The translations under genes and the position numbers were made by a program. Of a stretch of 64,000 nucleotides of DNA, positions 1 to 64,000 are shown one piece after another. The notes beneath the pieces were generated by a model that made no database searches, was not told the DNA's origin, and worked only from the letters and a program-made list of their open reading frames with translations. The DNA comes from a virus, in IMG/VR virus record IMGVR_UViG_3300046002_001345, positions 1 to 64,000 of that record; one strand, 5' to 3'. Each line of letters begins with the position of its first letter. Positions within the stretch are counted from its first letter, which is position 1.

Positions 1-2
1 GA

Positions 3-956
3 GGTGATAGAGAGCCGCGTGTTTGGAATATTGCAGATGACTATTGCGTAAATCAAGACTTGCTTGACCAACGCATTGGTGAAAAAATTCCTGTAGGTTT
101 GTTTGACAGCAAGTACAGAGGTTGGAGTGCCGAAGAAGTGTACGACGACCTAATGAAAAATGCTAAAAAGATCAGCATTGATGATTTAGAAAAAATGTTG
201 TTAGACGAACACTTAGATGGTGAAGGCGATGATGGCGAAGGCGATGGCGAAGGACAAAAAGATGGTAAAGGTCGTCCTAAGTTAACTGAAGAAGAAAAGA
301 AACAGATCCGTGACGAAATTAAAGAAGCTGTTATGGCTGCGGCACAGACTGTGGGTGCAGGTAATTTACCTAGCGGTGTTAAGCGTATGATTAAAGACCT
401 AACAGCACCTCAGTTGGATTGGCGTACTTTGTTACAACAACAAATTCAAAGTACTATGCGTACAGACTACACTTGGGCACGTGCGTCACGTAAAGGCTGG
501 GACATGGATGCTGTTATGCCAGGTAGTGATTGGGATAAAGAAATTGATATCTGTGTAACTGTTGATGCGTCAGGTAGTATGAGCGACGGTATGTTACGTG
601 ATATCTTAAGCGAAGTTAAAGGTATTATGGAAAGTTACACAAGTTTCCGACTACACTTGTGGAGTTTTGACACTGATGTATATAATGCTACTGTGTTTAC
701 TCCAGAAAACTTAGACGAAATTATGGATTGGGAAGTTGGCGGTGGTGGTGGTACTAGCTTTGAATGTAACTGGGAATTTATGCGTGATAACGACATTGTT
801 CCTAAGAAGTTTGTGATGTTTACAGATGGTTACCCAGGTGGTGGTTGGGGTGAAGAAGAATACTGTGATACATTGTTTATTATTCACGGTAGTACTACAA
901 TTGAAGCACCGTTTGGTATTACAGCTTACTACGAACTTAGCAAGGAGCATGCTTAA
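3..956 (+). CDS. VWA-like metallopeptidase-type protein (5' truncated)
   Basis: The reading frame is open to the left edge of the window, so the N-terminus is missing. The first visible residues (GDREPRVWNIADDYCVNQ) match the end of the putative metallopeptidase domain that precedes VWA-like domains of the DUF2201 type. A Gly/Asp/Glu-rich linker follows (about codons 70-90). The C-terminal half is a von Willebrand A-like fold with a MIDAS site: DASGSMS (DxSxS), the Thr of GGGGTS and the Asp of FTDGYPGG. Such proteins usually work with a MoxR-type AAA ATPase that would lie upstream, outside the window; that partner is inferred. The gene ends in an overlap (TAATG) with the next small gene. Role in the phage is unknown; metal-dependent binding or protein remodelling is likely. 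Confidence 0.75.
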   Translation, partial: GDREPRVWNIADDYCVNQDLLDQRIGEKIPVGLFDSKYRGWSAEEVYDDLMKNAKKISIDDLEKMLLDEHLDGEGDDGEGDGEGQKDGKGRPKLTEEEKKQIRDEIKEAVMAAAQTVGAGNLPSGVKRMIKDLTAPQLDWRTLLQQQIQSTMRTDYTWARASRKGWDMDAVMPGSDWDKEIDICVTVDASGSMSDGMLRDILSEVKGIMESYTSFRLHLWSFDTDVYNATVFTPENLDEIMDWEVGGGGGTSFECNWEFMRDNDIVPKKFVMFTDGYPGGGWGEEEYCDTLFIIHGSTTIEAPFGITAYYELSKEHA

Positions 957-1099
957 TGGATTCGACTTTACAATTTAGATTAGCTTGTATTTTTCTAGCG
1001 CAGGCGGAACAAGAACTACGTAAGGCCAATAACCCGTTGGCCAAAGAAATTAATCAATTCTTAGCGGGTGTACTTAAGGAGATGGAATCAAATGAGTGA
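956..1099 (+). CDS. Small hypothetical protein, 47 aa
   Basis: The ATG overlaps the stop of the VWA gene (TAATG), and the 3' end overlaps the start of the next gene, so it fits the coupled gene array. The 47-residue product is predicted mainly helical (LACIFLAQAEQELRKANN), with no signal peptide or known motif. A Shine-Dalgarno-like AAGGAG lies about 10 bases upstream of the ATG inside the VWA gene. Function unknown. The support is its tight packing and strand; no homology is claimed. Confidence 0.5.
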   Translation: MDSTLQFRLACIFLAQAEQELRKANNPLAKEINQFLAGVLKEMESNE

Positions 1100-1331
1100 A
1101 CAGGATAACAACGATGAAAACAAACCAATGAAAGTTGTTTTTGCACAAGGTTGCTTTGATGACTTTGATGGTACTCAAGAAGAGCTCGATGAACTAATTG
1201 CTCAGATTACCAACATGGCTGAGAGTGGTGAACTGTTAGATAATAGTGTACCTGTTGATGAGTTTCCGGAAATTGAGGATGAAGTACTAGAACTACTCCC
1301 AATGTTAACCAGTGGCAATACGAGGCACTAA
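1092..1331 (+). CDS. Small acidic hypothetical protein, 79 aa
   Basis: I place the start at the ATG at 1092 (MSEQDNNDEN), which has a strong AAGGAG ribosome site about 8 bases upstream, rather than the in-frame GTG at 1068. The product is very acidic, with a run of Asp/Glu through the centre (FDDFDGTQEELDELIAQI) and again near the C-terminus. It has no membrane segment or recognised catalytic motif. It overlaps the preceding 47-aa gene by 8 bases. Similar short acidic proteins are common in T4-like phages. Function unknown. Confidence 0.65.
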   Translation: MSEQDNNDENKPMKVVFAQGCFDDFDGTQEELDELIAQITNMAESGELLDNSVPVDEFPEIEDEVLELLPMLTSGNTRH

Positions 1332-1334
1332 ACT

Positions 1335-1541
1335 ATGAAACTATTTGGACGGTCCGGAGGGTATTGGTTATTTTGGATAAGTGTGCTGTATCTATCAGCA
1401 TGCATTGGTAATTGGTATGCGGTTCCTTGTGTTAGATATGAATATATTCAAATGGCATACGTTATTACATTAAGTTTACCATTATGGATTAGATCGTTAG
1501 CTGACTGGCTTAATATGAAAACAATCTGGGATATAGTATGA
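1335..1541 (+). CDS. Small membrane protein, 68 aa
   Basis: The 68-residue product has two hydrophobic stretches, roughly residues 10-30 (YWLFWISVLYLSACIG) and 40-53 (AYVITLSLPLWI), so it is likely a two-pass inner-membrane protein. The start follows the previous stop by three bases and the stop overlaps the next start by four (ATGA), placing it in the same transcript. No lysis-gene hallmark (holin-like charge pattern, paired spanin) is clear enough to call. Function unknown. Confidence 0.55.
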   Translation: MKLFGRSGGYWLFWISVLYLSACIGNWYAVPCVRYEYIQMAYVITLSLPLWIRSLADWLNMKTIWDIV

Positions 1542-1999
1542 GTGCAAGCCGTTTAAAAGACCAAAAAGACTTTGATTTAGAACAAATTGTGCGTGTAATT
1601 GACTCTGCACTAGAGTCAGACGATCAACGCATTAAAGACGCCTTACGTGCGCTTATGACTATAACTGTGCTGTGTACAGCAGAGCACCCTGATCAAGCGA
1701 TTAAAGGTCCGCTAGGTCGGTTACAAGAGGATTATAACAATCTAAGTCGTCGTTTAAGTAATGTAGAAGACGATGTACGTAAAATGCAATGGGATAATCA
1801 AAGCCGTCAAGTCGAGCCGTTTACTCCGCCTTACCAACCACCCACTAGTCCGTACGATCCACGTGTCTATCCTAACGATCCAACTAAGGTAAAGCCTATG
1901 TGGGAGTCAACATGGGGTGCAGGTGATGATCCCGGCTATAAAGGCGCAAGTTCCGGTATGCTTGCTGAAGACTTCATAAAAGAATTAGAGAAACGATAA
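1538..1999 (+). CDS. Hypothetical protein with coiled-coil segment, 153 aa
   Basis: The start overlaps the previous stop (ATGA). Residues 1-60 look helical, and residues 62-85 (LQEDYNNLSRRLSNVEDDVR) have a heptad-like pattern suggesting a short coiled coil. A Pro/Tyr-rich low-complexity linker follows (about residues 95-120) and then a short helical tail. No enzyme motif is visible. It may be an oligomeric accessory protein, but I do not recognise the family. Confidence 0.6.
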   Translation: MSASRLKDQKDFDLEQIVRVIDSALESDDQRIKDALRALMTITVLCTAEHPDQAIKGPLGRLQEDYNNLSRRLSNVEDDVRKMQWDNQSRQVEPFTPPYQPPTSPYDPRVYPNDPTKVKPMWESTWGAGDDPGYKGASSGMLAEDFIKELEKR

Positions 2000-2421
2000 T
2001 GCCAACATATTGGAATGCAATACAGAAAATTAAACGTGTAGAAGCTATGGCAAATAAGATGGGTTTTGAATTTTCCGCTGGCCGTGATCTCTACATAGAT
2101 AGTGGAGACTCTATTCACCTTATTCCCTTAGGTGATGCACTTCCGCACTACAGTCGTGGTGCTGAGATTTTTAGTGGGTCAGTTGAAGACATTGGCACGT
2201 GGTTAGAAGGTCTACAGTGGGCACGTAACTACGATGAGATGCTAAAACTTGGCAATGAAAAGAAACGTTCAGAACGTGAACAAGTTGAACGTAATCGACA
2301 ACTGTTGCAAATGGTTAAGACTGGCAAGAAAGTTGAAGGTAAAATTGGTCTTGATATAATACCCTACGAATTCGATGGGAGGGTTACTGCCCAAGAGTAC
2401 GAGGATGATATCCCATTTTAA
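1999..2421 (+). CDS. Hypothetical protein, 140 aa
   Basis: The start codon overlaps the previous stop (TAATG). The N-terminal 75 residues look globular (IQKIKRVEAMANKMGFEF, then GDSIHLIPLGDALPHYSR). A charged helix follows around residues 88-115 (EKKRSEREQVERNRQLLQMV), and the tail is acidic (QEYEDDIPF). It is the last gene before a strong promoter at 2422. It resembles small conserved proteins of T4-like aquatic phages by general look only. Function unknown. Confidence 0.6.
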   Translation: MPTYWNAIQKIKRVEAMANKMGFEFSAGRDLYIDSGDSIHLIPLGDALPHYSRGAEIFSGSVEDIGTWLEGLQWARNYDEMLKLGNEKKRSEREQVERNRQLLQMVKTGKKVEGKIGLDIIPYEFDGRVTAQEYEDDIPF

Positions 2422-2450
2422 TTGACTTTTTGGTAAATTGATAGTATAAT
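2422..2450 (+). promoter_or_regulatory. Strong sigma70-type promoter abutting a start codon
   Basis: The -35 box is TTGACT (2422-2427) and the -10 box is a perfect TATAAT (2445-2450), with the ideal 17-base spacer. Only seven bases separate the -10 box from the ATG at 2458, so the expected transcription start is on or one base before the start codon. No Shine-Dalgarno sequence fits between them. It should drive the 46-aa gene and those downstream. Confidence 0.8.
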
Positions 2451-2457
2451 TACTATA

Positions 2458-2598
2458 ATGAAACATGCAAAGAAAATTAAAATGAAGTTACGCAGTCACT
2501 ATGTTCTGTTCAACAAGGATTTGCCTTTTAAGGCCAAAGTAGAACGCGACCGTACCAAGTACACACGTAAATCTAAACACCGTAAGGACTTAGAATGA
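2458..2598 (+). CDS. Small basic protein, 46 aa (possible ArfA-like)
   Basis: This short, very basic protein is read from the promoter at 2422-2450, probably as a leaderless mRNA. The order of features LPFKAKVERDRTKYTRKSKH is loosely like the core of the bacterial ribosome-rescue factor ArfA (LFRQRV, then a Lys/Gly/Ser-Tyr-Arg-Lys basic tail). That likeness is weak pattern matching by eye over about 20 residues. Otherwise it is an unclassified basic phage protein. The stop overlaps the next start (ATGA). Confidence 0.55.
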   Translation: MKHAKKIKMKLRSHYVLFNKDLPFKAKVERDRTKYTRKSKHRKDLE

Positions 2599-2717
2599 AA
2601 TTAACACGCGAAGATATCTTAGCTATTGCTAAGAAACATTGCATGGAATACGTGCATGAAACATTCTTACTTCGATTTGTTGAAGAAATTATTAAAGCAG
2701 AATCTGCAAAGAAATAA
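2595..2717 (+). CDS. Small hypothetical protein, 40 aa
   Basis: It overlaps the previous gene by four bases (ATGA), and its stop overlaps the next start (TAATG). The 40-residue product (MKLTREDILAIAKKH at the start) is predicted all helical, with a hydrophobic centre and a Lys-rich end. Coupling to both neighbours is the main support. Function unknown. Confidence 0.5.
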   Translation: MKLTREDILAIAKKHCMEYVHETFLLRFVEEIIKAESAKK

Positions 2718-3100
2718 TGCACTACGATCTAGAAGATGACATCCGTGCCGCACCAGAACTAGTAGCTAAGATTAAATCGCGTGACGATTATGCGCAGAAC
2801 TTGTATGCAGCGTTCTGTAATATGCAGTGGCAAAAGACAGAAACATTTCCTATACTTAAAAATGATCTATGGTCAGTTAGCTGGCGTAGTGCGGGTGGCG
2901 TAGTAGCAGAAATACGCGGTCAAGGCGACTATATGGATTGGTACTGTAGTGGCATGGGCGGAATGGCCATATATGAATCTGATCGAGCGCAGGAAAATTG
3001 GATGACTACAAATAAATTTGTACCGGAAGCCACAGTAACAGAAGAAATACGCAACGATTTACATCAATTAGGATGGCACCCGGTGCCGTGGGAAGATTAG
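2717..3100 (+). CDS. Hypothetical phage protein, 127 aa
   Basis: The start overlaps the upstream stop. The sequence is rich in Trp and aromatic residues (MQWQKTETF, WSVSWRSAGG, DYMDWYCSGMGGM, LGWHPVPWED), with a conserved-looking Gly-rich turn in the middle. This pattern recalls a small protein widespread in marine T4-like phages whose role is not known. No membrane span or catalytic motif is visible. It belongs to the transcript started at 2422. Confidence 0.65.
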   Translation: MHYDLEDDIRAAPELVAKIKSRDDYAQNLYAAFCNMQWQKTETFPILKNDLWSVSWRSAGGVVAEIRGQGDYMDWYCSGMGGMAIYESDRAQENWMTTNKFVPEATVTEEIRNDLHQLGWHPVPWED

Positions 3101-3109
3101 GAGAAAGCA

Positions 3110-3460
3110 ATGTCAGTTTATCAAAGTTTTAGTTATAGTCCTACAGAGTTAGCAGAGCAAATGTCTAGTGCTACACACGACACACTTGCTTATCTATGGA
3201 AGTACAAATACATCACCACCGAACAGTATAATGAATTGTCGGGTAAAATAATGGTTATGGCTGTGCCAAACCGTAAAGGGTTTGGTAAGAAATTGTTAGA
3301 ATACTTCTTTGGTGATAACGCAGATGATAATGCTTGGGTATTTCCTATTGTAGAAGTATCAACACACTATAAATCTGCTATACCAGAAAAGCCAAAGAAT
3401 GTAACTAAACTTAATAGTAAACCTAAGTTAGAGGTTGTAGACAATGAAAAAACTACTTGA
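3110..3460 (+). CDS. Hypothetical protein, 116 aa
   Basis: A good ribosome site (GGAGAA) lies about 6 bases upstream of the ATG. The N-terminal 60 residues look helical (SPTELAEQMSSATHDTLAYL), followed by a segment with a conserved-looking NRKGFGKKLLEYFFG and a disordered Lys/Pro-rich tail. It ends within a region that overlaps the next gene. I do not recognise the family. Confidence 0.6.
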   Translation: MSVYQSFSYSPTELAEQMSSATHDTLAYLWKYKYITTEQYNELSGKIMVMAVPNRKGFGKKLLEYFFGDNADDNAWVFPIVEVSTHYKSAIPEKPKNVTKLNSKPKLEVVDNEKTT

Positions 3461-3477
3461 TCTATTACTATTTGGTC

Positions 3478-4104
3478 ATGAAAATACTAACCAATGGCTG
3501 TAGTTTTACAGCGCACAGCCCTTATCTAACTTGGCCATACTTGTTAGGCACTGATGCTGTTAAGAATATAGCACAGCATAGCGCAGGCAATCAATGGATA
3601 TGCAATAGTACTATTGCAGAACTATCAGAAAATTCTTACGATCTAGTATTAGTAATGTGGAGTGGGTTAGAACGCTTAGACTATACAGTAGAAGAAGCTG
3701 TGTATCTTAAGTCTACAGGATTCAAATCAGTTAATAACTTTGGCATACATTATCTACACAATGAACAAGATGCTTATAAAAATCTAAGCGTAGACACAGG
3801 GCAACGTGAACGTGTGTTTAATAGTTTAATGCAGATAATCAGTCTACAAAGTTATCTGCAAGCCCATAACATTAATTTTAAATTTATGAGCTATATGAAT
3901 TTTTGGGAAGATGTCTACAGGTTAGGATTTGAATATCTCGATCGTCAGATTGACTTCAGTCATTGGATATTTACTGATAATGATCGCAATGGCTTGTTCG
4001 AACTAAGTCAAGATAGTAAACTGTATATAGCAGATGGGTATCACCCTAATCAACAGGCGCATGAACAATGGGCAGAACTAGTCAGAAAGAATATTAATGC
4101 TTAA
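3478..4104 (+). CDS. SGNH/GDSL-type hydrolase, 208 aa
   Basis: The N-terminus MKILTNGCSFT has the block I nucleophile serine of SGNH hydrolases in a GCS variant of GDS. The C-terminus carries the paired Asp and His in DGYHPNQQAHEQW. Substrates of this family are esters on lipids or sugars; a glycan O-acyl ester is the likeliest guess here. I take the ATG at 3478 because motif block I starts there, although an in-frame TTG at 3457 is possible. It resembles five hydrolases in the minus-strand island but lies apart from them on the other strand. It overlaps the next gene by 8 bases. Confidence 0.7.
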   Translation: MKILTNGCSFTAHSPYLTWPYLLGTDAVKNIAQHSAGNQWICNSTIAELSENSYDLVLVMWSGLERLDYTVEEAVYLKSTGFKSVNNFGIHYLHNEQDAYKNLSVDTGQRERVFNSLMQIISLQSYLQAHNINFKFMSYMNFWEDVYRLGFEYLDRQIDFSHWIFTDNDRNGLFELSQDSKLYIADGYHPNQQAHEQWAELVRKNINA

Positions 4105-4369
4105 ACACGGTGAAGTTAATCCCTTAAATGTACACGGGCTTCGTGAGTTATCATGGTGCCCGCCTCACTTTGAACAAGTAAAGTTCGAATTGTGGGTTAC
4201 TGAAAAAATGATCAGCAGTTGGATCTACGAAAACCTAGTAGGTCGTTTTTATATAGGTCCCACTGATGACGGTGGCAAACGTCAGATCATGATAGGTTTT
4301 GAAATTGCCAGTGAAGCTACTTACTTTAGCCTATACCTTCCTCAGATTAATACCAACGATTACTTCTAA
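4097..4369 (+). CDS. Conserved phage hypothetical protein, 90 aa
   Basis: It overlaps the upstream hydrolase by 8 bases. The motifs WCPPHFEQVKFE, WIYENLVGRFYIG and the aromatic-rich C-terminus match a small family I associate with marine T4-like phages, where it is present but not characterised. The product has no membrane segment. A 62-base gap without a recognisable terminator follows. Confidence 0.65.
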   Translation: MLKHGEVNPLNVHGLRELSWCPPHFEQVKFELWVTEKMISSWIYENLVGRFYIGPTDDGGKRQIMIGFEIASEATYFSLYLPQINTNDYF

Positions 4370-4431
4370 GAAATTTTACCATCGGTCATTTAGTTGTTAA
4401 ATAAAATTGTCCCCTAAGGAGAATTTATTAA

Positions 4432-4671
4432 ATGGCGAAACAAGAACAACCACAAGAAACTACTGCTGAACAAGCACAAACTACAGCACCTAGTTTAACA
4501 CTACAAGATCTAGTGCTAGTTGCACAGATCATTCAAATTGGCAGTCAACGCGGCACATTCCGTGCTGAAGAATTAGCTGATGTTGGTACGTTATATACCA
4601 AACTTATCGCTTTCTTACAAGCGACTGGTGCATTAACACCAGCAAAAACCGAGGAAACTAAAAATGATTAA
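4432..4671 (+). CDS. Conserved phage hypothetical protein, 79 aa
   Basis: A strong ribosome site (AAGGAG) lies upstream of the ATG. A disordered Gln/Thr-rich N-terminus (about 20 residues) is followed by a helical domain (LVLVAQIIQIGSQRGTFRAE, then VGTLYTKLIAFLQATGA). The helical pattern with its RGxFRxEEL element resembles a small protein found in many T4-like aquatic phages, possibly a virion or assembly component. It overlaps the next gene by 8 bases. Confidence 0.65.
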   Translation: MAKQEQPQETTAEQAQTTAPSLTLQDLVLVAQIIQIGSQRGTFRAEELADVGTLYTKLIAFLQATGALTPAKTEETKND

Positions 4672-5365
4672 GCACGTTGGCAAACACAATCAACGCAAGA
4701 TCGCAATTGTATATCGTAAAGTACCAGATGAAGGTCATATGGCTCTAGTAATGTACACAGACAATCTACCAATGATGGTACATGATGAAGCTATGAAAGT
4801 ATTAGAAAGCGAAGTAGGTCAGAATGCTAAGGAATTAGCAGATGCTCTATTCCGTCATATTATGCCAGATGGTACTAACTGTCTACAGCATATTCACAAA
4901 GCTGGTTACCTAAAGAAAGTTCCGTGTAACCAAGTTATTGTTACCCCAACTGCAAAATCAACAGTACGTTTGGATGAATTAAATGACATTTTAGATAAAC
5001 TAGAAGCAGGTGGTGAAGCAGCGCAACGCTTAGATGACATTGATAAAAATCGTGGCATTAAAGGTGTTAAACAACAAGGCCGTGAACTTGGCATGCCTGC
5101 AGAACCGTTTACAGGTACCCCAACTACATCAGCCGACGTAGCAGGTGTATTAAGCGATTCTGAAATTGCTCAACAGCGCATTGGTCAAGCTACTCGTATG
5201 GAAGCAGAAGCTAAAGGTTTATTAGCAGAAGCAAAACGTCTTAAAGCAGAAGCAGCAAGTTTAAAACCTGCAACTGTTAAGAAAGCAACACCAGCCAAAG
5301 CTAAAACAATAACACCAAAGGCTACAGATGGCAGAGCAACCAAAACCAAAAAAGCCACAGCGTAA
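4664..5365 (+). CDS. Conserved phage protein with C-terminal coiled coil, 233 aa
   Basis: The N-terminal 90 residues form a conserved-looking domain (KHVGKHNQRKIAIVYRKVP; MVHDEAMKVLESEVGQNAKE; LFRHIMPDGTNCL) known to me from marine T4-like phages as an uncharacterised protein. Residues about 175-200 form an Ala/Glu/Lys-rich helix (QATRMEAEAKGLLAEAKRLK) likely to be coiled coil, followed by a Lys/Pro/Thr-rich tail. It overlaps both neighbours: 8 bases upstream and 38 bases downstream. A structural or assembly role is possible but not shown. Confidence 0.65.
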   Translation: MIKHVGKHNQRKIAIVYRKVPDEGHMALVMYTDNLPMMVHDEAMKVLESEVGQNAKELADALFRHIMPDGTNCLQHIHKAGYLKKVPCNQVIVTPTAKSTVRLDELNDILDKLEAGGEAAQRLDDIDKNRGIKGVKQQGRELGMPAEPFTGTPTTSADVAGVLSDSEIAQQRIGQATRMEAEAKGLLAEAKRLKAEAASLKPATVKKATPAKAKTITPKATDGRATKTKKATA

Positions 5366-5675
5366 GAATAGTAAGAAAATTACATTGAGCAAAAATAAAA
5401 GTTGGAAAGATATAGTCGAAGGGGTTGATAAGAAAGAAGTACCTATTCACATACTACAAGAAATTGAAGTAAAATTAATAGATGGCACTAATATCAGCAT
5501 TGACGTTAAAAGACTAATTGAAGATGGAATGGACCCAATAGCTATTGAGGAATTATTAGACCTTAAGTTTAATGAACTTGATGCTTATATTGATAACGTT
5601 GATTTCTTAATCGACATTGCTAAAGTGGTAGATACTATCCAACCAGAAACAGACAAGGTACTTAAAGGTCTATGA
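5328..5675 (+). CDS. Conserved phage hypothetical protein, 115 aa
   Basis: A Lys-rich N-terminus (about 28 residues) precedes a compact domain with a repeated acidic pattern (VPIHILQEIEVKLIDGTNIS, then DAYIDNVDFLIDIAKVVDTI). This arrangement is common in T4-like myophages without known function. The long 38-base overlap with the upstream gene and the four-base ATGA overlap with the reductase gene suggest coupled translation. Confidence 0.65.
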   Translation: MAEQPKPKKPQRKNSKKITLSKNKSWKDIVEGVDKKEVPIHILQEIEVKLIDGTNISIDVKRLIEDGMDPIAIEELLDLKFNELDAYIDNVDFLIDIAKVVDTIQPETDKVLKGL

Positions 5676-6169
5676 TTTGTTCAATTCTCGCTAGCACTTC
5701 CCTAGGGGGCATAGGCAATCGTGGTACATTGCCTTGGCCAAAACATAAAGAGGATCTTTCCTGGTTTAAAGAACATACTACTAATCAAATTGTAGTTATG
5801 GGACGTAACACTTGGGAGGATCCAATGATGCCCAAACCCTTACCTAATCGCATTAACTATGTAGTCAGCAGTCGTCACGTGGCTAAAGAATACCAACATC
5901 AGGTACGTTGGATTCCTGGCAATCCTGTAGATGCTATTAAAGAAATACAAAAGGCCAACTCAAAACAAGATGTATACATCATTGGTGGTCAGAAATTATA
6001 TGAAGCCACTGACAATATAGTAGAACGTGTGTACTTAACACGTATGAAAGGCAATTATTGGTGCGACACCCGTATTAACTTAGAACGATATCTAAGCTGT
6101 TTTCGTATTATGACTGTCCGTCCGGGCACTAATTGTACCTACGAAATATGGGATCGTGTACTTTTTTAG
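5672..6169 (+). CDS. frd: Dihydrofolate reductase
   Basis: This enzyme reduces dihydrofolate to tetrahydrofolate with NADPH, regenerating the cofactor used up by thymidylate synthase, encoded just downstream. Family motifs are present in order: GGIGNRGTLPWP near residue 12 (substrate and cofactor loop), VVMGRNTWE near residue 43 (NADPH site) and VYIIGGQKLYE near residue 107. The length, 165 residues, is normal. The start overlaps the previous stop (ATGA). T4 also pairs frd with its thymidylate synthase gene. Here a separate promoter lies between them. Confidence 0.93.
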   Translation: MICSILASTSLGGIGNRGTLPWPKHKEDLSWFKEHTTNQIVVMGRNTWEDPMMPKPLPNRINYVVSSRHVAKEYQHQVRWIPGNPVDAIKEIQKANSKQDVYIIGGQKLYEATDNIVERVYLTRMKGNYWCDTRINLERYLSCFRIMTVRPGTNCTYEIWDRVLF

Positions 6170-6170
6170 G

Positions 6171-6199
6171 TTGACAAACCATAGCATATCTGCTATAAT
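6171..6199 (+). promoter_or_regulatory. Consensus sigma70 promoter abutting thyA
   Basis: A perfect -35 TTGACA (6171-6176) and a perfect -10 TATAAT (6194-6199) are separated by exactly 17 bases. Six bases separate the -10 box from the ATG at 6206, so the predicted first transcribed base is the A of the start codon. There is no Shine-Dalgarno sequence. Together this implies a leaderless thymidylate synthase mRNA read by host RNA polymerase. Confidence 0.88.
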
Positions 6200-6205
6200 A
6201 ATACA

Positions 6206-7084
6206 ATGAAAACTTATCTCAATTCTCTAAAATTTGTTTTAGACAACGGCACTGTACGAGAAGATCGTACAGGCACAGGTACTATTGGCGTGTTTGGCAT
6301 GCAATCACGCTATGATCTAAGCAAATCCTTCCCCGCAGTTACTACTAAGAAACTTGCATTCAAAGCCTGCTTAAGTGAACTATTATGGTTTATCGAAGGC
6401 AGTGGCGATGAACGTAGACTAGCAGAAATACTATACGGTGATAAACTTGAACACCGTAAAACTATCTGGACTGATAATGCTCTGTCTAAATATTGGATTT
6501 CTAAATCTAAATATCAAGGCGACCTAGGTCGGGTGTATGGAGTACAGTGGCGCCATTGGCGTACACAATTAAAGCGTTGGATTAGTTCAAGCGAAAGCGA
6601 ACCTGTAGAAGTTGATCAACTATTACAGTTAATAGAAGGCATCAAACAAGACCCATACGGTCGCAGACATATCCTAACAGCATGGAACCCAGGCGAGTTA
6701 GATCAAATGGCCCTACCTCCATGTCATTGTTTTGCACAGTTTTACGTAAGTGCAGATAATAAGCTGTCGTGTCAAATGTATCAGCGATCATGCGATATGT
6801 TTTTAGGAGTTCCTTTTAACATAGCATCCTACAGCCTGCTAACGCATATGGTGGCCCAAGTGTGTGGCCTTGGGGTAGGCGAGTTTGTTCATGTACTTGG
6901 TGATGCACACATATATTTGAATCATGTAGATCAGGTAAAAGAACAACTTTCACGTGAGCCCTTACCTGCACCACAACTTTGGATTAACCCAGCAGTTACA
7001 GATATTACTAAATTTACTATGGAAGACTTTAGACTAGATGGATACCAAAGCCTTGCACCAATCAAAGCCCCAATGGCGGTATGA
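6206..7084 (+). CDS. thyA: Thymidylate synthase (ThyA type)
   Basis: The enzyme methylates dUMP to dTMP using methylene-tetrahydrofolate. Visible motifs include EDRTGTGTIGVFG near residue 20, the active-site segment LPPCHCFAQFY with the catalytic Cys173, the phosphate-binding YGRRH (Arg153/154), DMFLGVPFNIASYSLL, and GDAHIYLNHVDQ. The length of 292 residues is usual for the family. The gene sits directly on a consensus promoter with no leader and follows frd, completing a thymidylate cycle module. The last 47 bases overlap the next gene in another frame. Confidence 0.95.
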   Translation: MKTYLNSLKFVLDNGTVREDRTGTGTIGVFGMQSRYDLSKSFPAVTTKKLAFKACLSELLWFIEGSGDERRLAEILYGDKLEHRKTIWTDNALSKYWISKSKYQGDLGRVYGVQWRHWRTQLKRWISSSESEPVEVDQLLQLIEGIKQDPYGRRHILTAWNPGELDQMALPPCHCFAQFYVSADNKLSCQMYQRSCDMFLGVPFNIASYSLLTHMVAQVCGLGVGEFVHVLGDAHIYLNHVDQVKEQLSREPLPAPQLWINPAVTDITKFTMEDFRLDGYQSLAPIKAPMAV

Positions 7085-7361
7085 ACGCCCCCACCGTGTA
7101 CGCTTCTTTGTAGATAGTATACACGCCAATGACGCTACCCGTAAACATGCCAATGAACTCTATTGGGATATGGCTAAGAAGTTTAGTCTAACTCCTGTAT
7201 ATCAATGGGTGGAAGAAAATGGTATTGACCTACAGTATACCGTAGATGATCGTGCGCAGGATTGGCACAAACAGATTAGATTCTACGGTGACTTGACAGA
7301 AGCACAATATGTAGACTATGCACTTAGATTTTTCGATCATTATAACGAGGCATGGAAATGA
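7038..7361 (+). CDS. Hypothetical protein, 107 aa
   Basis: It starts inside the 3' end of thyA, and its stop overlaps the next start. The product (RPHRVRFFVDSIHANDATRK, then WHKQIRFYGDLTEAQYVDYA) is rich in aromatic and charged residues and looks globular. The exact start is uncertain: the ATG at 7038 lacks a ribosome site, and an in-frame TTG at 7053 is possible. No family recognised. Confidence 0.6.
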   Translation: MDTKALHQSKPQWRYERPHRVRFFVDSIHANDATRKHANELYWDMAKKFSLTPVYQWVEENGIDLQYTVDDRAQDWHKQIRFYGDLTEAQYVDYALRFFDHYNEAWK

Positions 7362-8014
7362 AAATATATAAAAACAAATACAAAGACCATTGGTTAAGCC
7401 CTTACACAATTTGTGAAAAGATTTGTTTTTGGCGCGAAATCGATTACGATGAGCCTTGGGTTGTACGTGTTAACAAAGTACTAAGCCCTGTATGCAACCT
7501 GTGGCGTAACTTCTTAGATATTGTAGATCCTAAGATTGATTATGTTAAGATCGACCAATGGGACACCTGGTCAATGGACAGTACACTAAGTCCTATCATC
7601 CTACCTATGCTTAAGCAACTTAAAGAAAGTAAGCATGGTGCACCATGGACAGACGACGAAGATGTACCGGCACGCTTACGTAGCACAACCAAAGCGGCAA
7701 TCAAAAGTAAAAAGAATTCATGGGATACTGACTGCAATCATTTCAAACGCTGGGATTGGATCATGTCTGAAATGATCTGGGCGTTTGAACAACTGTGTGA
7801 CGAAGACTCAGATGCACAGTTCCACACCGGTGAAACGGATATTGAATGGAAAGTAAGTGAAGAGGATGCTAATGGCAAACCTCTACTATGGGAAATGGCC
7901 AAGGGTCCTAAAGACACTCGCAAGTTTGACAAGAAAGGTTACATGAAACATCACGAACGTCTACGTAACGGTACACGCTTATTTGGCAAGTACTATCAAA
8001 ACCTTTGGGATTAA
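7358..8014 (+). CDS. Conserved phage hypothetical protein, 218 aa
   Basis: I choose the second ATG (7358) because GAGG lies at a better distance from it than from the ATG at 7352. The segment DQWDTWSMDSTLSPIILPML, followed by LKESKHGAP and DDEDVP, is a recurrent signature of an uncharacterised protein in T4-like aquatic phages. The sequence is soluble and rich in Trp, Lys and Asp. Its start overlaps the previous stop. Function unknown. Confidence 0.7.
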   Translation: MKIYKNKYKDHWLSPYTICEKICFWREIDYDEPWVVRVNKVLSPVCNLWRNFLDIVDPKIDYVKIDQWDTWSMDSTLSPIILPMLKQLKESKHGAPWTDDEDVPARLRSTTKAAIKSKKNSWDTDCNHFKRWDWIMSEMIWAFEQLCDEDSDAQFHTGETDIEWKVSEEDANGKPLLWEMAKGPKDTRKFDKKGYMKHHERLRNGTRLFGKYYQNLWD

Positions 8015-8024
8015 GGAGAATACT

Positions 8025-8186
8025 ATGGCATCACTTAAAGACTTAGTTAAGCAAGCACTAGAAAAGAAACAAGCAGAACAACACGGTGTTAACACAGATC
8101 TTACTGTTGATACTGGCAAAGGTGCACCTAAAGGTAAAGTAACATCAAATAAACCTGCTAAGAAATCAGCCGGAAGAGGACGTTAA
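8025..8186 (+). CDS. Small basic hypothetical protein, 53 aa
   Basis: The start at 8025 (MASLKDLVKQAL) has a strong AAGGAG ribosome site 7 bases upstream, which favours it over the in-frame upstream start at 7983. A helical N-terminus is followed by a disordered Lys/Gly-rich tail ending SAGRGR. Its stop overlaps the epimerase start (TAATG). Function unknown. Confidence 0.65.
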   Translation: MASLKDLVKQALEKKQAEQHGVNTDLTVDTGKGAPKGKVTSNKPAKKSAGRGR

Positions 8187-9151
8187 TGAAATACTTAATC
8201 ACAGGTGGTGCTGGCTTTATCGGGCACAATGTTGCACGTTTCTTAGAAGCCCAAGGACATGAATGTATTGTTGTAGATACATTTACTAACTACGGTTTTA
8301 TTCCTACTAACGAAATTACCTATCTATCTTCTAATAGACAAAAACGCTACATCAGCGAAACATATAAAGTTGACATACGTGATCAACAGAGATTGAACAG
8401 CCTGTTTGATACTAATCAACCAGATGTGATTATACATATGGCTAGCTTTCCTCGTCAGAAAGTAGTTGAACAAGATCCTGCACTAGCCAGTGAAGTAATG
8501 AGCACAGGTCTTATCAACTTATTAGAGTTAGGTAAAAAGCATAAGGTTAAGAAGTTTGTGTATATTAGTTCTAGTATGGTTTATGGTGATTTTACTACTG
8601 ACGTGACTGAATCAGCTCAATGTAATCCGCAAGGACAATACGGTATTATGAAGTATATGGGCGAGAAACTTGTAGAAGACTATAGTCGACGCGGTTGTTT
8701 CAATCACGTTATCATTCGCCCAAGTGCTGTATATGGTGAGTGGGACGTTGAGGATCGTGTGGTAAGTAAGTTTGTTACTAAAGCCATGCGTGGCGAAACA
8801 CTAAAAGTAAATGGTCCCGACGAAGTATTAGACTTTACCTATGTAGAAGATACTGCAATGGGCATTGTACTTGCTGCAACTAAAGATATCGCCAATGGTA
8901 ATATCTATAATATTACACGTAGTGAAGACCGTCAATGGACCCTTAAAGATGCTGCAGAACTTGCAGTTAAAATTGCAGGTCAAGGCACATTAGAAATAGC
9001 ACCCCGTGATTTAAGTTTCCCTAAGCGTGGTCGTTTAGATATTACACGTGCTGTAAAGGATTTAGGTTATAACCCGCAGGTTAATGTTGAAGAAGGATTC
9101 CGTAGATACTACGAATGGTATAATCAAAATCCTGTTCTTTGGCGCAAATAA
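8186..9151 (+). CDS. NAD-dependent sugar epimerase/dehydratase (extended SDR)
   Basis: This is a nucleotide-sugar epimerase or dehydratase of the extended short-chain dehydrogenase family. The Rossmann motif GGAGFIG (residues 7-13), the acidic cofactor-binding VVDT, an active-site SSSMVYG, the catalytic pair in YGIMK, and RPSAVYG in the substrate lobe are all present. Length is 321 residues. The exact sugar cannot be read from sequence; the UDP-glucose 4-epimerase or GDP-mannose dehydratase groups are the nearest relatives in outline. It ends base-to-base against the minus-strand sugar/radical SAM island and may supply a sugar precursor to it (inference). Confidence 0.85.
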   Translation: MKYLITGGAGFIGHNVARFLEAQGHECIVVDTFTNYGFIPTNEITYLSSNRQKRYISETYKVDIRDQQRLNSLFDTNQPDVIIHMASFPRQKVVEQDPALASEVMSTGLINLLELGKKHKVKKFVYISSSMVYGDFTTDVTESAQCNPQGQYGIMKYMGEKLVEDYSRRGCFNHVIIRPSAVYGEWDVEDRVVSKFVTKAMRGETLKVNGPDEVLDFTYVEDTAMGIVLAATKDIANGNIYNITRSEDRQWTLKDAAELAVKIAGQGTLEIAPRDLSFPKRGRLDITRAVKDLGYNPQVNVEEGFRRYYEWYNQNPVLWRK

Positions 9152-10459
9152 TTAATATTTAGAATTGTAATAATCTTTTAACCAGGTCCAATCGTAGGTT
9201 AACATTAACTTATCATAATTGCCATCGACTTGTTCGTAGTATTCTTTGGCATCTTTAGACCCTAAGATGCTCCATTCTGCGTTTAACCCTTCTGCTTCAT
9301 TTAGCCAAGTATCTAAACGGTATTGACTTTCTATACTGTTAGTTTTCTTAACGTCATCAATTAACTTAATAACTTCTCTAAAAGCAGTACGCCAGGTCAT
9401 TAAGGGATCTGAATTGTAATACGCAGTACCGCTGGATATAGGAACTACTTCGTGTGGTTGACTTAGAGTAAAATCAAGATCTGTAGTTTCAGTTGCTAAT
9501 ACCAATCGCTTATTATACGCAACCATGGCCATATGCCCGTATCGTAATCCATTTAGCGGATTATCAGCATAAAAAATATAATGTTTAGGCTCTTGTAAAT
9601 AGTCAGGTTGCCAAGACCAATCAAACTCCGGATTAACTTTAAGTTTAGCTGGTACTTTAAAGAACCATTCCGTATCACTCATCTCTGCAGCAACTTTGAA
9701 TGCGTTGTCTCTACCATTGATATTCTGCACACGTTTAACCTTCTGGTTAGAGGAGGTAGATAAGTGTTCATATAGCTGATCAGCATTTGTCTCACCGTTG
9801 CTGATATAGATAATATCAAGATTTTTATCGCCTAAAAACCAGTCTTTTTGCTTCAAAACATACGGATAATCATAGATTTGATGCTTTAAATGTGCGGAAA
9901 TTTCACGGGGTACTAACGATACGCTGTTTGCTCTGTTAAAGGTGTGTACACTTCGGTCTCGCCATAATATAGGCGCAAAGTTTATAGTAGTATCTATATC
10001 ACGTTTGAACAGTACATATGGTGTGTCGAACTTAGTAGCCTTAACTACGTCTATTAGATCATCGCCGGTATACGTTACAGTAGGGGGAGTTAAGCGTGAT
10101 ACCCCTGGGTAATGCCAATTAACTTCCTTATACCATTCTAATAAAGGTATGTCCTTTTGTTGCTCAAACTCACTCACGTTAACTAAGAATGTGTCACCAA
10201 ACTTTTCGTGATCGCTGTGCCAGCAGTGTAGTTGATAGGCTTCCCATGGAACAGGCTTATAGTCAAAATCAAAATTACTGTAGTCACAAACACTTGATAT
10301 CACCCAAGCGTAAGGGGTTCTACAACGTGAAATACAGCGTTTTAACGTGTCTAAGTGATTATCGTAGTATCTTACCACACGAGCATGCGGAAAGCGTAGT
10401 ACAAGGTCTTGTACATTAGCGTCATTGCCGCCCATGTCCATGATGAAGATATCAAACAT
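9152..10459 (-). CDS. Glycosyltransferase-like protein with tandem degenerate GT-A-like modules, 435 aa
   Basis: Two copies of a GT-A-like half-domain can be lined up by eye, about residues 1-90 and 215-300: hydrophobic strand, Asn/Asp-rich turn, RV, Ala-rich helix, then a strand where a DxD metal site would sit. The related protein at 25833-26732 has IDGDN there; both copies here do not (SSVCDYS and KVPAKLK). Later segments PLNGLRYGH and MTWRTAFREV also match that paralogue. It may be catalytically altered or bind sugars only. It is the last gene of the island and overlaps dCMP deaminase by 8 bases. Confidence 0.55.
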   Translation of the reverse strand: MFDIFIMDMGGNDANVQDLVLRFPHARVVRYYDNHLDTLKRCISRCRTPYAWVISSVCDYSNFDFDYKPVPWEAYQLHCWHSDHEKFGDTFLVNVSEFEQQKDIPLLEWYKEVNWHYPGVSRLTPPTVTYTGDDLIDVVKATKFDTPYVLFKRDIDTTINFAPILWRDRSVHTFNRANSVSLVPREISAHLKHQIYDYPYVLKQKDWFLGDKNLDIIYISNGETNADQLYEHLSTSSNQKVKRVQNINGRDNAFKVAAEMSDTEWFFKVPAKLKVNPEFDWSWQPDYLQEPKHYIFYADNPLNGLRYGHMAMVAYNKRLVLATETTDLDFTLSQPHEVVPISSGTAYYNSDPLMTWRTAFREVIKLIDDVKKTNSIESQYRLDTWLNEAEGLNAEWSILGSKDAKEYYEQVDGNYDKLMLTYDWTWLKDYYNSKY

Positions 10460-10874
10460 CTAGTTGTTCTACTTGGATGCCGGAATTACGAAGAAAAGTG
10501 ATCCCACTATCATCCCTGTAATTAATTGCGTAGTAGACATGCTTAATACCTGATTGATAAATGAGTTTGGCGCAATCGAGGCAAGGACTATGTGTAACAA
10601 ATAAAGTTGCATCGAGGCCAGACTCACTACTCCTAGCGAGTTTCGCAATAGCGTTCGTTTCTGCATGTAATACCTCCGGTTTAGTTTTAATAGTTCCATC
10701 TTCTAATTCAAGTTCACAATTGTTATCCCACCCTGCTGGCATCCCATTGTAACCAATTGATATAATTCTGTCATCTTTGACAATAAGGGCTCCCACTTTA
10801 AGTCTACGTGCTGTGCTTAAATTACTGTAGATGTGTGCGGCCCGCATGTGTGCTGTTTGATACTTAGGCTTCAT
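10452..10874 (-). CDS. cd: dCMP deaminase
   Basis: The enzyme deaminates dCMP to dUMP, feeding the thymidylate synthase encoded at 6206. The zinc-site motifs are HAETNA (His70, catalytic Glu72) and PCLDC (Cys98, Cys101), numbered from the chosen start. That start is the ATG at 10874 (MKPKYQTAHM), which has an AGGAA ribosome site about 9 bases upstream; an in-frame start at 10901 would add nine residues lying inside the upstream gene. Length is 140 residues. It lies at the far end of the sugar/radical SAM island, so its position may be incidental. Confidence 0.92.
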   Translation of the reverse strand: MKPKYQTAHMRAAHIYSNLSTARRLKVGALIVKDDRIISIGYNGMPAGWDNNCELELEDGTIKTKPEVLHAETNAIAKLARSSESGLDATLFVTHSPCLDCAKLIYQSGIKHVYYAINYRDDSGITFLRNSGIQVEQLDV

Positions 10875-11301
10875 TATAATAATTCCTAAATTGATCTGCA
10901 ATTACCCGAGTCCAGGGCATTGCGTCTAATTCTCTTATGTGATAATTGTAATGAGTAGGGGCTTCAAATATCTTATTAGTATCTGCATACCGACTTGTTG
11001 TAATTGTGTCCATCCAAACTACAATATCCGGGTTAAAGATATTTCTAAGTTTATGTGTAGGACAAACAAAGTCTGCTACTACAATGTTATTCATAGTCTC
11101 TGCATTGCGAGCAAACCTGGCCATACGTTCTGCTTGTCGAATTCGCCCTTCTTCTGAAAAGTCCCAATCGTTAAATGCTTCACGCATCCGATCAGCATTA
11201 AACCACTCAACACTACGACCAACTGCTTTGATATCTTCTACTAGTTTTTTTGCAAAGGTACTTTTACCACTGCCAGGTAATCCCATTACTAGAATTCTCA
11301 T
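10864..11301 (-). CDS. P-loop kinase, adenylylsulfate-kinase-like
   Basis: The N-terminus has a classic Walker A loop (GLPGSGKST, residues 7-15). FNADRMREAFNDWDFSEEGR followed by an Arg-rich helix matches the substrate-binding part of APS kinase (CysC family), as do IVVWMDTI and NKIFEAP in the C-terminal half. CysC makes PAPS, the donor for sulfation. At 145 residues it is shorter than bacterial CysC, and no sulfotransferase is obvious nearby, so a different small kinase substrate is possible. It overlaps neighbours on both sides. Confidence 0.65.
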   Translation of the reverse strand: MRILVMGLPGSGKSTFAKKLVEDIKAVGRSVEWFNADRMREAFNDWDFSEEGRIRQAERMARFARNAETMNNIVVADFVCPTHKLRNIFNPDIVVWMDTITTSRYADTNKIFEAPTHYNYHIRELDAMPWTRVIADQFRNYYNEA

Positions 11302-12110
11302 TTGAAGTCCTTGTCTTTATATTTGTCCCAATACTCTTTTGGATTAGTATATTTTAACATAAAATCTTCAGGATTGCAATATTGCAGATTAAAATCATAT
11401 GCTAGTTGCCTATGCCAATCAATGCCAAAATGTGCACCGTCACGAGCTTTAGTCCATGCCACTGTATTATATACAGTACGCACTGTATCATCCCAGTTAA
11501 TGCTTAATAATTTAAACTTATAAACTTCCTGTAGTAGCTGTAAGATTGTTTTATTTTTTGTTTGATTGTTATAGGCCGTATTATCTTCGTATTGTAGATT
11601 ATCCTCTTCCATAGTCCATGCACCATTAAACACAGCACCGTTCTCGTATGTTTCAAATCTAAATAGACTTGGCCACATGACTGCTACAATTGAAGGTTTA
11701 ATAATAGGAATTAGGTTAACTGCCAATCTGGCCACAGTATCAGCGCCGGCGCCACCCAGTCCTGCATTGTAAACACTATAATCAGGAAAATAATCACGAC
11801 CAAATTGTTCCGGCCAATTATCCTGTTGTGGAACTCCTACTCCAACAGTATGACTACAGCCGAACGTAAGAATTATAGGATTCATTCCATTGAGATCAAA
11901 TTCGCAACTTCTGAAACCGTGTGAATTATATTTGTAGGTAAAACTATCAGCACGCCAATTTGGATGTCCTTGGTGTCTAGTCCCTTGTATATTATTAAAT
12001 CGTTCTTCACTGTCTAAATCAGACAGGCTAAACGCCATCTCTTGATCACGGGGGTATGTGCCAAGATCTAATGTACTACCTAAAGCCCAGTAATTATTTT
12101 GAGTTGTCAT
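11298..12110 (-). CDS. SGNH-type hydrolase, 270 aa
   Basis: The block I motif is LTFGCSHTVGVG with the nucleophile at about Ser86. The Gly and Asn of the oxyanion hole may lie in NAGLGGAGADT, and the C-terminal DGAHFGIDWH supplies Asp and His. An N-terminal extension of about 75 residues (with SFTYKYNSHGFRS) is longer than in the other hydrolases of this island. It is coupled to its neighbours by short overlaps. Likely an esterase or acyl-transfer enzyme acting on a glycan; the substrate is unknown. Confidence 0.65.
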   Translation of the reverse strand: MTTQNNYWALGSTLDLGTYPRDQEMAFSLSDLDSEERFNNIQGTRHQGHPNWRADSFTYKYNSHGFRSCEFDLNGMNPIILTFGCSHTVGVGVPQQDNWPEQFGRDYFPDYSVYNAGLGGAGADTVARLAVNLIPIIKPSIVAVMWPSLFRFETYENGAVFNGAWTMEEDNLQYEDNTAYNNQTKNKTILQLLQEVYKFKLLSINWDDTVRTVYNTVAWTKARDGAHFGIDWHRQLAYDFNLQYCNPEDFMLKYTNPKEYWDKYKDKDFK

Positions 12111-13017
12111 TTTTAATTTTGCGCTTTAACACGTTTTCTTTTGATTGAGGGAACCAATGTATATTTTGCTCACGTCCGTTCGGACATACATCACATTCGG
12201 GTATTGGTTGAGCTTCAGTACGTTCAAAATAATCTATATCTTCTTGGGTTGCAGTTTTTAAATCGATCGGTTTATAATTTAAATATTTTTGCCAGTCCGG
12301 GTCATCTAACTGATTAGTTTCTGTTAGTACTTTAGGCAATGCTAATAACCTAGGGCATTTGTATAGTTTACTGTCTATGGCCGCCGCACAAAACGGACTA
12401 ATACATCCTATCTTAAAGGAACCATCTGGGTCGTTAGTAGCAAAAGGTTTTATTTTACCACCGACCATTTTAAACTGTGCTTTAAATCCGTGTTCATGAA
12501 ACGTATGCAACATAAAATCAATCTTATTATCAGGAATATCATAATGCATATCATGTATCTTGTGTATACGGGGATGACTTAAAAAATATTTTAAATTTTC
12601 ATAATATTTTTGTGCTTCTTTACTATCTGCAAATCCTGCCAAATGATCATCAATTGATAAACGTATATTACCCACTTCTAAAAATAAATCAACGATGTCG
12701 TCTCTAAATTTGTGTATCAGTAATGCATTTGTACTAATATTAATAATTGAATTTGGAAAAAGTTTTCTAACATGCCGTGCCATAGGTACTACTTTTTCAT
12801 GCCAATACAGTGTAGGTTCACCGCCGACTAATGTAATCATATTAGTAACATCGTCGACATAGTTAGCAAAATTAGAAATAGTTTCTAAAATACTTTCTAT
12901 ACTTGGGTCGTAGTCTTTATGAAAAATAATGTCCGAACCACTATTGCACCCCTTACAGGCCAGGTTGCATTTAAACCCATAATAAAAATTCATTATTTGA
13001 AGTTTAATTTTTTTCAT
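12094..13017 (-). CDS. Radical SAM protein with C-terminal SPASM/twitch-like cysteines, 307 aa
   Basis: The SAM-binding [4Fe-4S] motif CNLACKGC (Cys17, 21, 24) lies near the N-terminus, and GGEP (65-68) is the SAM amino-group contact. Downstream cysteines 205, 210, 221, 275 and 278 (including KCP and ECDVCP) look like an auxiliary cluster of the SPASM or twitch kind, here at the C-terminus. It differs from the other five radical SAM proteins of the island, whose extra cysteines precede the core. It overlaps the carbamoyltransferase by four bases (ATGA). Substrate unknown. Confidence 0.85.
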   Translation of the reverse strand: MKKIKLQIMNFYYGFKCNLACKGCNSGSDIIFHKDYDPSIESILETISNFANYVDDVTNMITLVGGEPTLYWHEKVVPMARHVRKLFPNSIINISTNALLIHKFRDDIVDLFLEVGNIRLSIDDHLAGFADSKEAQKYYENLKYFLSHPRIHKIHDMHYDIPDNKIDFMLHTFHEHGFKAQFKMVGGKIKPFATNDPDGSFKIGCISPFCAAAIDSKLYKCPRLLALPKVLTETNQLDDPDWQKYLNYKPIDLKTATQEDIDYFERTEAQPIPECDVCPNGREQNIHWFPQSKENVLKRKIKNDNSK

Positions 13018-14510
13018 GAGCAGACTTTAACCCCGTATAACTGTTCAAATCGATCTGCGTCTGCACGATCGTTAACCATTGGTTCGCCACGGATGTTTAA
13101 ACTAGTATTAAGTAGCATAGGACACCCCGTCCACGTAAACCACTGCTCTAAGAGTTGTCTAATTCCTGAGCCATCATTTGGCACAGTTTGTACTCGACTT
13201 GTTCCGTCAACATGTACAATAGCAGGAAACAGATCAGGATGCTTACAGCGAGCTACGGTCTGCATATAAGGGCTACGATCCCACCCAACAGGCATATCGA
13301 AGTATTCGTGTACTAGCTCTTCGAGTATAACTGGTGCAAATGGTCTAAACTTTTGTCTACGTTTAATTTCATTTACAGTATCCTTGATCTCGGGTCCTCT
13401 AGGGTCTGCTAATAAACTACGATTACCAAGGGCTCGCGGACCAAATTCAGCCCGCCCACTCGCCACGCCACAAATCTTATTTGTGGTTAACTCGGAAATG
13501 ATACTTTTAGTAGGGTAAGGACCACCAATATCGTAGCCAAGGAAAGCGTCTTTCCAAACCAATCTTCTGCCCACTGCCATTGCAGCCGCGCCAAGGCTAG
13601 ACCCAGCATCGCCGGGATTAGGCATAATCCAAATGTTATCAAAGTATCCCCCTAATATTTTATTTGCACTACAGTTAAGTGCTACACCACCACAATAGAC
13701 TAAATTACTGTTTGGTGCTAAGTCGCTGGCCTTCATCATAATTGTTGCTATTAAATCTTCTGTAAGTTCTTGTGCAGCTCTGGCAGTGTCTTCATCTGAC
13801 CAGTTACCTTTGATTTTGCCCGGTAGGCCAATGTGTAGGTTATGTTTAAAGATCATTGCTACTTCATCTTCTATTAGACTAGCTTTAAGATTATCTGCCT
13901 GAAACCAATTTGGTGCTCTGCCCCATCCAGCCATACCCATCAAGATATATTCTTCATCTAGAGGTTTAAGCCCCACACTTTTAGTAAACGCACTGTACAT
14001 CAATCCAATACTGTGTGGGTATTTTTGTCCCCAAACTTTATTGTACTGTGCATAGCCTTGTTCGTCGTAGTGTGCTGACCAAATACTAATAGTATCCCAT
14101 TCACCAATGGCATCAATGACTACCACAGTGGCTGTGTCAAAGGTACTTGTTTGAAATCCCGCTGCCGCATGACTAAGGTGATGATTATATGATTTAATAG
14201 GTAGCTTATGTAGGTTAAAATCAGGTAGCTGTTCTTTTATTAATCCCTTAACAGTCCACGGAGTTTTAAGTTCACTATACTGGCCAGCATACAGTTGACG
14301 AGTCTTTTTAACCCACGGACGCTCATAGTAGGCAATACTGTCTATAGGGCCGTACTTAAGTGCGTCTTTAATCAGTTTAGGATGTAAGTTACTGTCGTGT
14401 TTACGTTTGCTGTAGCGTTCGCTATGCCCAGCAAATAAGATCTGACCTTGGTCGTTGATTAATGTTACAGCGGCATCATGGAAGCCGGCCGATATACCTA
14501 AGATGTTCAT
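13014..14510 (-). CDS. Carbamoyltransferase (NodU/CmcH family)
   Basis: Enzymes of this family transfer a carbamoyl group from carbamoyl phosphate, through carbamoyl-AMP, to hydroxyls of sugars or natural products. The N-terminal Kae1-like half begins GISAGFHDAAV and carries the metal-binding NHHLSHAAAGF; VVIDAIGEWD, CGGVALNCSAN, GDAGSSLGAA, EFGPRALGNRS and the C-terminal block KFRPFAPVI follow in the usual order. Length of 498 residues is slightly short of typical. It sits among radical SAM, SGNH and glycosyltransferase genes, so a carbamoylated sugar is the likely product. Confidence 0.9.
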   Translation of the reverse strand: MNILGISAGFHDAAVTLINDQGQILFAGHSERYSKRKHDSNLHPKLIKDALKYGPIDSIAYYERPWVKKTRQLYAGQYSELKTPWTVKGLIKEQLPDFNLHKLPIKSYNHHLSHAAAGFQTSTFDTATVVVIDAIGEWDTISIWSAHYDEQGYAQYNKVWGQKYPHSIGLMYSAFTKSVGLKPLDEEYILMGMAGWGRAPNWFQADNLKASLIEDEVAMIFKHNLHIGLPGKIKGNWSDEDTARAAQELTEDLIATIMMKASDLAPNSNLVYCGGVALNCSANKILGGYFDNIWIMPNPGDAGSSLGAAAMAVGRRLVWKDAFLGYDIGGPYPTKSIISELTTNKICGVASGRAEFGPRALGNRSLLADPRGPEIKDTVNEIKRRQKFRPFAPVILEELVHEYFDMPVGWDRSPYMQTVARCKHPDLFPAIVHVDGTSRVQTVPNDGSGIRQLLEQWFTWTGCPMLLNTSLNIRGEPMVNDRADADRFEQLYGVKVCS

Positions 14511-15267
14511 ATATTAAATTTGCTGCCTCAATGTGTGCTTCTTCTCGCGGATGTGTTGTTGCGAAAGGAAACTTATTATCCTTTGCCCAAGTATAAAATC
14601 CTTTATGGCCAGAGAACCAATACCAATTATTTAAATTAAGTTGTTGCTGTAATGTTTTAATGCTAATATCATCTAGATGTTTATTAACATTATCTATTAG
14701 ACACTCGTCTACTCCCAAAAACAAATAAGGTATATTACGTAATTCTAAATATTGTTGTAGTAGCACAATATCTAATAGACTATGGTAAACTTCCCAATAC
14801 TCGTATCCGCCAATCTTACTGTAAAATACACGAGCAAAATCACTTATACCCAATGTTTGTTCACGCTGTAATTTATCTAGATGGTGTTGAAATACTATAG
14901 GATTATCTATTTGAAAATCTTTTTTAATAGTTTTTTCTGCATTATCCGAAACACTCCAAGGACTGATCTGTTCCCAACTACTATTAAAATTAAATTCGTA
15001 TCTGCCAGGGAAACTCCAGGTAACTATTACTTGCTCAATATCGAGATATTGATCGCATGTATTCATTACACTGCGCCTAATTGCACTGTTACTGTATCCA
15101 GGTTCTGCAGCGCACACATACTCTAATCCCATATCTCTGGCTATTAATGCTGTGTAAGTATGTTGACTGGGCACTTCTTTAGGTGGTGCAGTATCGCTTA
15201 AGATAAAACAATCAGCAAGCTCGCTACCGTAAGTGAAACTATCGCCACCGGCTATCAGACATCCCAT
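14476..15267 (-). CDS. SGNH-type hydrolase, 263 aa
   Basis: Block I is AGGDSFTYGSEL with the nucleophile Ser10, followed by the conserved AAEPGYSNSAIRR. The C-terminal Asp/His block is altered: THPREEAHIEAA offers His but no clear adjacent Asp. It is coupled to the hydrolase upstream (ATG inside the last codons) and overlaps the carbamoyltransferase by 35 bases. It is related to the adjacent 214-aa hydrolase. A role in deacylating or acylating the same glycan as the carbamoyltransferase is an inference. Confidence 0.7.
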   Translation of the reverse strand: MGCLIAGGDSFTYGSELADCFILSDTAPPKEVPSQHTYTALIARDMGLEYVCAAEPGYSNSAIRRSVMNTCDQYLDIEQVIVTWSFPGRYEFNFNSSWEQISPWSVSDNAEKTIKKDFQIDNPIVFQHHLDKLQREQTLGISDFARVFYSKIGGYEYWEVYHSLLDIVLLQQYLELRNIPYLFLGVDECLIDNVNKHLDDISIKTLQQQLNLNNWYWFSGHKGFYTWAKDNKFPFATTHPREEAHIEAANLIYEHLRYIGRLP

Positions 15268-15899
15268 CCCAATCCCTTCATATGGTTGTAAACTTTGTCT
15301 GCTACCATTTCATGACCACGATCTAAGAAATGTTTACGAGGACCTATTTCACTACCGTAGGTCCATTCCATCATAGTGTCAACCGGCCAACCTACATAAA
15401 ATCTACCGTCAATTTGATCTAATAAATCTTTGTTGACTTCGGCGGTACGATTGTTTACTTGGTGATTGCCAAAACTATCTAGCATCAAATATGGTTTATT
15501 ATTGGCCTTAAAGAAGTTTTGTATTAGAATAATGTTTAGCAAATATTGTCTATACAAATAGTCATCATTATGATGGCGACTAAAATAATCAATTATTTCC
15601 CAGCGCCAGTCGGCCCACCCTCTATGTGGCAAATGGCCACCGCCCGGCCATAAGTCGTAGAATCCGGCTTCGTCGGCCATTTCAATACGTGCAAAATGAC
15701 TCCAGGCAATGATAGCCATGTCGTAATTATTAACCTGCTCTACACAATGTCTAACCATACGAGTGTTGCCGCTACCGGGTTTGGCTAGATTGGTAACTTC
15801 ATAACCTAACTTAGTGCCTAAAAGAAAAGGCCAGGCGTTGTTTAAATCGCTTAGTTCTTCACCGTATGTAAAACTGTCACCTACTGTAAGTAATTGCAT
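15255..15899 (-). CDS. SGNH-type hydrolase, 214 aa
   Basis: The family block I GDSFTYGEEL (Ser9), the Gly in LAKPGSGNTRM, and the C-terminal LDRGHEMVADKV with Asp and His are visible. An aromatic-rich middle (FYDLWPGGGHLPHRGWADWR) may line a sugar site. It is adjacent to and resembles the hydrolase at 14476-15267, suggesting tandem duplication. Its ATG overlaps the stop of the 33-aa gene (TAATG). Confidence 0.75.
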   Translation of the reverse strand: MQLLTVGDSFTYGEELSDLNNAWPFLLGTKLGYEVTNLAKPGSGNTRMVRHCVEQVNNYDMAIIAWSHFARIEMADEAGFYDLWPGGGHLPHRGWADWRWEIIDYFSRHHNDDYLYRQYLLNIILIQNFFKANNKPYLMLDSFGNHQVNNRTAEVNKDLLDQIDGRFYVGWPVDTMMEWTYGSEIGPRKHFLDRGHEMVADKVYNHMKGLGWDV

Positions 15900-16000
15900 T
15901 ATTTGTAAATAAATGGATCTCTTTTACGCAATTCTTTCAACTTCTTACGATATGCTATTTCTAACTTGATACGATTAATAATGTTTTTTAACCAATTCAT
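15899..16000 (-). CDS. Very small basic protein, 33 aa
   Basis: A 34-codon frame with a strong AAGGAG ribosome site 8 bases before the ATG fills what would otherwise be a gap. It overlaps the upstream hydrolase by 26 bases, and its stop overlaps the next start (TAATG). The product is a single amphipathic, Lys/Arg-rich helix ending KRDPFIYK. I recall very similar tiny proteins in T4-like aquatic phages. Function unknown; perhaps a nucleic-acid or membrane-surface binder. Confidence 0.7.
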   Translation of the reverse strand: MNWLKNIINRIKLEIAYRKKLKELRKRDPFIYK

Positions 16001-16529
16001 TAAATTTCTCCTTAATTAATATAGAGGCTGCCAAATGTGCATGTTCCAATGGATGTCCATCTGGTCCTATATTGTACTTATTTTCAACTGCCCATTGATA
16101 AAAGCCTCTTGGTTGTTGTGTTTCACCTGGTTCTGTACCCGCTGGGAATAAGTACCAATGGTCCCAGTTGGTTTTGGGGTCTAATAACTCTATTAAACAG
16201 TTGTCTACACAGGTAAACAAGTAAGGCACATTGTGGTATTCGCAATACTGTTGAAACTCTAATATAACCCTAGGACTGGTATATACAGTATCTCTACTAG
16301 GCCAAGTCCAACACACAACCACTGCTTTAGGCAGACCTTGTTGTAACTCTGCCCTAGCACGTTCTGCAATCTCATAGTTACCTATGCCAGGATAGGCAGT
16401 ACAGATATAATTATCACCTGCTAATAATGCAGTAAATGTATTACGACTGTACCCATTTGGTCCGCAATGCGGGCTATCTTGTAGCTCACTGCCCCATACC
16501 ATACTATCGCCACTGACTACTACTTGCAT
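15975..16529 (-). CDS. SGNH-type hydrolase, 184 aa
   Basis: Block I reads VSGDSMVWGSEL (Ser9), with YPGIGNYEIAER for the next block and the C-terminal DGHPLEHAHLAA holding the Asp and His. It is the shortest hydrolase of the island but keeps the full apparent triad. The start lies within the last codons of the gene upstream, and the 3' end overlaps the 33-aa gene. The likely substrate is an ester on a carbohydrate (inference). Confidence 0.75.
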   Translation of the reverse strand: MQVVVSGDSMVWGSELQDSPHCGPNGYSRNTFTALLAGDNYICTAYPGIGNYEIAERARAELQQGLPKAVVVCWTWPSRDTVYTSPRVILEFQQYCEYHNVPYLFTCVDNCLIELLDPKTNWDHWYLFPAGTEPGETQQPRGFYQWAVENKYNIGPDGHPLEHAHLAASILIKEKFNELVKKHY

Positions 16530-17608
16530 GGGCCACCAATGATTGCTATTTGTCTATCAATGAAATCTGTATCAGCCCACGTGTAATTATATTCTGCATA
16601 GGCATCTTTAGTTTTTATACTGTGAACATCTAAATGAGTTTCTAATAATGCCCAGATAGTTTGATAATCTTCTGTGTCAAAACTACGCAATAAATTAACT
16701 TGTCCCACCTGGGGATGCCCAATGGTTAATGTTTTATCGTTGGGATTAAATCCGTTAGCCTCTAACCAATCTTTAAATTCTTTAAGTTTGATTTTTTGCC
16801 ACTCATAGTTACCGGGATTATTTGCCCATTCAATATCAAAATCTCCCGCTGCTTCTGTTTGGCTACGCAAGGTACTGGTAGTTAACTCACTTATACGACT
16901 GTCACGACCTTCATCACTGAATACTTCCCAATGATGTTTGCCTACTGCTTTGTTGACTCCAACAAACACACCGCCCAGTGGACGATTAATAGTGTTGACC
17001 CCAAACAACTCATAGTCACTCTCTTCTAATACAAATCGTGGAGCATGTAGCCAACACATTAATTGACTAGGGCGCATCCATTCCGGTGCGTGTAGTTCTT
17101 TTCGGTAACTTAATGCCCAAGACTCAAATTCATGGCATAATAGATTAAGCTGACGAATATGCCACCGGGTAGTAGGGTCTGCATTGGTATAGTGCAGACT
17201 CATCTGTCCAGATACCCCTTGTAAATCTTCAAAGTATCTATGTAAGTGATTTAATTTATCATGAACAATATTACGTATTGCCGGTTCGTCACCAATTGGA
17301 TCATCTGTTAAACAGTTATCCATCGAAAAGTAATCATCAATTTGATAACCAAGATTGGCCTGATTGATTGCAGTAATACTCTGGTTAACTTGATTTAAAA
17401 TGTACCAACCATTGCGAGGGCTGTTAGCAAACCCAAAGAAACAATAGTTCTTTTCTAAGTGATAGTTATTATCTATTAGATGAGTCAGAGCATCTAGCCA
17501 CTTATGACTTAGACTATTATCAAATACATCGACGTAAATAGTTAAACGACTGTCGCCGCCGCGCAAGACAATTTCAATTGTGTCAATTAATTGATTTGTA
17601 CCACTCAT
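16520..17608 (-). CDS. Hypothetical protein of the radical SAM island, 362 aa
   Basis: I recognise no catalytic motif. The N-terminal half has regular strand-helix patterning (DTIEIVLRGGDSRLTIYVDV). The C-terminal half contains FGVNTINRPLGGVFVGVNKA, TLTIGHPQVGQVNLLRSF and a Trp/Tyr-rich end. Its conserved position between a radical SAM gene and an SGNH gene, with overlaps on both sides (26 and 10 bases), suggests it acts on the same product. It could be a substrate-recognition protein. Function unknown. Confidence 0.55.
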   Translation of the reverse strand: MSGTNQLIDTIEIVLRGGDSRLTIYVDVFDNSLSHKWLDALTHLIDNNYHLEKNYCFFGFANSPRNGWYILNQVNQSITAINQANLGYQIDDYFSMDNCLTDDPIGDEPAIRNIVHDKLNHLHRYFEDLQGVSGQMSLHYTNADPTTRWHIRQLNLLCHEFESWALSYRKELHAPEWMRPSQLMCWLHAPRFVLEESDYELFGVNTINRPLGGVFVGVNKAVGKHHWEVFSDEGRDSRISELTTSTLRSQTEAAGDFDIEWANNPGNYEWQKIKLKEFKDWLEANGFNPNDKTLTIGHPQVGQVNLLRSFDTEDYQTIWALLETHLDVHSIKTKDAYAEYNYTWADTDFIDRQIAIIGGPCK

Positions 17609-18878
17609 ATACTTCAGGTCTCATTGATAATATGTCAGCCATGGTATATTCATCACCACGGATATGCTCTAATTGTAGCACACGTTGCTTGCCCTTGTCA
17701 AGTGCAGATTGCCAAGTGTTGGGGTATTCCTCTTGGAAAGTAGGTCTGGTTTTAAGCTGTATTAATATGTCACTCAGTGAGTTGTGTAGGGGACTACCCA
17801 GTATTTCGTCTATCCAATGATGTAATATATCCTTAGGTAGGGCCAATGGCGACATAATAATATCAGGACTAAAACTAAAGACTACTTTGGCAAGAACATC
17901 TACATCCAATTCTTCAGCAAGGCGGCTAATGTTGGCGACTTCGAACATTCCGGGCAATGTGAGAGTGAAGTCAATGCGCATTTGGCGTCGGTGACTTGCG
18001 ATTCTAACTCCTTGACGGAAGTTTGTAAGCCATGAATTATAGTCAAGTCCTGTTCTAATATACTCACCAATTGGTCCTGTTCCGTCGAGACTGGCACAGA
18101 TTTGCCAATCACGTAGCCCAGATAGAATGTCCCTATAGAGATTGACGCCGCGATAGTCGACACGGCTAAGATTTGTATTGTACCTTGCGTAAACACGTTT
18201 ACCATCTCCTAGTTCAACAATGCGCTTCATATAGCGCCAATGTTGTTCGTACATTAGTGGCTCCCCGCCTACCCAATATACTTCTTCTACTTGATGACTT
18301 TCTACAGCACTCGCAAACTCTTGTTCTATTTGACTGTCTTGAAAAGCAGTAATCTGTTCTTTGATTTCGGGCTTCATCCAATTGTTCTTTGGATTCGACC
18401 AATTGATCATATTATGAGTGCGCTGTTCTGTTTCCCAGGCGCTGGATAACATATCTCCACACATACGACATTTGAAATTACATAGGTTACTAAAGCGATA
18501 ATCCCAACTAACAGGACGAAGTGTAGTAGTTCCGTCTGGTTGGGTATTCTCTACTATACTATCATACTTATGAGCAAACATTTGATCAAAATAACTACGG
18601 TAAACGCTTGTGTTTAATAATTTGTCATTACATACTTCACACTCAGGTAAGGTCTCGCCGGCCATCATACGGCGGCGAACACTTTTCATGTGTTCGCTGT
18701 TCCAATGCTGTTCAAGTGTGATAGGAATATACCGACCAGTGCCGGCACTGGTGTCAATGTACTGTTCAAAGTTCTGTGCAGGCTCGCGACTAGCACAACA
18801 CAATCTGCGTTCAGTCTGAGGACTTAGGTATGTGTGTACCCACGGTGCTAGACACAAAGTCTGTGGTTTAGGTTGCAT
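17583..18878 (-). CDS. Radical SAM protein with N-terminal twitch-like cysteines, 431 aa
   Basis: I choose the ATG at 18878 (MQPKPQTLC), which has a GGAG ribosome site, over an in-frame start at 18923. Before the core lie Cys9 (LCLAPWVH), Cys27-Cys28 (RLCCAS) and CEVC (80, 83). The core CNFKCRMC uses Cys133, 137 and 140, and GGEPLM follows. The extra cysteines upstream of the core suggest an auxiliary iron-sulfur cluster in an N-terminal twitch arrangement. It overlaps the upstream gene by 11 bases. Likely acts on a peptide or carbohydrate substrate; unknown. Confidence 0.85.
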   Translation of the reverse strand: MQPKPQTLCLAPWVHTYLSPQTERRLCCASREPAQNFEQYIDTSAGTGRYIPITLEQHWNSEHMKSVRRRMMAGETLPECEVCNDKLLNTSVYRSYFDQMFAHKYDSIVENTQPDGTTTLRPVSWDYRFSNLCNFKCRMCGDMLSSAWETEQRTHNMINWSNPKNNWMKPEIKEQITAFQDSQIEQEFASAVESHQVEEVYWVGGEPLMYEQHWRYMKRIVELGDGKRVYARYNTNLSRVDYRGVNLYRDILSGLRDWQICASLDGTGPIGEYIRTGLDYNSWLTNFRQGVRIASHRRQMRIDFTLTLPGMFEVANISRLAEELDVDVLAKVVFSFSPDIIMSPLALPKDILHHWIDEILGSPLHNSLSDILIQLKTRPTFQEEYPNTWQSALDKGKQRVLQLEHIRGDEYTMADILSMRPEVYEWYKSIN

Positions 18879-19923
18879 GTATCCACTCCAATGTTGGAGT
18901 AATAAATTCAACGTTAACTCCATTTAATACCTGAGCTCTATCATAAAACTTATTGTAATTATGTTTAATTTTTTGTTCTGTTAGTGGATCTAAATATCCG
19001 TTACAATCGAAATTTATAATATTATTGTAGACAATTTCTAATCTATCTTCAAAAAACTCTTCAACGTCGTAACTTTCATCAAACAAATGCCCGTAGGTTT
19101 CAAATCCCAATGAGCGTAGATGTGCTAGTGTTCCCTTCATCCCCAACGACATAAATGGATGTTGGTGTGCTATAGGTTTATATGTCTTTTCTGTAATAAA
19201 CAAGTCAGCAGGACAATGTTCGTCCGATTTAAGCCCTTGTTGCTCTTTTATCAAATCTGCACAGTCAAAATAAGTTTCAACAGCCACAGTAAAATATGTG
19301 TCATCATACCATTCAGATTCGAATTGTCTATCCCAGCCAATACGTGCTACTGGATTATCCTCTTTAGTAACTAAAGGTTTTCCATTGCACCAGCGTTCAA
19401 CATAACTCCAAGTGGCGCGATCTAATACAGGTTCAAATCGTTCAACGATTGCTGTTCTAAATGGCTTGCTACGTTTAATTGGCATGAAAAACAAATTATT
19501 GTTTGTACGATTTGGTACATAGTTTTGATATTGAAAATTCTTATCGCAGGTATACCAAAGACTTTCATTATACCAAAACCAATTTGGTACATTGATAATG
19601 TTCTTCCATCCATAAGCATGCGAATTCTTGCAACCCAATACTACTAAAATATTATCTAAATACGGCTGAAAATCACGTGCTAGTAAGAATGGGCGAGCTT
19701 CCCATAAGTTTGCTAAAATTACTCTGAATCCGTCAGACAAGAATTTAATTAGAATATCGTTATTAAAAAATTCCGGGCGTGACACTACTAAGATATCTGT
19801 ATCTTTATTATATGTTTTAGTATTATTATAGACACTTAGATCAAACTCTGTTTGCAGTATCCATTCTAGGTAACTACTGTTCAGATCTGTCCAACCAACC
19901 CTGACTAAATTTATTTTACTCAT
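18868..19923 (-). CDS. Glycosyltransferase-like protein (exostosin/GT-B-like), 351 aa
   Basis: The C-terminal third has FITEKTYKPIAHQHPFMSLG followed by LRSLGFETYGHLFDESYD. The E-K-x-x-K-P pattern and the following Gly-rich turn are the donor-binding signature of GT47/GT10-type and other GT-B transferases, and are frequent in viral glycosyltransferase-like genes. The N-terminal half is an alternating strand/helix domain (DTDILVVSRPEFF). Overlaps on both sides keep it in the island operon. Donor and acceptor cannot be told from sequence. Confidence 0.6.
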   Translation of the reverse strand: MSKINLVRVGWTDLNSSYLEWILQTEFDLSVYNNTKTYNKDTDILVVSRPEFFNNDILIKFLSDGFRVILANLWEARPFLLARDFQPYLDNILVVLGCKNSHAYGWKNIINVPNWFWYNESLWYTCDKNFQYQNYVPNRTNNNLFFMPIKRSKPFRTAIVERFEPVLDRATWSYVERWCNGKPLVTKEDNPVARIGWDRQFESEWYDDTYFTVAVETYFDCADLIKEQQGLKSDEHCPADLFITEKTYKPIAHQHPFMSLGMKGTLAHLRSLGFETYGHLFDESYDVEEFFEDRLEIVYNNIINFDCNGYLDPLTEQKIKHNYNKFYDRAQVLNGVNVEFITPTLEWIHAT

Positions 19924-21109
19924 AGCCCATAGCCTTGGCCATCTCAGGGTGTGTGGTTAAAAAACTTTGATCGCGGTATTCATCTGCCAGTTTCATATTG
20001 CGTAGGAATTCTTGGCCGTCACTGCTTTGACCGTTTCGAATAAACTTAATAATACGTAGAATTTCTGCACGATATTTAGGATGAACTTGTATATTAGTTA
20101 ATTTATCAATGACTAATTCTTGTGCATCTGCAGTCATACGACTAATACACATGTGCCATGGATCGTGTAACATATTAAAGTAGATATGATCAAAAGTCTG
20201 TTTTTCAATCCATGCACATATCTCTGGAAGATAGTAAACATTTTGTACATTAACTGTCAGACACAGTTGTGTAGAAAATTTATTGCTACGCATACTGGTA
20301 AATCTACTTAGATTTTCTTGTACTTCAGACCACAACGCACCATATCGTTCATATTCAAATCGCTCTTCTGTGTTGTCAATTGAGAGTGCTACCTCTACCT
20401 GTTTAAAGTGACTCCACAGGTGATGTTGTTCAGGGAATACAGTGCCGTTAGTATTATAATGAATTTCAATGTTTTTAGCGTAACCATGAGACACAGCATA
20501 CTCTAATAGATCAAAGTGTTGTTGAATAAGAAAAGGTTCACCACCAGTGAACTCGAGATACTTAATGTTTGGTAAAAGTTGCTTTAGATTGTCCCAAAAT
20601 ATTTCGCTTTCTCTAGGCCAAGCTCCCTGTTTCATCCATATGTTTGCAATATGATCTTTTCTGTGTTCTTTAGGAACATAGTCTAATTCTTCTCTAGCCC
20701 ACTTACTACTTGACCAGCTACCGCAGATACGACATTTAAGGTTACAGATATTACCCAGCTTAAGATCAATAAACCACAGTTGATTAGGGTTAGTATTTGT
20801 CCAATCTACACTGTCATAGTACTCCTTTAGTCTTATACGACTGTTCATACGTTTACTAGTACGGCCTGCGGCTTCTTCATCCCAACAACGCTGACAGGTT
20901 TCTGGCTTATTGCCTGCAAGGAACTCTGAACGTAATGCCTGCATGTATTCGCTATGATATATTTCTTCTAAGGTATTTTCGCGTAGACTATATTTGGTAC
21001 CGTCGGGCTTTGTAATCTCATCTACAGCAAGACAGCAAGGGCGAGCGGTGCCTATAGGACTAGTTTCAATACTAATCCACGGTAGCATACATATTTTCTC
21101 AGGCAACAT
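19916..21109 (-). CDS. Radical SAM protein with N-terminal twitch-like cysteines, 397 aa
   Basis: N-terminal cysteines are Cys7 (CMLPWISIE), Cys25-Cys26 (RPCCLA) and CQRC (72, 75). The SAM cluster motif CNLKCRIC uses Cys122, 126 and 129, and is followed by EFTGGEPFL. It is a paralogue of the proteins at 17583-18878 and 21099-22415. It starts within the last codons of its upstream paralogue, which points to tandem duplication. The product is soluble. Reaction unknown. Confidence 0.87.
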   Translation of the reverse strand: MLPEKICMLPWISIETSPIGTARPCCLAVDEITKPDGTKYSLRENTLEEIYHSEYMQALRSEFLAGNKPETCQRCWDEEAAGRTSKRMNSRIRLKEYYDSVDWTNTNPNQLWFIDLKLGNICNLKCRICGSWSSSKWAREELDYVPKEHRKDHIANIWMKQGAWPRESEIFWDNLKQLLPNIKYLEFTGGEPFLIQQHFDLLEYAVSHGYAKNIEIHYNTNGTVFPEQHHLWSHFKQVEVALSIDNTEERFEYERYGALWSEVQENLSRFTSMRSNKFSTQLCLTVNVQNVYYLPEICAWIEKQTFDHIYFNMLHDPWHMCISRMTADAQELVIDKLTNIQVHPKYRAEILRIIKFIRNGQSSDGQEFLRNMKLADEYRDQSFLTTHPEMAKAMGYE

Positions 21110-22415
21110 ACTGTCTTAGATCCTTATACTCTGTAAACACATCTTCAAATCTTTCTTTTCTATACTGATCATGTATATCGTTTACACGAAAAAACTCTCG
21201 AAGCAAATGGCTATTATCGTTAGCATTCATAAAGTGTAGCATACCCTCATAACCACTAGTGGCACGTTGTAGGTGATCTTGTGGGCGTAGCCAATCAATA
21301 TGTTCTTGCACTTTAGCTGTTACTTGTTCTTTATACCGGTGTGGCAGAATATCAATACGATCGCGGTCAGGACCTTGCAAGATATTAACATTCCAATCCT
21401 GTGCTCGTAAATAGCCTCGATCAACCCAATTACGATGAAAATCTGTTACATGATTAGCATTATAAAGACTTACCGTTGAGCTAACATAAAAGTCAGTGTT
21501 GGGGCAACGTTTCATCATTTCTTCACGATTACGCTCAATTTGATCCCACTTAGTACCTTTACGTATATATTCGCCGTGCGCAAACATACCGTCTAGGCTA
21601 GCACCAACACTGACATTCTTAAATAATCTCCAGTAATCTAGTACATTGTCATCTTTAAGATGTAGACGACTGAAGTTTGTGTTATAAATCAATTTAACAT
21701 CAAACATCTCACGAGCTGCTAGTTCTTTAAGAATCCAGAAATGTTCCTCCATCATCAGAGGTTCACCACCGGCAAAATAAACTTGTTCTAAGTATGGTAT
21801 GTGTTCCTGTAGTTGATTCCACATGTCGTGCTCATCGCGACCAGCAAACATGATCTTAGGATAACTACGTTTACCATATAGTTGTTCTTCTTCTGCGTAC
21901 CAACTTGAACTAAACCAGCCGCCACAGGTACGGCAGGTAAAGTTACATAGGTTACTGAAACGTATGTCATAGTAACGTAATTTAAAATCATCGAACTGTC
22001 CATCGGGTAGTGTTTGATCTACTATCTCAATGTGCTGTCCAAAGTTTTTATTTGTGCTGTTACGCATGCTTACAAATCCACTAGCTTCCTGCTCGTAGCA
22101 TTTACTACATTCTTTGCAGGGCTTTTCTTCCAGCATGTTTTTACGCATGGTCTTATATGCGTCTTGATTCCAAACAGTAGCCATGCTATCTTGTTTGAAG
22201 TTACCGATAGGATGACGATCATCACCTAGACAGCAAGGATAAGCACGACCATCAGGAAAGCCATGCATGTGTATCCAAGGTATCATACAGAATACATCAC
22301 TCTTGGTCAGGCGATCTAACTGATCAGGACGTAGATCATCTTCACTGATATACACTGGTTTACGTGTATGATAGTGATGATTTTTATAGTAGTCGTTTTG
22401 TTGCTGATCGCTCAT
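21099..22415 (-). CDS. Radical SAM protein with N-terminal twitch-like cysteines, 438 aa
   Basis: After a 40-residue Asp/His/Tyr-rich leader come Cys43 (CMIPWIHMHG), Cys61-Cys62 (YPCCLGDD) and a Cys-rich stretch CKECSKC (100, 103, 106). The core CNFTCRTC has Cys157, 161 and 164, then FAGGEPLM. It is coupled to the SGNH gene upstream by an ATGA overlap and to the next radical SAM gene by an 11-base overlap. It belongs to the same subgroup as its two downstream paralogues. Confidence 0.88.
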   Translation of the reverse strand: MSDQQQNDYYKNHHYHTRKPVYISEDDLRPDQLDRLTKSDVFCMIPWIHMHGFPDGRAYPCCLGDDRHPIGNFKQDSMATVWNQDAYKTMRKNMLEEKPCKECSKCYEQEASGFVSMRNSTNKNFGQHIEIVDQTLPDGQFDDFKLRYYDIRFSNLCNFTCRTCGGWFSSSWYAEEEQLYGKRSYPKIMFAGRDEHDMWNQLQEHIPYLEQVYFAGGEPLMMEEHFWILKELAAREMFDVKLIYNTNFSRLHLKDDNVLDYWRLFKNVSVGASLDGMFAHGEYIRKGTKWDQIERNREEMMKRCPNTDFYVSSTVSLYNANHVTDFHRNWVDRGYLRAQDWNVNILQGPDRDRIDILPHRYKEQVTAKVQEHIDWLRPQDHLQRATSGYEGMLHFMNANDNSHLLREFFRVNDIHDQYRKERFEDVFTEYKDLRQYVA

Positions 22416-23074
22416 AATGTTAGTAGTATCTGTTGTGCTATTTGTTCGTGGTCTGTTTTAGTAGGATGCCCTAACCCTTGCCGCCAAGTACCAAAATTGT
22501 CCATATTAATGTTTATGCTACCCACTGATCCCATACAACAAGTTTCAATTAATCGCACTCCTTGATGTTCACATAATACTCGTATCATGTCAACATAATT
22601 ACTTTTTTTACTTTCATATTCTTCACCGTCGAATTTATATCTAATAACGGTATCGTAGATTGTGGATAACGGATCTAAATATTCTGCACGATCACTGCAT
22701 ATTCTAGGGTGCAGATTAATATTACTATCTGTATAATCTTTAAAATGTGTAAATGATTGTCCCTGTTTAGCAGTGGCGCACCAACTTGGTATAATAAACC
22801 ATTCTCTATCTTCAGCACGCCAATACTCACGCATAGTGCTAGTCCAGCCTACAATAACAAGAGTAATTTCTTGACTTTTATATCTGGCTAATGTATTTAC
22901 TACATTGTGAAATATACCTTCATTACTAATACCACATACAGAATAATTTTTACATTCTACTCCTAGGGTATTTGCTACTAAATTAGGGTAACTGTATTTG
23001 ACGTTGTCTTCGTGTTGATTTGCATGCACTAATTCTGCGCCGTGTGTAACCGAACAACCAAAGGCCAATATCAT
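22412..23074 (-). CDS. SGNH-type hydrolase, 220 aa
   Basis: It begins MILAFGCSVTHGAEL, a GCS variant of block I with nucleophile Ser8, then NYSVCGISNEG for the next block. The C-terminus has LGHPTKTDHEQIA, where a Gly-His-Pro replaces the more usual Asp-x-x-His, so the acid residue of the triad is unclear. The gene lies between two radical SAM genes and overlaps each by four bases (ATGA), a strong sign that it works in the same pathway. Confidence 0.7.
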   Translation of the reverse strand: MILAFGCSVTHGAELVHANQHEDNVKYSYPNLVANTLGVECKNYSVCGISNEGIFHNVVNTLARYKSQEITLVIVGWTSTMREYWRAEDREWFIIPSWCATAKQGQSFTHFKDYTDSNINLHPRICSDRAEYLDPLSTIYDTVIRYKFDGEEYESKKSNYVDMIRVLCEHQGVRLIETCCMGSVGSININMDNFGTWRQGLGHPTKTDHEQIAQQILLTL

Positions 23075-24447
23075 AGAGTATCGTACCAGTCTGCTATTTG
23101 TGGAAAAGTATATTTAAAGTCTAGACCACGTCGCCGGTCGTATTGCTGATAAAAGTTTTTAAAGTCACGTTGTAGAATCTCACGCGATAGTGCTCCGCTG
23201 TGTGGACTATCTACTGTCTGCAGATATTCAATTAATCTTTGTAATTGATTAAATTCAAACTCATGCATATCCGTCCACGCCGCCTTGCCAAATTGTTGTA
23301 GTTCTTCTGCGTATTGTTCACGCACCTCTAGCGGTAAAATTAACGGACTTTGGAAACTTGGAAAGCGTAAAATGTTTAGACTAAAGTTAATACTATCCTT
23401 GCCATACTTTTGTTTAAGTTTGACTATCATCCATAGTAGATCTGTTAAACTTAATAAGCATAGGGCATTGATTGTACACATAACGTGGAGCCCACGCAAC
23501 TTACCGCTATCCAATAAGAACATAACATTATTAACCCACTGATCCCAATCCAAGCCATCGCGTATATACATTGCGTGACGACCCCAACTTTCATTGCTTG
23601 TGTATAAATCCAGTTCAATACCATCTGTAGCATCCAATAAGTGTTCTAATTTATCTTGTTCGTAGGCCAGGTTACTATTGATTGCTAGGCGTGTAGTACT
23701 TTGTCCTTTGTTCTTTTGGAACCAATCAATCAGACGCCATGTATATCCGCTCATTAAAGGCTCGCCACCTGTGATGCGTAGTTCTTTTAATGTTCGGTGT
23801 AGGTCTGACTCCCACCAAGCAAAGAACGCTTCAACGTAAGGATTAACTTGATCAATAGTAAAAAGTTGACTACTATCGTGAGTGTGAGTAAAGTGATTGC
23901 GTCCGTCAGATACAAGATGTTCATAGGCTCCATTGCGTTTAATATCTCTAACCCAGGAGGTACTGAAAGCAGGGTTACAATAACTACAAGCAAGCTGACA
24001 AGTTCTGTCGAATGCAATTTCCAAAGTTTGTAAGTTGACATCTTGATACCACCCAAGTTTATACGCATCATCTAAATCCTTATCATCATATATTACTGTT
24101 TTGTACACACGATCACTAATTGGCTCAGGAACATCCTGGCCTGCATACTTGGGATCTTTATACATGTCTTCAATCTTCCAGCAGTACTCGCAGCCACTAG
24201 GACGTTCTCCGGCATGCATCTGTCTGCGCTGTTCTTTCTTTTGGGGTGTGTTATGCAAGGCACTAGGATTGCTTAGTATTGCTTCTTTATCAATAGCATG
24301 TGGTAAAGGGTGGTGACAACTAGTAGTTTGTCCACTGCCTAACCATATAGTAGCGTTGTACCACTTGGCCGCACAGAAGCTTTCGCTCTTAATGTCAATC
24401 ACTCTACGCTTGTATTGTAGATCTGTTTCGTTAGCTATTTTCGGCAT
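23071..24447 (-). CDS. Radical SAM protein, Cys/His-type N-terminal site, 458 aa
   Basis: The N-terminal site reads FCAAKWYNATIWLGSG (Cys25) and TTSCHHPLPHAID (Cys44 with two His), then NPSALHNT and CEYC (86, 89). Here the second cysteine of the Cys-Cys pair seen in the other subgroup is replaced by His. The core is CQLACSYC (Cys150, 154, 157), with RITGGEPLM downstream. It is a tandem paralogue of the next gene upstream, which it overlaps by 17 bases. A different auxiliary cluster ligation is possible (inference). Confidence 0.87.
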   Translation of the reverse strand: MPKIANETDLQYKRRVIDIKSESFCAAKWYNATIWLGSGQTTSCHHPLPHAIDKEAILSNPSALHNTPQKKEQRRQMHAGERPSGCEYCWKIEDMYKDPKYAGQDVPEPISDRVYKTVIYDDKDLDDAYKLGWYQDVNLQTLEIAFDRTCQLACSYCNPAFSTSWVRDIKRNGAYEHLVSDGRNHFTHTHDSSQLFTIDQVNPYVEAFFAWWESDLHRTLKELRITGGEPLMSGYTWRLIDWFQKNKGQSTTRLAINSNLAYEQDKLEHLLDATDGIELDLYTSNESWGRHAMYIRDGLDWDQWVNNVMFLLDSGKLRGLHVMCTINALCLLSLTDLLWMIVKLKQKYGKDSINFSLNILRFPSFQSPLILPLEVREQYAEELQQFGKAAWTDMHEFEFNQLQRLIEYLQTVDSPHSGALSREILQRDFKNFYQQYDRRRGLDFKYTFPQIADWYDTL

Positions 24448-25840
24448 GCCATTTGCACTCCTGCCAAAACTCTTTCATCTGTGGAAATATATCTGTAAAG
24501 TATCCTATATCCGTTTCGTATGCTCCTCTACGTTTGTCATATTCATTAAAGAATCGATAGAAGTCCGCACGTTGTTCGTTGATATACTTTTCTGTAAGCT
24601 TCTTGCCATTCTTCATCCAAGCAAGGTCACGTTCCATACGTTGTATTTCGTAGTCTTTGAATCCATCAAATCTATTTTCACCTTCTTTAATCTGATATTG
24701 TTTCATCCACTTGATCACATCTTCTAAGATGCCTGTATAAGCTGGCGGAAGTATTTGTAGGCTTTGCCACTGTGGCGTTCTCAACACAGGAGTATCAAAC
24801 CAAACACGTTGATAGGTTGTGCTGTGTAGTTTGCGCAATACTAAAATGTGTTCTAATAGTCTTTGTAGACCTAAGATACTAAGGTTATTCATTGTGATGA
24901 TAAACGTTAAGCTATTACGTCCAGGAATCTCAGTTAAAAAACGATTAGTATAATCATTAACTCTATTAGAATTCAAACCACGACGAATATATTCAGCATG
25001 TTCAGGTATACCTGTATCTAAACTTACATACTGCATAAAGTGTTCAATCTTTGTACCAGTACACAAGTCTTTTACTTTGTCTAGATACTTTTCAAACAAA
25101 CCAGGTTCAACACTGAAGTTACTAGTAACATCTACGTGTAAATCACTCTTAGGACTTGCTAAGATATAATCAAACACACGATGCGTATTCTTATCCATTA
25201 GCGGCTCACCACCAGTCATTCTAAAGTGTTTTAAGCTACCGTATAGTTCTGGCCACCATTTCCAGAACGCTTCTACGTAAGGATTATGATCTTTAACAGG
25301 AATAGGTTGTCTACGACCTTTAAAATGACTAGGGTCGTTGTGTGGTTTTGCTGTGGGATATGCTCCCCAGCGATCAATATCTTTCTGCCACTCTGTACTA
25401 AACTGTGGACTGCAATAACTGCATGCTAGGTTACAACCGTGACTAAAGTTTACCTCAACATAACTCGGAGTAACATCGGCATCCCACGGTAGGGCTTTAA
25501 TAGTATCATAGTGTTCGGAGGCCCACGGCTCGCCACTGCGATAGTGACGATCACTTAAGTGACCAGTATCTTCTATATGCCAACAGTAATTACACTCTTT
25601 AGGTTTTTCACCTTCGAGCATTTTCTTACGTTGTTCTTTTTTATGCTGTGTGTTGTGTAGGGCACTAGGATGAAACTCAACTACCTGTGCATCAATTTCG
25701 TGCAATGGTGGATGGTAACAGCTATTGTTAAGCCCAGTAGGCAAATGTAGGCTTACTTGTTGCCATTTAGCCAAACATAAACTAGGACCTAATTTGTCCT
25801 TCATTTCTTCTGCAGCCGACATGAATACTGATTTACTCAC
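24431..25840 (-). CDS. Radical SAM protein, Cys/His-type N-terminal site, 469 aa
   Basis: The layout matches the protein at 23071-24447: LCLAKWQQVSLHLPTG (Cys22), NNSCYHPPLHEID (Cys41 plus His), HPSALHNT, CNYC (83, 86), core CNLACSYC (Cys136, 140, 143) and RMTGGEPLM. The start is a GTG at 25840; an ATG at 25822 is also possible, and neither has a good ribosome site, so translation probably follows termination of the upstream gene. Substrate unknown. Confidence 0.87.
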   Translation of the reverse strand: MSKSVFMSAAEEMKDKLGPSLCLAKWQQVSLHLPTGLNNSCYHPPLHEIDAQVVEFHPSALHNTQHKKEQRKKMLEGEKPKECNYCWHIEDTGHLSDRHYRSGEPWASEHYDTIKALPWDADVTPSYVEVNFSHGCNLACSYCSPQFSTEWQKDIDRWGAYPTAKPHNDPSHFKGRRQPIPVKDHNPYVEAFWKWWPELYGSLKHFRMTGGEPLMDKNTHRVFDYILASPKSDLHVDVTSNFSVEPGLFEKYLDKVKDLCTGTKIEHFMQYVSLDTGIPEHAEYIRRGLNSNRVNDYTNRFLTEIPGRNSLTFIITMNNLSILGLQRLLEHILVLRKLHSTTYQRVWFDTPVLRTPQWQSLQILPPAYTGILEDVIKWMKQYQIKEGENRFDGFKDYEIQRMERDLAWMKNGKKLTEKYINEQRADFYRFFNEYDKRRGAYETDIGYFTDIFPQMKEFWQECKWHAENS

Positions 25841-26732
25841 GGTTCATTATTCCTTTGTTTACAAAATTACTCTTGTAATGATGTTTAAAAAATTTACTTT
25901 CTGCTGGATCCATATCTATAATAGGTAATCCCAATCGTGTACGAAGTATCTGACCTAACCGTTGGCAATGTTCTACTGGTTCATTGATACTTTCGTATTC
26001 CTTCCATAATGCCCCGAGCGCATCAAAGTCTTGTACCTTACGATAATCCCAATCTTCTAACATTGTTAAATACGTACCTTGACGTGATCCAACTATAGCC
26101 CAAAAACCATTCTCTACGTCTGCGCCTACGGTTTGCCAAATACATAAGTTATCATAGTTACGACTATGTACACGCTGTTCGAAGTCTTCTAATGAAGGCT
26201 TTGTTCCACGATCTAAACACATCTTAACACCCTCACGGAAGCCCGCTCGCCATGCTTGGAAAGGTGTTTGGTTTGGATAGGTTGTTGAATAGCAGTCACT
26301 CATAGCCCAATAGTTAGGATAGAAACAAAACTCTACATCATTTTCGGCTGAGCCGTCTGATGCTTCATGCGTTTTCATCTGATTGACGAAATCCTTTGTC
26401 CAACAAGATAAGCCACCGTTGCCGTATTGTAGGCCATTAATGTAATTACGAGCACGCCAACGGAAAACGCAATCTCTATTAGTTTCATCGAGTTTAAGTT
26501 GAAGGTTAAAGAACTCGGGGTTAGGGAGGTTGTCACCGTCAATGAGGATAAACCGATCAGTGCCACTGGCACTAGCGGCCGCCTTGTGAGCCGCGTCACT
26601 GCCCTTGACTCCATCAACTCTAGTAGCCCAAGGAACCATGTTTTGTATCTTAATCCAATTTTGCTCTTTGTTAGGTTCGTCGTAGGTTAGGTAAACTACG
26701 TCTAAGTCTGCTATATCAACTATTTGGCTCAT
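25833..26732 (-). CDS. GT-A-type glycosyltransferase-like protein, 299 aa
   Basis: A GT-A-like N-terminal half carries the putative metal-binding Asp pair in RFILIDGDNLPNPEF (about residue 70). NYINGLQYGNGGLSCWTK and PFQAWRAGFREGVKM follow, segments shared with the protein at 9152-10459, which lacks the Asp pair. Length is 299 residues. It overlaps neighbours on both sides. A nucleotide-sugar transferase role is likely from the fold pattern; the sugar is unknown. Confidence 0.6.
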   Translation of the reverse strand: MSQIVDIADLDVVYLTYDEPNKEQNWIKIQNMVPWATRVDGVKGSDAAHKAAASASGTDRFILIDGDNLPNPEFFNLQLKLDETNRDCVFRWRARNYINGLQYGNGGLSCWTKDFVNQMKTHEASDGSAENDVEFCFYPNYWAMSDCYSTTYPNQTPFQAWRAGFREGVKMCLDRGTKPSLEDFEQRVHSRNYDNLCIWQTVGADVENGFWAIVGSRQGTYLTMLEDWDYRKVQDFDALGALWKEYESINEPVEHCQRLGQILRTRLGLPIIDMDPAESKFFKHHYKSNFVNKGIMNRE

Positions 26733-27078
26733 AATATTCTACACTATCATAGGTTTCATCTAGCTCTAAGATTAGGCCAGCATGATGTTTTACAGTTTTA
26801 AATCCTTGATTACTACGCTTTAATTGTACACTCACTCCGGGGTTCATGTCAATCTTTATTAACCGTTTTTTCACAATATCTACATGATATTGAGTATAGT
26901 TGTTATATGTTTCTCGATCAACTACGATATATTGTTCACTTTCTGGATGTTTCTGCATACTACACATATGAATAGCACCAGTTTCGTCATAGTGTAAGCG
27001 ATATTCTATAGGTTCCGGTACAATAGCCATGGCGGCCATAGCAGAGTTAAACTCATCTAACCATTCTTGCGAATTCAT
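26716..27078 (-). CDS. Hypothetical protein, 120 aa
   Basis: I choose the ATG at 27078 (MNSQEWLDEF), since the AAGGAG ribosome site is 7 bases upstream of it and too close to the ATG at 27084. The product is a small globular domain (YRLHYDETGAIHMCSMQKHP, then YIVVDRETYNNYTQYHVDIV). The pattern is familiar from uncharacterised proteins of marine T4-like phages. No catalytic motif. Confidence 0.6.
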   Translation of the reverse strand: MNSQEWLDEFNSAMAAMAIVPEPIEYRLHYDETGAIHMCSMQKHPESEQYIVVDRETYNNYTQYHVDIVKKRLIKIDMNPGVSVQLKRSNQGFKTVKHHAGLILELDETYDSVEYYEPNS

Positions 27079-27922
27079 CTGCATACTCCTTGATTAGTTC
27101 GTCTGTAACCCATGCTTTATCTTGATAGTGCAAGGGATGGTATTGATTAATGTTATTAATTCTAACCATTGGCACAGGTGTCTCATACACTACTAAATTG
27201 TGCCACGGTGTTGCTGTACTAAACTTATTAATTTTTGGCTTCATATGTGTAAAGTTAATAAAATCTACACCAGGTATAGTACAGACTTCTTCTCCCACAA
27301 TCTTAGCGGCCAATGCATATACTACATCAGTAGTTGGCTGTTCGTCATAACACTTAATTAAGGTATCTTTAACCGTAGTCCAGTTTTGAAATATCTGTCG
27401 AGCATACCAAAAGAACTCTGCGGCTTCTTGGCTATAACGGAAATACATAATGCCATTATAAACATCAGGTAGTTGGTTGTCATCAAACACTTGTCTATAT
27501 GTTCTGTCATCACTGAGTTTGCCTAGATAATCTCTACATCCTTGGCCAAGTACAATGTTTTTAAGTCTAAACGTAGTCCACCAATGCGCTATGCTACGAG
27601 TGAATACAATGTCGCTTTCTAATTTGATTGTTTCTTTAAACGGCGTTAGATAAAACGCCTGCCATTCATTAGACAATTTCCATTCAACGTTAGCTGCTTC
27701 GTCGTTCTCAATGGTAGTAACATAGTCGAATACCTTGCGATGCTCATCTGTCACTAGCTCTAAGGTAGCTTGATCAACTGCTACTGCATACAAACTACCT
27801 GGCATAGTTATCTTAATGCTCAGAGCTTGCAAGTATGCTAGGCGCAGATAATCCACATCTAAGGTATTCTGTGCAATAGTAAAAAATCCTTGCTGTGCTT
27901 GATATTGATCTACTTTGCGCAT
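27053..27922 (-). CDS. Glycosyltransferase-like protein (GT-A type), 289 aa
   Basis: The fold pattern is that of a GT8-like transferase: an N-terminal Rossmann-like start (FFTIAQNTLDVDYLRLAYLQ), the AFYLTPFKETIKLESDIVFT segment where ESD stands in the place of the DxD motif, and LPDVYNGIMYFRYS, equivalent to the acceptor-side strand. It is similar in plan to the next gene upstream, which has DSD in the same place. Coupled overlaps on both sides. Donor sugar unknown. Confidence 0.6.
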   Translation of the reverse strand: MRKVDQYQAQQGFFTIAQNTLDVDYLRLAYLQALSIKITMPGSLYAVAVDQATLELVTDEHRKVFDYVTTIENDEAANVEWKLSNEWQAFYLTPFKETIKLESDIVFTRSIAHWWTTFRLKNIVLGQGCRDYLGKLSDDRTYRQVFDDNQLPDVYNGIMYFRYSQEAAEFFWYARQIFQNWTTVKDTLIKCYDEQPTTDVVYALAAKIVGEEVCTIPGVDFINFTHMKPKINKFSTATPWHNLVVYETPVPMVRINNINQYHPLHYQDKAWVTDELIKEYADEFARMVR

Positions 27923-28719
27923 ATCGTATCTACAAAGTCTTTAAAGTTATCTGATAGCAAATAGCCTTTATCCATAACGTGTATGTTCTGACGAGGGATT
28001 ACGTATCCCCTTTCTCGTTCTTTAACTACTAGCATAGAATTCTTCACAGTGATACTAGTTGTAACATCAGCAAAGGTCAGCATTGGTGTAACTATACCTT
28101 GGTCAAAATTTGGATCATAGCCGTTTAGAATATTGTTAGCAATAGTAAAAGCATAGTCGTTACGAAAGTTTCCCTCACGCATATGATATAGTTTCATGTA
28201 GTAGGTATAGTTGCGTTGTATACGGCCCACCAGGTCAAACAACATTTTTGTTTTAGCTGTTTTGCGGAATAGAATGACTGTAGCCCAAAGATAATCAAGA
28301 CCAAACATGCCCATCTTTAACTTCCACGCCGTAGCAGGTTTATTATTCCAACTCATTATCCGATAATCAAAGTCTTGCTCAAATAATTTAATTAAATTAG
28401 TATCAAGCATTAGATAATCGCTGTCTATTAGAATAGTTTCATCGTAAGGACTTAGTTCATATGCTCTAAAACGATCGCCATTGCGCCAGCTGCCTTCTAC
28501 ATCTATTTTGCGATTTTTAAGTTCGTTACTGACATAGACTATGTTGTCAAAGCCCTGTGCTGTAGTTCCGTGCTCTGTAACTAAGGTAACAGGTAATCCT
28601 GTAGTATGTTTAACTAGTCGTGCGCAATGTTCAGCTATAGTAACGTAGCTGGTCTTTTCTGTGTCAAAAGCAAAAAGCAGTACTCCTCTAGACTTTGCGG
28701 GCACGTTTGATTTCGTCAT
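27910..28719 (-). CDS. Glycosyltransferase-like protein (GT-A type), 269 aa
   Basis: Near residue 95 the sequence SPYDETILIDSDYLMLDTN gives a DSD metal-binding motif at the end of a strand, as in GT8-type enzymes. The preceding GVLLFAFDTEKTSYVTIAE and GLPVTLVTEHG fit the nucleotide-binding part, and the C-terminal part includes RNDYAFTIANNILNGY. It overlaps the upstream 104-aa gene by 32 bases, so the exact start is uncertain. It is the second gene of the island. Confidence 0.65.
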   Translation of the reverse strand: MTKSNVPAKSRGVLLFAFDTEKTSYVTIAEHCARLVKHTTGLPVTLVTEHGTTAQGFDNIVYVSNELKNRKIDVEGSWRNGDRFRAYELSPYDETILIDSDYLMLDTNLIKLFEQDFDYRIMSWNNKPATAWKLKMGMFGLDYLWATVILFRKTAKTKMLFDLVGRIQRNYTYYMKLYHMREGNFRNDYAFTIANNILNGYDPNFDQGIVTPMLTFADVTTSITVKNSMLVVKERERGYVIPRQNIHVMDKGYLLSDNFKDFVDTICAK

Positions 28720-29002
28720 GTTGGATATGCCAGGTGTTCATTACCATTTGATAATGTTGTCGACACAATGTCAGAAGCTCGAGCCTACTAACTAGTATTG
28801 GATTTTGATAGGTATCTTCTAGATATAACTCATCAGAGTCCCAGGCATTAAGGAACGCTATTAGCTCTGGGGTAACTTTAAACAGGCCGCTATTGTGTGT
28901 TACCTGTAGATCTGTTTGAATTTTTTCTCGTAAGATACGTTTGTTGACTTGATAGTCAGTGGCTAAACGTATTTCTTGGGTAAGGTTGTCTAAGTCGCTC
29001 AT
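28688..29002 (-). CDS. Hypothetical protein, 104 aa, first gene of the island
   Basis: This small helical protein (MSDLDNLTQEIRLATDYQVN; FLNAWDSDELYLEDTYQNPI) lies directly downstream of the island promoter, with a predicted leader of only about eight bases and no ribosome site. The arrangement is familiar from uncharacterised marine T4-like phage proteins. It overlaps the next gene by 32 bases. Function unknown. Confidence 0.6.
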   Translation of the reverse strand: MSDLDNLTQEIRLATDYQVNKRILREKIQTDLQVTHNSGLFKVTPELIAFLNAWDSDELYLEDTYQNPILVSRLELLTLCRQHYQMVMNTWHIQHDEIKRARKV

Positions 29003-29016
29003 ACTAGTAATTATCT

Positions 29017-29045
29017 AGTATAGCAACCCAGTGAGAAAAAAGCAA
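29017..29045 (-). promoter_or_regulatory. Sigma70-type promoter of the radical SAM island
   Basis: Read on the minus strand, TTGCTT (29045-29040) and TATACT (29022-29017) are spaced by exactly 17 bases. The -35 box overlaps the 3' arm and the T-run of the upstream terminator. The predicted start lies about eight bases before the ATG at 29002. It would drive the 20-kb array down to 9152. Confidence 0.6.
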
Positions 29046-29057
29046 CCGAAAAGGTTG
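29035..29057 (-). terminator. Rho-independent terminator ending the virion block
   Basis: On the minus strand CAACC (29057-29053), a five-base loop TTTTC and GGTTG (29047-29043) form a short stem, followed after one base by six T. It starts two bases after the stop codon of the last structural gene (29059). The stem is short, so termination may be partial. Confidence 0.7.
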
Positions 29058-29058
29058 A

Positions 29059-29979
29059 TTAAACTGCTGCAATAGTTGGATTGCCCCAGCTAGCTGATAG
29101 ATAGGTTGTTGCTGGTGGAGTGTATGTACCGTTATAGGCCATGGTCACGTTTACAGCGTCGTTTAACCCTACGTAGGTTGTAGGGATATTCCACCCAATT
29201 GTAACGGTAATTTGTAGACCGTTATCACCATTACCGCCAACGTTGGTGGTGCTTGTTTTTACGTTAAAGTTTGTATAATCACTGTTATATTCGTAACGAT
29301 AATTACTTGAATAGACCTGACTTGCGAGTTGATTTGTTGTAGTTAATCCCCAATAACCAATACTATTTGTAGTACGGGTTGCGCCGTTAGTTCCTGTGTA
29401 TGATGATGCGCTGTTAGTCATCACACCACCTTTAAGATTAGTGCCCAAGTTTGTCACTAAGTCGGCACTACGTAATGTACCATTATTGTTCGTAACACCT
29501 GTAATATTCCAACCAATACGTCCACCACAGTTAAAGAAATAACGTGCAGCATTGCCACTTGCCCAGGTGAACGTCATGGCTTTTGTACCTGAGAATGCCC
29601 CAGTACCGCCAGTAATATTGTAACCGGTCAAGGTAGTTGTTGCTAGTGTGCCCGTGGCTGCAGCAGTTAGTCGACTACTGTAAGAAGTATTAACCGCAGT
29701 TTGCAGAGTAGCTAGATAGGTAATAGTTGTACCTGCTGTTGGCGCACTAATACCAGACCCTGCACCACTTTGGTGTAGCCTAGCATTGTTTAATGTATTA
29801 ACTAAACTTGCCCATTGCGTGGCTGTCACCGTTCCGCTGGCACTAACAGCACTAACAGCAGTTTGGCCGTACCCAGCACTACCAGAGCCCACGTTCCAAA
29901 CTGTGTTAAGTTGGTTTGACCCATTGATAAGATTATTATAATCTGTAGCTTGGATTAATCCACCTGATGCGTATGTCAT
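29059..29979 (-). CDS. Virion structural / fibre-associated protein, 306 aa
   Basis: The protein begins TYASGGLIQATDYNNLINGS, a start seen in phage structural proteins. It is rich in Thr, Ser, Gly and Asn, with no charged clusters, as expected of a beta-structured virion or fibre protein. The C-terminal part (LQITVTIGWNIPTTYVGLND) looks like a beta-sandwich. It is the last gene of the virion block, just before the terminator. Start has an AAGG ribosome site. Exact role unknown. Confidence 0.6.
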   Translation of the reverse strand: MTYASGGLIQATDYNNLINGSNQLNTVWNVGSGSAGYGQTAVSAVSASGTVTATQWASLVNTLNNARLHQSGAGSGISAPTAGTTITYLATLQTAVNTSYSSRLTAAATGTLATTTLTGYNITGGTGAFSGTKAMTFTWASGNAARYFFNCGGRIGWNITGVTNNNGTLRSADLVTNLGTNLKGGVMTNSASSYTGTNGATRTTNSIGYWGLTTTNQLASQVYSSNYRYEYNSDYTNFNVKTSTTNVGGNGDNGLQITVTIGWNIPTTYVGLNDAVNVTMAYNGTYTPPATTYLSASWGNPTIAAV

Positions 29980-29990
29980 TTTTCTTTACC

Positions 29991-31838
29991 TTAACTGTTT
30001 AATTTAACTATAGCTTCAACGGTGCCTTCAGTCACTGTTGTTTTGTCTTCTAATGCGCGGCCAATTACATTGAACGCTGTCATTTCACTTCTGTCTGCAG
30101 CACGAGCTAGGCCGTTACCTGCACTTACTAAACGATCACCTTTCTTAACAGCACCAATTACACGAACTGGTACACGACCGTTAACTGCTACTGGTGGATG
30201 GGTAGCATTGGTACCTGCGCCGCCGTTTAGCAAGAAACCTGCAGCTGTACTTATAACACCAAATACTGCTTCTGACAATTCTTGTACTGCGGCTGTAATT
30301 TCTTTTAAGCCACCTAGTTCAACTACAGTACCCGGTACCATAGGAACGTCTGCTTCAAAGCGTTCTGCCAAGTCAGCATAATTGGCCTGTACTGATAAGA
30401 AATTACCTGTTACACCGTAGATAAAGTTCCAGCGCGAAGCTGATGTACCTAAACTCGATGCTGCATTAGCTGATGGTACAGCATACGCAGTAGTAACAGT
30501 TAAGTTACCGTTTACTACTGTCGCGCCAGTGATTGTAGTAGCACCGTTAACTGTTAATGAACTTAATGTGCCTCCGGTGGCTAAAATATTACCTGCGGCA
30601 TTAATAAATCCGCTAGATATTGTTAGTGTACCAACTTGTGTAGTTGCGCCGTTAACTCTTAATGAATTAAATAAACCACCCTGTGCTAATACGTTGCCAG
30701 ATGTATTAAGTTGTGAGAACACCGTACCCGTACCTGATGTTAAACTTAGAACATCAATGTTAACACCATAAATTGTATTGTATCTATTTGTAGCATTACC
30801 CAAATATGCCACATTGTTTGATGTTGGAATAATGTTACCACTGTGGTTTGTTATACCATTAACTGTTAGTGCATTATGTACAGCACCAGTTGATAAAACA
30901 TTGCCCGATAGATTTAAGGACGTACCAGTAGTTGCACCAGCTACTGTTAGTGCATTAGCCACTGTGATTGTATTGGTACTTGCGGCAATAGTTAGTGCTG
31001 TGGTAGTAACGCCGCTTCTGTTTATATCTACACGAATATTTCTGTTTGATGTTGTTTCTGCAACAACCGCTGTACCGGAACTAGTATCAAATGTCAAGTC
31101 ACCCCCAACAGTTAATCCGCCAGCTGCGCCAAATGCATAGTTGGTTGTTTGGCTAATATCGCTACGTAAGAATTGGCTAGCTGAGAAGCCGCCTAAAGTA
31201 CTTGCGCCAGTTGTAGCACCTGTAAACTGTGCTCCAGCAATAGTAGTTTGACTAACTAAATTTAAACCTGGGATAATTGTACTAAAGCCAGGAATTGCTG
31301 TTTGTGGTGTAAATGTTGCGTCTTTGCTTAGAATAGCAACAATAGTATTTGATACATAAAATTTAGTTACATTGTGCGAAACTGCACCTGTGTCCAGAAT
31401 ACTTTCTGTTACCGGACCCGATGTACCTGATGTGCTAGTGTATGTAGGACCAATAGTAATCCAGGCACTACCGCTCCATACTTTCAATTGTGCATTAGTA
31501 GTGTCCCACCAAATATCGCCTGTTACTGAAATACCTGCGCTAGGCGAAGTTGCTTGTGTAATCGCACTTGAAATAGGTTTCCAAAGATTGTTTGCAGCAT
31601 TGTAGACTTTTAAGATGTCGTTTACGTTATCATACCAAAGTTGACCTGTTAATGGTGCTGTTGGTGCTGTGCTATTACTAAAGTTTTCTAGTAATTGAAC
31701 GTAGTTTTCATTTAAGAAAATACCATAACCAGCATAGTTTTTACCAATGAGCGTAAGACTAGTAGCAGTAGTATTAACTGTACCATCTGCGACTGTAGCT
31801 ATCGATATCCCAGCTGTTGTAGTGACTGTATATGTCAT
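29991..31838 (-). CDS. Tail fibre-like protein (paralogue 1), 615 aa
   Basis: The N-terminal 75 residues (TLIGKNYAGYGIFLNENYVQ, LTGQLWYDNVNDILKVYN) are shared with the fibre proteins at 32408-33685 and 33700-35397, suggesting a common attachment domain. The middle holds Asn/Thr/Gly repeats (GATTITGATVVNGNL). The last 150 residues form another domain (YADLAERFEAD, VAVNGRVPVRVIGAVKKGD) found at the ends of phage fibres. A late promoter lies just upstream. Likely a baseplate- or tail-attached adhesin. Confidence 0.75.
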   Translation of the reverse strand: MTYTVTTTAGISIATVADGTVNTTATSLTLIGKNYAGYGIFLNENYVQLLENFSNSTAPTAPLTGQLWYDNVNDILKVYNAANNLWKPISSAITQATSPSAGISVTGDIWWDTTNAQLKVWSGSAWITIGPTYTSTSGTSGPVTESILDTGAVSHNVTKFYVSNTIVAILSKDATFTPQTAIPGFSTIIPGLNLVSQTTIAGAQFTGATTGASTLGGFSASQFLRSDISQTTNYAFGAAGGLTVGGDLTFDTSSGTAVVAETTSNRNIRVDINRSGVTTTALTIAASTNTITVANALTVAGATTGTSLNLSGNVLSTGAVHNALTVNGITNHSGNIIPTSNNVAYLGNATNRYNTIYGVNIDVLSLTSGTGTVFSQLNTSGNVLAQGGLFNSLRVNGATTQVGTLTISSGFINAAGNILATGGTLSSLTVNGATTITGATVVNGNLTVTTAYAVPSANAASSLGTSASRWNFIYGVTGNFLSVQANYADLAERFEADVPMVPGTVVELGGLKEITAAVQELSEAVFGVISTAAGFLLNGGAGTNATHPPVAVNGRVPVRVIGAVKKGDRLVSAGNGLARAADRSEMTAFNVIGRALEDKTTVTEGTVEAIVKLNS

Positions 31839-31863
31839 AATTCTAACCTATTTAATATTATAT

Positions 31864-31871
31864 TATTTATC
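31864..31871 (-). promoter_or_regulatory. Late-type promoter (GATAAATA)
   Basis: On the minus strand GATAAATA matches seven of eight bases of the T4 late promoter TATAAATA, which is read with the gp55 sigma factor encoded at 62022. The ATG of the fibre gene is 25 bases downstream, with an AGG-type ribosome site between. Confidence 0.65.
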
Positions 31872-31876
31872 TTAGT

Positions 31877-32404
31877 TTAACCGGCCAATCCTAACAATGA
31901 TCCGCTGTTTTCAAAAGTAGTAATAGTTTCCCCACTTAGATAATATCCGGTACCTTTTGTTGCAACTATGGCATTAGCTGATCCACCAGCAATAGTACCA
32001 TTGTTATTAATAATCAATGATGTTGCAGTAGAAACAGCATTGCCGCCTGGCCAAGCTGCGTTCCCTGTGGCACCTTGTATAGTTCCATTGTTTATCAAAT
32101 AAATTCTACTACCGGTTGGAAATCCACCAATGCTAAAACTAGCAACATTAGCATTAACTGATGTTACCCACACCCCAGCGTTTACTGTAACTTTTACATT
32201 TAATGGTCTAATAGGACTACCCATTATAGTGTATAAGTTTGCATTAGTTACATTAGAAGTGATAACTGCGGTATTATGTAAGGTCTGCCAAGCATTGCCA
32301 CTAAAAATAGTTACTGATTTCGTTTCTGCCCAAACATTGCCATCCCAAACATATATTGCTTTAGGAACTTTCCATTGATAGTTGTCATAAACATTGATAG
32401 TCAT
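31877..32404 (-). CDS. Fibre-associated structural protein, 175 aa
   Basis: A Trp-rich N-terminus (YDNYQWKVPKAIYVWDGNVW; FSGNAWQTL) resembles short carbohydrate- or particle-binding repeats. It is followed by a Gly/Asn-rich region (LINNGTIQGATGNAAWPGGN; LIINNNGTIAGGSANAI) of the kind forming beta-helices with Asn ladders. Located between two fibre paralogues, it is probably a fibre tip or adaptor protein. No enzyme motif. Confidence 0.65.
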   Translation of the reverse strand: MTINVYDNYQWKVPKAIYVWDGNVWAETKSVTIFSGNAWQTLHNTAVITSNVTNANLYTIMGSPIRPLNVKVTVNAGVWVTSVNANVASFSIGGFPTGSRIYLINNGTIQGATGNAAWPGGNAVSTATSLIINNNGTIAGGSANAIVATKGTGYYLSGETITTFENSGSLLGLAG

Positions 32405-32407
32405 TTG

Positions 32408-33685
32408 TTAAATTTGATACCAAATATCACCCACGGTGGCTGTGCCGCTCGGTGCACTTGTACTAACAGTTTTTGCACCTTGACTATTTTGACCAGCAGT
32501 TTGTACATATCCAGATACAAACGCCTGAGTGGCCATGGTGTTTCCAGATAGTGTTATGCTGTTAACCCCAATGGCTACATTACCCACGGTAACCGCACTA
32601 GCTGTTACATTACCATTTAAGCTACCGTTAAATGTTGTAGCATATACTGCGGCAAATTTTGTAGCACTAGCACCAATGTCAATAGTTCCGTCAGCACTCG
32701 GCACTATTTTATTTTGTAGTGTTGTGATATCAACTAATGTAGTTGTTCCGCTTAAGGTTGTTGCTCCAGTAACACCTAAAGTACCTGTTACTGATAGATC
32801 ATTATCTACTGTAACACTAGCATCGGCGCCGCTAATACCAATTGCCCTAGTTAGTGTACCTATATTTGAATAAAAATTTAAATTATATCCATTTAATAGA
32901 CTTTGTACTGCTACCTCAGTGGTAGAAGTTATTTGATTTAATACTAATGCTGTGCTAACTACTAAATTACCCACACCTAAACTATAAGGAGTGCTTGCGG
33001 GTTGATCGGCACGTAAAAATTGATTAGATCCTACACCGTTAAGTTTCAATGCATTACTAGCATCGCCTGTAAGCTGCGCACTGGCAACGGCTGTTGGCCC
33101 TGCCAGGTTAAAACCAGGATAAATTATACTATATCCATTGATAGAAGTCTGCGGAGTAAATGCACTACTAGAACTAAAAATACCCACAACGGTATTTTCA
33201 ATATACAATTTAACTACCACATGATCATTGCTACTAGAGTCTAAAATAGTTTCAACAATTGCACCACTGGTGCCGCCTGCTGAAGTAGTTGATGGCGGAC
33301 CGATTAACTGCCAGCCACCGTTGTATGCATGCAGCTGATTATTAGTTGTATCAAACCATAGATCACCTAAACTCGACACCGCACCTAATGGTTCAACGTC
33401 TTGCGCCAACGAGCTACTAATTGGTTTCCATTTATTAAGACCAGTATTCCACACTTTTAAAGTGTTAACACTAGTGTCATACCATATTTGACCTGTTAGT
33501 TTCTGACTTGGTGCTGTATTTGCGGAGAAATTTTCTAATAAGTGAATAAAGTTTTCGTTAAGAAACGCACCATACCCAGCATAATCTCTACCTATGAGAG
33601 TTAATGCTGTACTTGTAGTATTAATCGTTGCGTCTTGTACAGTTGCTACCGGAGCACCTGAAGTAGTTGTTATTGAATATGGCAT
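32408..33685 (-). CDS. Tail fibre-like protein (paralogue 2), 425 aa
   Basis: It shares the N-terminal domain of the neighbouring fibre proteins (LTLIGRDYAGYGAFLNENFI; LTGQIWYDTSVNTLKVWN). The middle has Thr/Asn/Val repeats (VTGTLGVTGATTLSGTTTLV), and the C-terminal end IGASATKFAAVYATTFNGSL resembles fibre repeat units. It lacks the large C-terminal domain of paralogue 1 and ends with SAPSGTATVGDIWYQI. Probably a trimeric or baseplate-attached fibre. Confidence 0.72.
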   Translation of the reverse strand: MPYSITTTSGAPVATVQDATINTTSTALTLIGRDYAGYGAFLNENFIHLLENFSANTAPSQKLTGQIWYDTSVNTLKVWNTGLNKWKPISSSLAQDVEPLGAVSSLGDLWFDTTNNQLHAYNGGWQLIGPPSTTSAGGTSGAIVETILDSSSNDHVVVKLYIENTVVGIFSSSSAFTPQTSINGYSIIYPGFNLAGPTAVASAQLTGDASNALKLNGVGSNQFLRADQPASTPYSLGVGNLVVSTALVLNQITSTTEVAVQSLLNGYNLNFYSNIGTLTRAIGISGADASVTVDNDLSVTGTLGVTGATTLSGTTTLVDITTLQNKIVPSADGTIDIGASATKFAAVYATTFNGSLNGNVTASAVTVGNVAIGVNSITLSGNTMATQAFVSGYVQTAGQNSQGAKTVSTSAPSGTATVGDIWYQI

Positions 33686-33699
33686 TCTTTTACCTTATG

Positions 33700-35397
33700 T
33701 TATTCTGCATACTGGAACCAAAAGTCGCCGTTGTTGCTTCCAATATCATTTACACCTGGGTTAGGTGCTGCATTACTTACAAATTTAGCACTACCGCCCC
33801 ACCATGTAGTTGCTGTTTTAGCAAATTGTGTTGTGGCAATTAAAGTGTTTCCAGTTGTGTTATATGTTTGACCTTGTGTTGAGGCCGTTGCACCATTATT
33901 TAACACCACACCACTTGATGCGGCTGTTAAAACGGTTGTACCGTCAATGACAATATTAGCACTACCTGTGCCACTATCGTTTACCCATATATGGGTGTTA
34001 TTTTGATAAATCTTATAGCTAAAGAAGCCAGAATTATTAACAACGAATGCAGTTGTAGCAACCATACTGTTAGCTGTTCCTGCTGGTGCTGTATCTGCTG
34101 TTGGTACACCATATAATACTGTGTCATTAAATTTGTTATCTACATAATTTGTCATAGCAACGTTTGCTTCATAGACAAACGCCGTAGTTGCGATTGTAGT
34201 GTTGGCCGAACCCGGATTCATTGTAACACTGCGTGGTAGGCCTGTTAGCGTAGGACTTGCAATATTTGCTTTTAATACAATATTGCCATCTAATATATCT
34301 CTAAAGTTATCTGAGTAACCTTTTAATGCTAAGTTTGCACCTTGTACAAATGCTGTAGTTGCAATACTAACACTATTATCACTGTCTGCTGGTGTAGGTG
34401 CTTGTGGATTACCTGTTAGTGTTGGGCTTGCAATGTTTGCTTTTAATACAATGTTTGCATCAACATAACGTTTAGAAGTGATACCGTCCGGTGTTACAGG
34501 ATCTACACCAACTTCTACATAACCGTTTGTGCCGTCAATATGTAGATAACGTGTTTTTGTGCCGCCTGTGGTAGCATAAAGATCAATATCAGTATTACTA
34601 ATACTATTCCATAGTACAAGAGTATTAGCAGAATCAATTGTTAAGTTAGCATTATTATATGCGCCAATGGTTACACCACTATTATTTAGAATAGTTAAAT
34701 TGCCTGTGCCGCTATTATTTTGATTGTTACGGAAATAGTTGGCCGCCGGTTGTGCGCCTAAGTAACTAGCATTGTTAGCAGTGCCCCAAATAGTACCATT
34801 GGTACTAGTTGTGGTCATATTATAACCAACTTGAATTGAGGTAAATCCAGAAATACTTACGTTAGGAGTAAATTGGTCTTGACTGATAATTGCGGTACGA
34901 GTACCATTTAAGTATATTGATACAACATCATGTGATACAGTGCCGTCTGAAATTTGTTCGTATAAGGCGCCGCTCTTACCACTAGGTGTTGGGTAGCCCG
35001 GGCCGACTAAAATCCAACCTGCAGCATCATACGGACTTGTGCCATCGTAACAGTATAATTGTTTGTTGATACTATGCCACCAAAAATCACCGCCTATAGT
35101 AGTACTAGGTGCTGTTGATGAATATGTAGCACTACCTACGTTTTTCCAAGCACTACCTGTGTATACTTTAACTAACTTGTTACCACTATCATACCAAATT
35201 TGTCCAGTGTTAGGATTATTAGGGCTTACATTGTTACTAAAATTAACAAGTAATGCTACTAAATCTTCTGCTATGATTTCACCATAACCGCTGTAGTTAC
35301 GACCTACTAAGGTTAAACTAGATGCCGAAGTATCTATAGTTCCATCTAAGATTGTTGTTAGTAGTTGTCCATCTGGTAAATTTACAATGTATGACAT
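33700..35397 (-). CDS. Tail fibre-like protein (paralogue 3), 565 aa
   Basis: N-terminal residues 1-85 (LTLVGRNYSGYGEIIAEDLV; NTGQIWYDSGNKLVKVYTGS) match the other two fibre proteins. From about residue 305 there are three related repeats of the kind PTLTGNPQAPTPADSDNS followed by ATTAFVQGANLA, a motif common in side-tail-fibre stalks. The C-terminus (NDIGSNNGDFWFQYAE) resembles that of paralogue 2. It is the first of the three in transcription order. Confidence 0.75.
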   Translation of the reverse strand: MSYIVNLPDGQLLTTILDGTIDTSASSLTLVGRNYSGYGEIIAEDLVALLVNFSNNVSPNNPNTGQIWYDSGNKLVKVYTGSAWKNVGSATYSSTAPSTTIGGDFWWHSINKQLYCYDGTSPYDAAGWILVGPGYPTPSGKSGALYEQISDGTVSHDVVSIYLNGTRTAIISQDQFTPNVSISGFTSIQVGYNMTTTSTNGTIWGTANNASYLGAQPAANYFRNNQNNSGTGNLTILNNSGVTIGAYNNANLTIDSANTLVLWNSISNTDIDLYATTGGTKTRYLHIDGTNGYVEVGVDPVTPDGITSKRYVDANIVLKANIASPTLTGNPQAPTPADSDNSVSIATTAFVQGANLALKGYSDNFRDILDGNIVLKANIASPTLTGLPRSVTMNPGSANTTIATTAFVYEANVAMTNYVDNKFNDTVLYGVPTADTAPAGTANSMVATTAFVVNNSGFFSYKIYQNNTHIWVNDSGTGSANIVIDGTTVLTAASSGVVLNNGATASTQGQTYNTTGNTLIATTQFAKTATTWWGGSAKFVSNAAPNPGVNDIGSNNGDFWFQYAE

Positions 35398-35410
35398 TTT
35401 ATTATCCTAA

Positions 35411-36025
35411 TTATGCTGTCAAGTTAGTTAGAGTTTGTACTCGAACTGTATATTCTATTTGTATTAAACGATTCAACGCTTTTTGCACCGGGCTAAAAAT
35501 CACGTGTGTTAATAATGGCAAGCCGGCTCCTAAACCGCTTGCACCTGGTATGTGGCCAAATAAGCCTAGTTCATCAAATACATAGTCACCGGACAATGTT
35601 TGACTATTATCAAATACTGCTTGCCCACTAGGCTCGCCGTAGTCTAATAAACAACTAACCACAATATCAGTATACTTTAATCCAGGAGTATGATTTACAA
35701 TCATTTTATTGTTCGCAGGATCAGTATTTGCTGCATTTGTGTCATCTACAATTTTATAGTATGTAGGATTATACAAGTCAGCATTAGCCACATTAGTATT
35801 TGTTGGCAGATACGTAATAACACCGGTTGGGTCAACGGTAGTTCCCCCGTTACCAAAGTGCATCTCAGTAATAAAGTTTTGACTTTTATTTGCAGCATTT
35901 TGCGCCAAACATACTGAGAAATTTTCATAGTGGATAGCATTAGTTTTATCAACAAATACTTCTTTGGTGATAGGATCAAAAATCTTAACCATACCAATAA
36001 TGTCTAAGTTCATCGTTGATTTCAT
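35411..36025 (-). CDS. Baseplate wedge protein, gp8-like (tentative), 204 aa
   Basis: I choose the ATG at 36025 (MKSTMNLDIIGMVKIFDP), just after the stop of the short gene upstream. The motifs NAIHYENFSVCLAQ, EMHFGNGGTTVDPTGVITYL, YTDIVVSCLLDYGEPSGQ and LLTHVIFSPVQKALNRLIQI match a baseplate protein of marine T4-like phages that occupies the gp8 position. T4 gp8 itself is larger (334 residues). It lies between the giant gp7-position gene and the fibres, as in T4 order. The N-terminal segment is partly duplicated in the gene upstream. Confidence 0.6.
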   Translation of the reverse strand: MKSTMNLDIIGMVKIFDPITKEVFVDKTNAIHYENFSVCLAQNAANKSQNFITEMHFGNGGTTVDPTGVITYLPTNTNVANADLYNPTYYKIVDDTNAANTDPANNKMIVNHTPGLKYTDIVVSCLLDYGEPSGQAVFDNSQTLSGDYVFDELGLFGHIPGASGLGAGLPLLTHVIFSPVQKALNRLIQIEYTVRVQTLTNLTA

Positions 36026-36026
36026 A

Positions 36027-36188
36027 CTATGCTCGTCCGTCCATAAAAACTTCTTTTGTCTCTGGGTCAAATATTTTAATATGCCCTTGTATATGTATAC
36101 CGCCACGCTCGTCGGGTTGTTTTTGAGGTTGTGTTTCCACTTTCTCTTCTTGTTTATTTGTATCCATATTCTTATTTATCTTATCCAT
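36027..36188 (-). CDS. Small protein, 53 aa, sharing a motif with the gp8-like protein
   Basis: This short frame fills the space between the giant baseplate gene and the gp8-like gene. After a charged, disordered N-terminus (TNKQEEKVETQPQKQPDERG) it ends with HIKIFDPETKEVFMDGRA, nearly the same as MVKIFDPITKEVFVDKTN at the start of the next protein. A late promoter at 36173-36180 lies inside the frame and would place the first transcribed base on the in-frame ATG at 36167, giving a 46-residue product. Either start is possible. Function unknown. Confidence 0.65.
   Translation of the reverse strand: MDKINKNMDTNKQEEKVETQPQKQPDERGGIHIQGHIKIFDPETKEVFMDGRA
36173..36180 (-). promoter_or_regulatory. 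Late-type promoter (GATAAATA) spaced for a leaderless mRNA
   Basis: On the minus strand GATAAATA is followed by exactly five bases (AGAAT) and an ATG at 36167. With T4 late-promoter geometry, the transcript would begin at the A of that ATG. It would serve the small gene and the gp8-like gene. Confidence 0.5.
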
Positions 36189-36201
36189 AATCTACAATTA
36201 T

Positions 36202-39200
36202 TTAAGCTGTTATAGTACCCGTGGCTGACGCAAACGGTATTAGCCCGTAAATGCTGTTAAATGTAGTAGTACATCTAACTTGATATCCTATTGGTCCTGT
36301 TGGGTACCATGCGTGCGCAGGATCATTTAAGTTAACTAAACTTAAGGTGTTATTTGTACCTTGAGCAAACTGTATTCCATCAATATAAGTCCAGCTATCA
36401 GTAATTACATTCCAAGTAATACCGTCAGCAGACCATTCCCATGTATACTTCATTGTTCTGCTGGACGCAGGTAGTAGGCTTTCAGTGGCTGAACTAGTAA
36501 CAACTACACCAAATACATCAGAAATTGTTACGTTAGATGCAAATCTTGCTGTGCTTGCGTTTACTGCTAGGCTCCAGTTAGTAACCGGTGTATTGATTAC
36601 ATAAGTATAGATGTTTGTTGGGTCATATGATGGCCAATCTTTTATAAACATTGCTGCACTAGTTGTTGAACCAACTAATCCATTGCCTTCTAATATATTT
36701 CCTCCAGTTCCTGAATTGTAAAGTACATTAGCATTTACCATTAAATTACCGTATACTGTATCTGGTAATGTTTGGTTAGGACTAGCATCAGTTACCCGTA
36801 CACCCACTGGATATAATACATTAGCACCGGTACCTTGGGTACCGCGGCGTATTTGGCCAAGTACATTTGTACCAGGTAAGTAGCTGATGTTTGCAGTACT
36901 TACATAGTTCCAACTATTAGCATTAACGTTACCAGTAACAATATAGTTATTACCTGCATAGTTAATTGCAGTGCCCGCAGCGTATGCTGTATTAGCTGAC
37001 CATACCACAGGAGTATAGATATTTTTTTTGTAATACGTGATACGTTCACCGTTAATAAACACTACACCAGGGCGAGCATATAATGGACTAGGTTCAGTTA
37101 ATAATGTTGCATCTATAACATAAATGTTAGCATCTGTAATACTTAAATTAGTTGATAATTGTGTGGTATTGGCAGTTGAAATCTTCAAATATGCTGGTTC
37201 GTTAACCATATTATCAAATATACGATAAGCAGCTACGTTTGCACCAACTTTAGTATAGATACGCATATCTAACGTGTCAAACGTAATACCCGGTACAAGT
37301 TCTTCCGGAGCACGGCTATGATATGTATCAATAAATTGACCACCCTGTGTTACTATATCTTCAGGTGCTGTACCCAATGCAATGTTAGCATATAGGCTAT
37401 ACAATGCTTGATCATACACGCTTGTTGATAATAATGCAATACCATCCTTGCTAAATTGTACAGGATCATACGGTGCAATATCATAACTACGTCCAAATAA
37501 TGGATTTAGCGTAAATGGTACGCTTTGCGTTACTGATGTTGGATATGTTACTCCTGGTACTAATTGTTCTAAGCTGTCATAACGTGCTGTGATAGTTGTA
37601 TCAGTAGCTAGTGTTACGTTGGTACTTAGTGTAACCTGTGTTACTTTAATTGGGATGCCGCCAAAGCTAATATTAGCCAATGTAAGATTACCACTGATTG
37701 TATCTGTTAAGTTAACGCTGTTTGTTGTATAGTTAACACTTACAATAGTGGCTTCAAATCCAATATTAGCACCAGTTACATACTGTCCAACTTGTAGACC
37801 CGACATGTTGGTAATATTTTCAATTGCAGTACTGCCTTTGTATAGATTACCATAAAAGTGTCCCAGGCTATTAACTTGTAAATTAATATTACCAATTAGA
37901 CCCGTTACATAGCCCGCTTGTACACCACTTTCACCAATATACATATTTTTAGCAAGACTGGCTGCATTATACACATAGATAGTGTTTGTGTTAGTGGCTG
38001 TATTAGCCATAGTTACCGCAGTTTGTATAGTATCCACCGCCGGCATTACGTTTGCTGGCTCGTAGTAACCAATAATACGGTCGTTAGCATTGCTAAAGTA
38101 GCTTGCTGGACATACTGTATAATCACTAGGTATGAACTGTGTTGAGGTTGTGATATTAGAATTTATAAAATACGCTTTACGTAGCATAACATTGCCGTCT
38201 TGGAATGCATAGGTAATGATATCACCGCTACTTACACGACCATTAGCATCAAACTGTGTTTGAATGTAGGTAGTATTAGCTGTCCACACCTTGACATTAC
38301 TTGTATAGTTAATACGGTCAAATTTAAGTGTGCTGTTAAATGAACGCACTACAGGGTTTTTCATTACTGCATACGCAGTAGCAACGGTACCTGCATTTAT
38401 ACTTGTATATCCGAAGCTAATTGCAGTGCCGGTAAATGAGGAAATATTAGCCGACGACATGGTAATTTGACTGTTTGCACTGTCAATTGCCGCAATCACT
38501 GTGGTTGCATCAAATGCTGTGTTTGCGCTCATTCCAGTGAATAAACCAGCAGTTGAATTAATAGTGTATGTGGATGATATTAAGTTTACATTGCCACCAA
38601 TAACTACAATATTACCTACTACAGAACCATTTACAATTACAGTTGGGGTTGTGGTGTAGCCTGAGCCACTGTTTGTCACTGTAATAGAAATTAAACTACC
38701 CGAATTACCATCAAGAGTTGCAGTGGCCGTGGCACCGTTTCCATTACCGTCAGTGCTGATAATAGTTATCGCAGGTGGAAGGATGTATCCTTTACCGGCA
38801 TTTTCAATTCTAATGCCATCTACTACAAGATTTCTATTATTGTACCATTGGTTATACGGCCATGTTTGCCATGTTGCTGAATCCTTGGCCACATACGGTG
38901 CTTCTCCGCTCGGACTACGGAACATTGATGTAAGACCAAATGTATCATAGTAAGCCGGTAAGTCAAAGTCTGTAATATCGCCGCCAAAAGTGTCATTGCC
39001 TGTATAATCTAATAGATATTCACGTATCTTAGTACGGTACGGTTTAACTTCTTCAATGTAATTTTGATAGTATGTTTGGTTATCAACTACATAGCTCGGG
39101 AACTGACTTAGAGTTCTTAGTTTATGTGTGATACTAATAAAGCTAGATTTAAATAACCAATCTACATAAGTTTGTTCAGTTAATAGATAGTTAATCATTA

Positions 39201-42200
39201 CAAAGAACAAGTTATTAAATTCACCTTGTAAGGTATTTTTAAAAATGTTATTATATAATGCTTGTACAATCGAACGAATTTCTTTGTTAGGATTTTGATC
39301 GTATCTGTTGCTATCAAAATCTTGATTACCAAACCCTAAATTATTATCTACATAATTACCTAGTGTAGTATCTAATTGTACTGTACCGTTTTGGATGCCT
39401 ACTACACCCAATCCACCGCCAACCTCAACTACTACTAGTTGCCATGTATTATTACCTGTAGCGTTGCGAATATAAATTACACTGCCGGCAATTGCTTGTA
39501 ATGCAAGTGCATTAACTGTAGTTTCTACGCTAAAGTCTGGTTTAGTTGAAGCACTATATCCTGTAGCATACCAGTCAGCATATGACCAATAGATACTTGT
39601 TTTATAACTTTGTACTCTGGTGATCAGCCAACTCTTACTATCTGTTAATGTATATAAAACCCACAATCCGTTTTGTGATGTATCGTTTTTAACTAGTACA
39701 CGGTATCCCGGTGATAACGGCAATGTGTCTATATACTCTAACTCAACTTCTGTCGACACTGCTTGATCATATTCACCTAATTTAAAATTAGGCTCTGCTT
39801 CTTGAGCATTTAATCCGGTTAAGTCAAATTGTTCAGCAATAGGATTAATAGCAAAAATATCATTAACATATTGAATCATTTCATTGACTGCTGATAGTCT
39901 ATCAACAAACATACTTTGGCGTGGACGAATATCAACACCATATCGATCTGCTAAACTCAATGTTGGATCAGGCACCGTTGAACCCTGCTGGTCAATCCCT
40001 GCTAAACTGTCGACAAACTTGTTAACTAATTTAGTCGGAATCGGATTATTAGGATTACCTTTTTGTATTAACTCGTATTCACTGTGAATCAAATCAGTGT
40101 TAATTTCTAATTGATGATCTAAGTGAACAATGGTATTATCGGAACTTAGGTAAGTAGCAACATTGTAGAATACAATAGCATTACTGCGTATCATAGCCGC
40201 ATAAGGAATACCTTGTGATTTAGGATTTGCAATATAATCTACGATTGCCTTCACTGGCAAGGTACGGCTCGGTATCGTGTCATCTAAATGAGTTTGATCG
40301 TATACCCAGAAAAAATACCTAGTAGTAATAATGCCTGTTGTCTGATCAACCGTAATTATTTCAACATACGCACTATCGTCTTCATGTTTAGGTATGCCCT
40401 GTAATGCTCCATTAGTGTTAACATATTGGCTTGGTAATACTGTGCTTTCTATCCATTCATACACATTAATCGAACTTCCTGGGAACAACTCACCCCAATG
40501 TAGACTACGATAGGTTAGTGAATCTTGTTCGTAATCAATAAAGCGAACAGTACTTAAATCCCACCAAACTTTTCCTACTTGTTTGTCACTCCAGTAGACA
40601 CTAGAATTAATATCAGCTTCTGAGTTATATCCTTTATTATAAACAGCAGGATCGTATTCTGTCTTAAATGAAATATTTTCTTCTGCTTGTCCTAATATGC
40701 GCCCTTTAGCTGGATCAACAAATTGTAAATTTTCTTCAATTAAATTAGTTTGACTACTGTATAGGTACGCACGAGTTACACTATCTAAATCAACTTTAGG
40801 AGATTGATAACGTATTAGTCCCCAGCCCCTAGCCATCGTAGGGTTACTAAACACATAGATACTACCGGATTTAGCAGGTGCACCCGCTGGTGCCATAAAT
40901 GGTGCTGCAATAGTAATATATGCCCCTTCAATATCTAATGCATATCCAAATTGACCGCCGGGAATTAATATACCCGGGTCTAATTGTTGTGCAAATGCAT
41001 ATCGTCCCGGATCCTCTACATCATCACGTGGATCGTCATATAATTCGTAAATGTAAACACTACCACTACCTGGTATTCTATCATGTAGTCTAGTAGACGC
41101 CGCGTCAAATACAGTTCCGTTGGTCGTAGTACTCACATCAATGGTTGTAAGTTCTTTAGTAGTGCCTCGAGCACTACCAATCACTAGCATGTATGCATTT
41201 GCTGCTAGTTTAACTTTTGTACCAAAATATTCACCAGGTAACCCGTAAGGATTAACAATAATCTGCATGAATGCAAATACAATCATTTCAGATTCTGCAA
41301 GTACACCTGCACTACTAGAATTCGTAATGCCTGAAAGTATACGTAGTTGGTCTTTGGCAACTTTAACATCTGAGTCTAAACGTAAATATCCGTTTTCATT
41401 TGTGGCTGTTACTCCTAAAATGTTAGCGTCATTTACATCTTGTACAAATTCGTCTAAGGTAGTTAACCTAACTGCAACATTTGATGCAGTCCACGAGTTA
41501 TTAATTGCTACGTTTGCACCTGTTGAGAATACGTAGGCGTTTTGATATCCTGAAACTTTAACAATGTCACCTGTAGTACTTTCTGTCACTCGCACGTTAG
41601 CGCCAGTGCTTGGTTGTGTGATCCAATCTCCAGTACTTACAGTTACGTTGCCTGTTAGGCCTAGACTAATACGAACTTCAAAATTGTTTAAACGAATTGT
41701 ATCAACTGGATTAAATGTTGGGTTTAGTACATAGCCCGTGTCAGTACCATACAATCTACCGCGGTTATGGAATTTCCATACGGCACCACTGTTATATTCT
41801 GTACCGTTATCATAATATGGTGCACCAATGTAAATCGCACAGTTATTACTACAAATTGTTAAGCTCGTACCGAACGCAGCGTTTGCCTGAATTGCAGCTA
41901 AGCCGCCTGTTAAACTATCTACACCGATTAGGCGTTCTAGGTAGTTAAATTTATTAACCTCAACAAGAATAACCTGGCCAATTGCAGGCGGATTAGTAAA
42001 TCTGATTGTATTAGTACCTACTACTGTATATTGTATATTTTCAATACCGTCAATGGTAACTTTATGTACAGTTGCAATGATATTTTCAGTGTTATAGTCT
42101 TGGCCACCTGTACCAGCTACTGCATCAGTAACTGAATTAAATGCTTCAATAACACGATCGTATACATAAACTGCACCAGCACCCAATTGAAGTATACCGT

Positions 42201-45200
42201 TGATATCTTCAACGGTATCGCCGGGGGCACCAACAGCTACCTGTGCACCATCAAAACTTGAGGAAATAGCATATCCAAACTGTGCCCAACTGTTACCAGT
42301 AGGAACAGTTAATTTTTGTACCAAGGCATAGTAAGGGCGTTGCGTAATAGTAACGGTCGTTGCAGAAATATTAGCATTGCTGGCAATATTACCGTTGTTG
42401 ATAAATCTAACGGTACGTGTGCTGTAATCGAATACATAGTCAATATTAGGTATAAATGTTTTATCTAAACTAGTAACTAATAAACTACTAGCATCACTAC
42501 CCGAAGTAAAGTCTGGTGTAAATGAGTTTATCTGAATACTGCTCACTGCGGCATTGCTTCTTAGGTCGGTTGGATAAACACCATATGATACTAAGTTACC
42601 ACTACTTAAAACACTAATGTTAGCAAGTATAGTTAAGTTGGCATCAATTACCACATTACCGTCTGTGCCTGTTGTTACTTTTACAAAGTTTGTAATGTTA
42701 TCAACAACAATTTCTGTGCTAGAAACTACACTAAGAACAGAAGTTCTTGCGCCAGTATTAGCCTGTATTAATACGTCAGTTGGGTTAACTGAAATAGGAC
42801 TGTTTAGGTATACAGTATTTTTGTTATTAACAGAAGTAAGCTGTGTTTGTACTGGAACATAACGTTTTAATCCGTATGCATAAACACTGTTATTACCCGG
42901 AGCACTGATGTATAACCACTCACCGTCTTGATTAAATGCCATACTGTAACCGAATTGGTCACCAGTAACATTACTTACAAGAATTTGACTACGATCAAAC
43001 GAGTAGCTTGATAAGGTTTTGTCATAGATATACACGTATCCGTTTCCTGACCAGCTACTCGGAGCACCGATTGCTACTTTAGTATTACCAGCAGCTGTAG
43101 TTGCTAGATCAACTGAATGACCGTATGCATAGGTATTTGCGGCTGTTGGGGTCAATATGAGACCTTGATCAAATTCGCCTGCATAGTTTTTAAGGAACGT
43201 ATTTACATAACCAATGCGTGTAGTAGATGATATAAATTTAGCGCCAGTGTCTATAGAAAGTATAGATAAGTTACCAGTTGAGTCAAACGTAAAATTATTA
43301 TTGTATTGACCAGCATATATGTTTCCACCTAGGTTGCTAACTAAAGTTAAGTTAGCACCAGACGAAACCTGTTCGATATAAGCACCAACATTGGCGTTTA
43401 AATAGCCTGTTGTGGTAAATTGAATTTGTCCTTGTTGTGCTGCTCCGGCAACGATAATCAAACCGTCTGACGACATTTTTACTGAAGTCCCAAATCCGTC
43501 ATTGGGCACATATTCACTACCGCCTTTAATTACCTCTTGATCCAGGCCCCACGGCGTTTGTTTTTCATATACCTTCCATGTGCCGCTAGGTTGTGTGCCA
43601 AATGGTTGACCTTGTACTGCGGTGGTTTCTGCATCTATGTCAATCCAAATCTTATCTCCAACTTTCCAGCCGTTGGGTGGATTTAACAACCCGTACACAC
43701 GACTTTCTTCCATGTATTTAAAGCGCATGCTATCTAAACGGAATAACATACCACTACCTGTTTGTGTAGTTAAGTTACCTAGGTTAGTAATATCGCCTGT
43801 ATATCTTACCAAAAGACTCGATGCACCAGTTACACGTAGTACTTGATAGAAGCCGTTGTAGGCCGCGTCAAAATTCTTAACTAAGAATATATCATATTTA
43901 GAAAGGCCGTGTGGATTATCTGTAGTAAATGTAATATATCCATTCAGACTATTTGTCACTGCGGTGATCTGATTATTAGTTTCTGTTACGCGAAATACAT
44001 TCCAATCTTGCGTAAAGTCTTTAGCTACCCAAATTAGATAACCACTGCCCATATCTGCAATCTTATTATCCAAGTCAACATAATTTGTTAAGTCAAAAAT
44101 TTGCAAATCTACGTCGTCAATATTTACATATCCTGCTGTAGGAATATCATTGTCATAGTCACTATTTTCAGTTCTGTTCAAAGCAACATTAGCAGAGTAT
44201 GCACCATATGATTTATGCAATTGTGTACTATTGAATATAGTAACCCCATTGGCTAAATTATTATCGGCAGCGTCTACAAAACTCGCCACACTAGGGTTTA
44301 CCCCAAATGCTTTTTCATCTAAGGCAATTTCAACAAACGGATTGCTAGTCAGTGCACCGTATTCACCAACACGCACTGCCCACTCTTCATATAGTGCAAT
44401 GTTGCTAGTTAGGTTATTAATAGTTGCTTTGGTAAACGCATCAACTGCATTCTTAGTACCTTTTTGCGCTACGTAACCTTTGTAGAATTCAATTTGTGTT
44501 GTTTCTGTTAGACCTAAATCACTAAGGTATTGACGTTCTCTAAAGCCAATAAGTGCATGACTGTAGGCCATTTGATTTTTGTTACGTATCTTAGCGTAAC
44601 TATCATAAAATGATTGACTTTCTACAGCAATTGTGCTAAAATTAGGCAGTAGGCCTGTTTGTATTTCGTTCTTGCCTAACACCTGCCAGTTTTGGAACTG
44701 AAATGTTCCATTAGCGGGGATATCTCGAAGAGCAGTATAATATTGACTCTTGTATTGTACCAGATCACCTTTAAGATAATCTTGGCCTTGGTACCAGGCA
44801 TCTACTACGCCGCTGTTATATATGTAACCTTCTGGGCTTAGACTACCGTCCCAATCTGCGGTGCGCTGACCAATTAGTTTTAAACGGAACTGGCGGTTAC
44901 CACTACTTGGTTGGTAGATAACGTCATTGAACACTGTGGTATTATCAAAAATTAGCGTATGTTCGTATTGCACCAATGAAACTTTTACATAACCGATAAC
45001 ACTGGCCTCATCTTGCAGCTCTAATTTGAACTCTGTAGGTGTTCTATAAACTGCATAATTGTTATTCTTAATAAGATTAAAGTTTTGGTCAACAACTCTA
45101 CTACCGTATTGACTATCTTCGATGCCTTCTGTCACCGCACCGCTGGTAATGGCATTTAATGTGTTCGATACTGGACTTACTACTAAAATACTGCCCGCTT

Positions 45201-48200
45201 TCCATCCTTGTTGAGCCCAGTATAAGAATTCACGTGCGCTTAACCGCCAGTTTTTGATTTCATTTAATTGGGGATCAGTATCTGTAAATGTCCATCCTTG
45301 TGCTATTAGATAACGTTCGTAGCTGATCATAAAATCAACTACCTGTTGTTGCGTATTAAATTCATAACCGTAGGGTACATTCATTAATAGATTTTGATAA
45401 TCATTATAGATGGTAGCTGTACTGTTCAGTACTTTAATTTTACTAGCATTATTGTTTATAATACTTGGAATGATTGTAAAGTAACTATTAAACAAATCAT
45501 AGCCGCGCATACTATAACCATTATTTGTTTTTTCAATAATTAACGCACTGTAAATGATTTCATCCATGGCCACTGGTTTTTCATTTAGGAATACTTTATA
45601 GTTTTCATTAGGTATAAGAATACTATCATTGGTACTTGTTGGACTGACTTGTTCGGCTAATACTTCTAGATATTTTTGATCTGTAAATCCGCTTACCTTA
45701 TAGGTTAAATTAACTTGAAAGTTTTGTACCAGCGGCAGTAGATATTTTGCCGGGCTGACGCCTTGGTTGATCAAATATTCAGTAATCCAGTTAATATAGC
45801 CTGCGCCGCGATAAACTGTACCAGCACTGGTATTACCATTATAGTCAACTGCAGACTGTGTAATCTGTCTATTTGTACTATCTTCAAGGTATTGAGTAAT
45901 TTCTGTTGTAATACCCTGCACATCAGTTGAGAAAGTGTATAGTGCATTTAACGGAGTATATGAGTTTACGTCAATTAATGTACCAAAATACTTAGCTGGT
46001 TTTAATAACGCCAAGGCCTGTTGGGCGGCGAATGGAAAGTCGCTGCTCGTACGCCAGGCAAATTCCACAGGACCTTGTTGGCCAATAGCCCAGGCTGCGC
46101 CTGCTTGTTTGCTGTTAAATGTACGACATAACAATTGTGCCACACTGATTAAGTTACCGTTTTCATCTACTGGAATAAAATCTGACAGGCCAGGGCGTAC
46201 ATAATGTGGGTCAATGCCTTGACGATCACCGTAACGGATGTATCCTGCTTCTAAATCGTCCCATAGAACTTTATTGCCGCCAGTAAATGGTGCAGGACCA
46301 TAGAAGCCTTGCCACCAGTCTGGTTGACTAGGAAATCCTAACATTTCCCAAGGTGTTAAATGCGGACGAATTGTATCATAGAAATACATATAACATGCAC
46401 GCCAACTACCCGGCAACAATTCACCATTTACACGATCGCGACTTGAACTGTAGTTCCAAGTGAACGGATCATTGGGGTCAAAAGTATCATTAATAGTATA
46501 ATCAAGTTTGTTGTTACCAACCCAGTTTAAGAAACTTTGACTTCGCACTTGGTTTGCATCTGCTAATGTATAATCGCTACTTCTAAATTTACCCGGAACT
46601 ACACTAAAGATCTCGCTAAATGTAGTATTTGCAGATAATTTAATATTGTTATAGATACGTAGTTCTAATTCAAGTAAGAAGCTATCGCGATAGTCACCGA
46701 AACTTGGAGTAATACTACCATCGTGGCCACGAATAACAGTTGTAGATGTTCTATAAGTGTCATCTACAAAAATCTCAGGAGTGTATCTCGGCCATAGTCC
46801 TAACTTAGACGGAGTTTCTGGAATATAGTTACCATCAGTGTTACTATACTCAACAATTTTAATAATGTCGCCAACTGCCAACGCAATAGTAAAATCGATA
46901 CTTGGCGTATCTGTTCTAAAGGTGTAGTCGAGCCCTTTAATAAGCTGCTGATCATTTAAATAAACCAACACAGCTTGATTGCTTAGTTTTGTATCACTAA
47001 AAATATTTGTAATTTCGTAATTTGTCTGCAACGGATCAAATACTTCAAAGCCGTCGATTGCTCCTATTTGTCCAACAATATTTTTTAACGGACCGTAAGG
47101 TACCATGTCACTATAATACCAAGGGAATGATTTATTTTTAACAATATTAATTCTTGTTAAAATCTTATCAACGCTGCCTATAGGATCTGTTGGGTCAATA
47201 CCTTCAAGACTAGTGCTCAATTCTAAGAATTTGTTTTTAAATTTAGTGTATTCTTGTTGAGTATAACGAACACTGTTAATAAAGTTTGCTTGTTCGTCAA
47301 TTAAAAATAAACTTGCATAAGGTACAGGGGCACTGTGTTTAAGAATGGTACCGCCCTGTTGCTTAATATCAATATCACGTAGATTACTTTGTGCTAATAC
47401 ATCACCTTCAACAATTGTACTGTTTTGTGCCAATGCTACTAAGTGGTTACGTAGCTGGCCTAGCGTTAAACTATCAATATCAATGTTCTGTGAATTTAAA
47501 TCTAAATTTTGTGGAACTTGATAAAATGCTGTAGAACTTATTTCGTTACTATAGACTAAAATATCAATTTGATCGTTAATATTTAATGTAGTACTAATAG
47601 TGATTTGATTACCAACAATTGTCCAATCGATTGTAGGTTTTAAATATACAAAATTCTGGAATACTTTTACATAAGGAATAGATTGTTCATCGCTTACTGG
47701 TGTGATGTCTAAGGTAAACGTATCAGTATAACCGTTGATATTTAGATAATTGTCAGGGTTTGTTGGCTCAGTATAAACAAAGCTGAATAGCTGATATTGT
47801 TTGCTTTGCTCTGGAACTGTTAGCCATGTATTTTTTGGATCCAATGTTTGGCTATCTACAATTTTTTGAATGTAGCCTAGATTAACATTACGCGACACAA
47901 TCGTTCCAGACTCGTCAACGTAACTAAAGGTATCAGTATTAAAAAAGTTTTGGAATTTAATATCACCTTGAGTGGTAAAATTCTTATAACTTAAGTAAAA
48001 ATTAGTAATAGCATTGCCATTTGCATCATATACAGGTGCAACAGGGCCTCTACTTAACACACTATCAGTAGTTCCTGTAGTTGCTCTATCATATCCAAAG
48101 ATCTGTGTGCCAATAAATGTACTACGAGTATACTGGCTTAGACTTTTACCTTGAATAACTTCTCCTGTACTTAGATCTAGTCTACTGTCTAAGACATCAA

Positions 48201-50775
48201 ATAATGGGGGTTGTTGTAGATATTCTTTTTGTTGGCTTTGATTCCAATTAACCCCATCAAACCACCATTGGCTACCTTTATATATTCCTAGTTTAACCAC
48301 TGTGGTATTGTAGGCAATAACATCTCCATCGGCCGCTTTTGTAAGTTCAACATAATAAGGGCCCGATGGTAATTGTAACGAGTTAACGCTATATTGAACT
48401 AACGTTAATAGATAAATTTTATTTTTAACTAGCGGGTCAGTATCGTTGCCAAAAATTACACGTAGACCTTCTGGGTAGGCAATATCGCCGTTACTGTCAA
48501 ACAGCTCAATACCAAATACACTGGTATATATTTTACCTTGTAGGTCAATGAACGCATTTTGAATAGTTGTATCTAATACGTCAATTGGTGCTTTAGCAAT
48601 ACGCCCATCATTGACCAATTGCATATTAGATTCAAATTGTACAATAGGACGTTGGCCACGAATACCATTATTAAAAGTTGGAACAGTGCCATTATAGGCT
48701 GCTGTAGCAGTAATTACATCAACATGGAACCATCGATTGCCGCGAGACCATGCATTGCGTTCTTTACTTGCACGATTGATGGTAATGTAGTCGGGGAAAT
48801 ATTCACCTGGATAATTTATTGCTATTTCATCAATATATGCTTCTGGAGTTACTAGCTCGTCAACTGGTACTAATTGTATTCCGCCACCGATATCACCAAC
48901 TTGTTCAACATAAAATTGACGATTTTGATAGTATGCTGGGGCTACATCATCACCAAATTGCACTTTAAGCCCTGATGTGAATTCAATACCATTAGGACTA
49001 GTATAGTTTTGCTGACCTATGATATCAGTCTCTACATCTATTATCCACCCAGCATATTGAATAATTTTAATCGGAGTATAGATATTTGGCGCAACCCCAT
49101 CTTGAATCCATAATTGATCATTTTGTGAAGTCAATAAAGGAACCGTAGCAAAGAAGCCGTCGTAATCTTTAAAGAATTCTTTGTTAGCATTTGCAATGCC
49201 AAGTTTAATATAGATCTTCTCATTAACTGCTACATCTTGAGTATGAACTAGTTTAAGCAACGGGTCGCCAGATGCAATGCTTGTAACTATAGTTCCGGCA
49301 GCAATGTCTGTGTACGATGCTGTTACATTCATTACTCCTGTATCGTTGGTTAAGGTAAATTCACTTCCACTAACCGTGTCGCTGATTGTAAATGTTGTTA
49401 CTGAAGTAACATCTTTAATATAGTAAGTAGTACCTGAAATTATTCCTCCCACTGCTGGGTTTCCAACAAATACCACAGGCATATTTGCTACTAAGCCGGT
49501 TGTAGTTGTAACAGTGATCTCGTTGGTACCAGATGCAGTTGCAGACAGTGCGGTTATGACATCTGTACGTTTTATAGTCGCATTAGCCGATACCGTAACA
49601 GTGTTAGGAACATAAACATATTCTTGTCCTACAGTTGCGTCATATAATAATGATACTACTTGACTTCCTACTGTTAAACTTGTACCAGCAATAATATTTG
49701 CAGCAATAGCAGTATCTAAACGTAATTTTTGACCAATGTCAACATAAACCACACGCCATACGTCATAACGATCTTCTTCAGCAATGACCGCATTGGCATC
49801 ATACCCCGGAATAATATCGCCGTCATTGTCAACTACTACTGGATTCGTCCAGGCTTCTTCACCTGCATTTGTCCACGTGTTAACATCGACAAATATAGTA
49901 TATCTGCTGTTTAGTTGACCTGTGATACCTGCATATTGTGGATATGCGGTTAAAAATTGGCTTAATGTTTTATTAGCTACCTGACTGTACGGGATAGGAG
50001 TAGCATAGTCTACACTAAACACAGTAGGCATATTGACATAACGATCTTGTGCGTAGGTTTGTGGTACTTTGAATGTTACTATACCGTTATCAGCACCGTT
50101 ATTTTCTACGCCAAATACATCGCGTGAACTTAAGGTAGGAGTAGCACTAACTACACCGTCTATACCAGTCTCTGTTTGAATCCAAAACGGCACACCCGGT
50201 TGGTCAACTACAAACTCATAAACTCCGCCGCGGGCACAAATAATACTGTTATCAACAACACCGTTGTTTCTAAATATATAACGACCGTTAGCAGCATCAC
50301 GTGTCACGGTGTAGGTAATCGTTAAATCAACCCCGCTGGTGTTTACATCAACCGGGTCAGGTCCATCTGGTAGCCAATAGTATTGACTAAAATTAATTAA
50401 TTTGTCAAAACTAATCCTAGGATCAAACGTATAATAATCTTGTTCAAATAAACGACTGTGATTATTTGTTAATCCACCATAATATCCAATTTTATCTAAT
50501 AGATCAATATAGTCAGCAACAAAGATAACATTGTTTTGTTCATCTTTGATTACAACCCCCGGCTCTAGCTGATAATTCTGTCTAGTCGAGTTGTATTCAA
50601 CAACATAACTATCACCAGTTTTATATGTAGGGGCGAATTTACGACCAATATATCCATAAAGCGTCTCTAAGTTTGGTTCAGTTACTAACTGATCCATTGT
50701 AGCGGCTAAGAATTTCTTATTAGCATCACTTTGGAATACGGTAGGTAAAAATTTATAGGTTTTTCTTGTTGCCAT
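36202..50775 (-). CDS. Giant baseplate/virion protein, 4857 aa (gp7 position)
   Basis: One unbroken frame of 14.6 kb. The N-terminus (RKTYKFLPTVFQSDANKKFL; YIGRKFAPTYKTGDSYVVEY; NFSQYYWLPDGPDP) matches very large structural proteins of marine T4-like phages. It sits between gp6 and the gp8-like gene, where T4 has gp7 (1032 residues), so I take it as the wedge protein in that position. The sequence is low in Cys and rich in Asn, Thr, Tyr and Val. Recognisable parts include beta-sandwich repeats, an FG-GAP repeat region (about residues 2420-3310), helical segments around 3700-3950 and Ig-like repeats near the C-terminus (TMKYTWEWSADGITW). No frameshift is seen. Assembly and host-contact roles are inferred. 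Confidence 0.75.
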   Translation of the reverse strand: MATRKTYKFLPTVFQSDANKKFLAATMDQLVTEPNLETLYGYIGRKFAPTYKTGDSYVVEYNSTRQNYQLEPGVVIKDEQNNVIFVADYIDLLDKIGYYGGLTNNHSRLFEQDYYTFDPRISFDKLINFSQYYWLPDGPDPVDVNTSGVDLTITYTVTRDAANGRYIFRNNGVVDNSIICARGGVYEFVVDQPGVPFWIQTETGIDGVVSATPTLSSRDVFGVENNGADNGIVTFKVPQTYAQDRYVNMPTVFSVDYATPIPYSQVANKTLSQFLTAYPQYAGITGQLNSRYTIFVDVNTWTNAGEEAWTNPVVVDNDGDIIPGYDANAVIAEEDRYDVWRVVYVDIGQKLRLDTAIAANIIAGTSLTVGSQVVSLLYDATVGQEYVYVPNTVTVSANATIKRTDVITALSATASGTNEITVTTTTGLVANMPVVFVGNPAVGGIISGTTYYIKDVTSVTTFTISDTVSGSEFTLTNDTGVMNVTASYTDIAAGTIVTSIASGDPLLKLVHTQDVAVNEKIYIKLGIANANKEFFKDYDGFFATVPLLTSQNDQLWIQDGVAPNIYTPIKIIQYAGWIIDVETDIIGQQNYTSPNGIEFTSGLKVQFGDDVAPAYYQNRQFYVEQVGDIGGGIQLVPVDELVTPEAYIDEIAINYPGEYFPDYITINRASKERNAWSRGNRWFHVDVITATAAYNGTVPTFNNGIRGQRPIVQFESNMQLVNDGRIAKAPIDVLDTTIQNAFIDLQGKIYTSVFGIELFDSNGDIAYPEGLRVIFGNDTDPLVKNKIYLLTLVQYSVNSLQLPSGPYYVELTKAADGDVIAYNTTVVKLGIYKGSQWWFDGVNWNQSQQKEYLQQPPLFDVLDSRLDLSTGEVIQGKSLSQYTRSTFIGTQIFGYDRATTGTTDSVLSRGPVAPVYDANGNAITNFYLSYKNFTTQGDIKFQNFFNTDTFSYVDESGTIVSRNVNLGYIQKIVDSQTLDPKNTWLTVPEQSKQYQLFSFVYTEPTNPDNYLNINGYTDTFTLDITPVSDEQSIPYVKVFQNFVYLKPTIDWTIVGNQITISTTLNINDQIDILVYSNEISSTAFYQVPQNLDLNSQNIDIDSLTLGQLRNHLVALAQNSTIVEGDVLAQSNLRDIDIKQQGGTILKHSAPVPYASLFLIDEQANFINSVRYTQQEYTKFKNKFLELSTSLEGIDPTDPIGSVDKILTRINIVKNKSFPWYYSDMVPYGPLKNIVGQIGAIDGFEVFDPLQTNYEITNIFSDTKLSNQAVLVYLNDQQLIKGLDYTFRTDTPSIDFTIALAVGDIIKIVEYSNTDGNYIPETPSKLGLWPRYTPEIFVDDTYRTSTTVIRGHDGSITPSFGDYRDSFLLELELRIYNNIKLSANTTFSEIFSVVPGKFRSSDYTLADANQVRSQSFLNWVGNNKLDYTINDTFDPNDPFTWNYSSSRDRVNGELLPGSWRACYMYFYDTIRPHLTPWEMLGFPSQPDWWQGFYGPAPFTGGNKVLWDDLEAGYIRYGDRQGIDPHYVRPGLSDFIPVDENGNLISVAQLLCRTFNSKQAGAAWAIGQQGPVEFAWRTSSDFPFAAQQALALLKPAKYFGTLIDVNSYTPLNALYTFSTDVQGITTEITQYLEDSTNRQITQSAVDYNGNTSAGTVYRGAGYINWITEYLINQGVSPAKYLLPLVQNFQVNLTYKVSGFTDQKYLEVLAEQVSPTSTNDSILIPNENYKVFLNEKPVAMDEIIYSALIIEKTNNGYSMRGYDLFNSYFTIIPSIINNNASKIKVLNSTATIYNDYQNLLMNVPYGYEFNTQQQVVDFMISYERYLIAQGWTFTDTDPQLNEIKNWRLSAREFLYWAQQGWKAGSILVVSPVSNTLNAITSGAVTEGIEDSQYGSRVVDQNFNLIKNNNYAVYRTPTEFKLELQDEASVIGYVKVSLVQYEHTLIFDNTTVFNDVIYQPSSGNRQFRLKLIGQRTADWDGSLSPEGYIYNSGVVDAWYQGQDYLKGDLVQYKSQYYTALRDIPANGTFQFQNWQVLGKNEIQTGLLPNFSTIAVESQSFYDSYAKIRNKNQMAYSHALIGFRERQYLSDLGLTETTQIEFYKGYVAQKGTKNAVDAFTKATINNLTSNIALYEEWAVRVGEYGALTSNPFVEIALDEKAFGVNPSVASFVDAADNNLANGVTIFNSTQLHKSYGAYSANVALNRTENSDYDNDIPTAGYVNIDDVDLQIFDLTNYVDLDNKIADMGSGYLIWVAKDFTQDWNVFRVTETNNQITAVTNSLNGYITFTTDNPHGLSKYDIFLVKNFDAAYNGFYQVLRVTGASSLLVRYTGDITNLGNLTTQTGSGMLFRLDSMRFKYMEESRVYGLLNPPNGWKVGDKIWIDIDAETTAVQGQPFGTQPSGTWKVYEKQTPWGLDQEVIKGGSEYVPNDGFGTSVKMSSDGLIIVAGAAQQGQIQFTTTGYLNANVGAYIEQVSSGANLTLVSNLGGNIYAGQYNNNFTFDSTGNLSILSIDTGAKFISSTTRIGYVNTFLKNYAGEFDQGLILTPTAANTYAYGHSVDLATTAAGNTKVAIGAPSSWSGNGYVYIYDKTLSSYSFDRSQILVSNVTGDQFGYSMAFNQDGEWLYISAPGNNSVYAYGLKRYVPVQTQLTSVNNKNTVYLNSPISVNPTDVLIQANTGARTSVLSVVSSTEIVVDNITNFVKVTTGTDGNVVIDANLTILANISVLSSGNLVSYGVYPTDLRSNAAVSSIQINSFTPDFTSGSDASSLLVTSLDKTFIPNIDYVFDYSTRTVRFINNGNIASNANISATTVTITQRPYYALVQKLTVPTGNSWAQFGYAISSSFDGAQVAVGAPGDTVEDINGILQLGAGAVYVYDRVIEAFNSVTDAVAGTGGQDYNTENIIATVHKVTIDGIENIQYTVVGTNTIRFTNPPAIGQVILVEVNKFNYLERLIGVDSLTGGLAAIQANAAFGTSLTICSNNCAIYIGAPYYDNGTEYNSGAVWKFHNRGRLYGTDTGYVLNPTFNPVDTIRLNNFEVRISLGLTGNVTVSTGDWITQPSTGANVRVTESTTGDIVKVSGYQNAYVFSTGANVAINNSWTASNVAVRLTTLDEFVQDVNDANILGVTATNENGYLRLDSDVKVAKDQLRILSGITNSSSAGVLAESEMIVFAFMQIIVNPYGLPGEYFGTKVKLAANAYMLVIGSARGTTKELTTIDVSTTTNGTVFDAASTRLHDRIPGSGSVYIYELYDDPRDDVEDPGRYAFAQQLDPGILIPGGQFGYALDIEGAYITIAAPFMAPAGAPAKSGSIYVFSNPTMARGWGLIRYQSPKVDLDSVTRAYLYSSQTNLIEENLQFVDPAKGRILGQAEENISFKTEYDPAVYNKGYNSEADINSSVYWSDKQVGKVWWDLSTVRFIDYEQDSLTYRSLHWGELFPGSSINVYEWIESTVLPSQYVNTNGALQGIPKHEDDSAYVEIITVDQTTGIITTRYFFWVYDQTHLDDTIPSRTLPVKAIVDYIANPKSQGIPYAAMIRSNAIVFYNVATYLSSDNTIVHLDHQLEINTDLIHSEYELIQKGNPNNPIPTKLVNKFVDSLAGIDQQGSTVPDPTLSLADRYGVDIRPRQSMFVDRLSAVNEMIQYVNDIFAINPIAEQFDLTGLNAQEAEPNFKLGEYDQAVSTEVELEYIDTLPLSPGYRVLVKNDTSQNGLWVLYTLTDSKSWLITRVQSYKTSIYWSYADWYATGYSASTKPDFSVETTVNALALQAIAGSVIYIRNATGNNTWQLVVVEVGGGLGVVGIQNGTVQLDTTLGNYVDNNLGFGNQDFDSNRYDQNPNKEIRSIVQALYNNIFKNTLQGEFNNLFFVMINYLLTEQTYVDWLFKSSFISITHKLRTLSQFPSYVVDNQTYYQNYIEEVKPYRTKIREYLLDYTGNDTFGGDITDFDLPAYYDTFGLTSMFRSPSGEAPYVAKDSATWQTWPYNQWYNNRNLVVDGIRIENAGKGYILPPAITIISTDGNGNGATATATLDGNSGSLISITVTNSGSGYTTTPTVIVNGSVVGNIVVIGGNVNLISSTYTINSTAGLFTGMSANTAFDATTVIAAIDSANSQITMSSANISSFTGTAISFGYTSINAGTVATAYAVMKNPVVRSFNSTLKFDRINYTSNVKVWTANTTYIQTQFDANGRVSSGDIITYAFQDGNVMLRKAYFINSNITTSTQFIPSDYTVCPASYFSNANDRIIGYYEPANVMPAVDTIQTAVTMANTATNTNTIYVYNAASLAKNMYIGESGVQAGYVTGLIGNINLQVNSLGHFYGNLYKGSTAIENITNMSGLQVGQYVTGANIGFEATIVSVNYTTNSVNLTDTISGNLTLANISFGGIPIKVTQVTLSTNVTLATDTTITARYDSLEQLVPGVTYPTSVTQSVPFTLNPLFGRSYDIAPYDPVQFSKDGIALLSTSVYDQALYSLYANIALGTAPEDIVTQGGQFIDTYHSRAPEELVPGITFDTLDMRIYTKVGANVAAYRIFDNMVNEPAYLKISTANTTQLSTNLSITDANIYVIDATLLTEPSPLYARPGVVFINGERITYYKKNIYTPVVWSANTAYAAGTAINYAGNNYIVTGNVNANSWNYVSTANISYLPGTNVLGQIRRGTQGTGANVLYPVGVRVTDASPNQTLPDTVYGNLMVNANVLYNSGTGGNILEGNGLVGSTTSAAMFIKDWPSYDPTNIYTYVINTPVTNWSLAVNASTARFASNVTISDVFGVVVTSSATESLLPASSRTMKYTWEWSADGITWNVITDSWTYIDGIQFAQGTNNTLSLVNLNDPAHAWYPTGPIGYQVRCTTTFNSIYGLIPFASATGTITA
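40840..43520 (-). other. FG-GAP (integrin-like) repeat region within the giant protein
   Basis: Seven FG-GAP-type motifs occur in order: DGFGTSVKMSSDGLIIVAGA, AYGHSVDLATTA with VAIGAP, DQFGYSMAFNQDGEWLYISA, AQFGYAISSSFDGAQVAVGA, AAFGTSLTICSNNCAIYIGA, EYFGTKVKLAANAYMLVIGS and GQFGYALDIEGAYITIAAP. Most are followed by a VYxYD-like strand. Seven is the blade number of integrin alpha-subunit propellers. Spacing between motifs is uneven (about 60 to 230 residues), so some blades carry inserted domains. Confidence 0.65.
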
Positions 50776-50792
50776 GCTAGTCCCGTTTTTTG

Positions 50793-53700
50793 TTAACTTA
50801 CTATGATTGCGCCAGTTTGATTCAATTGTGCTGCAGTAATCGCTGTAATAATTTGTACATTGTCTACAGTGGCTGCGCTTGTAATAATTTCATTAATGTT
50901 AGCATTTACCTGTAACAAACTACCAAATGCATCTGCTTGGTTAGCAGGAACAATAATAATGCTAGAAACATTGGGACTTAGTTGAACATGCAAATAACTT
51001 GCTAGTTCACTGAAGTAAAACGTTTCACCAAAGTCCCAATTACCGACATCAAAATATGTGTTGATCGCTGCGATTACACTGGTTTTAATTTCGTTATCAC
51101 TAACTACTACATTAGGATTTTTAACTATCTTAAACGTGGCCTGCAATGTAGGTATTGCTTTGCTACCAAATAAAGGTTTAAACTTAGCAGGATTATAAAT
51201 GATAGTGTCGCTGATTGCTTTATAGTTGTCCAGGGTACTGTAGTCAAGTTGCAATTCTTCACTGGTGGGCTCCATCGGCTGTGAAACTTGTCCAGAGGTA
51301 TCCTGTATCCATGCCAGATAATCAATTGAATATTGCTGTGTTAATACATACAAGTCAATGATGTTATTTGGGCTCGGATCAATACGTCTGTTGTTAGGAC
51401 TGTTATGACGATATTGGAAGTACAAATCTTGGCGCCCTAATTTAGCTGTGTACCCCGTAACTGTGTTAATTGCAAACACTGCACCGCTCACAGTCAATTG
51501 ATAGAATATATCTAAATTAGGAATGTAAAATAATTGTCCTGTTTGATATAGTGTTTTAGCCTGTTCGATTGCACGCAAGGTACTGTACGATGACACCACT
51601 GTGGCATTATCTACAGGAGTTTGAATAACAAAGTTATCGTAACCAACAGTGTCTTGGAAGTATACGTATTTTTCAGCAGTGTTTACCGTAGGGTTCACAA
51701 TAAGATCAAACAGTTCAGGATTATCGGGTATGCCGTCATTGTCGCTGTCGCTGAATGTTATATAAATTTTATCAATATTTACATATCCGTCAACTTCAGT
51801 AATCGACTTATTGATGTACCATATATAATCCAATGCCAATGGGTTGCTATCATCAGGATTGCTATTAACTTTTAACACCTTAATTTGATCGTGTACTGTT
51901 AGTCCCGTTTTAGCATCAAAAATCTTTGTAGCGCCATCATAGTAGAAGTTAGTTTCTAATACACTTTCAAACACGTAGTTTAATCCGTGATATAATACTG
52001 TGTATGTTTTACCTACTGTTTGAAAAGCGATAATCCAGCTAGCATCTTTGGCCTGGCCGCTAGTATCACCCGCCCATGTTAGACTAAAGTCATCAGCCAA
52101 GTCTAAATCTGTTGGTAATATAATTTTCCAAGTACCAGTGTCTGTGTCGTAGCGTAGGCCAAAGTTAGCATAGGCTTGTATATAGCCTACCATAGACTGT
52201 ACTAGTGCGTTAGGAAAATCAACATTAAACACAGCAAACACTTTATCACCAATGATAGTTTGTTCATTACCGTCCAATCCCACTGCTGGAATAATTTGAT
52301 TTAGTGTAACAGGTCCTGCACCACTGGCTAAATTACCTTGCCCACCATTAGTACCATCACCCACTACTAATTCAATAGCTGCATATACATAATATTTGTC
52401 GCCTGATTTGCTAGGAGTACCTGTGCGTACATAGTTTTGGCTATCAAAATAATTGCCTGCACCTGCGCTAAATCTAACAATCGCACCTTGGCGAATGTAT
52501 TTGTTGCTGTTAGCAACTATATCACCAATTTGTAGGATATTACCTGCTACATCGACGAAAAAACCAGTACAACCGTTGGCAATTGTAGTTGATGTGTGCC
52601 AATATACATCTGTTAAGGTAATCAACGGATAGTCGGCGTAGAATAATTGTTGTGTTTCTGTTGACTGTGCAATTGGTGCCACACGATCGTAAATCGTACG
52701 ATAGATGTCATTGGTTGTAAAGAAGTCAAAGCTAAATGTGTCAGTTAAACTGTCACGATATAACATGCCATCTTGTGAAAAGATGTTAGTGCTTGAGTAT
52801 TTGCCAGTTGCGTCAATAACATCTAGGTAACGACTAACCCCAGAACTTGTACGATTAACTGCTTTTACTTTTAAAATGTTACTGAATAGCGTGTAAGGTA
52901 AGATGTTATAATCTTCACCTGTGATCATACGATTCTGTGTATAGAATTGTTGTGGAGCTTTTTGACGTATGTCGTCTAGACTTTCACGTGTACTTGAGTT
53001 AGCAATAGTGTATTGTAGACTGGTTGAGATGTTTAATACTTCGACACGGCCCGATTGGCTGACGTAATTAATAGACATAACCACACCCTGCATTTCGTCA
53101 GGTGTAATTTTGTACTGCAAACCGTTTGATGCTCTATAATATACACGGAAGTTGCCTTGCGGAATATTACTAAATGCGCCGTCACCAAATACTAAATCAA
53201 TTTGATCGGCAGCCTGTGTGTTTACCTGATAGATATTACGATTTGAACTATTGTTATAGATAACATTAGTATTAGCCACAGCAGGAACCTGTGTCCATAG
53301 CTGTCCTAACGTACCATCACTGTTTACACTGTATAACCAAACGTCACTGTTATTGATGTTGTTTACGTTGATATTAAAAATGCGGTTAGGGATACTTTCC
53401 GCAAAGTTGAAATCACGCGATTGTATAATACCTTGTACAAAGTACAAGAAGTAACCTGTATTATTGCTGCCATTACCTAGCCCGTCATTTTTGTATAAGA
53501 AATTAAACGGTGCACTTACAAATGGTGCCGTTTCATATACATAACTTTCGCCTGTGCTAGTGGGACTTACAAATTCAAAATCCATACTAGTACCAGCCAC
53601 TGTGGCTTTAAATGGGTAAACTGACAATCTACCAGGAACATAATTTATGTTATATTCTTCTACGTTAACACCTGCAATAGTCTGACTGCCTGCAGGCTTG

Positions 53701-54212
53701 CCGATCATTTGATTGCTTTCTAACGCAGCATTTAAGATAATAGTAAATTGTTCTAACCAATTGCTGTTAGCACTGTCTGCCCAATTAACCACTAGACCGC
53801 TTAGATTAATACCGTTACTGTCGAATACTGTTTCAGTTGTTGACACACTGTCAAATTTTAAATAGCCTCTGCTATTGATATTGCGTTTAGGGTTGTATGA
53901 TATTAATCGTGCTAGTTTTAATACACTGTCACGACGTTGTGCAGTATCAATGAAGTTTTCGCGAGCGTTTAAATCACCACGGAAGGCCAATGATTGACCT
54001 AAGAAGGCAATCATATCGATTAATGCAATAAATTCGCTTGATTCGATATAGTCGTTGAAGTCTTCTGGATAGTACAACTGAAGGTAACTAATCATCGAAG
54101 CACGAATAGTTTCATAATCGTAGCTTTGGAAGTCAGCGTTACGGAAGGTCTGATAGACTTTTGTCCAGTCCTCTGCAACTAATAAACTCGATTGTCTTGT
54201 GGTAATTGCCAT
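50793..54212 (-). CDS. 6: Baseplate wedge protein gp6
   Basis: The N-terminal 130 residues contain the family signature: LQLYYPEDFNDYIESSEFIA, MIAFLGQSLAFRGDLNAREN, and DTAQRRDSVLKLARLISYNP. TGEDYNILPYTLF lies near the middle, and the C-terminal gpJ-like region (NIVVSDNEIKT..., VGNWDFGETFYFSELASYLH) is also present. gp6 forms the inner ring that joins the six wedges of the baseplate. At 1139 residues it is much longer than T4 gp6 (660), as in marine relatives, with extra beta domains inserted. A late promoter lies 20 bases before the ATG; gp25 precedes it. Confidence 0.88.
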   Translation of the reverse strand: MAITTRQSSLLVAEDWTKVYQTFRNADFQSYDYETIRASMISYLQLYYPEDFNDYIESSEFIALIDMIAFLGQSLAFRGDLNARENFIDTAQRRDSVLKLARLISYNPKRNINSRGYLKFDSVSTTETVFDSNGINLSGLVVNWADSANSNWLEQFTIILNAALESNQMIGKPAGSQTIAGVNVEEYNINYVPGRLSVYPFKATVAGTSMDFEFVSPTSTGESYVYETAPFVSAPFNFLYKNDGLGNGSNNTGYFLYFVQGIIQSRDFNFAESIPNRIFNINVNNINNSDVWLYSVNSDGTLGQLWTQVPAVANTNVIYNNSSNRNIYQVNTQAADQIDLVFGDGAFSNIPQGNFRVYYRASNGLQYKITPDEMQGVVMSINYVSQSGRVEVLNISTSLQYTIANSSTRESLDDIRQKAPQQFYTQNRMITGEDYNILPYTLFSNILKVKAVNRTSSGVSRYLDVIDATGKYSSTNIFSQDGMLYRDSLTDTFSFDFFTTNDIYRTIYDRVAPIAQSTETQQLFYADYPLITLTDVYWHTSTTIANGCTGFFVDVAGNILQIGDIVANSNKYIRQGAIVRFSAGAGNYFDSQNYVRTGTPSKSGDKYYVYAAIELVVGDGTNGGQGNLASGAGPVTLNQIIPAVGLDGNEQTIIGDKVFAVFNVDFPNALVQSMVGYIQAYANFGLRYDTDTGTWKIILPTDLDLADDFSLTWAGDTSGQAKDASWIIAFQTVGKTYTVLYHGLNYVFESVLETNFYYDGATKIFDAKTGLTVHDQIKVLKVNSNPDDSNPLALDYIWYINKSITEVDGYVNIDKIYITFSDSDNDGIPDNPELFDLIVNPTVNTAEKYVYFQDTVGYDNFVIQTPVDNATVVSSYSTLRAIEQAKTLYQTGQLFYIPNLDIFYQLTVSGAVFAINTVTGYTAKLGRQDLYFQYRHNSPNNRRIDPSPNNIIDLYVLTQQYSIDYLAWIQDTSGQVSQPMEPTSEELQLDYSTLDNYKAISDTIIYNPAKFKPLFGSKAIPTLQATFKIVKNPNVVVSDNEIKTSVIAAINTYFDVGNWDFGETFYFSELASYLHVQLSPNVSSIIIVPANQADAFGSLLQVNANINEIITSAATVDNVQIITAITAAQLNQTGAIIVS

Positions 54213-54232
54213 ACATTATTCCCAATATAATG

Positions 54233-54240
54233 TATTTATC
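54233..54240 (-). promoter_or_regulatory. Late-type promoter (GATAAATA) for gene 6
   Basis: GATAAATA on the minus strand is followed by 20 bases and the ATG of gene 6. The predicted start would leave a leader of about 15 bases containing a GGGAA ribosome-site-like run. Confidence 0.65.
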
Positions 54241-54263
54241 TTAGAAATAAACTGTGTAGTTAA

Positions 54264-54644
54264 TTACTGTGCAGAAAGAGATTGGGATTCGCCGTTAAAA
54301 TTTAACAGCATTGTATTGATTTGATTAGTTGGAACGTAGCGCAATTGTAGTTCAATTTGAATACCTTGGTCGTATTCTGTAACTATGATATTATCAAAAC
54401 TAACACGAGGATCATAACCAGCAACGGCCGATATGTCTGCAATGATCACACTTTTTAAATCTTCTGTGAACGGCTCATACAGTACATTCCAGATAATTGT
54501 ACCAAAGTTTGGGTTCATCAACTTCTCACCTTTACGGATGTTGAAATGATTTATAATGTCTTGTTTGATTAAGTCAAAGTCAGTCAAGCGGAAATTTTTG
54601 CTTGCTCCTAATGTACTAAATCCTTTATAAGTTGCGCCGGCCAT
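54264..54644 (-). CDS. 25: Baseplate wedge protein gp25
   Basis: The small gpW/gp25 family protein carries the conserved lysozyme-like-fold core: RKGEKLMNPNFGTIIWNVLY, EPFTED, and VTEYDQGIQIELQLRYVPT. gp25 joins gp6 and gp53 at the wedge core, initiating sheath assembly. The length of 126 residues is close to T4 gp25 (132). The ATG lacks a ribosome site and follows a late promoter by five bases, suggesting a leaderless mRNA. It lies between the spike gene and gene 6. Confidence 0.92.
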   Translation of the reverse strand: MAGATYKGFSTLGASKNFRLTDFDLIKQDIINHFNIRKGEKLMNPNFGTIIWNVLYEPFTEDLKSVIIADISAVAGYDPRVSFDNIIVTEYDQGIQIELQLRYVPTNQINTMLLNFNGESQSLSAQ

Positions 54645-54649
54645 ATTAA

Positions 54650-54657
54650 TATTTATC
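54650..54657 (-). promoter_or_regulatory. Late-type promoter (GATAAATA) spaced for a leaderless gp25 mRNA
   Basis: On the minus strand GATAAATA overlaps the stop codon of the spike gene (the TAA is part of it). It is followed by five bases (TTAAT) and the ATG of gene 25. The predicted first base of the transcript is the A of the ATG. Confidence 0.6.
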
Positions 54658-56701
54658 CAGCATTGATACTTGGTAGTTTGGGTGCCAGTACGCTGACCGC
54701 ATACTTGCCTTGGTTAAACAATTCTGCGCCAGGTCCACTACCAGATCTGAATGACAGGGCAGCATCTGAACCCAACTTATGAGCTACACTCATCATTCCT
54801 GCTACATCAGCTGGTGTTTGATCAGCCGTAATTGCACCGCTAGACAGTAGGTTAGTGTAATTTTGATTAGTTACTGCTGACATCACACTTTCTTGTTCTG
54901 TTTTGTTGCTTAAAAAGCTAGTTGCATCGGTGATACTGTTTTTGTTTGTCCAGCTATTAGGGTTAGTCAATTGATCGTTGCTGGTAACTGTGCTCTTAAT
55001 ATAGCCTTGCTCTTGTAACGCTTTGTAGTCTAATTGATATTTGCCTAGTTTACCATCGCTGCCTGTGGTAGTATAGTCGTTGCCCTGTCCCAACTGTGAC
55101 ATTAAGGCAGTGGTTTCATCTTTAGTCAGCGAACCAGCTGGTGCAACCGCAGGTGGTTGATTACGAATATCTTTAGGAGTAGCTGCGTTTTCTACTCCCG
55201 CAGTTGAAGTTGTGTCGCTCTTAGTTGCATCGGTACCCGAGAACGAAGCATTGGGTTGTATACCTGGACTTGTCGGAGTAAATGCCCTGGCTCTAGTACC
55301 ACGGTCGTAGGGCTCGTGTGTGGGTGCTATTGATACTATAGTTTCTAGTGCGCCGGGTTTACTTGACCACGTACCGCCAGATCCTGTTACCTCGGGCAGT
55401 TTACGGGTTTGTATAGGGGTTATAGCTTTTAATGAATCTGTGCCGCCACTATTCTGTTTAATGCTAGCACCCTCAAGTGCAATTATGCCTCCGGCCTTAA
55501 GACCTATTTTTGCGGCCGAATCTACTTTAAATGCGCCCACCTTAAATTCAGTACCAGAATTTGCAGTTACATTAAATTTACCCTCAGCAAGAAAATCTAT
55601 CAAAGGTGTTTCTAATTTTAGACTAGTACCCGCCTTGATATTAATTTTGCCACCTACATCAAGATTAAAGTCGCCGTCAGCATGTATGTCAAATGTACCC
55701 TCTGTACGCAAGGCCATGCCTCGTTTGCTATAGGCTAAAATTTTACCATCTTTAGTTAATTCTACCCAGCTAAAACCGTTGGCATGGGCAATATACAGTG
55801 ACTCGTTGCTGTCGTGCATCAAGATTTGATGACCGCCTGCTGTACGTAATCGAATAAGTTGATCTTCACCAGTAGTGGCACCGTCATCCATTAAGAACAC
55901 GTGTCCACCTTTGCGTGATTTTACCTCAGTATATTTAGAATTTAATTTACCAGCTTCGAGATCTGGCAAATAACTTGGATCATCTGCAGGGTCATTTACA
56001 GGGCGACCTGGGGTACTAATACCAAATACAAAACTAGGACTTTCTCGTTGGCTACTACTTGAAACTGGGCCACGGACAATATCTCTTTCTAAGCCTTGTT
56101 TTTGATATATCGAATACTGGTATGTATGTAACGGTTTGTTATTGTTATAAAAGGCGTTGTTAGTAAAATCGCTGGTATATTGATTGAACTCCACAACCGG
56201 TACAATATCACCTTCTTGAATTTGTTTACGCTGTCCGGGAGTTAAGCTATTACGATCAACATTTGATGTCCCTGCCAGACCGGGCATCATATAATGACTT
56301 AAATGCGGATTAACGCATGCTAATCCGTAACCACGCAACGGATCGCCAGCTACAAAAATTACAATAATCTGCACGCCGATATCTGGTGGAACCATCCACA
56401 TACCGTAGGTGTGGTGCACTGTACCAAATTTATTTTCTTGGCTAGGGCGATCAGTTGACGATTGTGTCTGACTAGTGTAACCTAAAAATGGACTAGTATA
56501 ACTAACTGTGCGCCAGTTTTTGGGATCGTCCTCGGGACCGCCTAGGTCTGGGATATAAACTTGTAGTCTGCCGCTGCGAGTTGGGTCTAGGTTATTTTTA
56601 ATAATACCAATATAAGGATACGGATCAACACGGGTGCCTGCAGCATCTTCACGACGAGCATTCTTAATAACCTTGTTGCCGGCTCTACTATCTATTGCCA
56701 T
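54653..56701 (-). CDS. 5: Baseplate central spike protein, gp5/VgrG-like, 682 aa
   Basis: Residues about 29-132 form the OB-fold of gp5/VgrG spikes (PYIGIIKNNLDPTRSGRLQV; MWMVPPDIGVQIIVIFVAGD). Residues about 265-410 are a repeated beta-strand region (DIHADGDFNLDVGGKINIKA) like the triple beta-helix needle. The C-terminal 160 residues resemble a lysozyme or transglycosylase-type domain (GKYQLDYKALQEQGYI; AGMMSVAHKLGSDAALSFRS) placed after the needle region rather than before it as in T4 gp5. The protein would form the cell-puncturing tip. Confidence 0.8.
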   Translation of the reverse strand: MAIDSRAGNKVIKNARREDAAGTRVDPYPYIGIIKNNLDPTRSGRLQVYIPDLGGPEDDPKNWRTVSYTSPFLGYTSQTQSSTDRPSQENKFGTVHHTYGMWMVPPDIGVQIIVIFVAGDPLRGYGLACVNPHLSHYMMPGLAGTSNVDRNSLTPGQRKQIQEGDIVPVVEFNQYTSDFTNNAFYNNNKPLHTYQYSIYQKQGLERDIVRGPVSSSSQRESPSFVFGISTPGRPVNDPADDPSYLPDLEAGKLNSKYTEVKSRKGGHVFLMDDGATTGEDQLIRLRTAGGHQILMHDSNESLYIAHANGFSWVELTKDGKILAYSKRGMALRTEGTFDIHADGDFNLDVGGKINIKAGTSLKLETPLIDFLAEGKFNVTANSGTEFKVGAFKVDSAAKIGLKAGGIIALEGASIKQNSGGTDSLKAITPIQTRKLPEVTGSGGTWSSKPGALETIVSIAPTHEPYDRGTRARAFTPTSPGIQPNASFSGTDATKSDTTSTAGVENAATPKDIRNQPPAVAPAGSLTKDETTALMSQLGQGNDYTTTGSDGKLGKYQLDYKALQEQGYIKSTVTSNDQLTNPNSWTNKNSITDATSFLSNKTEQESVMSAVTNQNYTNLLSSGAITADQTPADVAGMMSVAHKLGSDAALSFRSGSGPGAELFNQGKYAVSVLAPKLPSINAG

Positions 56702-56712
56702 ATCTTATTATC

Positions 56713-59700
56713 CTAATATTGTTGCTCTAATATTGTTTGTCCGCCAACAACAATTGATGGGTTAGGACCTCTTGCAGTTGTGTTAAACTGCACACTAGAC
56801 TGAATTGTTGCATTCATACTAAATCCCAGTGCTGGGATCGAATTTGCTGTATCTACTATCTGTTGATTTAGAGATTTTTGTTGTGCTAGAAGATTTTGTT
56901 TTCTTGCCAACAATGTAGCATATTCTTGTGATTTAGCTGCCAGATCTTTTTCACTCAAATCGGCATTGGCTGGATCATCAGCAATCAACTGATCTTCAAC
57001 TCTAGTAAGTCCTCTATCAGTGGCTCTGTATGAGTTATAAACACTATCGCGTTGTATTACCAGGTCCTTAACTTGTTGTGCTATTACTTTTGCTTTACCT
57101 AAGAACTGTGCATTATTATCTGCTTCGGTTGGAACTGGCGGCGGCACTATAGCGGCTGGGGCATTTTGATTATTAATATCGGTTGCAACTCCGGCGGCCC
57201 TAACAGCTGCCAAATCTTGTTGTTGTGTAGATGGTGCAGCCTCTGCGTTATTTGCTATAGATACCTCTTGTTCTTGCCCTGGAATTTGATCAACAGCAGT
57301 ATCAGTTGCTGTAGCAGTATCTGTTGTTGGCGGATTAGGTGCTTGCTGTACTGGAGTTGCAGCCACAGTAGCTGAGCCAGGTCGTTCTGCCGATTGATTG
57401 TTATTTCTACTTACATAGTCAAAGGCTACCTGTCTTGGTATTCTAGTCATCGTAAGCTCTTGAGTAAATTGTCCTTTAGTAAATGTGCTAGTTACACTAA
57501 GCACTTGGTACAATCCGCTGAACACGCTATTTCTCTCGCCCGCATCATATTTCATAAAGCCTGTGCTATCATCTATGTCTCTAGGGACCTTAAACAACAC
57601 TTGCACGTATAAACTACCGTCATCCATCACAAGACTGCCGCCATCAGGTAGTAGACGTTTGTCAATTTCTGAACTAACTCTTAAAGAATTTGAAGTGTCT
57701 GCACCGTAAAATATATCGTCTTGTTTAATGTAGTCAGGATCACCAATGATAGTCATTTTTACCCTAAGCATATCTGCTTCACTACTACTCATAATACTAT
57801 CTGCTAGATCAGCTGCACCGACTTCTTTAGCAGTACTTGGATTACCTGTAGCCACTGCTTTAGAGTTTTGCACAACAGGTTTCATTACTAGAGGCATTAC
57901 CGCGTCATAGTTAATACCTTTAGGCGCATCGCCTCCCGAATAGTTAGGAGCATTTTGAAATTCATAATTTGTAGTAATACTATCGCCTGTAGGATTTTGG
58001 CTAGCCATGCTACTTCTATAAGCAGTTTGTTGAGTATAATATAATGTATTAAACACAATATCTAAATGAATGATATCGCTATTCTTTCCTGTAAAGAAAT
58101 AGTTGTATGCCTTAACTGGTGTAACTACTGTTCCTTGCGGCGCAATATCGCTACGTAAGTTATACATCTTATAAGGCTTAACAGTGTAGGTTACTTCTTT
58201 AGCTTGTATTTTTCTTATTTTATCAAAGCCCAACGGTCTAACCTTAGGAATAATTCTAAACCATTTAAGTGGCTTATCTTTCATTGCATCTTTGCGGGCT
58301 TTATATTCTTCATTGGATATACCGTCAGGTAATACCAATTGGTCGTGAATATAAGAACTATTACGTATTACATATTCTAATAATTTGTCAATTGTTGTAC
58401 CATAATTAATACTAAAAATACCCCTACTAGTATCATATGTGTTTTGACTACTGCCAATGTCGGCCATTCTCATACTAACAGCATCTTTGATGTTTTCGTT
58501 TTTCTTCATTGGGGTTTCTTTAGGAGTATTACGTTTATCTTCTATAAACGTTGCTGTTCCTAAGATGTCTTGCCCTGTGTCGGGGTCAGGTAAGAATTCA
58601 AAACGATATACATCTGCTATGGCTATTTTGCCTGCGTCTTTTAAACCTTTGTAGTAGGCATTGATAGCGGTGCCAAACGAGTCAGCATTAAGTGTTGCAG
58701 GTGTGCCTGTGGATGGGGAGGTTGATTCCCGCTGATTAGTGTCAAACTGCTGTATAGCTTGATTAAGGCCGCCAACAGATGTGCCTTCACTGCTCTGAAA
58801 GAAATCAACTATAGTTCGTGATGTTACTTCCATGTTAGCTGGCACTGTTACTGTAGTGCTTTCAAATGCAGCATGGCCATACGGTGATGCTCTAAAGTCA
58901 TATACGGCGCCACGTTCTGTAATCCTAATGCCTAATTTATTGAGTTTAATTGGGAAACGTTTTTGTAATTCCGGAACCGCCCCAGTAATTTCCCCGGCAT
59001 CGTCAATGGCAAAAAAATCAATCTGTACTAGATAGGGCATGTCAAGATAATTACTACCACCCAAATCTTCAGTAGTTTTGATAATTCTCTCAACCATTGT
59101 AAAGCCATACGGCTCTATAATTTCAAAATTGCAGCTAATGGCATTTGTATTGCCCGATTCGTCATTGGGACTTATGATAGTCTTCATACTGAAGTTTTCA
59201 AAATAGAAATCCTCAATCCAATTTTTATTACGTTGGAAATTAGCACTATGGCGCCCTGCACTGGCTATAATGACATTTTTAGCCGAGTATTCCTGCGTTA
59301 CAACTAAATTATCGTATTCTTCATTGGTCATCATGTGTAGACTTAAAGAATAGATATAACTGGCATATCGATGTAGTCTATTAGGTATTGGTGGCGCATT
59401 TTGCACTATAAAAATATCGGTGCCGGGAGTTGCTCTATCAACGTTATCTGATTCAGACGGTATTGGTCCGGTCCAAGGCACGCCTGATAAGCTAGGTGCT
59501 GCAATTGGGTTTGAGCCCGGAGCCGCCTGGCCGGCTTTGGCACCTTTTAATTGGAAATGAGGTAAATCTTTAAAGTTCTTCCAATTGCCGCCCCACTCTA
59601 AACCTAATCCTTCACCAATTTTACCAATTTGTTGCCAGGTAGCTTGTGAAGCATGATATCCACCATTTACAGGAATAACATCAAATGCCTGCCCTGTTTC

Positions 59701-59901
59701 GTGTATACCCTGGCCGCCTTTAAGATTTGTAACAATTTGCCCAGGTGCAGTGCGTCCTTGCGCATATAGTGTATTTTGTTCTGCAGAAGTTCTTAGTGTG
59801 CTGGTAAGTTTAATTGGCACCCCTGCGGCAGCACAAGCGTCGATGAGCTGTTGAGCTAGTTTTTGTGTAGCTGGGGTTAGTGACGTTATTCGATTATCCA
59901 T
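56713..59901 (-). CDS. Baseplate hub protein fused to an M15 peptidase domain, 1062 aa
   Basis: Residues 1-118 are an M15-type (VanY/endolysin) zinc peptidase: STLRTSAEQNTLYAQGRTAP and the ligands His67 and Asp74 (HETGQAFD) plus His115 (PHF). The rest is a large structural region (WIEDFYFENFSMKTIISPND; SNYLDMPYLVQIDFFAIDD; LFKVPRDIDDSTGFMKYDAG) resembling uncharacterised baseplate proteins of marine T4-like phages. A helical, probably coiled-coil segment (about 945-1030) precedes the end. Position between gp53 and the spike suggests the hub (gp27-like place). The peptidase would cut peptidoglycan cross-links during entry. Confidence 0.72.
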   Translation of the reverse strand: MDNRITSLTPATQKLAQQLIDACAAAGVPIKLTSTLRTSAEQNTLYAQGRTAPGQIVTNLKGGQGIHETGQAFDVIPVNGGYHASQATWQQIGKIGEGLGLEWGGNWKNFKDLPHFQLKGAKAGQAAPGSNPIAAPSLSGVPWTGPIPSESDNVDRATPGTDIFIVQNAPPIPNRLHRYASYIYSLSLHMMTNEEYDNLVVTQEYSAKNVIIASAGRHSANFQRNKNWIEDFYFENFSMKTIISPNDESGNTNAISCNFEIIEPYGFTMVERIIKTTEDLGGSNYLDMPYLVQIDFFAIDDAGEITGAVPELQKRFPIKLNKLGIRITERGAVYDFRASPYGHAAFESTTVTVPANMEVTSRTIVDFFQSSEGTSVGGLNQAIQQFDTNQRESTSPSTGTPATLNADSFGTAINAYYKGLKDAGKIAIADVYRFEFLPDPDTGQDILGTATFIEDKRNTPKETPMKKNENIKDAVSMRMADIGSSQNTYDTSRGIFSINYGTTIDKLLEYVIRNSSYIHDQLVLPDGISNEEYKARKDAMKDKPLKWFRIIPKVRPLGFDKIRKIQAKEVTYTVKPYKMYNLRSDIAPQGTVVTPVKAYNYFFTGKNSDIIHLDIVFNTLYYTQQTAYRSSMASQNPTGDSITTNYEFQNAPNYSGGDAPKGINYDAVMPLVMKPVVQNSKAVATGNPSTAKEVGAADLADSIMSSSEADMLRVKMTIIGDPDYIKQDDIFYGADTSNSLRVSSEIDKRLLPDGGSLVMDDGSLYVQVLFKVPRDIDDSTGFMKYDAGERNSVFSGLYQVLSVTSTFTKGQFTQELTMTRIPRQVAFDYVSRNNNQSAERPGSATVAATPVQQAPNPPTTDTATATDTAVDQIPGQEQEVSIANNAEAAPSTQQQDLAAVRAAGVATDINNQNAPAAIVPPPVPTEADNNAQFLGKAKVIAQQVKDLVIQRDSVYNSYRATDRGLTRVEDQLIADDPANADLSEKDLAAKSQEYATLLARKQNLLAQQKSLNQQIVDTANSIPALGFSMNATIQSSVQFNTTARGPNPSIVVGGQTILEQQY

Positions 59902-59913
59902 TGATACTTCTCA

Positions 59914-60216
59914 TTAAAGCCCTAAACTTGCTACTAGATTTTGTTTTTGTGGGATATAGATAGTTACCCCGGGCTCAAAATCATATATAGGGTCTTGAAT
60001 AACATTGGGGTTTCGTATAGCAAATACCCACCATAGTTTAGGGTCGCCGTATAAGTCGTAGGCTAATAGGTCGGGACGTTGTTTATAGATAACATCAATT
60101 TGATATTGTACATCTTTTGGATCAATGGGTATGCTAGGAATTGTAGCCACATCCATAAAAAACCCATAAAAATCTGTTTTTGAATAGGGACTGGCTTTGC
60201 CGTAGTTTGTTGCCAT
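59914..60216 (-). CDS. 53: Baseplate wedge protein gp53
   Basis: The 100-residue protein has the gp53 core: YKQRPDLLAYDLYGDPKLWW followed by VFAIRNPNVIQDPIYDFEPG and TIYIPQ, a LysM-like ending. T4 gp53 is about twice as long (196 residues), so this is the compact version seen in marine relatives. gp53 binds gp25 and gp6 in the wedge. The ATG overlaps the stop of the upstream gene (TAATG). Confidence 0.87.
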   Translation of the reverse strand: MATNYGKASPYSKTDFYGFFMDVATIPSIPIDPKDVQYQIDVIYKQRPDLLAYDLYGDPKLWWVFAIRNPNVIQDPIYDFEPGVTIYIPQKQNLVASLGL

Positions 60217-61271
60217 TAGATAAATCCTCCTGCACCAGTATCGCTGTTAGCTAGTAAAAACCCCTGTGCAAATTTATTAAGATCAAAGTTGTCAGCAAGA
60301 TTTTTACGACTGTACATCGGTTGTAATGTTATAGACACCGAACTTCTTGTTGGCAATCGTGATGTTGTAGTAATTGTATTATATTCTGTTTTTGTAGTAT
60401 TGGCTTTGGCATTGTTGGCTGCTAATTTAGCATCACCTGCTGCAGACCCGGTAGATCCCCAATTTGGCGCATAAATTTCTCCGTTGGGTCCAGTAATACT
60501 GTTAGTTGCCAAGTCTGGCGTAGTATTATTTGTCACACTTGGTGGCGAAATCTGCGACTCTTGCAGAGTGGTTCTACTAATAGGCACTTGAATATAGTCA
60601 ACATCATCCGGCAATGTATGTTGGAATGATGTAACCGCACAAGGTATGTGTGGGAAATAGTGACTACCATATCCATCTAAGAACACAATCGGCGGCGGAT
60701 TACCTACGTTATCACCTTGTCCAAAGAACATTTTAGTAGCACTGCGGAAAAAGTATATTGCGGCCATCAAATACTGTCCATCGCTGGGGTTTTGTACCGT
60801 AAAGTCTCCACTAATCGTAATAGCTGCCACTTCTGAGTTGTTGTAGAAATACGCAGGATAATTACTATGTGTAAGGCTTGCTGAAGAATAGTTTGCGTTA
60901 TGTGTAACTGTGATCGCAGGAGTATACGGAAATATAACTCCGTTAGTTTCAACCAATGGATACATTAGTGCATTAGGTAACATCGTAGGATCTTGGTACC
61001 AAATTTTAGCTTTAGGAGATAGACTTATTCTTACTCGCCAATCATCTTCATTAGCCGCAGTAGCTCCACCAGTACCATTTGCACTTTGGAAGCCTATGTT
61101 TGGTATACCTTTAGCTTCACTACTCACACCTCCTGGCAACAGGCCAGAGATGGCGTTACGTGCGTTACTTGGGTTCAATAAAGAAAATACATCTTTGCCG
61201 CCACCTGTTAATGCACGGGTAGGTAAGCTACCAGCTGATTGGTTAAATAAACCACCTAAATTTAATGCCAT
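60216..61271 (-). CDS. Baseplate tube-cap-like structural protein (gp48/gp54-like, tentative), 351 aa
   Basis: First gene of the virion block. The Ser/Gly-rich N-terminus is followed by a beta-rich domain: DDWRVRISLSPKAKIWYQDP, VIFPYTPAITVTHNANYSSA, YPAYFYNNSEVAAITISGDF and SHYFPHIPCAVTSFQHTLPD. This style and length fit the tube-initiating gp48/gp54 proteins of T4-like phages, and the location before gp53 supports a baseplate role. I cannot tell gp48 from gp54, and a hub protein remains possible. Confidence 0.5.
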   Translation of the reverse strand: MALNLGGLFNQSAGSLPTRALTGGGKDVFSLLNPSNARNAISGLLPGGVSSEAKGIPNIGFQSANGTGGATAANEDDWRVRISLSPKAKIWYQDPTMLPNALMYPLVETNGVIFPYTPAITVTHNANYSSASLTHSNYPAYFYNNSEVAAITISGDFTVQNPSDGQYLMAAIYFFRSATKMFFGQGDNVGNPPPIVFLDGYGSHYFPHIPCAVTSFQHTLPDDVDYIQVPISRTTLQESQISPPSVTNNTTPDLATNSITGPNGEIYAPNWGSTGSAAGDAKLAANNAKANTTKTEYNTITTTSRLPTRSSVSITLQPMYSRKNLADNFDLNKFAQGFLLANSDTGAGGFI

Positions 61272-61288
61272 ATAATAAAACCTCTTGC

Positions 61289-61317
61289 TTTACTGTATTT
61301 ATTGACTGTATTATAGT
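61289..61317 (+). promoter_or_regulatory. Possible sigma70-type promoter before the gp55 remnant
   Basis: TTTACT (61289-61294) and TATAGT (61312-61317) are spaced by 17 bases, with a predicted start near 61324. The remnant gene-55 ATG at 61344 lies 20 bases further, behind AAAAGGA. Middle strength at best; AT-rich sequence makes chance matches likely. Confidence 0.4.
61296..61304 (-). promoter_or_regulatory. Late-type promoter (CAATAAATA) for the virion block
   Basis: On the minus strand the sequence CAATAAATA ends 24 bases before the ATG at 61271, with an AAGAGG ribosome site between. It matches seven of eight bases of the T4 late consensus (AATAAATA against TATAAATA) and would start transcription of the structural genes. 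Confidence 0.5.
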
Positions 61318-61343
61318 AGTATATTAAAAGGATTCCTCTAGCT

Positions 61344-61370
61344 ATGAGAAAGGTAAATTACCTAAATAAA
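61344..61370 (+). pseudogene. Remnant of the original gene 55 start
   Basis: An ATG with an upstream AAAAGGA ribosome site begins a frame reading MRKVNYLNK and then runs into unrelated sequence, stopping at 61475. The same peptide RKVNYLN reappears near the start of gp55 at about 62040, after the endonuclease gene. The upstream copy therefore looks like the original first codons of gene 55, cut off by insertion of the endonuclease. Six successive codons differ in DNA but not in protein. Confidence 0.75.
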
Positions 61371-61372
61371 AG

Positions 61373-61380
61373 TATAAATA
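61373..61380 (+). promoter_or_regulatory. Perfect T4-type late promoter (TATAAATA) for the endonuclease
   Basis: TATAAATA, an exact match to the T4 late consensus, lies 16 bases before the endonuclease ATG at 61397, with AAAGGA as ribosome site. It sits immediately after the gp55 remnant, so it was probably carried in with the inserted element. Confidence 0.7.
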
Positions 61381-61396
61381 ATATAAAAGGATTGTT

Positions 61397-62050
61397 ATGC
61401 AGAACTTTTATGTTTATGCCTATCTTAGAAGTAAAGATTCTTCCACAGGTAAATCAGGCACACCGTATTATATAGGCAAAGGCACCGGAAATAGAGCGTA
61501 TGTTAAACATTATGCTCCTCTTCCTAAAGACAGATCGAATATCACATTTATTAAACAAAATTTAACAGAACAACAGGCACACGAGTTAGAAATAGAATTA
61601 ATTACAAAATACGGTAGAAAAGATTTAGGCGCCGGCATTTTACATAATAGAACCAATGGCGGAGAAGGTATTAGTAATCCTTCTCTTGCAACTAGAGAAA
61701 AATTAGCGTATGCTAAAAGAAACGAGTCTCTAGAAACTAAATTAAAGAGATCTATAGCGGCAAAAAATAGAATAAGAACTCCGTTGAGTGCAGAGACTAA
61801 ACAAAAAATTAGTTCAGCAAATAGCGGTAAGAAACGATCAGTAGAGACTAAGGAAAAAATGTCTAACATAGCAAAAGGTAGATCATTATCCGCTGAACAC
61901 AAGGAACATATTAGCAAGACACTAATGGGAAAGCCCAAAGCGCCATTCAGCAATCAGCATAGAGAAAATATTGGTAAGGTGCACCGAGGAAAACCTTGGT
62001 CTGCTGCCAGAAGAGCAGCATATGAAAATAAGGGGAATCAAAATTCGTAA
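61397..62050 (+). CDS. GIY-YIG homing endonuclease with NUMOD3 repeats, 217 aa
   Basis: The N-terminal catalytic domain has a divergent GIY-YIG core (YVYAYLRSKD, then PYYIGKGTGNRAY), a conserved NLTEQQAHELEIELITKYGR with the catalytic-type Glu, and TNGGEG. From about residue 110 there are repeated NUMOD3-type DNA-binding units (LSAETKQKISSANSGK, SVETKEKMSNIAKGR, LSAEHKEHISKTLMGK, GKVHRGKPWSAARRA). It is a free-standing mobile endonuclease of the Seg type. It is inserted at the 5' end of gene 55, and its last 29 bases overlap the present start of gp55. Confidence 0.9.
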   Translation: MQNFYVYAYLRSKDSSTGKSGTPYYIGKGTGNRAYVKHYAPLPKDRSNITFIKQNLTEQQAHELEIELITKYGRKDLGAGILHNRTNGGEGISNPSLATREKLAYAKRNESLETKLKRSIAAKNRIRTPLSAETKQKISSANSGKKRSVETKEKMSNIAKGRSLSAEHKEHISKTLMGKPKAPFSNQHRENIGKVHRGKPWSAARRAAYENKGNQNS

Positions 62051-62924
62051 AGTCAACTATTTAAATAATAAAGATATTCTAAAGGAAATTCATAAAAGTA
62101 AATCAACATTTTGTAGTTATGTAGACCCTAGCTATAAAGACTACGACATGATTATCTACGGTACTGACAAAATTACTAAGAAAATCATTGCAGAAGCTCG
62201 CAGTTCACGTATAGAACGGTTGGCAAAAGAAGCACAAGAAGTAGATCTACTAAACGGTATTAAAAAGAAACTAGACGAATATGCTAGTCCATTAAAAGAT
62301 ACCCCAAGCACAGACGTAGTATTCCGTGTTATGACCTGGGATCATATACCAATTGACGAATTAAAGCAAAAGAAAGCTGATGCTAAAGCACAAGAAGAAT
62401 ACGAAGCCGATGAAGATAACTTTGAAACAGAATACGACGAGCCTGTAGTAGTTAAAGGTGCAACAAAGTATACTAAATGTAATTTCCCTCCGTTTCAACA
62501 CTATAAAGTTGATGCAGATAATAAACCGTATCTAGTAGGCAAAAGTCATTGGAAGGGCGATTTAGAAAAAGGCAAGTTTAGCAAAGATCATGGCAATATG
62601 ACCAACAAACTAGCACACATGTTTATTAAGCTATGTGAACGCTATGCTACTCGTAGTAACTGGCGTGGTTATACCTACAACGATGAAATGCGCAGTCAAG
62701 CATTACTACAGTTAAGTCAAATTGGCCTACAGTTTGATGAAGCTAAATCACAGAATCCATTTGCCTATTACACAGCGGCTATTACTAATAGCTTTACACG
62801 TGTTCTAAATATTGAAAAACGTAATCAAAACATTCGAGATGATATACTTGAACTTAATAATTATACCCCCTCATATACTAGACAAGGAGATTGGGGTGGT
62901 GGCGGGTGGGGAGCAGACGAATAA
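62022..62924 (+). CDS. 55: Late-transcription sigma factor gp55
   Basis: gp55 directs host RNA polymerase to late promoters together with the sliding clamp. The conserved region 2-like core lies in residues about 195-275: NKLAHMFIKLCERYATRSNW, RGYTYNDEMRSQALLQL, SQNPFAYYTAAITNSFTR, and LNIEKRNQNIRDDIL. At 300 residues it is longer than T4 gp55 (185), due to an N-terminal acidic insert. The ATG at 62022 (MKIRGIKIRKVNYLNN) lies inside the endonuclease gene, behind an AGAAG ribosome site, so the first few residues derive from endonuclease sequence in another frame. Confidence 0.88.
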   Translation: MKIRGIKIRKVNYLNNKDILKEIHKSKSTFCSYVDPSYKDYDMIIYGTDKITKKIIAEARSSRIERLAKEAQEVDLLNGIKKKLDEYASPLKDTPSTDVVFRVMTWDHIPIDELKQKKADAKAQEEYEADEDNFETEYDEPVVVKGATKYTKCNFPPFQHYKVDADNKPYLVGKSHWKGDLEKGKFSKDHGNMTNKLAHMFIKLCERYATRSNWRGYTYNDEMRSQALLQLSQIGLQFDEAKSQNPFAYYTAAITNSFTRVLNIEKRNQNIRDDILELNNYTPSYTRQGDWGGGGWGADE

Positions 62925-62934
62925 TTTTAGAAAT

Positions 62935-62943
62935 GAATAAATA
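62935..62943 (+). promoter_or_regulatory. Possible late-type promoter (GAATAAATA)
   Basis: The last eight bases, AATAAATA, match the T4 late consensus at seven of eight positions. They lie 22 bases before the ATG of the HNH endonuclease at 62966, with AAAGG between as ribosome site. Confidence 0.45.
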
Positions 62944-62965
62944 CTATACAACTTAAAGGTTTTAT

Positions 62966-63583
62966 ATGATTATTAATTGTAAGTATTTGAACTGGTATTT
63001 CAATATTATTAAGACTGCTAAACTGCGCAAGGAAACACCTGGGTATACCGAAAAGCATCACATTATACCTAGGTGTTTGGGTGGTAGTAATTGTTTAAGC
63101 AATATCGCAGTCCTTACAGCAAGAGAACACTACATCTGTCATTTATTGTTAGCACGATTTACAACAGGTACAGCTCAGAGGAAAATGGCACATGCTGCCT
63201 TTATGCTAACTCGTTCGTCCAAAAATCAACATAGATATAAAATAACAGCGAGATGGTACCAGATATTAAAAGAAGGAATGAGTGCCGCAAAAAAAGGTAT
63301 AGTTATCCCCCGAACAGAAGAATGGGCAAGAAATATATCTAAAGCTAAAAAAGGCAAATCGTTAACAGACAAACATAAAAAAGCCTTAACTGGGATTAAA
63401 AAAGGAATAGGGTGGACTAACGCTAGAAAGAACGCAGGCAAACATGTAGTTACCCCGTATGGTATTTTTGTATCTCAAGCAGAAGCCGAACGACAGTTAG
63501 GACTTGGTAAAAATGTTATTGCTTATCGAATAAAAACTCAGCCGACAGAATACTGTATTAAAAATGATTACCAAATCAATTGA
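62966..63583 (+). CDS. HNH homing endonuclease, 205 aa
   Basis: An HNH core is visible at residues about 29-60: EKHHIIPRCLGGSNCLSNIA followed by LTAREHYICHLLL, the latter giving the final His. A Lys-rich NUMOD3-like segment follows (TEEWARNISKAKKGKS). The C-terminus is an IENR1/NUMOD1-type DNA-binding unit (TPYGIFVSQAEAERQLGL). It is free-standing between genes 55 and 47, which are neighbours in related phages. Unlike the GIY-YIG gene it leaves no visible duplicated gene fragment. Confidence 0.88.
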   Translation: MIINCKYLNWYFNIIKTAKLRKETPGYTEKHHIIPRCLGGSNCLSNIAVLTAREHYICHLLLARFTTGTAQRKMAHAAFMLTRSSKNQHRYKITARWYQILKEGMSAAKKGIVIPRTEEWARNISKAKKGKSLTDKHKKALTGIKKGIGWTNARKNAGKHVVTPYGIFVSQAEAERQLGLGKNVIAYRIKTQPTEYCIKNDYQIN

Positions 63584-63609
63584 TTTCTGTCTGAGCATCC
63601 GTGTATACT
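63580..63609 (+). promoter_or_regulatory. Possible sigma70-type promoter for gene 47
   Basis: TTGATT (63580-63585) and TATACT (63604-63609) are separated by 18 bases. The gene 47 ATG lies 32 bases further, behind an AAAAGGA ribosome site. The -35 box overlaps the end of the HNH gene. Early or middle expression would suit a recombination nuclease. Confidence 0.5.
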
Positions 63610-63641
63610 GAACTATAACCTTAATATGTTAAAAGGAACAA

Positions 63642-64000
63642 ATGAGTAATTTATTTAAAAAGGCGGCCGTTTTGACAGATGTGCATTTCGGCCTTAAAAG
63701 CAATAGTCAACTACACAATGATGACTGTTTAAACTTTGTTAAGTGGTTTATCTCTAAGGCAAAAGAAGAAGGGTGCGATACTTGCTTTATGCTAGGCGAC
63801 TGGCATAACAACAGAGCCGCTATCAATATCGTTACTTTAAACTACAGCCTAACAGCCTTAGAGTTGTTGGGCAAGGCCTTTGACCGCGTTATCTTTATTC
63901 CAGGCAATCATGACTTATATTATCGTGACAAGCGTGATATACAATCAGCTGAATGGGCTAGGCACATTCCTAATATTGAAATTGTAAATGATTTCTACAG
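63642..64000 (+). CDS. 47: Recombination endonuclease subunit gp47 (Mre11/SbcD-like), 3' truncated
   Basis: The visible 119 residues carry three metallophosphoesterase motifs in order: TDVHFG (about residues 13-18), MLGDWHNNR (about 52-60) and IPGNHD (about 88-93). These ligate the two metal ions of Mre11/SbcD nucleases. In T4 gp47 pairs with the Rad50-like gp46 to resect DNA ends for recombination-dependent replication; gene 46 should lie beyond the window edge. The ATG has an AAAAGGA ribosome site. The frame is open at base 64000. Confidence 0.92.
   Translation, partial: MSNLFKKAAVLTDVHFGLKSNSQLHNDDCLNFVKWFISKAKEEGCDTCFMLGDWHNNRAAINIVTLNYSLTALELLGKAFDRVIFIPGNHDLYYRDKRDIQSAEWARHIPNIEIVNDFY

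Follow-up and report, generated by a model that had tools for sequence, protein, structure and literature searches.

A sigma70-like promoter fused to a start codon and a predicted leaderless mRNA format in large environmental phages

In a stretch of environmental virus DNA, a sigma70-like promoter lies seven bases ahead of the ATG of a 46-aa DUF7230 gene, an arrangement predicted to yield a leaderless mRNA. It appears to represent one format of a conserved two-format scheme, and we place the probability of this reading at roughly 85%. The window, that is, the whole stretch analysed, comprises bases 1–64000 of the 67,488-base record IMGVR_UViG_3300046002_001345. As read from sequence, four lines of evidence directly support the scheme: promoter architecture, spacing statistics, conservation and coding from the first ATG.

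Under this scheme, a transcript from the host-type promoter would begin on the AUG of the 46-aa gene or one base earlier, 70S ribosomes would presumably bind the 5′-terminal AUG without further steps, and an overlapping 40-aa ORF would then be translated by coupling. The same promoter type would occur in two formats: leaderless, with the ATG 6–7 bases past the −10 element and no SD sequence, and leadered, with the ATG about 24–37 bases past it and mostly with an SD. Particular genes (thyA, dnaJ, an 88–89-aa family and others) would be held in the leaderless format.

The promoter at 2422–2450 and the 46-aa gene

The layout described in the sequence-only reading, TTGACT-17-TATAAT-7-ATG with no ribosome site, proved exact by direct reading and by a pattern search of the whole record. 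The features are as follows.

2422–2427, + strand: −35 element TTGACT (direct reading and pattern search; TTGAC in 14/14 loci with the 46-aa gene)
2445–2450, + strand: −10 element TATAAT, 17 bp past the −35 element (direct reading, pattern search, 14-locus comparison)
2457–2458, + strand: predicted transcription start, the 7th or 8th base past the −10 element by sigma70 geometry
2458–2598, + strand: 46-aa gene (DUF7230) with candidate leaderless start ATG (ORF list, Pfam, coding constraint on codons 2–8)
2595–2717, + strand: 40-aa ORF whose ATG overlaps the stop codon of the 46-aa gene; the two probably share an mRNA
6171–6199, + strand: second fused promoter, TTGACA-17-TATAAT (pattern search)
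6206–7084, + strand: thyA (thymidylate synthase) with candidate leaderless start ATG (ORF list, relatives' upstream regions)

The seven bases separating TATAAT from the ATG at 2458 read TACTATA (2451–2457). There was no SD match of at least 3 bases ahead of this ATG, nor ahead of the first ATG in any of the 14 loci with the gene. Sigma70 polymerase begins about 7 bases past the −10 element. By this geometry, transcripts would start on the A of the ATG at an offset of 6, and on the A or one base earlier at an offset of 7.

Across the whole 67,488-base record the fused pattern matched twice, at 2422 and 6171, both on the + strand, with 0 matches on the other strand and 0 for a reversed control pattern. 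The −35 element at 2422 directly follows the TAA of an upstream 140-aa ORF (1999–2421). In positions 1–20000 we found 79 promoter-like matches against a shuffle mean of 65.4, so weak matches mean nothing; the 2422 promoter scored 11/12, and just two listed matches in this interval equal or exceed that score. A second TATAAT (2454–2459) overlaps the ATG and forms a 10/12 site with TTGGTA, from which a transcript would begin past the ATG. It is missing from most relatives, so we treated it as incidental and rejected it as the main −10 element. An Rfam search of 1900–7200 gave no match, a tRNA search found none in the window, and megablast of 1–8000 against phage records returned no match.

Relatives were gathered through the neighbouring 140-aa gene (9 loci), thyA (80 loci kept) and alignment of the 46-aa protein (13 loci). 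The loci with the 46-aa gene are the window plus 13 found, and three pairs among these 14 are alike in the stretch shown. TTGAC-17-TATAAT stands ahead of the ATG in all 14, at a distance of 7 in nine loci and 9 in five; at the latter spacing the transcript would carry a leader of about 3 bases.

The 46-aa gene encodes a small, basic protein. It matched Pfam DUF7230 (PF23876) over residues 24–44 with 27.2 bits, barely reaching the gathering cut-off of 27, and phrog_6310 with E 4.9e-07, both being families of unknown function. Relatives of the 40-aa ORF come after the 46-aa homologue in L004/L005, L049, L037 and L047; given this and the stop/ATG overlap, both ORFs probably lie on one polycistronic mRNA and would be translated in a coupled fashion. 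In the homologue at L049:788–928, the LPFKAKVERD stretch, conserved otherwise, is interrupted by one additional residue. Nearer the start of the window, a VWA/DUF2201 protein (60–956) is reported from an internal TTG, and its 5′ end may fall outside the window; its relatives in contigs G008 and G009 are leadered genes.

Distances from the −10 element to the ATG

We surveyed eight contigs of related phages, up to 329 kb long (the window's record, G001, G002, G004, G005, G008, G009 and G012) for TTGAC, a spacer of 16–18 and TATAAT. Among the 168 promoters obtained, in which orthologous sites are not independent observations, the ATG lay at 6 bases in 21 and at 7 in eight. None lay at 8 and 14 in total at 8–17, many of these 14 being the second ATG of a gene that has another start. 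A second, broad mode occupied about 24–37 bases, mostly with an SD. Neither peak was seen for 2182 TATAAT hexamers without an upstream TTGAC. A survey of this spacing had been named in the sequence-only reading as a refuting test, and the excess was present: 29 ATGs at 6–7 against 6.7 in 500 shuffles (sd 2.5, maximum 16). Non-ATG starts were not enriched there (GTG, TTG and CTG at 1, 5 and 0 of the 168 promoters). All 29 sites have a 17-bp spacer, each contig contributes 2 to 6 of them, and at 25 promoters the ATG at 6–7 opens an ORF of at least 25 aa.

Similar distributions came from other starting points. Measured from 1792 simply called ORFs, the distances were 6 in 30 cases, 7 in seven, 8 in none, 9 in four and 10–17 in six. 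With a relaxed −10 element (5/6), there were 41 candidates at offsets 5–8, of which 37 had no SD match and four a 3-base match, while 135 of 146 leadered sites had an SD of at least 3 bases. Predicted folding at the 5′ end of leaderless genes (−2.2 kcal/mol) was weaker than in internal stretches of the same genes (−4.3 kcal/mol, p = 3e-5); the difference from leadered genes (−2.8 kcal/mol) was not significant (p = 0.065). The near-empty gap between the two modes fits the idea that a short leader with no SD would be the worst of both. The leaderless design proposed in the sequence-only reading is, as a prediction from sequence, strongly supported by the spacing statistics and conservation. Its word 'deliberately' is justified only if taken to mean conservation of the format. 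As a whole that reading is partly supported, its 'early or middle' timing being so far a conjecture.

At seven of the 168 promoters an ATG directly follows the −10 element (offset 0). These were not counted as leaderless because every one of the seven has a later ATG with an ORF. The same arrangement (TATAATATG) recurs in G018 (6 rows) and G028 (3 rows), where the geometry bars a leaderless start. On the − strand of G002 (C1:223199–232365), a run of promoters carries near-identical SD-led leaders (CACTTACACTAACA...GGAGAAACA) ahead of successive genes, as if a single leader had been copied; this is possibly an early region.

Six named phages served as a control: RaK2, CBB, Munch, XbC2 and Phosso, in which TTGAC-16/18-TATAAT promoters stand ahead of ATGs, and T4, which has no match to this pattern. 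Of the 71 matches listed, counted without removing duplicates, six have their first ATG at 6–7, and one of the six opens an ORF of at least 25 aa. That candidate, CBB 334643 (151 aa), has a further in-frame ATG 21 bases downstream, led by an SD. The 15 of 71 places with small offsets were examined in sequence. Further possible cases are Munch 268006 (offset 4, 117 aa), Munch 237673 (offset 3, 56 aa), Munch 325297 (offset 12, 67 aa) and RaK2 213518 (offset 3, 38 aa). For a host background we used 17 bacterial genomes with close bS21 relatives (23 listed rows). The first ATG lay at 6–7 in four rows. Two of these open a real ORF, one of 80 aa and one of 167 aa that reaches the end of the fetched sequence, and the other two frames are 22 aa and 6 aa long. 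The leaderless-type background in bS21-bearing hosts is small, not zero, and the numbers are too thin for a histogram.

We also scanned IMG/VR with TTGACA-17-TATAAT-n-ATGAAA, using gaps of 6 and 11 bases, scans that can be compared in make-up and not in numbers. At the 6-base gap, 94 of the 121 unique sites among the matches listed open an ORF of at least 50 aa or run off the contig, and 88 of those 94 have neither an SD of their own nor an internal SD-led start. At the 11-base gap, the 112 unique sites among the matches listed gave a corresponding ORF count of 44, with 12 SD-free. Families recurring at offset 6 among the matches listed were exonuclease-like (6), thyA (2) and, assigned by reading translations, dCMP-deaminase-like (3) and DNA-ligase-like (3). 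Contigs G021, G017 and G022, picked for having one site at 6–7, have 5, 4 and 3 judged by spacing. The scan suggests that many viral contigs carry leaderless-type architecture.

Gene families in the leaderless format

The sequence-only reading had linked the 46-aa gene to thyA, correctly: thyA in the same window has TTGACA-17-TATAAT-6-ATG (6171–6208). By a fixed rule, a fused promoter was present in 26 of 63 distinct thyA upstream regions, with the ATG at 6 in 24 and at 7 in two. It was found in 19 of 26 regions where the thyA protein is at least 73% identical to the window's, and in 7 of 37 for the rest. An SD of at least 4 bases occurred in 0/26 regions with the fused promoter and 3/37 of the others.

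Counting leaderless contigs among contigs with a match, we found dnaJ leaderless in 4/4, down to 40% identity, an 88–89-aa family in 4/4, a 79–84-aa family in 3/3 and a CHASE2/cyclase protein in 2/2. For thyA the count was 6/8 survey contigs, and for the 46-aa gene 2/3, the third being at offset 9. NUDIX (3/5), exonuclease (3/6, leadered in G008) and kinase-like (2/8) families were mixed, four further families were leaderless in 1/2 or 1/3, and the remaining leaderless candidates matched themselves only. By these counts, some families hold to the leaderless format and others switch.

Ten leaderless families were compared against Pfam; they gave NUDIX, PD-(D/E)XK, CHASE2 plus cyclase, NT5C (below cut-off), DnaJ, 5′-3′ exonuclease, UvdE and APS-kinase-like matches, and two had no match. 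Ten leadered proteins, selected from the longer ones in G008 and G009, gave DNA ligase, cell-wall hydrolase, LlaJI-like (below cut-off), DUF2201 twice, PTPS and NT5C, with three unmatched. Since NT5C-type proteins appear in both groups, a split of leaderless and leadered genes by function is suggestive only. The CHASE2 plus adenylate/guanylate cyclase protein occurs in two large phages (L099:5697–7703 and L130:1801–3822) and is leaderless in both; the Pfam match is that of the L099 copy.

Alternative explanations and known systems

The −35 element begins at the upstream stop codon at both the 46-aa gene and thyA (at thyA, one base past the preceding stop), and at 15 of 25 leaderless promoters the stop of an upstream ORF falls within −12 to +6 of the −35 element. 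Such tight packing would be expected if genome compaction had squeezed promoters between abutting genes, leader loss being a by-product with no translational meaning. Leadered promoters are equally tight by the same measure (53/98), yet they retain SD-bearing leaders of about 30 bases, and very few distances fall between the two modes. We rejected compaction as the sole cause because of these equally tight leadered promoters, and consider the explanation unlikely.

The genes sit in co-directional series, as would suit main translation from longer read-through transcripts with the fused promoter playing a minor part. This is quite improbable given a near-consensus promoter at fixed spacing, the use of AUG only and the lack of an SD to serve a long transcript.

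The true start of the 46-aa gene might instead be codon 9, a second in-frame ATG (2482) kept in 14/14 loci and lying 31 or 33 bases past the −10 element. In the window the offset of 31 falls inside the leadered mode, with a leader of about 24 bases, and 13 of the 14 loci have a 3-base SD-like match ahead of codon 9. Profile position 15–16 of the Pfam and PHROG families aligns to residue 24–25, so that the family start may be at about residue 9–10. Codons 2–8, however, vary mostly at third positions: in the larger homologue set, 72 differences fell at third positions and 35 each at first and second positions. Mean BLOSUM62 for changed codons was 2.06 in this frame and −0.22 and −0.13 in the other two. 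With seven homologues only, the pattern in codons 2–9 was less clear: 11 changes were synonymous and 16 were not, and third, second and first positions differed 22, 18 and 17 times. The third-position-biased, conservative change in codons 2–8 indicates that the first ATG (2458) is translated, and on this pattern in the larger set we rejected codon 9. Its SD-like match is, moreover, just 3 bases long and is missing in L474, and a start there cannot account for thyA, dnaJ and the other leaderless genes; we judge it very unlikely. Chance resemblance in AT-rich DNA, where promoter-like strings are common (79 against 65.4 expected in 20 kb), is refuted by the conservation and the spike at 6–7.

Leaderless transcription from the fused promoter, the reading we prefer, has relatives among known systems. 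Leaderless mRNAs, with lambda cI as the model, have an AUG at or near the 5′ end, no SD and 70S entry, and are called rare in enterobacteria (PMC9031893). The genes here are similar in that the AUG would be at or near the predicted 5′ end, as deduced from the −10 position, with no SD; they differ in forming a conserved class in lytic-type gene sets, beside an SD class with the same promoter. In the Thermus phage phiYS40, also a large phage, most middle and late transcripts are leaderless (PMC3594737). Many genes would likewise be leaderless here, as predicted from sequence (29/168 near-consensus promoters at 6–7), but the promoters are of the host type (TTGACA/TATAAT), both formats would come from that one type, and the hosts are probably proteobacterial. 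In Deinococcus-Thermus, a −10 element directly ahead of an ORF gives a leaderless mRNA (PMC12340547). The adjoining −10 is shared, whereas those are cellular genes of another phylum and here a near-consensus −35 element stands at 17 bp in 29/29 strict sites, partly by construction of the search. Phage transcripts have been described as 'often leaderless', yet AR9 leaders measure 26–491 nt (PMC5312081). Among named large phages, the nearest thyA relatives are 54–60% identical to the window's.

A start-site survey of E. coli reported 18 leaderless mRNAs with 3,746 start sites mapped (PMC3415461). About one-sixth of the near-consensus promoters here lie at the leaderless distance (29/168) against those 18, although the denominators differ in kind. 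Among the titles listed by our literature searches, none describes a conserved leaderless class in large environmental phages, which is weak evidence of absence. Leaderless mRNA itself is known; what would be new is that one promoter type comes in two discrete formats, with the leaderless one conserved gene by gene. A single genome in which leaderless and SD-led genes share a promoter would offer a natural side-by-side comparison for studying why some genes take the leaderless form. There are consequences for annotation too: start callers dependent on an SD may overlook leaderless genes or put their starts in the wrong place.

More tentatively, the phages might use the same host promoters to feed two channels of translation, one for SD-led genes and one for a purposely leaderless set that stays translatable when initiation changes. 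On this doubtful but conceivable reading, the leaderless set would be rich in DNA and nucleotide metabolism (thyA, 5′-3′ exonuclease, UV endonuclease, dCMP-deaminase-like). The change would be one in SD- or 30S-dependent initiation, for example through a phage-encoded bS21 entering the host ribosome, and the leaderless genes would form a translational regulon selected by ribosome state. The bS21 loci are:

G008:C1:99929–100084 (L166): phage-encoded bS21
G005:C1:4530–4685: phage-encoded bS21
G010:C1:14097–14249: phage-encoded bS21

As an explanation of the leaderless class bS21 led nowhere, being present in 3 of 11 records, most of the 11 being fragments; IF3_C had no match in the 11 records. 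A bS21-bearing lake phage group has been assigned to Bacteroidetes (PMC9723584). The bS21 of G008 matched 34 loci in bacterial genomes, and its closest bacterial matches were betaproteobacterial genes. By their titles and general taxonomy, 18 of the 34 are from Betaproteobacteria, 6 are assignable to Proteobacteria/Pseudomonadota only and 10, weaker matches, are from Rhizobiaceae. This hint from a relative's bS21 suggests that the host is probably proteobacterial.
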